A DNA stretch of 39,250 nucleotides from Pseudomonadota bacterium. GTDB lineage: Bacteria; Pseudomonadota; Gammaproteobacteria; JAADHS01. The DNA is taken from assembly GCA_021821045.1 (NCBI GenBank), contig JAKACW010000040.1, positions 1-39,250 of the forward strand. The letters are read 5' to 3'. Position numbers and translations under genes: made by a program. The notes under the pieces are model-generated. The model saw only the letters and a program-made list of their open reading frames with translations. It did no database searches and was not told the DNA's origin. Shown piece by piece: positions 1 through 39,250 of the stretch; the stretch's first letter is position 1, and each line of letters opens with the position of its first letter.

Positions 1-314
1 CCGATCTTGTCGATGTGCACGCCAAAAATGCTGAACGGTCCTTTGCGCCAGGGGTGAAGCGTCATGAGGGCGGACTTTAGCGCCTGGCGTTGTTCATCGG
101 CGATCTCGCCGGCGTCGCCGACGGTCACGGTGTCCGACGCAAGATCGAAGTGCTTTGCCGTGCGCGCCGGAAGGTGGTCGAGAACGCTTAACCAGCGTGC
201 CAGATCGCCATGGGGAGTATAAAGCTTTTCCTTCAGCGTCGCGGCAATCGGCGCGGTCCACGGCGACAACGGGGTTCCGGCTAGTCGCTGCACCGCCGAC
301 CCACAGTCGATCAT
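1..314 (-). CDS. cmoB: CmoB, tRNA U34 carboxymethyltransferase, N-terminal part (cut by window edge)
   Basis: CmoB transfers a carboxymethyl group from carboxy-SAM to 5-hydroxyuridine at the tRNA wobble position, giving cmo5U. Reading from the ATG at 314, the translation begins [19 protein letters not shown] and later contains HPWRKGPFSIFGVHID. These match the start and the conserved WRKGPFS..GV.ID segment of E. coli CmoB (from memory). About 104 codons are visible; the Rossmann methyltransferase core lies off the left edge. The ATG overlaps the cmoA stop (ATGA, 311-314), so the two genes are translationally coupled in the usual cmoA-cmoB order. No defect is visible in the part seen. Confidence 0.93.
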   Translation of the reverse strand, partial: MIDCGSAVQRLAGTPLSPWTAPIAATLKEKLYTPHGDLARWLSVLDHLPARTAKHFDLASDTVTVGDAGEIADEQRQALKSALMTLHPWRKGPFSIFGVHIDKI

Positions 315-1054
315 TTCTGTGCCAACAGCGAAACAAAGTTAAAACACTGAAACCAGACGTCGACCGTGCGAAAACCCGCCAATTCCAAGCGGGCCTGGTG
401 GGTGCTGATGTCATCGGGAATAAGCACATTCTCCAGCGCCGAACGCTTCTGGGCGATTTCCAAATCGGAATAGCCGTTGGCGCGTTTGAAGGCATGATGA
501 AGTTCGGTCATGCGATTCTGACGCACTGCATCTTCGAAGAATATCTTTTCCGACAGCACCAAGACGCCGCCAGGCAGCAAACCGTCAAAGATCTTTTTGA
601 TCATCTCGAAGCGATCTTTCGGTTCGATGAACTGAAGCGTGAAGTTCATGACGACGATGGAAGCATGGGTGATCTCCGTGGTCATGATGTCTTCGCAGCG
701 AAAGCTAACGTGGACCGGACTATGTTGTGTCCGCAGGTTGTCCCGCGCCTTGGCGATCATGGCGGGGGAGTTGTCCACGGCAACGATTGCGCAGTCGTCG
801 AAAGGCAGGTGGCGGCGCATGGCCGATGTGGCCGCGCCCAAGGAGCAGCCAAGATCATAAATAGTGCTGCCGGGTCGGCTGTAGCGCTGCGCGATCACGC
901 CCAGCATGGCAATGACGGTGCGGTAGCCGGGCACGGAACGGGAAATCATGTCGTCGAACACCCGCGCTACGGATTCGTCGAACTCGAATTCGCTGACGTA
1001 GTCCCGCGCCTGGGCGTAAATTCGGTCGCGGTCGTTGTGGTCGTTAGGCGGCAT
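311..1054 (-). CDS. cmoA: CmoA, carboxy-S-adenosyl-L-methionine synthase
   Basis: CmoA makes carboxy-SAM from SAM and prephenate, the donor used by CmoB for cmo5U34 tRNA modification. The 247-aa protein has the SAM-binding motif [10 protein letters not shown] at about residues 66-75, the acidic loop AVDNSPAMI, and the conserved segments [41 protein letters not shown] and the C-terminal WFQCFNF. All follow E. coli CmoA closely, as does the length. The start codon lies inside the 3' end of the J-domain gene (stop at 1044-1046), and the stop overlaps the cmoB ATG. The three genes therefore look like one transcription unit. Confidence 0.97.
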
Positions 1055-1787
1055 CTTTTAGAAGGAGGTCCTTTGCTTGATTGATCTTGGCGGCGAGATA
1101 GGTGGAGCCGCCGCGATCGGGGTGAAGCTTTTGCATCAGACGGCGGTGGGCGTCGCGAATCTGATCGGGTGTGGCGTCTTTCGCCACGCCCAAAACGGCG
1201 TATGCCTCATCGATCGTCATGCCCGACGGCGGCGCCTTGCCGACTCCGCTCCGGGACTGTTGAGCATGGGAACGCCAGTCTCCGCCGAAACGGCGGTCGA
1301 GGTAGGCTTCCAGCAGCGCCACGCTTTCTTCATCCTCGATGCGGCACTCGGCGAGCACTTCAAGCACGGCTTCCAGATCCAGCTCCTCCAAGCGTTGGCC
1401 CCGGTGGCGTCCGCCAAGCACCGTGCCTGTCAGCTGACCGCTGGCATGATCGAGTGCCATGCGCACATAGGCGGTTTCGATCTTGGACGATTGGCTGCCA
1501 CCGGCGCGCGCGCCGCCCACCCCGGGGATCTGTGAAAACACTGATCGTAGTGATTGATATGAGCGCAGCAAAGCCAGCGCTCTCTGGGCGAAGGGCGCCA
1601 GACCGCCGAGCAGCGCGAACAGCCAATGCAGCCGTCCTGTGACGACCAACAGGATCAACGCCGCGCCGCCGCCATAGAGCGCCGCTTTCTTGATGGCTTG
1701 CTTGGTTTGCTGTGGCGGTGTGCGCTTATACCAGCGGTACACGATCGCCGCGATGATCAATACAGCGAGTACAATGACTAACTTCAT
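1044..1787 (-). CDS. Membrane-anchored J-domain (DnaJ-like) protein
   Basis: This 247-aa protein probably recruits and stimulates an Hsp70 (DnaK) at the inner membrane. A hydrophobic N-terminal helix (about residues 2-18) is followed by a second hydrophobic stretch (about 36-65), then a soluble middle region (about 100-170) with an acidic helix. A C-terminal J domain (about 190-247) starts ..[11 protein letters not shown] and contains the essential HPD tripeptide at 222-224 (LHPDRGG). The J domain sits at the extreme C-terminus, as in TIM14/Pam18- and DjlA-type proteins rather than classical DnaJ. There is no Gly/Phe linker and no zinc finger. The 3' end overlaps cmoA by 11 bp. Client and partner cannot be told from sequence. 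Confidence 0.88.
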
Positions 1788-1863
1788 CGGATCCGGTCAC
1801 TTTTTGCAAGACGGGCTTATTTTAGCTTGTTTTGGGCTGACGGGTGGAAAGGCAGGCAACAGT

Positions 1864-2490
1864 ATGGGGTTCTCGTTTGTGGGTTTTCGGCGAGGGTGGC
1901 TGCTGGGTTTAGTTGTGCTCCTGGCCGCGGGAGCGGGGCAGGCGCACGACCGTTCATTTACGGTGATGGGCGGCTATCAGTTCGGCGGCGAGTTCGAGGA
2001 TGAGGCTACCGGAGATGAAGTGGAACTGGATGAGACGCCTAGTTTTACCGTTTTGCTGAATCTGCCCCACCAATTGGACACGGAATTCGAATATGTCATT
2101 TCCCGCCAGGCGACGTCGCTGCAAGCGTCGGGGCAGTTCAGCGGGAACGAGTTGTTCGACTTGGACGTGTACTACCTGCATGTTGGTGGTATCGCATTGG
2201 TGAATCCGGATCGGGTCGAACCGTACGTGTCCGGGAGTCTGGGCTTGACGCATATGAGGCCCAGCGATGCAGGACTGGACAGTGAAACCCGGTTCTCGTT
2301 GTCGCTGGGCGGAGGGGTGCGCGTGCCGATGGGCGAGCGGCTGGCGCTGCGCTTCGATCTGCGGGGTTTTGTGACGATGTTGAACGGCGGCGGGTCGCTG
2401 TTCTGTGCGGATGGCAACTGCAATGTAAGTGTCGTTTCCGACGGGTTTCTGCAGTATGCAACCAGCGCCGGGATCGTGTTTAGGTTTTGA
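1864..2490 (+). CDS. Outer-membrane beta-barrel protein (OmpA/OmpW-like porin fold), function unknown
   Basis: A 208-aa secreted protein. The ATG at 1864 is chosen because it gives a clean signal peptide (MGFSFVGFRRG, hydrophobic core LLGLVVLLAAG, predicted cleavage after AGQA) and has a purine-rich GGAAAGG upstream. An upstream in-frame ATG at 1690 would run through non-coding sequence antisense to the J-domain gene. The mature part shows alternating beta-strand patterns (SFTVMGGYQFGGEF, LDVYYLHVGGIALV, VEPYVSGSLGLTHM, FSLSLGGGVRVPMG, LALRFDLRGF) and ends in aromatic Phe (ATSAGIVFRF), the usual outer-membrane assembly signal. It is one of two plus-strand genes before the island edge's neighbours, divergent from the J-domain gene and convergent with the oxygenase, with only 4 bp between the stops. 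Confidence 0.85.
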   Translation: MGFSFVGFRRGWLLGLVVLLAAGAGQAHDRSFTVMGGYQFGGEFEDEATGDEVELDETPSFTVLLNLPHQLDTEFEYVISRQATSLQASGQFSGNELFDLDVYYLHVGGIALVNPDRVEPYVSGSLGLTHMRPSDAGLDSETRFSLSLGGGVRVPMGERLALRFDLRGFVTMLNGGGSLFCADGNCNVSVVSDGFLQYATSAGIVFRF

Positions 2491-2494
2491 CCCG

Positions 2495-3043
2495 CTACCG
2501 AAAGGGCGCGACGCCCGAATACCACTGCACAAGGGTATAGCGGGTGCCGAAAGTGATGGGCGAAACCCGGTGCATGACGTAGGAAGGAAAGATAATCAGG
2601 TCGCCGGGTGTCGGGGGCAGCGCCCGGGGTTCGCGATCATAGAACAACTGCAATTCGCCTCCTTCGTACTCTTGCCGCGGGTTGAGGTGAATGACGCAGG
2701 TTAGCTTGCGCGTCGAATCGCCGGCGTCCATGTGCCATTCGAAGCGGTCTTGTTCGTTGTATTCGGTGAACTGCGCGTGCTCCCGCTCGCCGTCAAGCTT
2801 GAATTGCCAATTGGCGTCGTTCGCCTTAAGAACCGCGGCGTCGAGTTTGCGGTAGACGAACGCGCACTCCGGCGCGTCGGGCGGAAACCAGCCGAGCCGG
2901 CAGCGTCGCGTTTCGGCCGGCGCGCCGTAGCGGGCTTCAACGGATTGTTCGCCCGAATACTTGGGCAGCGCGCGGCCGAGTTCGATGACGGTTTCGCACT
3001 CATCGAGGGACAACACCTTGGGTATCACAACGCAGACGGGCAT
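2495..3043 (-). CDS. 2OG-Fe(II) oxygenase (prolyl-4-hydroxylase-like, PKHD type)
   Basis: A 182-aa soluble dioxygenase expected to use 2-oxoglutarate, O2 and Fe(II) to hydroxylate a substrate that sequence does not reveal. The iron triad is visible: H104-x-D106 in FEWHMDAGD and H158 in YVMHRVSP. R168 in GTRYTLVQW would bind the 2OG carboxylate. The supporting strands LTCVIHLN and EYEGGELQLFY and the segment PGDLIIFPS are typical of the PiuC/YbiX and P4H group. The ATG at 3043 follows AAGGA about 10 nt upstream. The gene is 30 bp downstream of the VWA gene on the same strand and may be cotranscribed with it. Free-protein or peptide hydroxylation is the family expectation, not something shown here. 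Confidence 0.88.
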   Translation of the reverse strand: MPVCVVIPKVLSLDECETVIELGRALPKYSGEQSVEARYGAPAETRRCRLGWFPPDAPECAFVYRKLDAAVLKANDANWQFKLDGEREHAQFTEYNEQDRFEWHMDAGDSTRKLTCVIHLNPRQEYEGGELQLFYDREPRALPPTPGDLIIFPSYVMHRVSPITFGTRYTLVQWYSGVAPFR

Positions 3044-3073
3044 GTCGGTCTCGTCCTTTCGCGCGGTCAGGCG

Positions 3074-3787
3074 CTATTTCGATGGCAGCTGCTTGACCAG
3101 CGAATCCGCCAATTGGTGCTGCTCCTTGGAAAAGTCCTGCAACGCGCTCTTGCCGCCGACGGCGTACATTGCGACAGCGAGCAGCAGTTCGCGCAGTTGC
3201 GGCGCGCTTTGGCTGTCGAAACGGCTGTAGGCGCCGGAGGTGATGCGGGCGATGGCGCGGAAGGTAGCTTCGGCAACGGGGTCGTGGCCTTCTTGAAACA
3301 AGAACACGGGCACACCGAGCAGGGCAAGCTGTCCCGCGAAGTGTTCGAGCTTGAGGGGATCCTCTTCCACGCAATCGCCGACCAATACCAAAGCGCGCAC
3401 CTTGTCGCGGCGCGTCTCGTCGATGGCGTGGCGCAGCACCCGTTCGATTTGGGTATTGCCGCTTTGACACATGACCTTGGTCATTTCACGTATCAGGGGC
3501 TCGGCGTGATCGAACCAGGGCGTGGCGTGAAATTCGTAAAAGCCGCCGTAGTAGCACAGCTGAATGTTGAGTTTGCCGATCTTGGCCGTTTCCAAAAACA
3601 TCTCCGCTTGAATGCGGCTGGCTTTGTCCCAGGTTGGCGCGCGGCTGGCGGTGGCGTCCATGGCGAAGATCAGGCGCGCTTGCGATGCCGCACTCTTCGC
3701 GACGGGTGCCGACTGCAATTTTTCGAGAAAGTTTGACACGTCCTGGCGGGTGGACTTAGTTGGGACTTTTTTGCTGTCGTCGCTCAT
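3074..3787 (-). CDS. VWA-domain protein with a MIDAS-like motif
   Basis: A 237-aa soluble protein consisting mostly of one von Willebrand factor A-like domain. The first metal-site motif is D44-x-T46-x-S48 (FAMDATASR), a Thr variant of the usual DxSxS. Further strands follow: LNIQLCYYGGF, VRALVLVGDCVEED and GVPVFLFQEG. The charged, flexible N-terminus (about residues 1-36) is rich in Lys/Ser. No signal peptide or membrane segment is seen, so it should be cytoplasmic. It lies just downstream of the moxR-bat operon, separated from batD by a REP-like repeat pair, and upstream of the 2OG oxygenase. VWA proteins commonly work with MoxR AAA+ ATPases, so a link is plausible but inferred. Confidence 0.82.
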   Translation of the reverse strand: MSDDSKKVPTKSTRQDVSNFLEKLQSAPVAKSAASQARLIFAMDATASRAPTWDKASRIQAEMFLETAKIGKLNIQLCYYGGFYEFHATPWFDHAEPLIREMTKVMCQSGNTQIERVLRHAIDETRRDKVRALVLVGDCVEEDPLKLEHFAGQLALLGVPVFLFQEGHDPVAEATFRAIARITSGAYSRFDSQSAPQLRELLLAVAMYAVGGKSALQDFSKEQHQLADSLVKQLPSK

Positions 3788-3816
3788 TCTTTTGACCCTG
3801 CTGTCACGAACCGCAA

Positions 3817-3956
3817 TGTAGGAGCGGCTGCAGCCGCGATTCTTCGTTTAAATCGTGAAATGATGCGCTCCTACACGACGAAGCTGTTCGCCTCGTGGGA
3901 GCGGTTTCCTACCGCGATTTTTCGTCGTTTAGATCGCGCAATGATCCTCTCCCACA
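3817..3956. repeat. Pair of REP-like palindromic repeats
   Basis: Two tandem units of about 60 bp lie between the VWA gene and batD. Unit 1 (3817-3876) starts TGTAGGAGCGG and ends GCGCTCCTACA. Unit 2 (3894-3956) starts CGTGGGAGCGG and ends CTCTCCCACA. Each has an inner CCGCGATT..TTCG and TCG(C/T)GnAATGAT segment, so each unit can fold back on itself. The same element recurs at 12990-13056 and 16763-16929. It resembles the intergenic REP/BIME elements of pseudomonads (GGAGCGGCTTCAGCCGCGA type). Confidence 0.85.
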
Positions 3957-3982
3957 GCGCGATCGAGAAGTCACCTGTACCA

Positions 3983-5740
3983 TCATGCCGCGCTGGACTC
4001 CGGCGGATACAGCGGCGGCAGAGCGAGTTCGGCCGGCCCTCCGCCGCGCTTTTTCGCAAAGATAGCCTCAACTCTAGCCAAAAAGTCCGCCTGGTTCCAG
4101 GCTGCCGGTTTGTCGGCGTAGAGCGCCCGGTCCAGCATGGCAATGGCTCGCTTTGCCGCTGTGTCGGATGACATAGCCGCCACGTCGCCGAGGTTGTTGA
4201 ACTGTCGTTCCGGCCAATGCTGGCGCGCCCAGGACAGCAAGGCCGCGCGCGCGGCGATCGGGTCATTGGCGGCATACGCTTTCTTGAGCGCATCTTTGCC
4301 AGCGCCCCGGTTGTGCGAGGCGGCGTCACCGCCGGATTGTCTTTGTTGCGACGCGGAACGTCGACGACGATCGACAATCCACAGCGCGAGCGTCAGCAGC
4401 CAGGCGACCAGCGCGGCGATGCCGATCCACCGCCACGTGGGGTCGACATCGGTTGCGGCGGGCTTGGCCGAAAAATCCACCGGCTCCATTTCCATACCAT
4501 GCTCAGCCGGTTCCGCATCCGTTTGCGGCGCGGGCGCCGCGGTGCCGGCGGGCGCCGCCGCGACGGTGATCTTGCGGCTCGGCACGACGGCGAACTCCTG
4601 GCGGTTCTTCTCCACGTTCCACCACGGGATGCGAATTTCCGGCAACTCGAATTCGCCGGCTTGAGTGGGAATGATGGCCAGCTTTTGCTCAGCCTCGCTG
4701 ACCACGCCGCCGCTGTCGGCGCGGGCCTGTTTGCCGCTGTGATCGGGGTAGAGATTGGCGAACTTCAATTGCGGCGGATCCAACGGCGGCAATTGGGCTA
4801 CACCCAAGCCCTGTGCTTGCAGGGTAAGGGTGCGGGTAATGGGCTGACCGACGGCGAACTTGGGCGGATTCTCTGACCACGACTCAGACAACGATACGCT
4901 GCGGGCCGGCAGCCAAGGTGAGCGTTGTGCGTTCGGCGGAATGGTCTTGACCTTGAGCGCGATGGACGGCGCGCGAACACGCACCGTCGTGGTGGGCTGC
5001 AGCAGATCGAACGGATCGTCGAACAGCCCGCGTCCGAACAGGCCGCCGCTGCGCTCTTGCGCGCGCGGATCGGGTACTTTGCCGTCGAAGTGCAGCCCCT
5101 CGACGGCGATGTCGCCGCTCTTTTGCGGGAAAATGGCGTAGCGCCGTTCGATCACCCGATAGCGCTCGGCGCCGCGTTGAGTCTCATAGGCGGTGTCATC
5201 GCCCAGCCGGTCCATCACGGCGTCCTTGATTTGCGGTTTGGATAAAGCGCCCTCCCGCAGCGGCACCCGGTGCAGCAGTCGCACGGTCAGGATCACCTGC
5301 TGCTGAACATAGGGTTCGCCGACGTCCACATCTGCTTCGAGAAACACATCTTTCTGCGCCGCGGATTTCGCGTTGGGCTTGCTCACGAGAATCTCAATGG
5401 GCTGGGTGGCTTCCTTGCCGAGCGCGAGAGACGGAATGGTCAATTTGCCTTCGCGTTTGGGGGCGAGCTTGATCAACCATTTGCGCGAACTGCTGGTGCG
5501 GCCGTTGATGATCTGGATCTGGCTCGACTGGGTGGTTCCCAGCACATCGAAGTCGGCATCCAGCGGCGCGAGGTCCGGCTCGGCCGCGCCGGTCGGCGTG
5601 TCAATGATGAGCGTGAAGGATTCATCCGCGCCGATGCGCGCGCGGTCGACCTGGGCGGTGACCGCAGCGAAGGCGTGGGACATCAAGCCCAGGCATGCCA
5701 AGCAGACCAGGAGAAACGCACGGATCCGTTCTATTACCAT
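3983..5740 (-). CDS. batD: BatD family protein (oxygen tolerance / Bat complex membrane protein)
   Basis: A 585-aa exported, membrane-anchored protein. The start at 5740 is chosen because it opens a signal peptide (MVIERIRAFLLVCLACLGLM..AFA); a longer in-frame start exists but would run well into batB/C. The extracytoplasmic part contains repeated Ig-like beta domains (AQVDRARIGADESFTLIIDT.., GRTSSSRKWLIKLAPKREGKLTIPSL, QVILTVRLLHRVPLREG). A single C-terminal membrane helix (WIGIAALVAWLLTLALWIVD) is followed by a basic RRRR stop-transfer and a cytoplasmic tail. The architecture and its place as last gene of moxR-DUF58-DUF4381-batA-batB/C-batD support the call. The 5' end overlaps the batB/C stop by a few bases. 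The biochemical role of BatD is not settled in the family. Confidence 0.9.
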   Translation of the reverse strand: MVIERIRAFLLVCLACLGLMSHAFAAVTAQVDRARIGADESFTLIIDTPTGAAEPDLAPLDADFDVLGTTQSSQIQIINGRTSSSRKWLIKLAPKREGKLTIPSLALGKEATQPIEILVSKPNAKSAAQKDVFLEADVDVGEPYVQQQVILTVRLLHRVPLREGALSKPQIKDAVMDRLGDDTAYETQRGAERYRVIERRYAIFPQKSGDIAVEGLHFDGKVPDPRAQERSGGLFGRGLFDDPFDLLQPTTTVRVRAPSIALKVKTIPPNAQRSPWLPARSVSLSESWSENPPKFAVGQPITRTLTLQAQGLGVAQLPPLDPPQLKFANLYPDHSGKQARADSGGVVSEAEQKLAIIPTQAGEFELPEIRIPWWNVEKNRQEFAVVPSRKITVAAAPAGTAAPAPQTDAEPAEHGMEMEPVDFSAKPAATDVDPTWRWIGIAALVAWLLTLALWIVDRRRRSASQQRQSGGDAASHNRGAGKDALKKAYAANDPIAARAALLSWARQHWPERQFNNLGDVAAMSSDTAAKRAIAMLDRALYADKPAAWNQADFLARVEAIFAKKRGGGPAELALPPLYPPESSAA

Positions 5741-7674
5741 TTGGCGTCCTTGTCCCGAGCGCCTCGCGGCGCGTTGATGCGTTGGTGTTCGCGAGCGAAT
5801 TTGCGCCGCAGCAAGCCGCCGGGATCGTCCGGAATCTGGCGCAGCCACTGTTCCGCCGCTTGCTGGGCTTCGGCTTGCTCGGTGGCTAGGGCATTCACTT
5901 GCGGTTGATCGGTGGCGCTGCCGGTCTGCTGGCCCTTGCCGGCGCCGCGCTGTTCGTCACGGTTCGTGGATTGACCTTTGTCTTGTTCCTGCGTGACGGA
6001 TGCCTGCTCCTTGTCCTTGTTCGCACTGTCCGCCTGATCGGTCTGCTGATCGGCGCTTTGCCCGCTTTGGTTCTTGGACTGCGCGCTGTGGGTTTGCGGC
6101 GCGTCGCTGCGTTGACGGGTCCCGGCGGACTCGTTGTCGGCCGACGGGTTGTCGGATGCGGCGCCACCGCTGGCTTCGTCGCTCTGGGTTCCTTTTGCGT
6201 CGTCGCTGCCGGCGCTCGACTGGTTTTGAGTCTGCCCCTGATTTTGCCCGGCGCTTTGATCGGCGTCGCCCTGGGAAGATTGTTGCGAGTCCGCGCTTTG
6301 GTTGTTTAGCAACTGCTCGATGATCCGTTTGTTGAACAGGGCGTCCTCATGTTTCGGATCGCGCTTGAGCGCGTCTTGATAGGCCGCCAAGGCTTCCTGG
6401 TACTTGCCTTGCTGTGCCAAGGCATTGCCCAAGTTGTAGCGTCCGTCGGCGCTATCGACGCCCGTAAAGGCTTCCGTCGCGCGCGTGTAATCGCCGGATT
6501 GGTAGTAGGCGGTGCCTTGCCAGGCCGGATCGTGGGCGTACTCGATGGCTTTTTTCGCATCGCCTTGCGCAATCGCTTGCGCGGCCCGTTGGTCGTCGCG
6601 CAGCCACAGCGATTGCCAATCGAGGGCCATGGCGGGGCGCGGCAGGGGCAGGATGGCCACCACGGCAAAGGCGGCGACCCAGCCACGGCGAAACGCCAGC
6701 GCGGCGAAAGGCAGCAACAACAAAACCAGCCATGGGCCTTCGTCGCGCCAGCTGTCGGCGACCCGCAGGTGCTGTTGCGCCTCCTGCAAGGTGCGATTGG
6801 CGCTTTGGTATGCATTGACGATGGCGTCGATGTCGCTGTTGTCGGGGGCGAGGGTGCGGAACACGCCGCCGCCGGCCGTGGCCAATTGGGACAGTTCGTC
6901 TTGGCGTACTTGCGCGATGACGATCGCACCATTGGCATCCTTGAGAAAACCGCCGTTGGTCAGCGGGATCGGCGCGCCGTCGGCGCTGCCGACGCTCAAC
7001 ACCGATAGCCGGTGTCCCGCTTGGCGCAGCGCCTGCGCCGCGTCGAGGGCGGCTTGGCTGGGATCGGCGCCATCGGTGATCAGGATCACATCGGCGGAGG
7101 GTCCGCCGCCCTGGTTCAGCAGGCGCGATGTCTCCTGCAACGCCAGATCGACGCGGCTGCCCTGGCTCGGCATGAGTTCGGTGCCCAACACCGGCACCTG
7201 GGCGGCGATGGTCGCGGCGTCATCGGTGAGCGGCGACAACACATAGGCTTCGCCGGCAAACACGACCATCGCGGTTTGGCCTTCTCGGCTGGCGCGCAAC
7301 AGATCGAGCGCTTTGAACTTCGCGCGGGCAATGCGCCGCGGCGCGACGTCCGTTGCATCCATGGAGCGCGACAGGTCCAGCACGATGACGCGGGTGTCTT
7401 GAGCGCGAAATACCGGCTGGGGCAGTTGAGTCCAGGTCGGTCCGGCGGCGGCGATCGAAGCGATGATCCAGCCGATCAGCATGACCGTCAGCGGCCAGCG
7501 CGCGGTTGGCGCGGCGCGACCGACCAGCAAGTGCGGCAGCAGATGGGAATCGCATTGGCCGGACCATTGATTGCTCGACCGCTGCGCCCGTCGCAAGCCG
7601 AACCAGATGAACACGGCCGGCAATATGGCGAGCAACCACAGTGGGCGGAGAAAATGGAATGCCGTTAGGTCCAT
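5734..7674 (-). CDS. BatB/BatC fusion: membrane VWA domain plus TPR protein
   Basis: A 646-aa protein joining BatB and BatC in one chain. Two N-terminal membrane helices (about residues 9-26 and 61-77) precede a VWA domain with an intact MIDAS start, D100-L-S102-R-S104 (VLDLSRSMDATD), and the later LITDGADPS. A further membrane helix follows (about 340-375, LVLLLLPFAALAF..). Then come TPR units (about 391-450; YYQSGDYTRATEAF, RYNLGNALAQQGKYQEALAAYQDAL) and a long Gln/Ser/Asp/Asn-rich disordered stretch (about 458-595). The tail is QQAAEQWLRQIPDDPGGLLRRKF, a signature end of BatB/C proteins. The ATG at 7674 overlaps the batA stop by 10 bp; a longer upstream start is unlikely because it would lie deep inside batA. 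It should act with MoxR and BatA at the inner membrane. Confidence 0.92.
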   Translation of the reverse strand: MDLTAFHFLRPLWLLAILPAVFIWFGLRRAQRSSNQWSGQCDSHLLPHLLVGRAAPTARWPLTVMLIGWIIASIAAAGPTWTQLPQPVFRAQDTRVIVLDLSRSMDATDVAPRRIARAKFKALDLLRASREGQTAMVVFAGEAYVLSPLTDDAATIAAQVPVLGTELMPSQGSRVDLALQETSRLLNQGGGPSADVILITDGADPSQAALDAAQALRQAGHRLSVLSVGSADGAPIPLTNGGFLKDANGAIVIAQVRQDELSQLATAGGGVFRTLAPDNSDIDAIVNAYQSANRTLQEAQQHLRVADSWRDEGPWLVLLLLPFAALAFRRGWVAAFAVVAILPLPRPAMALDWQSLWLRDDQRAAQAIAQGDAKKAIEYAHDPAWQGTAYYQSGDYTRATEAFTGVDSADGRYNLGNALAQQGKYQEALAAYQDALKRDPKHEDALFNKRIIEQLLNNQSADSQQSSQGDADQSAGQNQGQTQNQSSAGSDDAKGTQSDEASGGAASDNPSADNESAGTRQRSDAPQTHSAQSKNQSGQSADQQTDQADSANKDKEQASVTQEQDKGQSTNRDEQRGAGKGQQTGSATDQPQVNALATEQAEAQQAAEQWLRQIPDDPGGLLRRKFAREHQRINAPRGARDKDAKW

Positions 7675-8726
7675 TGCCGCTTCTCTCCCTTGTCGCCGGT
7701 GACTTCCGTGCGCGCCACCGCGGCGAGCGACGGGCGGTGACGCCAGGCGCTTGGCCAGCCCATGGCAAAGCACAGTATGAGTGCCGCGCCCAAGGGCCAA
7801 AAGTAGAGGGCGCGCATGGGCCGAAAAAAGTCGCTCTCGGCTTCGCGCGGTTCCAGTTTGTCCAGTTGACGATAAATGTCCTCCAGTCCCTCGGTGTCCT
7901 TGGCGCGGAAATAACTGCCGCCGGTTTGGGTCGCGATGTCCTGCAGCAGTTTCTCGTCCAGATCGCGGGAAGGGTTGATCATCTGCGTGCCGAGCAGGGT
8001 GGGCACGGCGATGCGTCGGGCATCGGATCCGACGCCGATGGTGTAGATGCGCACATCCATCGAGGCGGCCATGGCGGCGGCCTGGCGGGGGTCGGTGGCG
8101 CCGGCGGTGTTGGCGCCGTCGGTCATGAGAATCAACGTGCGGTTCTTCGCTTCGCTGTCCCGCAAGCGCTTGGCGGCCAGGCCGATGGCATCGCCGATGG
8201 CCGTTTCCTTCCCCGCCAAGCCGATGGTTGCATCCTCGAGCATTTCTCGCACGGTGCGCCGATCGAAGGTCAGCGGCGTCTGCAAATAGGCTTGGCTGCC
8301 AAACAGCACTAAACCCAAGCGATCGCCGACGCGCCGCTCGATGAAGTCGCTGGCAGTGGCCTTGACGACGGCGAGTCGGTTTACCTGTTCGCCCTCGAGC
8401 AGAAAGTCGGGGATCTCCATGCTGCCGGAAACATCGATCGCCAATAGCAGATCGCGCCCTTGCAGCGGCAGCGCGATGGGATCACCGACCCAGCGCGGAT
8501 TGGTGGCGGCGATCACCAGCAGACACCACGTCAAGGTCAGCAGGGCCATGCGCTGCCAATGGCGGGCCAGCGTGCTGTCGTCGCGCTTCGCCATAGCGGC
8601 CACAGCGGCGTAGAACGGCACCCGCAGGGCGCCGCTGGCCGGGCTGTCGGCGGGACGCAGCATGCGCCGCAAAAGCCATGGCAGCGGCAGAATCACCGCG
8701 ACCCATGGCCACTGAAATTCGATCAC
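7665..8726 (-). CDS. batA: BatA, membrane-anchored VWA protein
   Basis: A 353-aa inner-membrane protein with two N-terminal helices (about residues 8-22 and 59-75), a VWA domain and a C-terminal helix (about 305-323, ALYFWPLGAALILCFAMGW). The MIDAS motif is complete: D98-x-S100-x-S102 (LAIDVSGSMEI), with the downstream Thr/Asp elements FIERRVGDRLGLVLFG, LTFDRRTV and LMTDGANTAGATDPRQAA. The start codon is GTG (8724-8726) and overlaps the stop of the preceding DUF4381 gene as GTGA, so translation is coupled. Fourth gene of the moxR-bat operon. Bat proteins have been tied to stress or oxygen tolerance in other bacteria; the mechanism is unresolved. Confidence 0.93.
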   Translation of the reverse strand: MIEFQWPWVAVILPLPWLLRRMLRPADSPASGALRVPFYAAVAAMAKRDDSTLARHWQRMALLTLTWCLLVIAATNPRWVGDPIALPLQGRDLLLAIDVSGSMEIPDFLLEGEQVNRLAVVKATASDFIERRVGDRLGLVLFGSQAYLQTPLTFDRRTVREMLEDATIGLAGKETAIGDAIGLAAKRLRDSEAKNRTLILMTDGANTAGATDPRQAAAMAASMDVRIYTIGVGSDARRIAVPTLLGTQMINPSRDLDEKLLQDIATQTGGSYFRAKDTEGLEDIYRQLDKLEPREAESDFFRPMRALYFWPLGAALILCFAMGWPSAWRHRPSLAAVARTEVTGDKGEKRQWT

Positions 8727-9250
8727 GTGGTTCTCTCCGTCACTTTCATGGTCGCAGCGCCGCCGCTAAGTTTTGCTCTTGGAAGATTGCGCAGCCAGCG
8801 CCGCGCGGCGGTCAACAGCGCATCCCCATCGACCTGGGCGTCACGGCGATAAGGCGCTTCCAGCAGGCTCTCGCGCAGGCGCTTGCCAAAATCGCCATTG
8901 CCGCCGGTGCTGTCGAGAAATTCCAACCAACGCTCGCCGTGCAGGCCGCCGATGTCGCGGTTGGGAAAGGTGTTGACCGCGAAACGGCGCAGCAAAATGG
9001 ACACCGCTTGGGCCAACTGCGCCCCGTCGCCGGAACGGCGGAAATTGCGATCGATCTCGTCAAGGCGGCGCAACGCGGCCACGTGCATGGCCATGGCGCG
9101 GCGTTGTTTGACGAGCCAAACGATTGCCGCGACGACCAACACCAGCACGACCGCGCTGATCCACCACCCCGGCGCCGGCGGCCACCACGACGGGGGCGGC
9201 GGCGCATGGATGTCGCGCAATTGGGCCAGCAGTTGCTGGGGATCGTTCAT
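8723..9250 (-). CDS. DUF4381 family membrane protein of the Bat operon
   Basis: A 175-aa protein with a short N-terminal segment (MNDPQQLLAQLRDIHAPPPP), a Trp/Pro-rich run and one membrane helix (about residues 29-47, WISAVVLVLVVAAIVWLV). A cytoplasmic helical domain follows (RRLDEIDRNF, QLAQAVSILLRRFAV, LDSTGGNGDFGKRL..LLEAPYR). This matches DUF4381 proteins, which occur between the DUF58 gene and batA in gammaproteobacterial moxR-bat operons. The start overlaps the DUF58 stop (ATGA, 9247-9250) and the stop overlaps the batA GTG start. No enzymatic motif is visible; a structural or adaptor role in the VWA/MoxR assembly is an inference. Confidence 0.88.
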   Translation of the reverse strand: MNDPQQLLAQLRDIHAPPPPSWWPPAPGWWISAVVLVLVVAAIVWLVKQRRAMAMHVAALRRLDEIDRNFRRSGDGAQLAQAVSILLRRFAVNTFPNRDIGGLHGERWLEFLDSTGGNGDFGKRLRESLLEAPYRRDAQVDGDALLTAARRWLRNLPRAKLSGGAATMKVTERTT

Positions 9251-10179
9251 CGCGCTGCTGCCTTTCTGCGTTGTCCCGGTTGGAGGCCCGCGCCAAGGGC
9301 GCGAACGGGATCGGCGGCTGTCGGCAGCTCAATGAATTTCAAACCGAGGCGTTGTCGCCAGCGCTTCAGTTGTTCACAGCGGGCGTCGAAGCGCGCGCGA
9401 TGCTGCCGGCGCAGTTCACTCATCGCGCTGTCGAGCACGGCGAGATGCTGGCCATCGCTGAAACTGTACAGCCCCGGCGGCGGGAGTTCTTTTTCCAAGG
9501 GGTCAAAGACGAGAATAAACGCCAGCTCGCAGTGGCGGTTGAGCTGGATCAGGGTTGTTTCCAGTTCCGGATGACGCTCGGCACCTTCGAAATCGCTGAT
9601 GACGCAGATCCACGTGCCGGGGCGGGCGATGCGCTGAGTGCGTTTTAAAGCCTCGATCCAGGCCGGCTCGGCCGTCGGCATCGGTGCTGCAGCCGACATT
9701 TGCGCCAATCCGCGCAAGAAGCGCAACGTGCCGCGATGGCCGCGGGTGGGACGGAATTCGTGATGCTGAGCATCGGCGAACACCATACCGCCTATGCGAT
9801 CGCCTCGTTCCGTGGCGGACCAGGCCAGCAACGCGGCGGCTTCGGCGGCGGCGACGGATTTGAACGCGCGGCGGGTGCCGAAATGCATGGCGGCACTTTG
9901 GTCGACGACGAGCACCACCGGCCGTTCGCGTTCTTCTTGAAACAGTTTGGTATGCGGCTGTCCCGTGCGGGCGGTGACGCGCCAATCGATGGTGCGAACG
10001 TCGTCGCCGGGAACATAGCGGCGGACTTCGGCGAACGCCATGCCGCGACCGCGGAACGCGGACAGGTCGTTGCCCGATCCCCAGGCGCGGGCGAAATCCT
10101 GGGGCGTGTAGCCCAGGCGCGCGGCGGGCTCGCGCAAGCGCATCAAATCATGGAGAGTGACGGTAACGCCCTGAGTCAT
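9247..10179 (-). CDS. DUF58 protein (VWA-like) of the Bat operon
   Basis: A 310-aa soluble protein of the DUF58 family. The hallmark segment is complete: RRYVPGDDVRTIDWRVTART followed by KLFQEERERPVVLVVDQSAAM (about residues 53-98). The last part is a VWA-type first strand with a D-x-S motif. Later strands DRIGGMVFAD, TWICVISDFEG and CELAFILVFDPLEKELP complete a VWA-like fold. Family members are encoded next to MoxR AAA+ ATPases, presumably as their partner or substrate adaptor. The gene is 21 bp downstream of moxR and overlaps the DUF4381 start by 4 bp. No membrane helix is present, unlike BatA and BatB. Confidence 0.93.
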   Translation of the reverse strand: MTQGVTVTLHDLMRLREPAARLGYTPQDFARAWGSGNDLSAFRGRGMAFAEVRRYVPGDDVRTIDWRVTARTGQPHTKLFQEERERPVVLVVDQSAAMHFGTRRAFKSVAAAEAAALLAWSATERGDRIGGMVFADAQHHEFRPTRGHRGTLRFLRGLAQMSAAAPMPTAEPAWIEALKRTQRIARPGTWICVISDFEGAERHPELETTLIQLNRHCELAFILVFDPLEKELPPPGLYSFSDGQHLAVLDSAMSELRRQHRARFDARCEQLKRWRQRLGLKFIELPTAADPVRALGAGLQPGQRRKAAAR

Positions 10180-10200
10180 GACCGGCGGCGGTTGTACTTT

Positions 10201-11229
10201 CTATGGGACGGGAACTTTGGCCAGCAACTCGCGCACGACTTGATCGGCATTGACGCCGTCGGCTTCCGCCTCGAACGACAGCACCAGCCGATGACGCAAG
10301 ATGTCGGGCGCAATCGCGTGAATGTCTTCCGGCGAGACATAGTTGCGGCCGTTGAGCCAGGCATGGGCGCGAGCGCAACGATCCAAGGCAATGGTGGCGC
10401 GCGGGCTGGCGCCATAGCTGATCCATTGCGCGAGTTCCGCTTTGTACTTGCCTGCGGCGCGGGTCGCGCTGACCAACTGCACGATGTAGGTTTCCAGCGC
10501 CGCCGAGAGGTGCAGTTGCAGCACTTCCTGGCGTGCGGTGAAGACTAGATTTTGGGAGACCTGGCTCTTGCGGTCCACCACGGGCAACCTGTTGTCGCGG
10601 GCCTGTGCGCGCGCGAGTTGCAGAATTTTGTGTTCGGATTTGATGTCCGGGTAGTCGATGCGCACATGCAGCAGGAACCGGTCGAGTTGGGCCTCGGGCA
10701 GCGGGTAGGTGCCTTCCTGTTCGATGGGGTTTTGCGTCGCCATCACCAGAAACAACGGCGGCAGCGCATACGTATTGCGGCCAACGGTGACTTGGCGTTC
10801 CGCCATCGCTTCGAGCAGGGCCGACTGCACTTTGGCCGGGGCGCGGTTGATTTCGTCGGCCAAAACCAGATTGTGAAAAAGCGGTCCGCGCTGGAACTGG
10901 AACGAACCGTCGGTGGGGCGGTAGATTTCCGTACCGGTCAAATCGGCCGGCAGCAGGTCGGGTGTGAATTGGACGCGATGGAAGTCGCCTTCGAGGCCGG
11001 ACGCCAGTGCTTTGATGGCAGTGGTTTTTGCCAAACCCGGCGCGCCTTCGACCAACAAATGGCCGTCGGCCAGCAGGGCGACCAACAATCGGTCGAGCAG
11101 GTGTTCCTGGCCAATGACCAGTTGTTCCAATTCTTTCTTGAGTTGCGCAAAGGCCGTTTGAGCCGGCGATATCTTTTCGGTTTTCGGCCCTTCGCTCTTG
11201 GGTGTGGCGGAGGTTTGGGTAGCAGTCAT
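10201..11229 (-). CDS. MoxR family AAA+ ATPase
   Basis: A 342-aa AAA+ ATPase thought to act as a chaperone that remodels or activates client complexes, with VWA proteins as partners. Walker A is at about residues 62-69 (GAPGLAKT) and Walker B at about 121-126 (LVLADE), followed by INRAPAKVQSALLEAMAERQV. Sensor 1 is ATQNP, and the family segment IEQEGTYPLPEAQLDRF is present. The C-terminal lid contains YGASPRATIALDRCARAHAW and the sensor-2 type PEDI. All catalytic elements look intact. It is the first gene of the moxR-DUF58-DUF4381-batA-batB/C-batD run. The N-terminal 20 residues are low-complexity Ser/Thr/Lys, so the exact start is less certain than the rest. Confidence 0.96.
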   Translation of the reverse strand: MTATQTSATPKSEGPKTEKISPAQTAFAQLKKELEQLVIGQEHLLDRLLVALLADGHLLVEGAPGLAKTTAIKALASGLEGDFHRVQFTPDLLPADLTGTEIYRPTDGSFQFQRGPLFHNLVLADEINRAPAKVQSALLEAMAERQVTVGRNTYALPPLFLVMATQNPIEQEGTYPLPEAQLDRFLLHVRIDYPDIKSEHKILQLARAQARDNRLPVVDRKSQVSQNLVFTARQEVLQLHLSAALETYIVQLVSATRAAGKYKAELAQWISYGASPRATIALDRCARAHAWLNGRNYVSPEDIHAIAPDILRHRLVLSFEAEADGVNADQVVRELLAKVPVP

Positions 11230-11286
11230 GGGCGATGTTTCCGGTGCGCGGGGCGGGCGCCGAAGCGTGCCCGCCCCGCGGTTTAA

Positions 11287-11793
11287 TTAGTCGATTCGAA
11301 CGTTGATGCGGCCGCCGCGGGCGCCGGCTACTTTGGGCAGCGTCACGCGCAGGATGCCGTTGCGGTATTGGGCGTTGGCTCGCGCATCATCCACCGCCGC
11401 CGGCAGCGGGATGGCCCGTTCAAAGGCGCCATAAGCGCATTCGAGCATGTGGTAGCGGCCGTCGCGGCTTTCCCGCTGCACTTGCTTCTCGCCGCGAATA
11501 ACCAAGTGGTCGTTGATGACTTGGATGTCGATATTTCCAGGTTCAAGTCCCGGAACTTCCATTTTCACGACCACTTCATCGGGGTTCTCGAGGACATCGG
11601 CGGCGAGCAGCGCCCAGCGTGACGCGGAGCGCTCCACCAGCGCGTCGCGGCTTTCCACATCGCCGCCGGTGCGATGAATGGGGTTGAACTGGGTGAGCGC
11701 CTGGCCGGCCCGTTCTCGAATCTGACGCCATCCCTCGGTGACCTGATCCCAGGCGCGGCCAAGGCCGCTGCGCAGTTGTTCTAACGTGCTCAT
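11287..11793 (-). CDS. Hsp20/alpha-crystallin family small heat shock protein
   Basis: A 168-aa holdase that should bind unfolding proteins and pass them to the ClpB/DnaK system. The start at 11793 is preferred over one 8 codons upstream because AAGGAG lies 7 nt before it. The N-terminal arm (MSTLEQLRSGLGRAWDQV..) is amphipathic. The alpha-crystallin domain (about residues 60-158) contains VVVKMEVPGLEPGNIDIQV, LVIRGEKQV, and the end-of-domain motif Y-R-N-G-I-L-R-V-T-L-P (family consensus GxLxVxxP-like). The C-terminal tail has I-N-V, an IxI/V-type motif used for oligomer assembly. The gene is on the same strand as cbpA and clpB, about 215 bp downstream of cbpA, forming a heat-shock block. Confidence 0.95.
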   Translation of the reverse strand: MSTLEQLRSGLGRAWDQVTEGWRQIRERAGQALTQFNPIHRTGGDVESRDALVERSASRWALLAADVLENPDEVVVKMEVPGLEPGNIDIQVINDHLVIRGEKQVQRESRDGRYHMLECAYGAFERAIPLPAAVDDARANAQYRNGILRVTLPKVAGARGGRINVRID

Positions 11794-12008
11794 TGGGTTC
11801 TCCTTCTTACTGGCCATTAAATTCGTCTGCCCACTAGACGGGGCTGAGATCGTAACCCTATGAAATATCCGGGCTTATGCATTGTAGCACCGAACCTGAC
11901 GGTCCGGGCATCGCCGCTGATAACTACGTTGCTACGACCGGAATACGGGGAACAGGGTTCCCATGCCGGGCCGCACGCCGCCAGGCCGCGCCGTCACCCC
12001 GGGCGGCC
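11794..12008. other. Short intergenic stretch between the dnaJ-type gene and hsp20
   Basis: About 215 bp without a supportable gene; short frames here lack family resemblance and Shine-Dalgarno sites. The minus strand reads TGCTACAAT at 11881-11889, an extended -10-like sequence upstream of hsp20, but no convincing -35 lies 16-18 bp further up. I do not claim a promoter. No T-tract hairpin was found after the dnaJ-type gene. Confidence 0.4.
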
Positions 12009-12962
12009 CTATGGAAATCCCAGCTCGCGCCTCGGATCAAAGGGCAGGGCCTCGGCGAAACGGCGATACGCATCGCGATCGCTTTCGGTGTGGGCCGGCG
12101 GCGTGACGATTGTCACCGCCACGTATTGATCGCCAGCGGGGTTCCCCGGCAGGCCGCGGCCCCGCAGACGCAACTTCTTGCCGCCCCGGCTGTTGGGCGG
12201 AATGGTCAACTCGACCGGGCCCTTTAATGTTGGCGCTTTCAGTGTGGCGCCCAGCGCGGCTTCCCACGGCGTGACGGGCAGGTCGAGGTAGATGTCCTTG
12301 CCTTCGGCGCGAAACCAGCGGTGCGGTTCGAAGCCGATCTCCAGGTAGAGATCGCCCGCGCCGCCGCCGGTGACGCTGGGAGTGCCTTGGCCGGTCAGCC
12401 GAATGCGCTGTCCCTCGGTGATGCCCTTGGGGATCTTCACATTGAGGGAACGGTCGCGGGTGACGACCCGCCCGTTGTTGTCGATTTCAGGAACCCGCAG
12501 CGTGATGGTGCGCGATGCGCCCTCGAAACTGTCTTCCAGGCGAATGAGAATCTTCGCTTGGTGATCCTCGCCGCGGGTTCGGAATCCGCGGCGCGCGCCG
12601 GCCTGTTCGAACCCGCCCATTCCGCCCAGGCCGCCAAACAGAGTGGAAAAGAAATCGCTGAACCCGCCGCCGTCGCCAAAGCCGGCGGAGCGGAATTCGA
12701 AGTTGGTGTCCCACCCTGGCGGCGGGCGGAAATCATCGCCGGCACGCCAGTGCGTGCCCAGGCGATCATAAGCCGCGCGCTTTTCCGTATCCTTGAGAAC
12801 TTCGTAGGCTTCGTTGATTTCCTTGATGCGCGCTTCGGCGTCCGGTTCCTTGCTGACGTCCGGATGATATTTGCGCGCCAGCTTGCGGTAGGCGCGCTTG
12901 ATATCGTCCACCGAGGCATCCCGGTTGACACCTAGAATCTGGTAGTAGTCTTTGTATTGCAT
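12009..12962 (-). CDS. cbpA: CbpA/DnaJ-type co-chaperone without zinc finger
   Basis: A 317-aa J-protein that should stimulate DnaK and deliver clients. The N-terminal J domain (about residues 4-69) starts KDYYQILGV and has the HPD motif at about 33-35 (KYHPDVSKE). A Gly/Phe-rich linker follows ([20 protein letters not shown]). There is no CxxCxGxG zinc-finger block; the chain goes straight into two C-terminal substrate-binding beta domains ([85 protein letters not shown]). This is the CbpA/type II layout. It lies between clpB (upstream) and hsp20 (downstream) on one strand. A REP-like hairpin fills the gap to clpB, so it may be transcribed separately. Confidence 0.94.
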
Positions 12963-12989
12963 AGCATCAGACGCAATGAAGATTCATAT

Positions 12990-13056
12990 CACGGTTGGAA
13001 ACCGCTCCCACAACAAAATCGGCTGACGTGGGAGCGGATCATTCCGCGATTCTCCC
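12990..13056. repeat. REP-like palindrome between clpB and cbpA
   Basis: An inverted repeat pairs CCGCTCCCAC (13002-13011) with GTGGGAGCGG (13028-13037), a perfect 10-bp stem with a 16-nt loop. It is flanked by ACGGTTGGAA on the left and ATCATTCCGCGATTCTCCC on the right. It is the same family as the units at 3817-3956 and 16763-16929. It lies 3' of clpB and 5' of cbpA. No T-run follows the stem in the clpB direction, so it is not a standard intrinsic terminator. Confidence 0.85.
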
Positions 13057-13086
13057 TTAGACAAGCACGACCCCATCGTGTGTCGT

Positions 13087-15666
13087 TTACCGTCCGCGAC
13101 GAAACACCATGCTGTCGTTATCTACATCAACTTCGATCGTGTCGCCCGGCGCGAACCGTCCGCCGAGAATCTCCTGCGCCAGCGGATTTTCGATCATGTG
13201 CTGAATCGATCGCTTTAACGGCCGCGCGCCGTACACCGGATCGTAACCCGCCTGGCCGATTTTATCCAAGGCAGCCGGCGTCAGCACGAGGTTCATATCG
13301 CGATCTTTCAACCGGCGCCGCAGGTATTCCACCTGAATGTTGGCGATGGACATGATCTGCTCGCGACCCAGGGGATGAAACACCACCACTTCGTCGATGC
13401 GGTTGATGAACTCGGGACGGAAGTGCTGGGTGACGACTTCCATCACTGCGTTCTTCATGCGTTGATAATTTTCCTCACCGGCCATCTCCTGAATCATCTG
13501 GCTGCCGAGATTCGACGTCATGATGATCACGGCATTGCGAAAATCCACCGTCCGGCCGTGACCGTCGGTGAGCCGCCCGTCGTCCAGCACTTGCAGCAGG
13601 ATATTGAACACATCCGGGTGGGCCTTCTCGACTTCATCGAGCAACACCACGGAGTAGGGGCGGCGGCGGATCGCTTCGGTGAGGTAACCGCCTTCTTCGT
13701 AACCGACATAGCCCGGCGGAGCGCCGATCAAGCGGGCGACCGAATGCTTTTCCATGAATTCCGACATGTCGATGCGGATCATGGCGTCTTCGGTGTCGAA
13801 TAGGAAGTTGGCCAGTGCCTTGCTCAATTCGGTCTTGCCCACGCCGGTGGGGCCGAGGAACAGGAACGAGCCGTTGGGGCGATTGGGGTCCGCCAAGCCG
13901 GCGCGGGAGCGGCGGATGGCATTGGCGACGGCCTTGACGGCTTCACCTTGGCCGACCACGCGCTTGTGCAGCACCTCTTCCATGCGCAGCAGTTTGTCGC
14001 GCTCGCCCTCCAGCATCTTGGAGACCGGAATGCCGGTCCACTTGGACACCACTTCGGCGATTTCTTCCTCCGTAACCCGATTGCGCAGCAGCTTGGTTTT
14101 GGTCTGCGTATGTTGCGACGCTTCGTTCAAGCGCTTTTCCAATTCGGGGATGCGCCCGTACTGCAGCTCCGACATGCGTCCCAGATCGCCGGCGCGGCGC
14201 GCCGTTTCCAATTCCATGCGCGCGCGGTCCAGTTCTTCCTTGATGTGGGTCGAACCCTGGACGGCGGCCTTTTCCGATTTCCAAATTTTCTCCAGTTCAC
14301 CGTACTCGGCTTCGAGTTTGCTGATTTCGCTTTGCAGATCGTTCAAGCGTTTCTTCGAAGCTTCGTCGGTTTCCTTCTTGAGCGCTTCGCGTTCGATTTT
14401 GAGCTGAATCAGACGCCGGTCGAGCTTGTCCATCTCCTCCGGTTTGGAGTCGATTTCCATGCGAATGCGGCTGGCCGCTTCGTCCACTAAGTCGATGGCC
14501 TTGTCGGGCAACTGCCGGTCGGTGATGTAGCGGTTGGACAACGCGGCGGCCGACACGATGGCCGGGTCGGTGATTTCCACGCCGTGATGAACCTCGTACT
14601 TTTCCTTGAGCCCGCGCAGAATCGCCACCGTGTCTTCCACCGACGGTTCATCCACCAGCACCTTCTGGAAGCGCCGCTCCAAAGCGGCGTCTTTCTCGAT
14701 GTATTCGCGGTACTCATCGAGCGTCGTCGCGCCGATGCAATGCAATTCGCCGCGGGCCAGCGCCGGTTTGAGCATGTTGCCGGCGTCCATGGCGCCCTCG
14801 GCTTTGCCGGCGCCTACCATGGTGTGCAATTCGTCAATAAATAATATGATCTGTCCTTCCTGCTTGGACAGATCGTTTAACACGGCTTTGAGCCGCTCTT
14901 CGAATTCTCCGCGAAACTTGGCGCCGGCGATCAAGGCGCCGAGATCGAGCGACAGCAAGCGTTTGCCTTTCAGTCCCTCCGGTACTTCGCTATTGATAAT
15001 GCGTTGCGCGAGTCCTTCGACGATAGCGGTTTTACCCACGCCCGGTTCCCCGATCAGCACCGGATTGTTCTTGGTGCGTCGCTGCAGTACTTGAATGGAG
15101 CGGCGGATTTCGTCGTCGCGGCCGATGACGGGGTCGAGCTTGCCTTGTTCGGCACGCTGAGTCAGATCGACCGTGTATTTCTCCAGCGCCCGGCGGGTGT
15201 CTTCCGCATTCGGGTTGTCCACCCTCTGACCGCCGCGGGCTTTTTCGATAACTTGCTCCAGCATGCCTTTGGTGGCGCCGGCGCGGCGGAGAATTTCACC
15301 GACTTGGCCCCGGTCGTCCACTGCGGCCAGCAGGAACAGCTCGGAGGAGATGTATTGATCCTTGCGCTGTTGCGCCAGCTTGTCGGTGAGGTTGAGCAGG
15401 CGGCCTAAATCGTTGGAGATGTGTACCTCGCCGGCGGCGCCTTGCACGCTCGGCAGGCGATCCAGCGCTTCGCCCAGTTGGGAGCGCAGCGCATTGACGT
15501 TCACGCCGGCATCCGAGAGCATCTGGCGTGTGTTGCCGCCTTCTTGATCGAGCAGGGCGGTTACAAGGTGCGCCGGCTCAATGAACTGGTGATCGCGCCC
15601 CACCGCCAGCGATTGGGCATCGGCCAGGGCCATTTGAAATTTGCTTGTTAGTTTGTCCATCCGCAT
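13087..15666 (-). CDS. clpB: ClpB, AAA+ protein disaggregase
   Basis: An 859-aa Hsp100 that extracts polypeptides from aggregates together with DnaK. The start [21 protein letters not shown] matches the E. coli N-terminus (from memory), and GGAGG lies 8 nt before the ATG. Layout: Clp N domain (1-150), AAA1 with Walker A GEPGVGKT at 206-213 and Walker [25 protein letters not shown], then the coiled-coil middle domain (about 410-530; [22 protein letters not shown]). AAA2 has Walker [16 protein letters not shown], the pore-loop GYVGYEEGG, Walker [15 protein letters not shown] and sensor 2 GARPLKR. All catalytic elements are present and the length is normal. A sigma-32-like promoter is visible upstream. 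Confidence 0.98.
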
Positions 15667-15690
15667 GTGCTTTACCTCCGGTGGCCATAG

Positions 15691-15719
15691 AGATAAGGTG
15701 CGGCGCGACTAAAATCAAG
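15691..15719 (-). promoter_or_regulatory. Putative sigma-32 (heat shock) promoter of clpB
   Basis: On the minus strand, CTTGATTTT (15711-15719) resembles the sigma-32 -35 consensus CTTGAAA. CACCTTATCT (15691-15700) resembles the -10 consensus CCCCATnT, with a 10-13 bp spacer depending on alignment. It ends 24 bp before the clpB ATG, leaving room for a short leader with GGAGG. The placement in front of clpB is what makes this credible; the -10 match is only partial. Confidence 0.5.
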
Positions 15720-15766
15720 AGTCGGAGTGCATTAATAGCGAATAGGTGGAATATTGCGCAGTATGG

Positions 15767-16957
15767 TCAGGGTTGATCGTTGCGCTGCAGTTGTTCCAGG
15801 CCAGGCGTGAGATGCAGCTTGCCCAGGTGATCGATAATGACGGCGTCGACTTCGGGATATTGCTGGAGCAAGCGCAGTCCATCCAGCGGCCCAAGCACGA
15901 AAATGGTCGTCGACAGGGCGTCCGTCAGCTGACCTCGCGGGCCGATAATGGTGACGCTTTGACAAGCGTCGGCGGGATGGCCCGTTTTCGGATCCAGAAT
16001 ATGGTGATAGCGCTGGCCGTTTTCCAGAAAAAAGCGCTCGTAGTCGCCGGACGTCGAGATGGCGCTGTCGACCAACGGCATGACGGCGATCATCTCGTCG
16101 GGGGAGCGGGGGTGTTTAATGCCGATCATCCATGGGCGCCCGTCCTTTTGGCCAAGTACGCCGCTGTCGCCGCCGGCGGTGACCAGTGCCGACGTGATGC
16201 CTTTCGCTCGGAGCAGCTCGATTGCGCGGTCGACCGCATAACCTTTGGCGATGCCGCCTAGATCGATGCGCACGCCGGCGCGCGCGTAGTGGACCGAGTG
16301 TGCAGTGCGGTTAAGGTGCAAGTGTTTGTAGTCGACAAGGGGCAGCTTAGCGGCAATGACCGCCGGGTCCGGGCGAACATGGTCGCGATAATCGTACAGA
16401 TGGCCGATGGCGGCGAAGGTGATGTCGAATGCGCCGCCGCTTGCGGCCGAAATGTCGGTGGCGGCGCGGATCAAGTCGAATAACTCGGCGGGCACAGCTT
16501 GGGGCGCGAGGTGGGCGCTGGCGTTCAGGCGGGCCAGCGCCGTCTCTTCGATATAGGGACTCATCAATGCCTCGATGCGGCGCATTTCCGTCATCACGTC
16601 GGCCGCGCCCTCGCGGGCCTTGCGGTCGTTGGCGTCCCAGACCTCGACGTGAACGGACGTTCCCATGATGGGTTGGGTGTCTTTGACCCAGCCGGCGGAG
16701 ACGGGGAGTGCGAGGATCAACGCGGCAATGGCAAAAATGGTCGCGAAAGGTGCGAGTCCATTGCGGGAGCGGCTTCCTACCGCGATTCTTCGCCCGACTC
16801 GACACGCGCGTCGCCTGCGATCGCGGAATGATCCGCTCCCACACGAGTTCGTCGCTGGTCGTGGGGGCGCATTCCTTGCGCGATTCTTCGCCCGATTGGC
16901 CACTGGATCGCGGAATGATCCGCTTCCACCGCGACGCAAACGCCGGACCAGTGGCAC
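15767..16957 (-). CDS. apbE: ApbE family FAD:protein FMN transferase, N-terminus disturbed by REP repeats
   Basis: ApbE attaches FMN from FAD to Thr residues of exported flavoproteins such as NqrB/NqrC or RnfG. The recognisable protein runs from the hydrophobic signal segment (ATIFAIAALILALPVSA, ORF residues 72-88) through TQPIMGTSVHVEVW and RIEALMSPY. It continues with ASGGAFDITFAAIGHLY, VRIDLGGIAKGYAVDRAIE, VTAGGDSGVLG, the acidic DSAISTSGDYERFF and HHILDPKTGHPA, to the end, all typical of the family. The 65 residues before the signal segment are read from two REP-like repeats (peptide GSGSFRD appears twice) and are almost certainly not native. The only in-frame ATG before the conserved core is at 16957. 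GTG at 16903 lies in the repeat; ATT at 16738 and TTG at 16720 are the nearer options. The true start is unresolved. Confidence 0.85.
   Translation of the reverse strand: MPLVRRLRRGGSGSFRDPVANRAKNRARNAPPRPATNSCGSGSFRDRRRRACRVGRRIAVGSRSRNGLAPFATIFAIAALILALPVSAGWVKDTQPIMGTSVHVEVWDANDRKAREGAADVMTEMRRIEALMSPYIEETALARLNASAHLAPQAVPAELFDLIRAATDISAASGGAFDITFAAIGHLYDYRDHVRPDPAVIAAKLPLVDYKHLHLNRTAHSVHYARAGVRIDLGGIAKGYAVDRAIELLRAKGITSALVTAGGDSGVLGQKDGRPWMIGIKHPRSPDEMIAVMPLVDSAISTSGDYERFFLENGQRYHHILDPKTGHPADACQSVTIIGPRGQLTDALSTTIFVLGPLDGLRLLQQYPEVDAVIIDHLGKLHLTPGLEQLQRNDQP
16763..16929. repeat. Pair of REP-like repeats overlapping the apbE 5' end
   Basis: Unit 1 (16763-16842) runs GCGGGAGCGG..CCGCTCCCAC; unit 2 (16860-16929) runs CGTGGGGGCG..CCGCTTCCAC. 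Both contain CGCGATTCTTCGCCCGA and TCGCGGAATGATCCGC. They belong to the family at 3817-3956 and 12990-13056 and sit between the UDP-glucose dehydrogenase-like gene and the apbE core. Confidence 0.87.
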
Positions 16958-16966
16958 GCCGAGACC

Positions 16967-18298
16967 TTAAATCGCCTTGCCGCGCCCGATGCCGTAGTAG
17001 GTGATGCCTTCTTTTTCCACCAGCGCCGGGTCGTACAGGTTGCGGCCGTCGAAGATCACCGGATCTTTGAGCGTTTTCTTCAATGCGGCGAAATCCGGGC
17101 TGCGGAATACTTTCCACTCGGTGATGATGGCCAGCGCATCGGCGCCCTGCAACGCTTCCTGGGCGGATTTGCACAGCTTGAGATCGGCGCGCTCGCCGTA
17201 AATGCGGTGGGTCTCTTCCATTGCCTCCGGGTCGAACGCCTGCACCTTGGCGCCCGCTTGCCACAGCGCTTCCATCAAAACGCGGCTGGGCGCTTCGCGC
17301 ATGTCGTCCGTATTGGGCTTAAACGACAGCCCCCACAACGCGAAGGTTTTGCCCTTGAGCTGATTTTTGTAATGACGCGAGATCTTGCCGAACAAGCGCT
17401 CTTTTTGTCGGTTGTTGACGGTTTCCACGGCTTGCAGGAGCGTGGCTTCGTAGCCGATGCCGCGGGCCGTGCGTTCGAGCGCCTGCACGTCCTTGGGAAA
17501 ACACGAGCCGCCGTAACCGGCGCCGGGATAAATGAAGTGATAGCCGATGCGCGGATCGGAGCCGATTCCCACGCGCACCTTTTCGATGTCGGCGCCGAGC
17601 TTTTCAGCCAGGTTGGCCAGTTCGTTCATGAAACTGATTTTGGTGGCAAGCATGGCATTGGCGGCGTACTTCGTCAGCTCCGCGGAGCGGATATCCATGG
17701 TCACCAGGCGATCGTGGTTGCGATTGAACGGGGAGTAGAGGGCGCGCAGCAGTTCGGTTGTGCGCGGGTTGTCCGTGCCGATGACAATGCGGTCGGGCTT
17801 CATGAAGTCGTCGATGGCCGCGCCTTCCTTGAGAAACTCGGGGTTGGAGACGACGTCGAATTCGACGTGCGCCCCGCGGGCCCGCAACGTCTCGGCCACT
17901 TTGGTTTTGACTTTGTCGGCGGTGCCGACCGGCACGGTGGACTTATCGACAATGACGCGGTACTCGCTCATGTGCTCGCCGATGGATTTGGCCACCGCCA
18001 GGACGTATTGGAGATCGGCGGAGCCGTCTTCATCGGGGGGCGTGCCAACCGCGACGAACTGGAACAAACCGTGGTCGACCCCCGCTTTGACGTCGGTGGT
18101 GAATTTGAGACGTCCAGTGGCGGCGTTTTCCTTCACCATGGCGTCAAGGCCGGGTTCATAAATCGGAATCTGTCCGTTGTTCAGCATGTCGATCTTACGT
18201 TTGTCGATATCGACGCACAGAACGTCGTTGCCGACCTCCGCCAGACAGGTGCCCGTGACTAACCCCACATAGCCAGAACCGTAAATAGTGACTTTCAT
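16967..18298 (-). CDS. UDP-glucose 6-dehydrogenase (UDP-Glc/GDP-Man dehydrogenase family)
   Basis: A 443-aa cytoplasmic enzyme that should oxidise UDP-glucose to UDP-glucuronate with two NAD+, feeding surface polysaccharide synthesis. The start at 18298 ([21 protein letters not shown]) places the Rossmann GxGYVG motif at residues 7-12 and follows AGGA by about 9 nt; an upstream in-frame ATG has no such site. Other marks are [49 protein letters not shown] (K210, N214), and the catalytic Cys266 in [10 protein letters not shown]. The C-terminal domain has [16 protein letters not shown]. No polysaccharide cluster surrounds it. GDP-mannose dehydrogenase is an alternative substrate assignment, but the sequence looks more like Ugd. 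Confidence 0.93.
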
Positions 18299-18420
18299 AT
18301 TGTTGTTTCCTAGATAGAAGCGAATTCCCAAGGCCCCGAACGCGGCACAATTCCGTGGCGCATACCTTACCAGAAGCCGCCTTTTCGGTCACGGCCGGAC
18401 GCTCACCATGTCGGTGTGAT
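18299..18420. other. Intergenic gap between spoVR and the UDP-glucose dehydrogenase gene
   Basis: About 120 bp. It contains the AGGAAACAACAAT leader of the dehydrogenase gene. I see no hairpin with a T-tract after spoVR and no clear promoter hexamers. Confidence 0.3.
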
Positions 18421-19923
18421 TTAGTGCTCGACGTTCAACTCGTGGGTCAGCTCGACCTTGCCGTCCTCGAACTCGGTTTCGAGCCGGACGCTGAAGCCCC
18501 ACAGTCGGCCCAAGTGCTTCAAGACTTCCTCGGTGCTGTCCCCCAAGGGTCGGCGGCTGTGCTGGTAGTAGCGCAGTGTCAACGAACGGTCGCCCCGCCG
18601 GTTCACGTTATATACCTGGATGTTCGGCTCGCGATTGCCCAGGTTGTATTGATTCGAGAGCATTTGCCTTATGGCCTGATAGCCCGAATCGTCGTGGATG
18701 GCGGTGATCTCCAACTCGCGTTTGCTGTCGTCATCGAGAACCGAGAACAATTTGAGGTCGCGAATGACTTTGGGCGACAAGTACTGAGCGATAAAGCTCT
18801 CGTCTTTGAAATTGCGCATGGCGAAGTCCAGGGTCTTCACCCAGTCGGTATTCACCAGGTTCGGGAACCAGCGTTTGTCTTCATCGGTGGGGTTTTCGCA
18901 CATGCGCCGGATGTCGGTCATCATGGCGAAGCCCAAGGCGTAGGGGTTGATGCCGCTGTAGCCGGGATGGTCGAATGGCGGCTGGAAGACCACGTTGGTG
19001 TGAGACTGCAAGAATTCGATAATAAAGCCGTCGTTAACCAGTCCCTCGTCGTAGAGCCGATTGAGCAGGGTGTAGTGCCAGAACGTGGCCCAGCCCTCGT
19101 TCATGACTTGGGTTTGACGCTGGGGATAGAAATACTGCGCGATCTTGCGCACGATGCGGACGATTTCCCGCTGCCACGGTTCCAACAACGGCGCGTTCTT
19201 CTCGACGAAGTACAACAAGTTTTCCTGCGGCTCGGGCGGAAAGCGTTCGGCGCCGGACTCGGCGGTATCTTTCGCCGCGATCGGTATGGTCTTGCGCCAC
19301 AGTTCGTTGACCTGAAATTGCAGGTATTCTTCCCGTTCCGCCTGCCGCGCCTGCTCCTTGGCCAGCGACAAGCGCATAGGGCGTTTGTAGCGATCGACAC
19401 CGTAATTCATCAGAGCATGGCAGGAGTCCAAGGTGAACTCGACGGCTTCCTGACCATAGCGCTCTTCGCAATGGCGAACGTAGTTCTTGGCGAACAACAG
19501 ATAGTCGATGATCGCATCCGCGTTGGTCCACGTCTGGAAGAGGTAGTTGTTCTTGAAGAACGAATTGTGACCGTAACAGGCATGGGCGATGACCAAGGCT
19601 TGCATGGTCAGCGTGTTCTCTTCCATCAAGTAGGCAATGCACGGGTTCGAGTTGATCACGATCTCGTAGGCCAGGCCCATCAGTCCGCGGCGGTAATGCT
19701 TTTCCGTGGACAGAAACGCCTTGCCGAAGGACCAGTGGTTATAGCCCACGGGCATGCCGACGGACGAATACGCGTCCATCATCTGTTCGGCGGATATGAC
19801 TTCGATCTGGTTCGGGTAGGTGTCTAACCCGTAACTGGCGGCGATGCGCCCGATCTCGTCGTCATAACGCTTGATCAGTTCGAACGTCCACTCTGAGCTT
19901 GTTGCGATGGGCTGGCGTTTCAT
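18421..19923 (-). CDS. spoVR: SpoVR family protein (YcgB-like)
   Basis: A 500-aa soluble protein of the SpoVR/YcgB family, with no established biochemical function. Family marks: EWTFELIKRYDDEIGRIA at the N-terminus, MPVGYNHWSFGK, YEIVINSNPCIAYLMEEN, HACYGHNSFFKNNYLF, NEGWATFWHY, HPGYSGINPYALGFAMM, and the C-terminal IQVYNVNRRGDRSLTLRY. Clustered His, Glu and Asp residues (HACYGH, NEGW.TFWH, DHPGYSG) look like a possible metal site, which is my inference. The ATG overlaps the yeaH stop (ATGA, 19920-19923), so it is third in a prkA-yeaH-spoVR operon; in E. coli the equivalent ycgB is unlinked but coregulated with yeaGH. Length is normal and no defect is seen. Confidence 0.95.
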   Translation of the reverse strand: MKRQPIATSSEWTFELIKRYDDEIGRIAASYGLDTYPNQIEVISAEQMMDAYSSVGMPVGYNHWSFGKAFLSTEKHYRRGLMGLAYEIVINSNPCIAYLMEENTLTMQALVIAHACYGHNSFFKNNYLFQTWTNADAIIDYLLFAKNYVRHCEERYGQEAVEFTLDSCHALMNYGVDRYKRPMRLSLAKEQARQAEREEYLQFQVNELWRKTIPIAAKDTAESGAERFPPEPQENLLYFVEKNAPLLEPWQREIVRIVRKIAQYFYPQRQTQVMNEGWATFWHYTLLNRLYDEGLVNDGFIIEFLQSHTNVVFQPPFDHPGYSGINPYALGFAMMTDIRRMCENPTDEDKRWFPNLVNTDWVKTLDFAMRNFKDESFIAQYLSPKVIRDLKLFSVLDDDSKRELEITAIHDDSGYQAIRQMLSNQYNLGNREPNIQVYNVNRRGDRSLTLRYYQHSRRPLGDSTEEVLKHLGRLWGFSVRLETEFEDGKVELTHELNVEH

Positions 19924-21185
19924 GCGGCCTGCTTCTGAAAGAGTTTGCGAAACACGGGGTAGATATCCGAGATCGATTCAATGCGCTGCATAGCGAAACT
20001 GGCAAAGCGCTTCTTGACCGACAGGTACTCGTGCCATAAGTTCTGGTGCACGTCGGCGGTGATTTCGATGTAGGCGAAATACCGGACGAGGGGCATGACC
20101 TTCTCCATCAATATGTCGCGGCAAATCGGCGAATCGTCATTCCAATTGTCGCCGTCGGAGGCTTGCGCGGCGTAGATGTTCCACAAATTGGAAGGGTAGC
20201 GCTCCGCGATAATCTGGTGCATCAGATCCAGCGCGCTGGATACCACCGTTCCCCCCGTTTCGCGGGAGTAAAAGAAATCCTGCTCGTCGACTTCCAGAGC
20301 GATGGTGTGGTGACGGATGAAAACCAGCTCGATTTTGTCATAGGTGCGGGTCAAGAACAGATAAAGCAGCATGAAGAAACGCTTGGCGATATCCTTCTTT
20401 TCCTGGTCCATGGAGCCTGACACGTCCATGATGCAGAACATGACCGCCTGAGTGGTGGGCGAACGTTGACGAATGCGGTTGTTGTAGCGCAAATCGAACT
20501 CGTCGATAAACGGCACGCTGTTTATGCGGCGCTTGAGCGTTTCGATCTCGCGCTTGAGTTCGACGACGGCTGGTTCATACTCGCCTAGACGCAGCAACAG
20601 TCGCTCGAGGTCTTCCTCTTTCTCGTGCAACTTCTTGCGCAGCGGCGACTGCAGGGCAATGCGCCGGCTTAGCGCGCCGCGCAGCGATCTGACTACGTTG
20701 ATATTGGAGGGGACTCCGGAGACGGTGTAGCCGGCGCGAACGATCTTTTCCGACTCCAATTTGGCCAGTTCGGTTTTGATCAAATCGGGCAGTTCGAGGT
20801 CTTCGAAAAAGAATTCAAGAAACTCATCCCGCGACAGTTCGAACACGAATTCGTCTTCGCCGTCACCCTGATTGCTTGCTTTGTTGCCGCGACCCTTTCC
20901 GCCTTTGCCGTCGGGGCGAGGCACGCGGTCACCGGTGACGAACTCGCGATTGCCGGGGTGGATTTGCTCGCGCACGCCGCCGTGGCCGTGATGAAAAACA
21001 GGCTCGGAAATATCCTTCGACGGTATGCGAACGTTTTCACCGTGCTCGATATCGGTGATGCTGCGGCCGTTAATGGCGTCGGCCACCGCGCGCTTGATTT
21101 GGTTCTTAAAGCGATGAATGAACCGCGTGCGATTCACCGCGCTTTTGTTCTTTCCGTTAAGGCGCCTATCAATGATTTGGGACAA
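19920..21185 (-). CDS. yeaH: YeaH family protein (DUF444, VWA-like)
   Basis: A 421-aa soluble protein encoded with the PrkA kinase in many proteobacteria. The start codon is TTG (21183-21185), supported by AAGGAGA 5 nt upstream and by the N-terminus SQIIDRRLNGKNKSAVNR, matching YeaH. Segments: a Gly/Lys/Asp-rich linker (about residues 88-110), the acidic FELSRDEFLEFFFEDLELPDLIK, and a C-terminal VWA-like domain with MIDAS D-V-S-G-S (FCIMDVSGSMDQ, about residues 250-260). ETGGTVVSSALDLM and ASDGDNWNDDSP follow. In E. coli, yeaGH is induced by stress and nitrogen limitation and is under sigma-S; that regulation is not directly visible here. It overlaps spoVR and is 62 bp after prkA. Confidence 0.95.
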   Translation of the reverse strand: MSQIIDRRLNGKNKSAVNRTRFIHRFKNQIKRAVADAINGRSITDIEHGENVRIPSKDISEPVFHHGHGGVREQIHPGNREFVTGDRVPRPDGKGGKGRGNKASNQGDGEDEFVFELSRDEFLEFFFEDLELPDLIKTELAKLESEKIVRAGYTVSGVPSNINVVRSLRGALSRRIALQSPLRKKLHEKEEDLERLLLRLGEYEPAVVELKREIETLKRRINSVPFIDEFDLRYNNRIRQRSPTTQAVMFCIMDVSGSMDQEKKDIAKRFFMLLYLFLTRTYDKIELVFIRHHTIALEVDEQDFFYSRETGGTVVSSALDLMHQIIAERYPSNLWNIYAAQASDGDNWNDDSPICRDILMEKVMPLVRYFAYIEITADVHQNLWHEYLSVKKRFASFAMQRIESISDIYPVFRKLFQKQAA

Positions 21186-21190
21186 GACGC

Positions 21191-21197
21191 TCTCCTT
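21191..21197 (-). promoter_or_regulatory. Shine-Dalgarno site deciding the TTG start of yeaH
   Basis: The minus strand reads AAGGAGA, then GCGTC, then TTG. The strong site at 5-nt spacing, with no ATG nearby in frame, settles the TTG as the start. Confidence 0.8.
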
Positions 21198-21208
21198 CCG
21201 TTCGGGGG

Positions 21209-21237
21209 CGCGTCACGGCTTTCGATGCCGTGACGCG
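21209..21237. other. Perfect 11-bp hairpin between prkA and yeaH
   Basis: CGCGTCACGGC (21209-21219) pairs with GCCGTGACGCG (21227-21237) around a 7-nt loop. It lies 10 bp after the prkA stop and 23 bp before the yeaH start. No T-run follows on the minus strand, so it is not a full terminator. It could protect the prkA mRNA 3' end or damp yeaH-spoVR expression relative to prkA. Confidence 0.75.
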
Positions 21238-21247
21238 TTCCTTCGCG

Positions 21248-23170
21248 TTAAGATGACTTACGAACCCGCAAGTACCATTCCGACAACAGCCGCACCTGTT
21301 TGTTGGTGTAGCCCTTGGCCATCATCCGTTGCACGAAATCCTCGTGCTTCTTCTGATCGTCGCCCGAGGCTTTGGTGTTGAAGGAGATTACGGGGAGCAG
21401 GTCTTCGGTATTGGAGAACATGCGCTTCTCGATCACCGTTCGCAGCTTCTCATAGCTCGTCCAGGTTGGATTCTTGCCATTGTTGTGGGCCCGCGCGCGC
21501 AGTACGAAGTTGACGATCTCGTTGCGGAAATCCTTCGGATTGCTGATGCCCGCGGGTTTTTCGATCTTCTCGAGTTCCTCATTGAGCGCCCCGCGATCGA
21601 AGATCTCGCCCGTGTCCGGGTCGCGATATTCTTGATCTTGAATCCAGTAATCGGCATAGATCACATAGCGGTCGAATATGTTCTGGCCGTACTCCGAGTA
21701 GGATTCGAGATAAGCAGTCTGGATTTCCTTGCCGATGAACTCGATGTAGCGGGGGGTCAAGTAGCCCTTGATGTAGGAAAGATATTTTTCCTCCACTTCC
21801 GGCGCGAACTGCTCCTGCTCGATTTGCTGCTCGAGGACATAGAGCAAGTGGACCGGGTTGGCCGCCACTTCGGAGTGGTCGAAGTTAAACACCTTCGACA
21901 GGATCTTGAAGGCGAAGCGGGTGGATAGCCCCGTCATGCCTTCGTCGACCCCGGCGTAGTCCCGATACTCTTGATAGGACTTGGCCTTCGGATCGGTGTC
22001 CTTCAGGTTGTCGCCGTCGTAGACCTTCATCTTGGAGAAGATGCTGGAATTCTCCGGTTCTTTCAGGCGTGACAGCGTGGCGAACTGGGCCATCATGCGC
22101 AATGTATCGGGCGCGCACGGCGCTTGGTTCAATGAACTGGTGCGCAGAAGTTTCTCGTAGATCTTCACTTCTTCCGACACGCGCAGGCAGTACGGCACTT
22201 TCACGATATAGATGCGGTCGAGAAAGGCTTCGTTATTCTTGTTGTTCTTGAACGCCAACCACTCCGATTCGTTGGAGTGAGCGAGAACAACACCTTCGAA
22301 CGGAATCGCTCCGAGGCCTTCGGTGCCCTTGTAATTGCCTTCTTGCGTCGCCGTCAACAACGGGTGCAGCACTTTGATCGGCGCCTTGAACATTTCCACG
22401 AACTCGAGCAAGCCTTGGTTGGCCAAGCACAAGCCGCCGGAGTAGCTGTAGGCATCTGGATCGTCCTGGCTGAATTCTTCCAGTTTGCGAATGTCGACCT
22501 TGCCGACCAGGGCGGAGATATCCTGGTTGTTTTCGTCACCCGGCTCGGTCTTGGCAATGGCCAGCTGTTTGAGCATGGACGGGTAGCGTTTAACGATGCG
22601 GAACTTTGTGATATCGCCATTGAACTCATGCAGGCGTTTGACGGCCCACGGCGACATGATGGTGTTCAGATATCGTCGCGGAATCCCGTAATCGTCTTCC
22701 AATATGCGCGCGTCTTCTTCGGGCGAGAACAGCCCGAGCGGCGACTCGTTAACGGGGGAGCCTTTGATCGAATAGAAAGGAACATACTGCATCAGCGCCT
22801 TGAGCTTTTCCGCCAGCGACGACTTACCACCGCCCACCGGGCCGAGCAGGTAGAGCATCTGTTTCTTTTCTTCCAAGCCCTGCGCGGCGTGGCGGAAATA
22901 CGAGACGATGTTCTCGATTACTTCCTCCATTCCGTAGAATTCGCGGAAGGCGGGGTAGATCCGAATCACTTTGTTGGAAAAGAGCCGGCTCAGACGGGGA
23001 TCGTGCCGGGTGTCGATCTGTTCCGGTTCGCCGATTGCCATCAGCATCCGCTCGGCCGCCGTAGCGTACGCCGATGGATCTTTGCGGCAAATCTCTAGGT
23101 ATTCTTGAAGGGTGTATTCCTCTTCCTTGGCCTCTTCAAAGCGACTTTGGTAGTGGCTGAAGATGTTCAT
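21248..23170 (-). CDS. prkA: PrkA family serine protein kinase (YeaG)
   Basis: A 640-aa cytoplasmic protein with an N-terminal AAA+ domain and a C-terminal kinase-like (PrkA) domain. The start at 23170 (MNIFSHYQSRFEEAKEEE) is chosen over one 14 codons upstream because GAGGTGATC lies directly before it and the N-terminus matches YeaG. Walker A is at residues 110-117 (GPVGGGKS); other conserved parts are FYSIKGSPVNESPLGLF, RIVKRYPSML, ANQGLLEFVEMFKAPIKVLHPLL, EGVVLAHSNESEW and FLDRIYIVKVPYCLRV. The C-terminal part has the GMTGLSTRFAFKILS segment. Length agrees with E. coli YeaG (about 644). First gene of prkA-yeaH-spoVR. Kinase versus ATPase/protease activity of the family is still debated. Confidence 0.97.
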   Translation of the reverse strand: MNIFSHYQSRFEEAKEEEYTLQEYLEICRKDPSAYATAAERMLMAIGEPEQIDTRHDPRLSRLFSNKVIRIYPAFREFYGMEEVIENIVSYFRHAAQGLEEKKQMLYLLGPVGGGKSSLAEKLKALMQYVPFYSIKGSPVNESPLGLFSPEEDARILEDDYGIPRRYLNTIMSPWAVKRLHEFNGDITKFRIVKRYPSMLKQLAIAKTEPGDENNQDISALVGKVDIRKLEEFSQDDPDAYSYSGGLCLANQGLLEFVEMFKAPIKVLHPLLTATQEGNYKGTEGLGAIPFEGVVLAHSNESEWLAFKNNKNNEAFLDRIYIVKVPYCLRVSEEVKIYEKLLRTSSLNQAPCAPDTLRMMAQFATLSRLKEPENSSIFSKMKVYDGDNLKDTDPKAKSYQEYRDYAGVDEGMTGLSTRFAFKILSKVFNFDHSEVAANPVHLLYVLEQQIEQEQFAPEVEEKYLSYIKGYLTPRYIEFIGKEIQTAYLESYSEYGQNIFDRYVIYADYWIQDQEYRDPDTGEIFDRGALNEELEKIEKPAGISNPKDFRNEIVNFVLRARAHNNGKNPTWTSYEKLRTVIEKRMFSNTEDLLPVISFNTKASGDDQKKHEDFVQRMMAKGYTNKQVRLLSEWYLRVRKSS

Positions 23171-23564
23171 AATGATCACCTCTCTGGTAACTGCCTGCCA
23201 TAATTGGCTCACCCCTGCGGCTAGAGAGCGTGTTTACATCACTATCCGGCGGCGGCCAGCGCAAATTCCCTGTAACTCCAGACGTGCAAATTTCAGACCA
23301 TTGACAATGCTATTCCCTTAACATGCAATCTTCCCTGATTTTCGTACTGTCCCATAGGTGTATCGGCCACATACATCAATGAGTGTAGTCCCATTCCAAC
23401 GCACAAAAAATTGACTCTTCGTAACAAACTACCGCAGAAGCCCTGGGATCTGTCAAATCCGTGACGCAAAATGAAACAAATAGTAAGTCTTTAGGCTATG
23501 ACAGGTAATGGGAGGCCGCGGTTCCACGTCGAGAACCGACAATGATTTGGCAAGCGTTGGAGGA
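23171..23564. other. Non-coding region upstream of prkA
   Basis: About 394 bp with no supportable gene and lower GC than its neighbours, so it probably holds the prkA operon promoter. I looked on the minus strand for a sigma-54 site (GG..GC spaced 12) and found only partial matches. No sigma-70 pair was convincing. A 6-bp inverted repeat CGGTTC/GAACCG (23519-23524 / 23533-23538) sits 27 bp after the response-regulator stop but has no T-run. Confidence 0.5.
23174..23182 (-). promoter_or_regulatory. Shine-Dalgarno site deciding the prkA start
   Basis: The minus strand reads GAGGTGATC followed closely by ATT and ATG (23168-23170). The site is nearly a full anti-SD match and rules out the longer start at 23212. 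Confidence 0.8.
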
Positions 23565-24212
23565 CTAGGGCAGCTTGCGTTCGAGCATTTCCTGCTCCGG
23601 TCGGCCGACTCCGAAGGCCAGCGTCAGGCGCATGAGATCGGGGAGAGAGTTGGCCTGCATTTTTTCCATAAACTTGGCCCGGTGCGCCTCGACGGTCTTG
23701 CTGCTTACGCCCAATTGGGCGGCAATGGTTTTGTTGGAGTGACCGGCAACGACCATCTCCATCACCTCGCGTTCGCGCGGCGTGAGCTTGGCCCAACGCA
23801 TCTCGATTTCTTTGCGTTCGGCGTGTTTTTTTCGGTTGAGCGTGTCCCGCTCCAGAGCTTGCTGAACGCGGTCGAGCAGAGCTTGGTCGTTGAAGGGTTT
23901 GCCGACGAAATCCACAGCGCCGTTTTTCATGGCGCGCACTGCCATGGGTACGTCGCCATGCCCGGTGATGTAGATGATCGGCACTGAAATGTCGTATTCC
24001 TTCAGCCGTTCATGCAGATCCAAACCGCTCATTCCCGGCATGCGCACGTCGAGCACCAGGCATCCCGGGCGCAGGGGATCAAATTGATCGAGAAAACCAC
24101 TGGCGGAGTCATAGGTCTCGACGTTGACGCCGATGGATTCAATCAGCCAGCGCAACGAATCTCGGACGGCTTTGTCATCGTCTACAACAAAAACTGTGGC
24201 GCGGTTGTTCAT
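23565..24212 (-). CDS. FixJ/NarL-type response regulator
   Basis: A 215-aa two-component regulator. The start at 24212 (MNNRATVFVVDDDKAVRDSL) follows GGAGG, and the receiver domain starts at residue 7. The phospho-acceptor is D55 (CLVLDVRMPG), with acidic D11-D13, the Thr switch in YITGHGD and Lys in FVGKPF. A linker helix leads to a LuxR-type HTH (about residues 147-205; LTPREREVMEMVVAGHSNKTIAAQLGVSSKTVEAHRAK). The strong resemblance to FixJ/TtrR/NodW-like regulators predicts a phosphorylation-dependent DNA-binding activator. It starts 17 bp after the histidine-kinase stop and is clearly paired with it. It ends 395 bp upstream of prkA on the same strand, so prkA is a possible but unproven target. 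Confidence 0.94.
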   Translation of the reverse strand: MNNRATVFVVDDDKAVRDSLRWLIESIGVNVETYDSASGFLDQFDPLRPGCLVLDVRMPGMSGLDLHERLKEYDISVPIIYITGHGDVPMAVRAMKNGAVDFVGKPFNDQALLDRVQQALERDTLNRKKHAERKEIEMRWAKLTPREREVMEMVVAGHSNKTIAAQLGVSSKTVEAHRAKFMEKMQANSLPDLMRLTLAFGVGRPEQEMLERKLP

Positions 24213-24229
24213 GAGGGGGTCCTCCAAAT

Positions 24230-26614
24230 TCAGACGGGCAGCGTAAATTGGAACGTCATGCCACGGTCTGGATTGCGTTTTGCCCAAAGGCGGCCTCCAT
24301 GCGCTTCGATAATTGAGCGACTAATGGCCAAACCCATACCCATCCCCTCTTTTTTAGTTGTGAAGAACGCGTCAAAAAGCTTTTCCGGTTCGATATTCGC
24401 CGCGAGCCCCTCTCCAGCGTCGGAGACGGAGCACTCAACTTGGTTCTTGTCGTTGAGAAACGTACGCACCGCGAGCTCACGCTCTTCGGCGGGCGCGTTG
24501 GCCATGGCCTCCATGCCGTTGCGAACGAGATTGAGCAGCACTTGTTCGATCTGCACCATGTCCACATTCACGGTAGGAAGTTGATCGGTGAGGCGCAAAC
24601 GCACGGTCACACCGTATTTGCGAATGTCGATCTTCGCCATGCTAAGCACTTCGCGAACCATGATGTTGGGGTTGACGTTTGTGCGCTGCAGTTCGCCCTT
24701 GCTGACGAAGTTGCGCAAGTGCTTGATGATCTCGCCGGCCCGCTGCGCCTGCAGGGTGACTTGTTTCATTGCATCGAGCAGCTCTTGCGGTTGCGACGCG
24801 CCGCTGGCAATGCGCCGCACGCAACCTTGCGTGTAACTCACGATCGCCGCCAGGGGCTGGTTGAGTTCATGGGCCATGCCGGCGGCCATTTCGCCCATGG
24901 TGCACAGGCGGGAGACGTGAACCAGCTCCGCCTGGCGCTGGCGGGCTTCTTCTTCCGCTTGACGCTGCTCGGTGATATCGATGCCGATGCAGATGACATA
25001 GGTGACGTTGCCGTCGACGTCGCGAATCGTAGTGTTCGACCAAGATATCAGCCGCTGCGCGCCCTCGCGGGTCAGCCAGTGGCCCTCATGCTCTATGCGC
25101 TCCTTGCCGGCAATGAGCTGCTGAAAAATTTGCTTGGTTTCTTCGATTTCTTCGGCGGGAACAAACACATCCCACAAGTACTTGGTCTTGATCTCATCGA
25201 AACTGTAGCCCGTCGACTTCTGGCAGCTGCGATTGAATTGTTCCACGCGGCCTTCGCGGTCGCACACCACCACCAGGGCGCCCGCGGTTTCCAGGACCGT
25301 CGAAATGAAGTTGCGCTCCTCGCGCAATGCCTTCTCGACCCGCTTTTGCTTGTTGATCGCTTCCTGCAGATAGCGATTCTTGGCGCGCACGTCCGCGGTG
25401 CGCTCCTCGACCCGCAGTTCCAGTTCAATATGGGCGCGGCGCAATGCCTCATCGGTTTTGATGCGATCGGTGATGTCCGTGATGGTGCCGACGTAACCGG
25501 AGGGCGAGCCGTCGTTGAAGCGCTCCATGACAGCTTGGCAGTAGACCCAGGCGACGATGCCGTCGGGGTGAAGAAAGCGAAACTCGGAGGCGAACGGTTC
25601 GCTCTTGCCGACGCATTGGCGCCATTGGGTCAGAATTCGCGTCCGGTCTTCCGGATGTATCGCCTTGCTCCAGCCATCGCGCCTGGCGGCGTCGGCCTCG
25701 ACGTTGGCGATTTCGCTCCAGCGCTCATTGACGTAGGTGTAGTTGCCTTTGGCGTCGGTAAGGAAAAAGCCCACCGGCAGCGCTTCAGCCAGGGCGCTGT
25801 AGTGGCTGAGGCTGCTGTCGGCGCGCGGCAGTTCGCGTACGACGACAATAATCTGCTGCTGCAGGAACGGGATCAGCCGTGCCTCGAATACCGGTTCGCT
25901 TGCTTCATGGCCGAGCTCATAGCGGAATTGGGCGGTCTGCAACGTCTCACTGACTCGGGTTATGGATGTTCGAAACCGCTCGGCGATGTCGGGTGGGAAC
26001 AAGGCAGCGATGTTCTTGCCAATCGGCGCTTCGCCGCTGCGATGACAGCGCGTCAGCTGGCCGGCATGGTAGTCGAGTACGGCGCCGTCGCGGGAAACGC
26101 GAAAAAAGCAATCGGGCAAAACCTCGAATACGGTTTGTAGTTCGGACGATTTTTGCAGATAGCCAGCGCGCGTTTTCTTCGCGTCGCTGATGTCGCGGAT
26201 GATACCTAGAAGGGATATTTTGTCCTGCTCACCGAATCGATCGAGGACGATCTCAATGGGAAAGATCGAACCGTCCTTTCGAATTGCAGCAATTTCGCGG
26301 GCACGAGTCACGACGGATGGGGCGCTTGCCTCCGCCAATTGCCCGATGAGCGCTGTTTGCTCTTTGCGCTCATTTTCGGGCAGAAGCATGGATATCGGCT
26401 GTCCGATCAGTTCCCGCGGCGCGAACCCGAACATTCGCTCGGTTGCCGGGTTGGCCGATTCGATAATGCCTTCAGTGGACAGGGTGACGACTGCGTCGGG
26501 TGTTGCGCGCAACAATGCATCCAGACGCGCAGACGCGGACCCGGCGGTGCTCTTTGACTTGGCATCGCTGCTCATCAATGGCGTGACTGTCTTGCCTGGT
26601 ATCAAAGAAGCCAT
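24230..26614 (-). CDS. Soluble multi-PAS sensor histidine kinase (FixL-like)
   Basis: A protein of about 794 aa with no membrane helix, so the signal is intracellular. PAS domains are read in series: LLRATPDAVVTLSTEGIIESANPATERMFG, then VFEVLPDCFFRVSRDGAVLDYH, then LAEALPVGFFLTDAKGNYTYVNERW with its PAC segment FLHPDGIVAWVYCQAV..TDITDRI. A coiled coil (RRAHIELELRVEERTADVRAKNRYLQEAINKQ) leads to a fourth PAS (VLETAGALVVVCDREGRVEQFNRS..DITEQR). The HisKA site is MAGMAHELNQPLAAIVSYTQG (His near residue 583), and the HATPase has N-box NLVRNGMEAM and G-boxes DAGEGL and GMGMGLAIS. No heme- or flavin-binding residues could be assigned. The start is uncertain: 26614 lacks a good ribosome site; 26677 and 26575 are alternatives. 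Confidence 0.93.
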   Translation of the reverse strand: MASLIPGKTVTPLMSSDAKSKSTAGSASARLDALLRATPDAVVTLSTEGIIESANPATERMFGFAPRELIGQPISMLLPENERKEQTALIGQLAEASAPSVVTRAREIAAIRKDGSIFPIEIVLDRFGEQDKISLLGIIRDISDAKKTRAGYLQKSSELQTVFEVLPDCFFRVSRDGAVLDYHAGQLTRCHRSGEAPIGKNIAALFPPDIAERFRTSITRVSETLQTAQFRYELGHEASEPVFEARLIPFLQQQIIVVVRELPRADSSLSHYSALAEALPVGFFLTDAKGNYTYVNERWSEIANVEADAARRDGWSKAIHPEDRTRILTQWRQCVGKSEPFASEFRFLHPDGIVAWVYCQAVMERFNDGSPSGYVGTITDITDRIKTDEALRRAHIELELRVEERTADVRAKNRYLQEAINKQKRVEKALREERNFISTVLETAGALVVVCDREGRVEQFNRSCQKSTGYSFDEIKTKYLWDVFVPAEEIEETKQIFQQLIAGKERIEHEGHWLTREGAQRLISWSNTTIRDVDGNVTYVICIGIDITEQRQAEEEARQRQAELVHVSRLCTMGEMAAGMAHELNQPLAAIVSYTQGCVRRIASGASQPQELLDAMKQVTLQAQRAGEIIKHLRNFVSKGELQRTNVNPNIMVREVLSMAKIDIRKYGVTVRLRLTDQLPTVNVDMVQIEQVLLNLVRNGMEAMANAPAEERELAVRTFLNDKNQVECSVSDAGEGLAANIEPEKLFDAFFTTKKEGMGMGLAISRSIIEAHGGRLWAKRNPDRGMTFQFTLPV

Positions 26615-26650
26615 GATAGCAATAGTGCTCGCTTTCTGTACGCCCGCCGC

Positions 26651-26690
26651 CGATTCTCGCCGCAGGAGCGGTTTCAATCGCAGTGTTTGA
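26651..26690. repeat. Partial REP-like element upstream of the kinase gene
   Basis: The sequence CGATTCTCGCCGCAGGAGCGGTTTCAATCGCAG carries the GGAGCGGTTTC..CGC half of the dispersed repeat seen at 3894 and 16763, without the matching other half. It overlaps the longest possible 5' extension of the kinase gene, which argues for a start further inside. Confidence 0.55.
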
Positions 26691-27011
26691 GCGCGGGCGC
26701 GCTATGTCTTTAACTTCCATCTACTGGTTGCATCTTGACCGTCAATGACCACAGGGTCAATAAGGAAAGCACGATGCCCGCATCTAGCCGAATGGAAATA
26801 AAACGTTGATTTGTAGAGACGATCCGTAGTGTAGATCGTGGGTTGGGGGGGTCAATACGTGAAACTGCTATCGCGCCTTTGTAGCGCAGACAGCCGGTCG
26901 CCGGAGTAGTAGGGTCTTGTTGGCCGGGGCGCGCCTTGGTGGGCGCGCCACTGCGAGGGGTTGCATATTGGCCGCGGCTGCGTTGCCTCGCCGGCGGATT
27001 GCCGGGCGACG
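26691..27011. other. Non-coding region between fdxA and the kinase gene
   Basis: About 320 bp with no supportable gene. It contains a GC-rich hairpin at 26928-26949 (two GGCGCGCC octamers around TTGGTG), a G-run at 26846-26852, and AT-richer DNA at 26700-26830 that may hold the kinase promoter. Small frames here have no family resemblance. Confidence 0.5.
26928..26949. other. GGCGCGCC hairpin downstream of fdxA
   Basis: GGCGCGCC (26928-26935), loop TTGGTG, GGCGCGCC (26942-26949). Each octamer is self-complementary, so the pair forms an 8-bp stem. It lies 62 bp after the fdxA stop. No T-run follows on the minus strand; a factor-dependent termination or mRNA-end role is possible. Confidence 0.6.
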
Positions 27012-27338
27012 TTACTTGCGTTGCAGGTACTGGAGTTTGTCCGGTTTGCCGTTCCACTCGTCGGCATCGGCGGGGGCGGGCTTCACCTCGGAGATCACTG
27101 GCCATGCTTTGGCCAACTCCGCATTGAGTTCCAAGAACTGCTGCTGATCGTCGGGCAAATCATCTTCGGCGAATATGGCATTGGCCGGGCATTCGGGCTC
27201 GCAAAGGGTGCAATCGATGCACTCATCGGGATCGATAACTAAGAAGTTCGGGCCCTCGTGAAAACAATCCACGGGACAGACATCGACACAGTCGGTGTAT
27301 TTGCACTTGATACAGTTTTCGCCGACAACATAGGTCAT
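27012..27338 (-). CDS. fdxA: FdxA, 7Fe ([3Fe-4S][4Fe-4S]) ferredoxin
   Basis: A 108-aa electron carrier. The nine cysteines C9, C12, C17, C21, C25, C40, C43, C46 and C50 fall exactly where Azotobacter vinelandii ferredoxin I has them (offset by the initiator Met). C9/C17/C50 would hold the 3Fe cluster and C21/C40/C43/C46 the 4Fe cluster. Motifs are [20 protein letters not shown] and [23 protein letters not shown]-terminal extension of about 50 residues is also usual for this type. GGAG lies about 9 nt before the ATG. The neighbourhood mutS-fdxA is the same as in pseudomonads, which supports the core-genome reading. Electron partners are not evident from the context. Confidence 0.97.
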
Positions 27339-27492
27339 TGCTTCTTCTCCATGCTCCGAAACAATCGAACGGAGCTTACTGAATCGTTGTTGATCGTTAT
27401 GTTCACGCGCTTCCCCCTCGGCGCACGCCCAGCCTCGAGGGGCGCTATTTTAATGTGAAACCGGGGTTTGTCGCGAGTGGGTCGTTATTTGA

Positions 27493-30078
27493 TTACTTAT
27501 TCGATAGTTTTTTCAGGCGGTAGAGCCAATCAAGGGCATCGCGCGGCGAGAGCTGATCGGGATCGAGTTCCTTGAGAGCCGTTAATGCGGGATGCTCGGC
27601 TGCCTCGAAAAGCGACAGCTGGCGCGTGGTCGCCGTTTCCCGTTGCGCGATGTCATGACTGGCGTGTTGCTCGAGGTTCGCCAAATAGGCTCGGGCGCGC
27701 GTGATGACATGGCGGGGCACGCCCGCCAGCGCCGCCACCTGCAGGCCGTAACTCTGGCTGGCCGGACCCGGCTTCACGGCATGCATGAAAATAATGCTGT
27801 CGCCGTGCTCGACCGCGTCGAGGTGGACGTTGGCGGTCGTCGGCACGGTTTCCGGCAGCGCGGTGAGTTCGAAGTAATGGGTCGCGAACAGGGTGAACGC
27901 CCGCACTTTTTGCGCCAGGTATTCCGCCGTCGCCCAGGCCAGGGACAAACCGTCGAATGTGCTGGTGCCGCGACCGATTTCGTCCATTAGCACCAGGCTG
28001 CGCTCGGTGGCATTGTGCAGAATGTTGGCCGCTTCGGTCATTTCGACCATGAACGTGGAGCGCCCACCGGCCAAGTCGTCCGCCGCGCCGATGCGAGTGA
28101 AAATGCGATCGATGGGCCCGATGCGCACCTTTGCCGCGGGCACGAAACTTCCGACATGGGCCAACAGGGTAATGAGGGCCGTCTGGCGCATGTAAGTCGA
28201 CTTGCCGCCCATGTTGGGCCCGGTAATGATCAACATGCGACGCTGATCGTCCAACTCCACGGAGTTGGGCACGAACGGGGTTTCGGCGGCGGCTTCGACC
28301 ACGGGATGACGGCCGTCTTCGATTCGGAGCGACGGTTCGTCGCTGAGTTCGGGCGGGCACAGGTTGAGGGTTGATGCCCGCTCGGCGAAGGTGCACAGCA
28401 CGTCCAATTCGGATAGTGCGTCGGCGCAGGCTTGCAGCGCCTTTAAATGGGGCAGCAGAGATTCCAGCAGCCCGTCGTAAAGCATTTTTTCCCGCGCCAG
28501 GGCGCGATCTTTGGCGCTGAGGGCCTTGTCCTCGAAGGCCTTGAGTTCCGGGGTGATGTAACGCTCCACGCCCTTCAAGGTTTGACGGCGTTGATAGTCC
28601 GCCGGGATGTTGTCCGAGTGAGTGCGCGACAATTCGATGTAGTAGCCGTGGATCTTGTTGTAGTTGACCTTCAGCGCTGCGATACCGGTTCGTTCGCGCT
28701 CGCGCGTTTCCAGGTCCAACAGGAACTGCCCGGCGTTCTCGCTGATGGCCCGCAGTTCGTCGAGTTCGGCGTCATAGCCCGGCGCGATCACGCCGCCGTC
28801 GCGCACCAGCACCGGTGGGTGCTCGAGAATGGCGCGGCACAGCAAGGCGTGAATTGCCGGATGTTCGCCCAAGCTGTCCCGCAGCTGCTGCAAACGCGGA
28901 CTGTCCAGCGCAGCGACGTGGGCGCGCAGTCCCGGCAATGCCGCCAAGGTTTGACGCAAGGCGCACAGATCCCGCGGTCGCGCGGATTTGAGTGCCACGC
29001 GGGCCAGAATGCGCTCCAGGTCGCCGACCTCTCGCAACAAGGACTGGGTGGCGTCGTAGTTCTGATTGTCGAGAAGGGTCGAAACCGCGTGATAACGTTG
29101 TCGCAGCACATCATGTTGGCGCAGCGGGCGATTGATCCAGCGGCGCAGCATGCGGCTGCCCATGGCGGTGACGGTGCGGTCCAGCACGGCGGCGAGGGTG
29201 TGCTCGGTGCCGCCGCCGAGGTTTTGCACCAGTTCGAGATTGCGGCGCGTCGCGGCGTCGAGAAATACGGCCTCGTCGGTGCGTTCGACGCGCAGACCGT
29301 GGATGTGGGGCAGGGCGCTGCGTTGGGTGTCCTTGGCGTAATGCAAAAGTCCCCCGGCGGCGCCGATGGCCAGATGCATGTCGTCGCAGCCGAAGCCGGC
29401 CAAGTCCTGGGTCTTGAGTTGGCTGGTAAGTTGGCGCCGCGCGGTGTCGGCCTCGTAGTGCCACGGCGCCAGCATGCGCACGCCGCGCCGCTCGCTGTGC
29501 CACGGTGCGCCGTGGTAGATCTCGTTGACCAGCAACTCGGCCGGATTGATGCGGGCCAGTTCGTCGCGCAAAGCGGTCTCACCGTCCACTTCAGTCAGGC
29601 GCAGTTGGCCGCTGCTCATGTCCAACGTCGCCAGGCCAAAGCGCTGGTCGGCACCGGTGACCGCGGTAAGCACGTTGTCCTGGCGTTCATCCAGCAGTAT
29701 CTCGTCGGTGACCGTACCCGGCGTGACGACGCGCACGACCTGGCGTTCCACCGGACCCTTGGCCTTCGCGGGATCGCCGATCTGCTCGCAAATGGCCACG
29801 GATTCGCCGGCGCGCACCAGCTTGGCCAAATAGTTGTCGGCGGCGTGGAACGGAATGCCTGCCATGGGAATGGGTTGCCCGGCGGACTGACCGCGCTTGG
29901 TCAGCGTGATGTCGAGCAAGCGCGCGGCTTTACGGGCGTCGTCATAAAACAGCTCGTAGAAATCGCCCATGCGGAAAAAAACCAGCGTGTCGGGGAATTG
30001 GCTTTTGATCCCCATGTATTGCTGCATCATTGGCGTATGCTGTACATTTTTTTCTAATGAACTCATGCCGTTATTCAT
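27493..30078 (-). CDS. mutS: MutS, DNA mismatch recognition ATPase
   Basis: An 861-aa mismatch-repair protein that binds mispairs and recruits MutL. The mismatch-contact Phe-x-Glu is F40-Y41-E42 (RMGDFYELF). The connector/core segments include [20 protein letters not shown], the lever/clamp region follows, and the C-terminal ATPase has Walker [16 protein letters not shown] (about residues 618-627), Walker [18 protein letters not shown] and the signature ATHYFELT. The end has a dimerisation helix-turn-helix ([24 protein letters not shown]). Length and all motifs look intact. The start at 30078 ([10 protein letters not shown]..) lacks a strong ribosome site, and an ATG four codons later is an alternative. 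Its upstream region is the island boundary, so its promoter has probably been altered or replaced. Confidence 0.97.
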
Positions 30079-30128
30079 CGCTACTTATTGATACACAATA
30101 ATTTATTGCTTTTCCGTCGTCTCTTAAA

Positions 30129-30236
30129 GTCTCATTGAGTCTCACGAAATATCATCCAATCTCACGAAAAAGTGTAACTTGAAGTGTAACTTTTGCTGGT
30201 GTAACTTTTGTTGAAATCCAAAAGTTACACTTTTTT
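30129..30236. repeat. Iterated sites in the mutS-int intergenic region (possible arm sites / attL)
   Basis: Two repeat sets lie in the 201-bp gap between the divergent mutS and int starts. Set 1: TCTCA-type units (GTCTCATTGA near 30129, TCTCACGAAA at 30140 and again at 30160, one about 20 bp after the other). Set 2: GTGTAACTT at 30172-30180, GTGTAACTTTTG at 30184-30195 and 30199-30210, and its inverted copy CAAAAGTTACAC at 30219-30230, followed by TTTTTT. The last direct copy and the inverted copy form a perfect 12-bp palindrome with an 8-nt loop. Such arrays next to an integrase are typical of arm-type binding sites or an autoregulatory operator. The palindrome plus T-run would also resemble an intrinsic terminator on the plus strand, although no plus-strand gene lies just upstream. 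Confidence 0.7.
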
Positions 30237-30266
30237 CCCATGCGTCGGACAAACTGACATCAACTC

Positions 30267-30273
30267 AAAGAGG
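30267..30273 (+). promoter_or_regulatory. Shine-Dalgarno site deciding the integrase start
   Basis: AAAGAGG is followed by ATGCCA and then ATG at 30280. The spacing fits the ATG at 30280 better than the ATG at 30274, which touches the site, or the TTG at 30208, which lies inside the repeat array. Confidence 0.65.
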
Positions 30274-30279
30274 ATGCCA

Positions 30280-31587
30280 ATGGCAACAGTGCAGAGTACC
30301 AAACCTCTATCTTCCAGGACAGTGGAGACGATGAAGCCGGGAGATAAGATTAAGGCCGACACGGGAGAAAATATTGGGTTGCGAGTGAAATGCGGGGCTA
30401 CCGGAGTAAAGACATTTTTCTATCGCTATACCAGCCCGATCACCTCAAAGCTCGTTCAGGTGAAAATCGGCAACTTCCCGGAGACCTCCCTGGCCGAAGC
30501 GAGATTGAAGCTACAGGAGCTTAAACAAGTTCGCCGCCAGGGACACTGCCCGGCAACTGAGGCCAAAGAGGAGAAACGGCAGAAACGGGAGCAAGCCCAG
30601 GAATTGGAACAGGGACCAGTAGCGTCAGTTGAGAAGTCCTTCACCGTTGAGAATCTCGTAGAACTCTACCTAACCCAATATATCGAAGACCGGAAATCTC
30701 CAAACGGAAGAAAAATCGCCGGTGCACGAAAACCGAAAGGTCAGTCCGAGACGCGCAGAACCCTCTATGGCGATGTGATTCCCAAGTTGGGGGAGATGCC
30801 AGCAAATGCTGTCACGCGAAAGGCTGTGGTGGATATGATCATGGCAATTGTTCAACGCGGGGCAAATGTTCAAGCAGGAAATGTACTGAGAGAGCTTGCC
30901 GCCGCCTACGAATTTGCGATTGGTCTGGGCTATTTTTCAGATGAGTTTGCAAATCCGGCAATTCTCGCCAAATCAAGCCTCAAACAGGCCAAGGTGAAGC
31001 TTACCCATCAACGAGGAAAACGAGTCCTCTCTGATACTGAGTTGGCGACGTTGCTGAAATGGCTACCTGGCGCTGATTACACCGCAACACAGAAGAATGT
31101 TCTTCGATTTACCCTCTGGACAGGGTGTCGTACCGGAGAGGTCTGCAATGCGGCTTGGAAGGACATTGACTTGGAGAAACAGACGTTTCATATAAGGGAG
31201 AGCAAGACAGAGGTCGAGCGCTATGTACAATTGCCCCGCCAAGCGGTGGAATTCCTAACAACACTTCGCCTGACCACTGGAGACTACCTGTTCCCATCCC
31301 AGAAAACGCGGCTGCCTATCCAGCAAAAGCAACTAACCGAGCAGGCCTGGCGGATGAGGCAAAGCAACAAGATGGTAAATCTTCCGGCCTGGACACCTCA
31401 TGATCTGCGCAGAAGTGTCAGGACTGGCTTGTCACGGCTGCAATGTCCTAACGAAGTGGCTGAGGCTGTATTGGGGCATTCACGTAAGGGGATTGAAGGG
31501 ACCTACGATTTGCACCGGTACGAGGCGGAGTGTAGGCAGTGGTTACAGAAGTGGGCGGATCACGTAGACTCGCTTATTCGTAAGTAG
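30280..31587 (+). CDS. Tyrosine-type site-specific integrase (DUF4102 / P4-like)
   Basis: A 435-aa phage/island integrase expected to recombine the island with its chromosomal site. The N-terminal DUF4102 arm-binding domain (about residues 20-90; ENIGLRVKCGATGVKTFFYRY..KLVQVKIGNFPETSLAEARLK) is followed by a core-binding domain (about 120-235). The catalytic domain is complete: R284 (WTGCRTGEVCNAAW), K309 (ESKTEVERYVQLP), H374-x-x-R377 (PHDLRRSV), H400 (VLGHSRKG) and nucleophile Y409 (GTYDLHRY). It diverges from mutS and is visibly less GC-rich than the core. It should be active by sequence. No tRNA lies next to it, so the attachment site appears to be the mutS upstream region. Confidence 0.95.
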   Translation: MATVQSTKPLSSRTVETMKPGDKIKADTGENIGLRVKCGATGVKTFFYRYTSPITSKLVQVKIGNFPETSLAEARLKLQELKQVRRQGHCPATEAKEEKRQKREQAQELEQGPVASVEKSFTVENLVELYLTQYIEDRKSPNGRKIAGARKPKGQSETRRTLYGDVIPKLGEMPANAVTRKAVVDMIMAIVQRGANVQAGNVLRELAAAYEFAIGLGYFSDEFANPAILAKSSLKQAKVKLTHQRGKRVLSDTELATLLKWLPGADYTATQKNVLRFTLWTGCRTGEVCNAAWKDIDLEKQTFHIRESKTEVERYVQLPRQAVEFLTTLRLTTGDYLFPSQKTRLPIQQKQLTEQAWRMRQSNKMVNLPAWTPHDLRRSVRTGLSRLQCPNEVAEAVLGHSRKGIEGTYDLHRYEAECRQWLQKWADHVDSLIRK

Positions 31588-32014
31588 TTCAGGCTCGATC
31601 TTACAATAAGTGTCAGGCTTCAACTGGCCGTGTTCGACCCAGAAGAGCCGTACACCCCGTCAGGGGTTCAACGGCAGGTAGCTGAGCCGACCGGCCGTAC
31701 AGAGCAGTTTGTCACCGACAGCAGGTCGGCCGTGGCAGTCGATGGCGACCTGGCCCCGCTACATCCACAATGGGCAGCTCAGCCGTCGTTGGTAGGGAAG
31801 TCGGCGGTCCCGACCCAAATAATCATCTATGGGGACGAAGGCCGACAATGCCTTCGTTCGCGCGAATAGAAGCATGCACGCGGCATCGCGGTTTGCGTTA
31901 ACCTAGAAAAATTGTGCGGACCATTGGGGGGCCAGTGAACTACTGCAACCTAAATCGACGGTTTTGTCGAAAGTTCAGGGGCGCGAAGTATTGTCGGCGA
32001 GATGAAGGACCACG
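31588..32014. other. Non-coding stretch between int and the large ATPase-nuclease gene
   Basis: About 427 bp without a convincing gene. A 79-codon GTG-started frame (31630-31869) has no family resemblance and no good ribosome site. There are two hairpins: CCCC-GTCA-GGGG near 31660-31675, and ACGAAGGC (31835-31842) with GCCTTCGT (31850-31857) around a 7-nt loop. The first half reads like a decayed dispersed element (TTCGACCCAGAAGAGCC-type text and several GGCCGT/ACGGCC blocks). The last part should contain the promoter of the downstream gene, but no clear hexamers stand out. Confidence 0.5.
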
Positions 32015-35000
32015 ATGAGTGATCTGACAGTACTCTGGAAGAGCCGGGTCGGGGCAATTCTTGGGATCGTTCGAGCTGGCGGAACAGAGCACCGTGAAGT
32101 CGCAAACATGGCCGCTCAGGTCGGCGCCGACTACCACGGCCGGTTCGTCATTGAACTGCTTCAGAACGCGAGCGACCAGGCGGCTTCCGCCAATCTGCAC
32201 GAGAGCTGCGTAACGATCGTCCGCACTGGTGATTTCGTAGCGTTCGCCAACGAAGGCATTCCGTTCGACAAGGGCAAACTCAGCGACATCACCTCTCTCG
32301 GGCTGAGCAGAAAGAACCCGCAGGACGCGATCGGCAACAAGGGCCTTGGCTTCAAGTCTGTCTTTCAGGTGTCCGAATCACCCGAGATATACAGCGCCGC
32401 GTCATCAACCGAATCATTCGCCGATACCCCCGGGCTGATGTTCAAACTGTCGCTTGCTCCTTTCTCCAGCCAAAGCGTCGAAGACGCCATCCGGAATATG
32501 GTCGTCGAGCAGTTGCGGGATACGGATCCCGGTGCTCAACTCACCGTGGATCGGGCAATGTCGGAGATCAAGGCGGCGGCGCCGTTCAAGTTCCCGATTC
32601 CGCTCTCGACCAGCGAACTGAACAACCGCCTCGCGGACCTTGCCGAGCGTCCGACCGGACAGACCATGGTCGTGTTGCCTCTCAGAGAAACGCCGGAGGC
32701 GCTGACGACAGTCGATCATGCGATCGACGAGCTTCTCCGTGATGCCGGTGCGGCAATTCTGTTCCTCCCGTCCGTGTCGACAATTAGGGTGCTGGACCAA
32801 GTCAGGGGAATCTCACGGACGATTCGACGCGAACTCGCCAGTTCCAGGCGGCAGATCGATGGCGTCGGTTATCTTTCCACGGTTGTGACCACCGTTCAGC
32901 AGGAGGACAAAATCACCAAGCGTTCCTGGCGCCTGATCGAGCGTCGCATAGGGACCGCAGACGTTGTCCCTCCTGAACAGGCTGCAGGCGAGGCTGAAGC
33001 CATCAATCGCGAAGCCCACAGGCTTCCGGGTACGAATTGGGACACCGTGCAGAGTTCGCCTGTCGGGGTCGCCATGCCTCTGCCGATGCAGCCAGCGGCG
33101 GGGAGCTCGTTTCTGCTTGGAACCCGGGGTCGAATCTGTATCGGTCTGCCCACGAAGGATTCCACCGGGACTCCAGCTTGGGTCAACGCACATTTCTTCG
33201 GGACCATCTCGAGAACGGGCATTGACTTCGACGACAACGCTTACAACGCTTTTCTCTTTGCGGAAGCCGTCAGGCTTCACCGAGCGTTGATCGACGATCT
33301 AAAGGCCGATGAGGATGTCGAAATCCGACGTACTGCAACGCTCGCATTCGAGCGAGGAACTGGCCCGCTGGCAACTGCCCTGTATGCAACAGGCGGGCAG
33401 GCCAAGGGGGATGTCGTCCTCTCGATAGACGGAACCACGTTTCAGTCCCCTCACGACACCGTCTTGCCTGAGCCGACAGATGTGGATGCTCTTCTTCTGA
33501 TGGTGCGGCAAGCGAGCGACCTTAAGGGGTTCGGTTTGACGCTCCCGGAGGTCGGGCTCACGCGAAACGCACGGCCTTTGATCGAGGCTCTTCTCGACGC
33601 CAAACCCGATTCCGCGAAAGTCGCGGCCCTGCTGCTAGATCGAGGTCGCGCGACGCTCTCGGTCATCGAGAAAGCCGCGCACGACCGCCGGGGCGATGGA
33701 CCTGAATTTTGGGAGAAGTTCCTGTCGTGGGCAGTCCGTCGCTTCACGCTGGAGCAGTTATCCGATCAGCGACTGCTGCCCGTGGGCGGTCAAGCGATCG
33801 CCAAGCCCTCGGAACGCGTCTTCTTGCCCCCCTATCCGCGTAAGGCAGCGGAGGGGCTCGTCGATGAAGACGGCGAGATATCGGAGATGCCCAGCGAGTT
33901 GGCTGAGTCGCTGAAGTTCCTCGACGATACGGCGGTCGCGGTGCGCAAACCCGGCGTGCGCAGTCTCACAGACATCGCAAGCGTGCTCGCGCCTGACACA
34001 GGCAAGGGGCTTGTACGAAGCCCGCGATTGGACCATCTGATCAACGATGCCGTAGGACCCTTGATGCAGGAACTCGGGGAGGACGACGATTCGAAGCAGA
34101 GCGGGATAAGGCTATTGCGACAGGCCATCCAGTGGCTGTGGGCCCTCTCCGAAACCGGCAGGGATCGATTGACGAAGGACGCCTTGCGGGTCCCGGTTCA
34201 GAGAACATCTGCAGCCTGGAAATGGGTTCCACCGAGCACCACATACTTTGGGCAGGGATGGTTCGGCGATCCGACCGACCTGCTACTCAATGAGTGCTAC
34301 GGGGAAAATTCGAGTCGCCTTGTTCTTCCATGGGAGGAGTTTTGCCTTGACTTCAAGGCGCCAAGCGACGACCGCGACGCTTGGATTGGCGCCCTTGAAC
34401 TGCTGGGCGTCAGCAGATCGCCGAAGCTCATACGACTCCGCGGACCGCGCCCCGCTCCGTTCGTAATCCGGGGTAACTCGGAACTGACCATCGACAACGC
34501 CATTTGCCCAATCGCGAAGGCCGAGCCCTTCTGGCGAAGTTATCTCGAATTTGCCCGTCGACGCACGGCGCGCACCTCAAGCGGGCAGAGATTCGACTTC
34601 CGGTCTGTGGTCTGGGTCGATGGTCTCGAGCGAGAGAAGTGCCGACCGGCCATTCTCAAGCTGATGCTTCTCTATCCGCAGTCCTATGAACCGGAAGCGA
34701 TGACGTTTCTGGAGCGTCAATATCGACAGAATGACGATGCCACCGCTGTTCTCTCCCTATGGGTGCACGCGATCCGCAGCAACTTTTGGAAGGTCATACC
34801 TACACAGCGGGGGGGCGCTTCTGTCGCAGATGCCTGGTTGCTGGATGCTCAACAGCGAGGATTGGCGCGTCGCCGGCTGGCGTTGCTTAACCAGGTAGAG
34901 GCTCCGTACGCCGCTGCCGAGCAGCTATTGCACGAGATCGGGGTCACCACTCTGCCCGCGGCCGCACCTGATCGGCTGATGCACGCTATCGGCAGGCTCG

Positions 35001-37471
35001 GCGACAGCTGTGCGGGCTATGACGCAGAGACACGTCGCACGGCTCTTGCTCTAGCGCAGGATCTCTTCTCCCACTTCCAGGCGGCATATTCGAAGTCTTC
35101 GACGCCCTTGGGCGACCTTAAGGCCTTCTTATTTCCGATGGAACGAAGAGGTGAGGCCGTAAGGGTGCGGGGCGACCAGATTTTCACTGCATACATCAAT
35201 GATGACCCCGTGCGAGCGGGCTTTGTGCCTGGGTTTGCGGACGCACTCCTCTGGCCGATCGACATTCGTCAGGCCTACAGGCAGCTAGTCAGCGAGTTAC
35301 AGCGCCAGCTGGGAGAGTCTGCCGTGGTATTCACGAGCTCCGCGCCAGTCGAAACCAGGTTCACCGAAGACCGCGTCCATAGACATGTGACCCTTCTCGA
35401 ATGGCTGTCGGTCAGCTTTCCGCAGCACTCGGTTGCATGCGACCTTTCTTGTTTGATCGCCTACACGGGGCGAGAGACGGACCCCAATGGGGAAGACTTT
35501 AGACGCACATGGGCGTCGTTCGAGAAGGCATCCATCGTCTTTGGCACGTTTCCCGACGATTCCCCGACGCCGTACTTCTACGATCGGCAAACCGGCATGC
35601 TCCAGGTCGCCATCGACCTTACCGGCGCGGAGGTAGTCGAGGCGACTTGGATGCTCGTCGGTCAAAGCTACCACCACACTTGGTCCGCCTACGCCCGGGA
35701 ACTCGAGCGGGACAATCCCGCCAAGTTCTTGGCAAACTGCCGAATCACGTCCGCTCAACGGGAGAACGTCGAGAACGCAATAGGCTTGTCGTCGACTGAG
35801 CGGTTCAGGCATATCAAGGCTGCCACCCTTGCCCTATGGCTTGCCCGTTTCCCAACGCAGCCGGCGACACTGTTCAACGAGGAGTGGGATGTCAATGCCC
35901 GAAGCGCCCAAGGGATCTGCGATTGGCTCAGCCGACCTGACCTGATCGATTCCTTTGCGGCAACCCTTGGGGCCTCCGAGGAGGAAGCGTCGCTGGCGAT
36001 CATCGATGCCGCGGGGCTCCACTCAGAACACTGGCAGGAAGCCCGGCTAGCCCTTGGCATGGAGCGCTGGCCTTTCTCCCACAAGCTAAGAGCGTGGCGC
36101 ACCGCGGTGACCGAGTTGGTTGCGATACTGCAGACCTGCGCCGCCAGGGCCGCCAGGGCTTCGTTGCCCGAGCTGCAACCCATCTTGCAGGACCCTCGAC
36201 TTTCGACGCCCCCAGAGATGGTTGCTTACAGGTCGGAAGGGGAACACGAGGTTCTGCAAGTCGCGTTCGACCTTATGGAGGTCGTCCTAACCGAATCGCC
36301 TAATTCCTCGGGGGTTGAGCTTCTTCGCAGAAGGCTGGCGACACTGGTTGACCAAGCAGACGTGACGCTGGCTTCCGTTGACCTTGATGATGCTCCAGCG
36401 CGCGATGTGCGCGTCTACCGGGACGACGAGGAGGCGAAGCGGAGCCGAGATGCGCGAGCACGCTTTGATGGTGTGATGATCGTGACGTCCGCCTTGGCCA
36501 AGCACTTCGGCGAAAGCATCGCTACGGAGGACATCCGCTCCGACCAAAGAGTAGGCATGCTGGTCGATGGGTGGTGGGCCAACAGCTTTACCTTGCTCCC
36601 AGCCATGCAGCGTGTCTTGCAGGCCAGGGTCCCCAACAGTGCTCAGCGCATGTCGGACGAGCGCGTGTTTAGGGATCCCGCTCCAGCGAACGAACTGATG
36701 GATCGGTTCAAGGAGTTATCCGATCTAGGTCGCGGTGAGCCGGTTGCAGCCCCGAAGCGGAAAGTCACCGTCTTCGGGCAGGAGAAGACTGAAGACGACT
36801 TGGCCAGTGACCTGCTCCGTGGGACCGCCGGTGACATAGGGAAGATGCTTAGGGAGAAGGCGGCCGTGCGCCCGCTCGACCCGATCATCGACACGCGTGT
36901 TCGCGGCAAAGTAGTGCTGAAGCCAAAGACGCGAGAGGGCCGCGGTGGGGGCGGGGGTGGCGGAACTGACAACACGAAGGACAGAGAGCTCGTGGGCCTG
37001 CTCGGCGAAGCGTTCGTGTACGAGATGTTTCGCCTCGCGCTCCCGGGATTCGATGAGATGACCTGGAGGTCGTGCAACCGCAGCGCGTATGGCTTGGAGG
37101 GCGAAGGCAACGACACGCTCGGATACGATTTTCTCTATCGAGACATAGAGAACCGGCTGGGGGGCCGTGCTGACCGCGCACTTTGCTGCATCGAGGTCAA
37201 AGCGTCCTCTGGGAACGGCAGCGAGTCGTTTCCGATGACCGCCAACGAATGGGACAAAGCTCGCGAATGTCACCAGACGAACGAGTTGGTGTACATAATA
37301 GTGCGCGTTGCGAACGTCCGCGATGACCCGCAGATCGCTGACGTGATCATCGATCCGTTCGGCCTGCATGGGGATGGACAGGTCGCTGTCGTAAGCCGTG
37401 ATATCTGGGTTTACGTTGGACAGCCGCAATCCGAGGGCGACGTGGTGGCGGGCGTGGGGCCGGTTGCGTGA
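32015..37471 (+). CDS. Sacsin/Hsp90-like GHKL ATPase fused to a DUF3883 (NO VEIN) nuclease-like domain; candidate defence protein
   Basis: An 1,818-aa single-chain protein. The N-terminal GHKL ATPase (about residues 20-260) shows the N-box FVIELLQNASDQA (N51, D54), G1 box FANEGIPF (79-84) and the lid/G2 segment GNKGLGFKSVF (107-117), in the sacsin/NOV style. About 1,350 residues in the middle have no domain I can name and no membrane helix. A Gly-rich linker (about 1638-1650) precedes a C-terminal DUF3883 domain. It starts ELVGLLGEAFVYEMF and carries the PD-(D/E)xK-type residues D1705 (LGYDFLY), E1727 and K1729 (CIEVKAS). AAGGA lies 5 nt before the ATG. Such ATPase-plus-restriction-nuclease chains on islands suggest nucleic-acid-targeted defence; this is inference. 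It stands alone, with no methylase or helicase beside it. Confidence 0.88.
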   Translation: MSDLTVLWKSRVGAILGIVRAGGTEHREVANMAAQVGADYHGRFVIELLQNASDQAASANLHESCVTIVRTGDFVAFANEGIPFDKGKLSDITSLGLSRKNPQDAIGNKGLGFKSVFQVSESPEIYSAASSTESFADTPGLMFKLSLAPFSSQSVEDAIRNMVVEQLRDTDPGAQLTVDRAMSEIKAAAPFKFPIPLSTSELNNRLADLAERPTGQTMVVLPLRETPEALTTVDHAIDELLRDAGAAILFLPSVSTIRVLDQVRGISRTIRRELASSRRQIDGVGYLSTVVTTVQQEDKITKRSWRLIERRIGTADVVPPEQAAGEAEAINREAHRLPGTNWDTVQSSPVGVAMPLPMQPAAGSSFLLGTRGRICIGLPTKDSTGTPAWVNAHFFGTISRTGIDFDDNAYNAFLFAEAVRLHRALIDDLKADEDVEIRRTATLAFERGTGPLATALYATGGQAKGDVVLSIDGTTFQSPHDTVLPEPTDVDALLLMVRQASDLKGFGLTLPEVGLTRNARPLIEALLDAKPDSAKVAALLLDRGRATLSVIEKAAHDRRGDGPEFWEKFLSWAVRRFTLEQLSDQRLLPVGGQAIAKPSERVFLPPYPRKAAEGLVDEDGEISEMPSELAESLKFLDDTAVAVRKPGVRSLTDIASVLAPDTGKGLVRSPRLDHLINDAVGPLMQELGEDDDSKQSGIRLLRQAIQWLWALSETGRDRLTKDALRVPVQRTSAAWKWVPPSTTYFGQGWFGDPTDLLLNECYGENSSRLVLPWEEFCLDFKAPSDDRDAWIGALELLGVSRSPKLIRLRGPRPAPFVIRGNSELTIDNAICPIAKAEPFWRSYLEFARRRTARTSSGQRFDFRSVVWVDGLEREKCRPAILKLMLLYPQSYEPEAMTFLERQYRQNDDATAVLSLWVHAIRSNFWKVIPTQRGGASVADAWLLDAQQRGLARRRLALLNQVEAPYAAAEQLLHEIGVTTLPAAAPDRLMHAIGRLGDSCAGYDAETRRTALALAQDLFSHFQAAYSKSSTPLGDLKAFLFPMERRGEAVRVRGDQIFTAYINDDPVRAGFVPGFADALLWPIDIRQAYRQLVSELQRQLGESAVVFTSSAPVETRFTEDRVHRHVTLLEWLSVSFPQHSVACDLSCLIAYTGRETDPNGEDFRRTWASFEKASIVFGTFPDDSPTPYFYDRQTGMLQVAIDLTGAEVVEATWMLVGQSYHHTWSAYARELERDNPAKFLANCRITSAQRENVENAIGLSSTERFRHIKAATLALWLARFPTQPATLFNEEWDVNARSAQGICDWLSRPDLIDSFAATLGASEEEASLAIIDAAGLHSEHWQEARLALGMERWPFSHKLRAWRTAVTELVAILQTCAARAARASLPELQPILQDPRLSTPPEMVAYRSEGEHEVLQVAFDLMEVVLTESPNSSGVELLRRRLATLVDQADVTLASVDLDDAPARDVRVYRDDEEAKRSRDARARFDGVMIVTSALAKHFGESIATEDIRSDQRVGMLVDGWWANSFTLLPAMQRVLQARVPNSAQRMSDERVFRDPAPANELMDRFKELSDLGRGEPVAAPKRKVTVFGQEKTEDDLASDLLRGTAGDIGKMLREKAAVRPLDPIIDTRVRGKVVLKPKTREGRGGGGGGGTDNTKDRELVGLLGEAFVYEMFRLALPGFDEMTWRSCNRSAYGLEGEGNDTLGYDFLYRDIENRLGGRADRALCCIEVKASSGNGSESFPMTANEWDKARECHQTNELVYIIVRVANVRDDPQIADVIIDPFGLHGDGQVAVVSRDIWVYVGQPQSEGDVVAGVGPVA

Positions 37472-37593
37472 CAAGCGGAGTTGGCGCAACAACGCACTTT
37501 CGGAAAGGCCACGTGATAGGGCGCGCGACCTCATTTGACAAGGTCTATCGCTCGAGTCTGAGCTCAAGCAGCTTATTGGTGACAAACAATCAC

Positions 37594-37851
37594 TCAAGCT
37601 GCCAGATTCTGCCGTTTTTCAATGAGAAGTTTTACCACGGCTTGAAGTTCCTCTGTTGTTTTCCCCGAGGCAAATGCATTTAACATGGTATCCACTTCAT
37701 GGGCCAGCCAGCCGACAGAACGATTACCAAGGGAAACCCCGGGAGGGAACAAGCCTTCACTGATTCGACGATAGAGGGTCGCGTGACTCATCCCGGTTCG
37801 ATTTAACACCGCTGGTTTTCTTTCGATTCGGATTGCGTGATGCTCAGACAT
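37594..37851 (-). CDS. AlpA family HTH regulator / excisionase-like protein
   Basis: An 85-aa protein with an N-terminal winged-HTH of the AlpA (phage-type regulator) family: RKPAVLNRTGMSHATLYRRISEGLFPPGVSLGNRSVGWLAHEVD (about residues 11-54). The pattern LNRTGMS.ATLYRRI.EG.FPP...LG.R.VGW...EV is diagnostic. A short helical tail follows. AlpA proteins activate integrase/excision genes of prophages and islands. It is encoded on the opposite strand to the ATPase-nuclease and converges on it, with 122 bp between the two stops. No strong ribosome site is seen before the ATG. Confidence 0.9.
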   Translation of the reverse strand: MSEHHAIRIERKPAVLNRTGMSHATLYRRISEGLFPPGVSLGNRSVGWLAHEVDTMLNAFASGKTTEELQAVVKLLIEKRQNLAA

Positions 37852-37947
37852 ACGCGATGAATACAGGCTGGTGTGCGATTGTCGGGTGCTTCATAGGTTC
37901 ACGTGCTCCACCGTGCTTTGATACACAGTTCATACTAACGGTGAGTC

Positions 37948-38211
37948 GTGCGAGAAAAACCTGGGAAAGCGGGCAGACAGGGCCGGGCTTTCGTCATTGA
38001 AATCGCGCCGGTGCGTGTCGATGAGCGGCGGCGATTACAGATACTTTTTGAAGTACGTCACGCTCACAAGCACGGAGAGGCCTTGACGCTTCTGTCGTAA
38101 GTCTTTGGTGTGATGGAGTGGGCCAGGATCAGCGGGCACCGTGATCTTCGGGTACTGCAGAATGTCTATTACGCACCATCAGTGAAAGACCTGTCCGATA
38201 AGCTCGACTAG
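37948..38211 (+). pseudogene. Decayed C-terminus of a second tyrosine recombinase (in-frame stop)
   Basis: One reading frame from a GTG at 37948 runs to TAA (38098-38100) and, in the same frame, on to TAG (38209-38211). The text around the internal stop, FEVRH..GEALTLLS-stop-VFGVMEWARISGHRD, followed by LRVLQNVYYAPSVKDLSDKLD, aligns with the end of XerC-like integrases (typically HDLRHEA.S.LFE.GLS..EVA.ISGHRDLR.L..YY...). It includes the catalytic box-II His (SGHRD) and a Tyr at the nucleophile position (VYY). Only about 50-60 C-terminal residues are clearly integrase; the first 30 codons are not recognisable. The TAA falls where a GAA-like codon is expected. Its 3' end overlaps the second HTH gene's stop by 4 bp. 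Confidence 0.7.
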
Positions 38212-38474
38212 GCGACCCGGTTCTCCTGATGTTTCTCAGTCCAGGCGATCACTTCCTTGGCCTTCCACAAGGGTTGCCCGCGGCGTTTACTGCCGGCGAC
38301 TGGCAACCTGATGGCCTGGGGAAACCCGGGGAGAGCAGTGATGCGGTCACGTACGACCGCTTCGGAGCGCTTCAAATAAGCGGCGATCTCTTTCACCGTC
38401 CATAAGTCCACCGTAATCGGGATACGCGGGGAAAGGTTGTTGATCGCATCCAGTAGTATTTCGATCTGATTCAT
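38208..38474 (-). CDS. Excisionase-like helix-turn-helix protein
   Basis: An 88-aa protein with an excisionase/MerR-type HTH (HTH_17-like): VDLWTVKEIAAYLKRSEAVVRDRITALPGFPQAIRLP..GKRRGQPLWKAKEVIAWTEKH (about residues 22-82, written with gaps). The order T.KEIA.YL.RS...V..RI..LPGFP.A.R...RRGQPLW...EV..W is that of AlpA/Xis-type proteins, but it differs clearly from the one at 37594-37851. GGAA lies 7 nt before the ATG. It converges on the integrase remnant, a common pairing. It could be the directionality factor or a regulator left by the older element. Confidence 0.82.
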   Translation of the reverse strand: MNQIEILLDAINNLSPRIPITVDLWTVKEIAAYLKRSEAVVRDRITALPGFPQAIRLPVAGSKRRGQPLWKAKEVIAWTEKHQENRVA

Positions 38475-38873
38475 ACTTGTTCCATGGCTTCATCGTTTTC
38501 GATGCAATGATTGTATTGGCTTGGTCACAAGGGAATTAGGTCGAAACCCCGGATCCAGCAGTGGCTTTTCCGCGTATTTGTCGGTACGCGCCGTCCTTCC
38601 AACCGTCTAGTTCACACATACCGCTCGCAGCGTTACTAATAAAGCAGGAAAGCGACACTAGAGGAGCGTGCTTTCGGAGACGTTTATTTTTGTCCAAGCC
38701 ACTAACATCCGCAGGGAAGAAATTCATGAAGGAGAAAGTAGTGAAAATCGAACTGTGCAGTGGCAACCAGCCGTATTTGAATCATGTTTGCGACATCGCA
38801 TGTAAAGATCCCACTATCGCGTCGCTTCCGCGGGGAATGCTATCCAATCTGGCTTTTCTATAGGGTACCGCCA
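38475..38873. other. Mostly non-coding region upstream of the ParB fragment
   Basis: About 400 bp, probably containing the divergent promoters of the HTH gene (minus) and the parB fragment (plus). The only frame with a ribosome site is the small one at 38726-38863, listed separately. No hairpin with a T-run was seen. Confidence 0.4.
38726..38863 (+). CDS. Possible 45-aa small protein
   Basis: ATG at 38726 (MKEKVVKIELCSGNQPYLNH..) or, better supported, GTG at 38741 with GGAG 6 nt upstream. It ends 10 bp before the ParB fragment's ATG. I do not recognise it. It has three Cys and no membrane segment. It may be only a chance frame; its spacing to the ParB fragment is the main argument for it. 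Confidence 0.3.
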   Translation: MKEKVVKIELCSGNQPYLNHVCDIACKDPTIASLPRGMLSNLAFL

Positions 38874-39128
38874 ATGGCTAGCCAAGACTCTAGCGCCATG
38901 CAGGAACCGGGTACTCCTGACGCGGCCACAACGTTAAAGCTGGATGTGCGTCGTATCAAGTCCTATGAACGCAATCCGCGTCGTAGTGAGAATCCGGAAT
39001 ACGACCGCATCAAGTCCTCCATCCGGGCCGATGGCATGGATCAGCCCTTGGTGGTCACGTGCCGACCCGACGAAACCGACTACGTCGTCGGCGCCGGCGG
39101 CAACACACGGTTGCACATCCTTCTGTAA
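38874..39128 (+). pseudogene. Truncated ParB-like protein of integrative conjugative element type
   Basis: An 84-aa frame from the ATG at 38874 (MASQDSSAMQEP..). Residues 22-83 are a ParB/Srx-like N-terminal domain: KLDVRRIKSYERNPRR, ENPEYDRIKSSIRADGMDQPLVV, ETDYVVGAGGNTRLHIL. The GGNTR segment is the nucleotide-contacting ParB box in a variant (G-A-G-G-N-T-R). ICE-type ParB proteins (PFGI-1 class) continue for several hundred residues with HTH and dimer domains; here TAA follows immediately after RLHILL. It is therefore a broken copy rather than a short native protein. The direction and position fit the left end of an ICE backbone. Confidence 0.8.
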
Positions 39129-39150
39129 ACGGCTCCCAAAACCCGCGTAA

Positions 39151-39250
39151 AAATGGCGGCAAGCGCTGCTGGGCCAGAGCGGCGGTATTTCCTACCCGAT
39201 TCCCATGGACATAGAAAGGCGGTACGTAGACTCGGTCAGGAGCGGGGTGA
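39151..39250 (+). other. Protein-like open frame without a start, cut by the window edge
   Basis: After a TAA at 39148, one frame reads KWRQALLGQSGG, then ISYPIPMDIERRYVD, then SVRSGV to the edge, and looks like coding text rather than noise. It has no start codon with a ribosome site. A different frame starts at the ATG at 39153 (MAASAAGPERRYF..). I cannot name either. It may be the interior of another gene joined to the ParB fragment by deletion. Confidence 0.3.

Follow-up and report, generated by a model that had tools for sequence, protein, structure and literature searches.

A Tiamat-type gene on a gammaproteobacterial genomic island encodes a sacsin-like ATPase and a predicted PD-(D/E)xK nuclease domain in one protein

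Can a single protein that carries an Hsp90-like ATPase at one end and a restriction-type nuclease at the other serve as a complete defense against phages? This question is raised by a gene at positions 32015..37471 (+ strand) of the window, by which we mean the whole 39,250-nucleotide stretch of gammaproteobacterial DNA that was analyzed. The gene encodes 1,818 amino acids from an ATG start codon, and a ribosome-binding-site-like GAAGGA (32004-32009) lies 6 bases ahead of the ATG. In searches with the protein, the NCBIfam family NF047352 ('sacsin N-terminal ATP-binding-like') matches residues 43-126 with 68.6 bits (cut-off 50), and Pfam NOV_C (PF13020, formerly DUF3883) matches residues 1700-1774 (E = 1.5e-8, above the Pfam cut-off). 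A Pfam scan up to E = 1 returned only NOV_C, DUF3684 and a SACS match to residues 82-129 that falls under the Pfam cut-off, whereas a sequence search of the PDB found no relative. The ATPase motifs named in a preliminary description of this DNA, namely N51, FANEGIPF (77-84) and GNKGLGFKSVF (107-117), were all found at the positions given there, as were the nuclease residues D1705, E1727 and K1729, where Pfam places the DUF3883/NOV_C domain. Two familiar assignments were considered and set aside. Membership in Shedu (SduA) was rejected on the grounds that DUF4263 is absent from the Pfam matches and that the nuclease is NOV_C, and identity with sacsin proper was rejected after neither a J domain nor a C-terminal HEPN domain was found in the Pfam scan up to E = 1.

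The protein instead belongs to a family already cataloged among defense genes. The PADLOC model TmtA (PDLC03971) aligns with residues 12-1122 at E = 1.5e-103 (profile positions 25-1108 of 1782), and a genome search with the TmtA model adds a match at the C-terminus (36746-37402, profile positions 1567-1773). We take TmtA (PADLOC PDLC03964-03972, listed there with no description) to be, almost certainly, the Tiamat system of Millman et al. 2022, because its PADLOC numbering block also contains MkoA and MkoC (Mokosh), DolB (Dodola) and SngC (Shango), and Mokosh, Dodola and Shango are reportedly systems of that same study. Tiamat is said to have been validated there as a single-gene system with anti-phage activity. 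A literature search on the name 'TmtA' returned nothing relevant. The window gene is a member of this known kind and not a new system, and is probably a TmtA/Tiamat-type single-gene anti-phage factor. Its earlier listing as a candidate defense system is strengthened by the defense-gene company of its relatives, but its place in the TmtA/Tiamat anti-phage family means that the candidate is not new. The additions made here are structural support for the two catalytic ends, the conservation of both, and evidence for movement of the gene on its own. In the literature, Tiamat is given as a defense system of unknown mechanism (PMC12926258; PMC10482375), and it ranks among the top two systems by frequency in GI-Hotspot 9 of the Pseudomonas island LESGI-1 (PMC12629846). 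Tiamat matches in plant samples were located on plant contigs (PMC12409356), which fits the derivation of the Pfam domain name from plant NO VEIN. The DUF3883 domain was called a restriction-endonuclease domain as early as 2013 (PMC3710099), and in a survey of restriction systems in archaea it figures as a group of presumed type II enzymes (PMC10609329).

The gene resides on a genomic island. A tyrosine integrase (30208..31587, + strand; Arm-DNA-bind_3, Phage_int_M and Phage_integrase) is the entry gene of this island, with mutS next to it on the chromosome side; mutS was also found in two family relatives. An AlpA-like (CP4-57/P4-type) island regulator is encoded on the opposite strand (37594..37851, - strand; PF05930, E = 8e-14), such that the window gene lies between integrase and regulator, and an unassigned short ORF is present downstream as well. 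The G+C content is 47% at the integrase, compared with about 60-65% for much of the remaining window. Near the contig end, a short ParB_N-like ORF (38784-39128, E = 0.006) is possibly a truncated island gene. A search of the organism's own genome for an attachment site, at which the DNA to the left of the integrase would recur, gave only short matches at chance level, and Rfam and tRNA scans detected nothing at the island. Up to the contig end at 39250, 1.8 kb downstream, neither a second defense gene on the island nor a methylase and SF2 helicase operon around the window gene was found. The earlier statement that the gene has no methylase, helicase or sensor partner beside it holds for the visible part of the island.

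To obtain structural evidence, AlphaFold2 models of both halves were built from the window protein and 48 relatives, with mean pLDDT values of 88.4 for residues 1-1200 and 87.9 for residues 1180-1818. The top VIA-align match of the N-terminal half is human sacsin SR1 (5v44_C; Z 14.8 over 186 residues, 3.2 Å), followed by Hsp90, Topo VI-B, GyrB, MORC3 and SMCHD1, with alignments that span about residues 20-435; Foldseek matched Hsp90 and MORC2, with a best E of 4e-8. Because the VIA-align matches run over residues 20-435, we assign a GHKL domain followed by an S5/middle domain, the arrangement usual for this superfamily. The GHKL ATPase domain, of the Hsp90/sacsin SR1 type, comprises residues 20-272 (32072..32830, + strand, as for all parts of the gene) and is indicated by profiles, conservation and the model. 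The S5/Hsp90-middle-like domain comprises residues 273-435 (32831..33319), with the Hsp90, Topo VI-B and MORC3 alignments reaching residue ~435. Within it, F394 and R400 are invariant, and the SRxxID segment that contains R400 is likely to be the counterpart of the Hsp90 catalytic arginine loop.

Beyond these domains, residues 436-1230 (33320..35704) are modeled as a scaffold in which short beta hairpins alternate with helices and Pfam places no domain. The scaffold appears weakly repeat-like, and a profile self-comparison of the middle region for sacsin-type repeats gave weak similarity between hairpin segments, which we regard as a hint of repeats and not as a result. An all-helical region is predicted to follow at about residues 1231-1610 (35705..36844); a resemblance of residues 1353-1454 to terpenoid synthases (Z about 5) was set aside, such an arrangement of helices being common. 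The "about 1,350 uncharacterised residues" noted previously are thus only partly so, with residues 273-435 now recognizable as Hsp90-like S5/middle, the remainder confidently predicted to be structured, and the PADLOC TmtA alignment extending across residues 12-1122.

A Gly-rich linker of low confidence (about residues 1640-1650; 36932..36964; pLDDT under 50) leads to the NOV_C/DUF3883 PD-(D/E)xK nuclease-like domain at about residues 1651-1806 (36965..37432), which contains E1665, D1705, E1727 and K1729. Residues 472-600 of the C-terminal model form a helix, a D-bearing strand, an ExK strand, a helix and two further strands, the order of a PD-(D/E)xK fold, with D1705 adjoining one strand and E1727-x-K1729 within the next. 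Nearly all top structural matches of this half are PD-(D/E)xK nucleases, including the SPARDA nuclease (Z 7.0), Hjc (6.9) and Eco15I (6.7), with SwaI (5.7), HincII (5.5), RecU (5.2), DpnI (4.9) and EcoRV (4.6) at lower scores. This support is modest, in that every Z is below 8 and Foldseek E-values for the multi-domain model are above 0.1, although the tool itself warns that such values are expected where one domain sits within a long model. We base the PD-(D/E)xK assignment on the homogeneity of the match list together with the conserved residues. The predicted fold at about residues 1651-1806 bears out, with these modest Z values, the nuclease core that had been proposed around D1705-K1729. 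The joining of a GHKL ATPase and a PD-(D/E)xK nuclease in one chain is likewise supported by profiles, by both half models and by residue conservation.

Conservation was examined in 56 full-length proteins. At the N-terminal end, R43, E47, N51, D54, N79 and G81, as well as K100, G107, K109, G110, G112 and F113, are unchanged in all 56, which in part follows from the collection of the relatives via GHKL motifs. The C-terminal residues are free of this bias: D1705 and K1729 are present in 56/56 proteins, position 1727 is E in 55 and D in one, and E1745 is E in 55 of 56. E1665, in the preceding helix, is invariant across a 49-row alignment. A simple D..ExK pattern near the C-terminus occurs in 60 of the 63 complete ORFs that reach at least 1,700 aa, and this is an under-count, given that one of the three misses (L059) has the residues in the 56-protein alignment. 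Three relatives of about 1,460-1,475 aa (L061-L063) are some 350 residues shorter, mostly after about residue 1200, and keep both ends. Because full-length relatives with the same two ends occur in at least 10 phyla, the ATPase and nuclease pairing lies far beyond chance. Judged by its sequence, the window gene is an intact, well-preserved and ordinary member of its family. Five relatives (L090, L101, L106, L117 and L130) are interrupted, at 260-782 aa, through decay or sequencing error, and such interruptions are a possible sign of cost.

Taken as a whole, the explanation that we consider probable is a Tiamat-type anti-phage factor on an integrase/AlpA island, in which a clamp-gated nuclease stops infection. 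The window protein would dimerize through its GHKL domains, and a phage-derived cue would bind the scaffold or clamp which, with ATP binding or hydrolysis, would close. The closed clamp might then position or release the C-terminal nuclease, which follows a flexible Gly-rich linker, and the nuclease would cut nucleic acid and stop the infection; by analogy with VcSduA, phage DNA is the most likely target. VcSduA, a protein of Vibrio cholerae, has an N-terminal GHKL ATPase, a clamp-like middle and a C-terminal PD-(D/E)xK nuclease of the DUF4263 type; substitutions in its ATPase (E27A) and nuclease (K557A) each abolish defense, and its protection is non-abortive (PMC12137116). By this analogy, ATP gating of the nuclease in the window protein is plausible, with the reservation that VcSduA demonstrates that such an architecture works by gating elsewhere and does not thereby demonstrate it for TmtA.

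It is possible, though we do not favor it, that the clamp unleashes the PD-(D/E)xK domain on host and phage nucleic acid indiscriminately, such that the infected cell dies in an abortive infection. The SPARDA effector nuclease, the top structural match of the nuclease domain, is an indiscriminate DNase. Broken reading frames among the relatives (L090, L101, L106 and L130) are as expected of a costly gene, sequencing errors being an equally possible cause. However, the differences in Z between the SPARDA nuclease and Hjc amount to ties, and the protection given by VcSduA, the nearest analogue in function, is not abortive (PMC12137116).

A second alternative, which we entertain only tentatively, is a stand-alone, modification- or structure-dependent restriction factor in which the nuclease domain or scaffold recognizes phage DNA itself, for example DNA that has modified bases or is branched or replicating, and the ATPase serves for clamp loading. 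The resemblance of the nuclease domain to Hjc/RecU resolvases and restriction enzymes is consistent with such an activity, as are the absence of a methylase partner from the window and the presence among the structural matches of Topo VI-B and MORC2, GHKL-S5 clamps that bind DNA. Conversely, the scaffold contains no identified DNA-recognition domain, and the best structural matches of the ATPase, sacsin and Hsp90, handle proteins and not DNA.

The Tiamat-type reading gains further support from the distribution of the family. Relatives were collected by scanning one genome per species for the conserved GHKL motifs, which yielded 298 proteins, of which 80 were kept. The closest is a full-length planctomycete protein (L052) with 59% identity, followed by one from another planctomycete (L053, 46%) and then, at 32-35%, by proteins of Gammaproteobacteria, Burkholderiaceae, Verrucomicrobia, Chloroflexi and Gemmatimonadetes. 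In the tree, the window protein groups with the two planctomycetes (99-100% SH-aLRT), and phyla are scattered throughout. Only 8/143 genomes of relatives contain a match to the window protein; the looser TmtA model matches 45 of 370 genomes of the class, many of them via one domain only. No relative was found in the E. coli genomes searched, and phages gave one distant match. Viral contigs yielded no match to the single window protein and six distant matches to the family alignment. This sporadic, cross-phylum pattern appears to be that of a mobile gene, although more than one change per phylum is by itself no proof of transfer.

The genes around the relatives point in the same direction. Ten close relatives have, within 10 kb, genes that match 204 PADLOC families (E <= 1e-8), compared with 35, mostly redundant models of one PD-T4-6-type kinase, in ten arbitrarily chosen stretches of the same genomes, each 20 kb long at most; this control is small, and single PADLOC matches such as kinases and helicases are not systems. 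Among the PADLOC families listed, restriction-type sets occur only beside TmtA genes. The neighbors include an OLD/AriA-like gene just downstream and a mad3/mad8-like protein (L052), a CARF-RtcR regulator and an MkoA-like protein (L053), HmaB and HmaC directly upstream (L054), a complete DUF499, DUF3780, DUF1156-methylase and PLD-helicase set directly upstream (L055), CARF-PDDEXK, the Druantia-type DruE and a NERD helicase (L056), DinG and pPIWI-RE (L061), and a type III restriction enzyme (L063). Most close relatives therefore lie beside defense genes, as the preliminary description had anticipated.

Several further neighborhoods deserve mention in their own right. Upstream of the TmtA-like gene at 8063-13537 of L057, and on the same strand, are genes for an Hsp70 (PF00012, 7.6e-108) and a TPR/DnaJ/Hint-like protein (2498-6138), which places chaperone partners close to an Hsp90/sacsin-like defense protein. 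Downstream of the 46%-identical relative, two adjoining ParB_N proteins and an HNH-repeat protein are encoded (L053:17811-19556). More distant plasmid relatives (L045 and L051) are found beside or inside restriction-modification operons. In Arthrobacter sp. 68b plasmid p2MP (L051:7182-17386), a 1,097-aa sacsin-like protein is encoded within an operon for a cytosine methylase, an ATP-binding protein, a PD-(D/E)XK protein and Z1, possibly a split version with the nuclease acting in trans. A shorter sacsin-like gene on a Rhizobium sp. BT03 plasmid (L049:1328-14107) lies alongside dsDNA-nuclease-domain, helicase-related and elongation-factor-G-like genes.

Comparison of DNA between pairs of relatives indicates what travels with the gene. 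A gammaproteobacterial MAG (L054) and Lautropia (L055) share 91% DNA identity over 9945-15731, which is the gene alone; nothing else is common to the two, and the methylase operons adjoining the gene differ. Homology bounded to the gene was also observed, among alignments longer than 1.5 kb with identity above 75%, in pairs from Bacillus (L067/L076), several Streptomyces and Rhizobium (L108/L109), making four independent groups of relatives. The 5.5-kb gene thus moves as a one-gene cassette. This gene-bounded homology supports a single-gene function more directly than does the absence of a partner in one window. The occurrence of near-identical relatives behind different methylase operons suggests that no particular partner is required and would still be compatible with cooperation.

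These observations make it improbable that the window protein belongs as a subunit to a restriction system with a methylase, whose other genes would lie past the end of the contig or at another place in the genome. Such a role would suit the position of the relatives as the last gene behind Hma-type (L054) and DUF499/DUF3780/DUF1156-methylase/PLD-helicase (L055) operons, and the presence of shorter related sacsin-like genes inside (L051) or beside (L045) restriction-modification operons. Nonetheless, the identity between the first two loci is limited to the gene while their methylase operons differ, the Bacillus, Streptomyces and Rhizobium pairs repeat the pattern, and no partner lies upstream in the window. 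Very unlikely is a bacterial sacsin acting as a chaperone or stress protein with DUF3883 as a structural appendage and no role in defense, a reading that accords with the SR1-like ATPase fold and with the Hsp70 and TPR/DnaJ-like genes just upstream in L057, but not with the sporadic, island-borne, cross-phylum occurrence, the restriction- and defense-rich neighbors or the nuclease residues kept in full-length relatives.

The Tiamat-type factor favored here can be set against four kinds of known protein. With Tiamat itself, the window protein shares homology over most of its length, a single-gene organization, an N-terminal Hsp90-like ATPase with intact motifs and residence on genomic islands; it differs in belonging to a divergent clade (the window, L052-L059 and L061-L063) whose identity to most of the family is about 20%. 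VcSduA, a Shedu protein with a GHKL domain, is an analogue that works alike, a single chain with an N-terminal GHKL ATPase, a clamp-like middle and a PD-(D/E)xK nuclease at the C-terminus, but its nuclease is DUF4263 and not DUF3883, and its catalytic lysine lies at position 557, so that it lacks the 1,200-aa scaffold of the window protein. The MORC/paraMORC GHKL-S5 proteins of restriction-modification systems also represent a GHKL and S5 module associated with restriction-type nucleases. Their genes share operons with those for a methylase, a helicase and a nuclease (PMC2292703), whereas the window has one protein and, up to the contig end, no such operon.

The remaining comparison is with eukaryotic proteins. 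The GHKL fold of the window protein is closest to sacsin SR1 (PDB 5v44, Z 14.8), and plant NO VEIN is the namesake of its C-terminal Pfam domain. Unlike these proteins, it has no J domain, HEPN or ubiquitin-like domain by Pfam, and it is encoded on a bacterial island and its nuclease motif is complete. With a complete ATPase and nuclease anatomy and named, conserved catalytic residues, it makes the Tiamat mechanism directly testable. A broader view, which we think rather unlikely, would treat each Tiamat-type protein as an immune machine complete in itself. The sacsin-like Hsp90 clamp would serve as sensor and license the built-in PD-(D/E)xK nuclease, the giant scaffold would engage a protein or nucleoprotein of the phage in the way that Hsp90 and sacsin read their clients, and eukaryotic sacsin and NO VEIN would be domesticated relatives of this bacterial architecture. 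The ATPase and nuclease anatomy also links bacterial immunity to plant NO VEIN and to sacsin, the protein mutated in the ataxia ARSACS.
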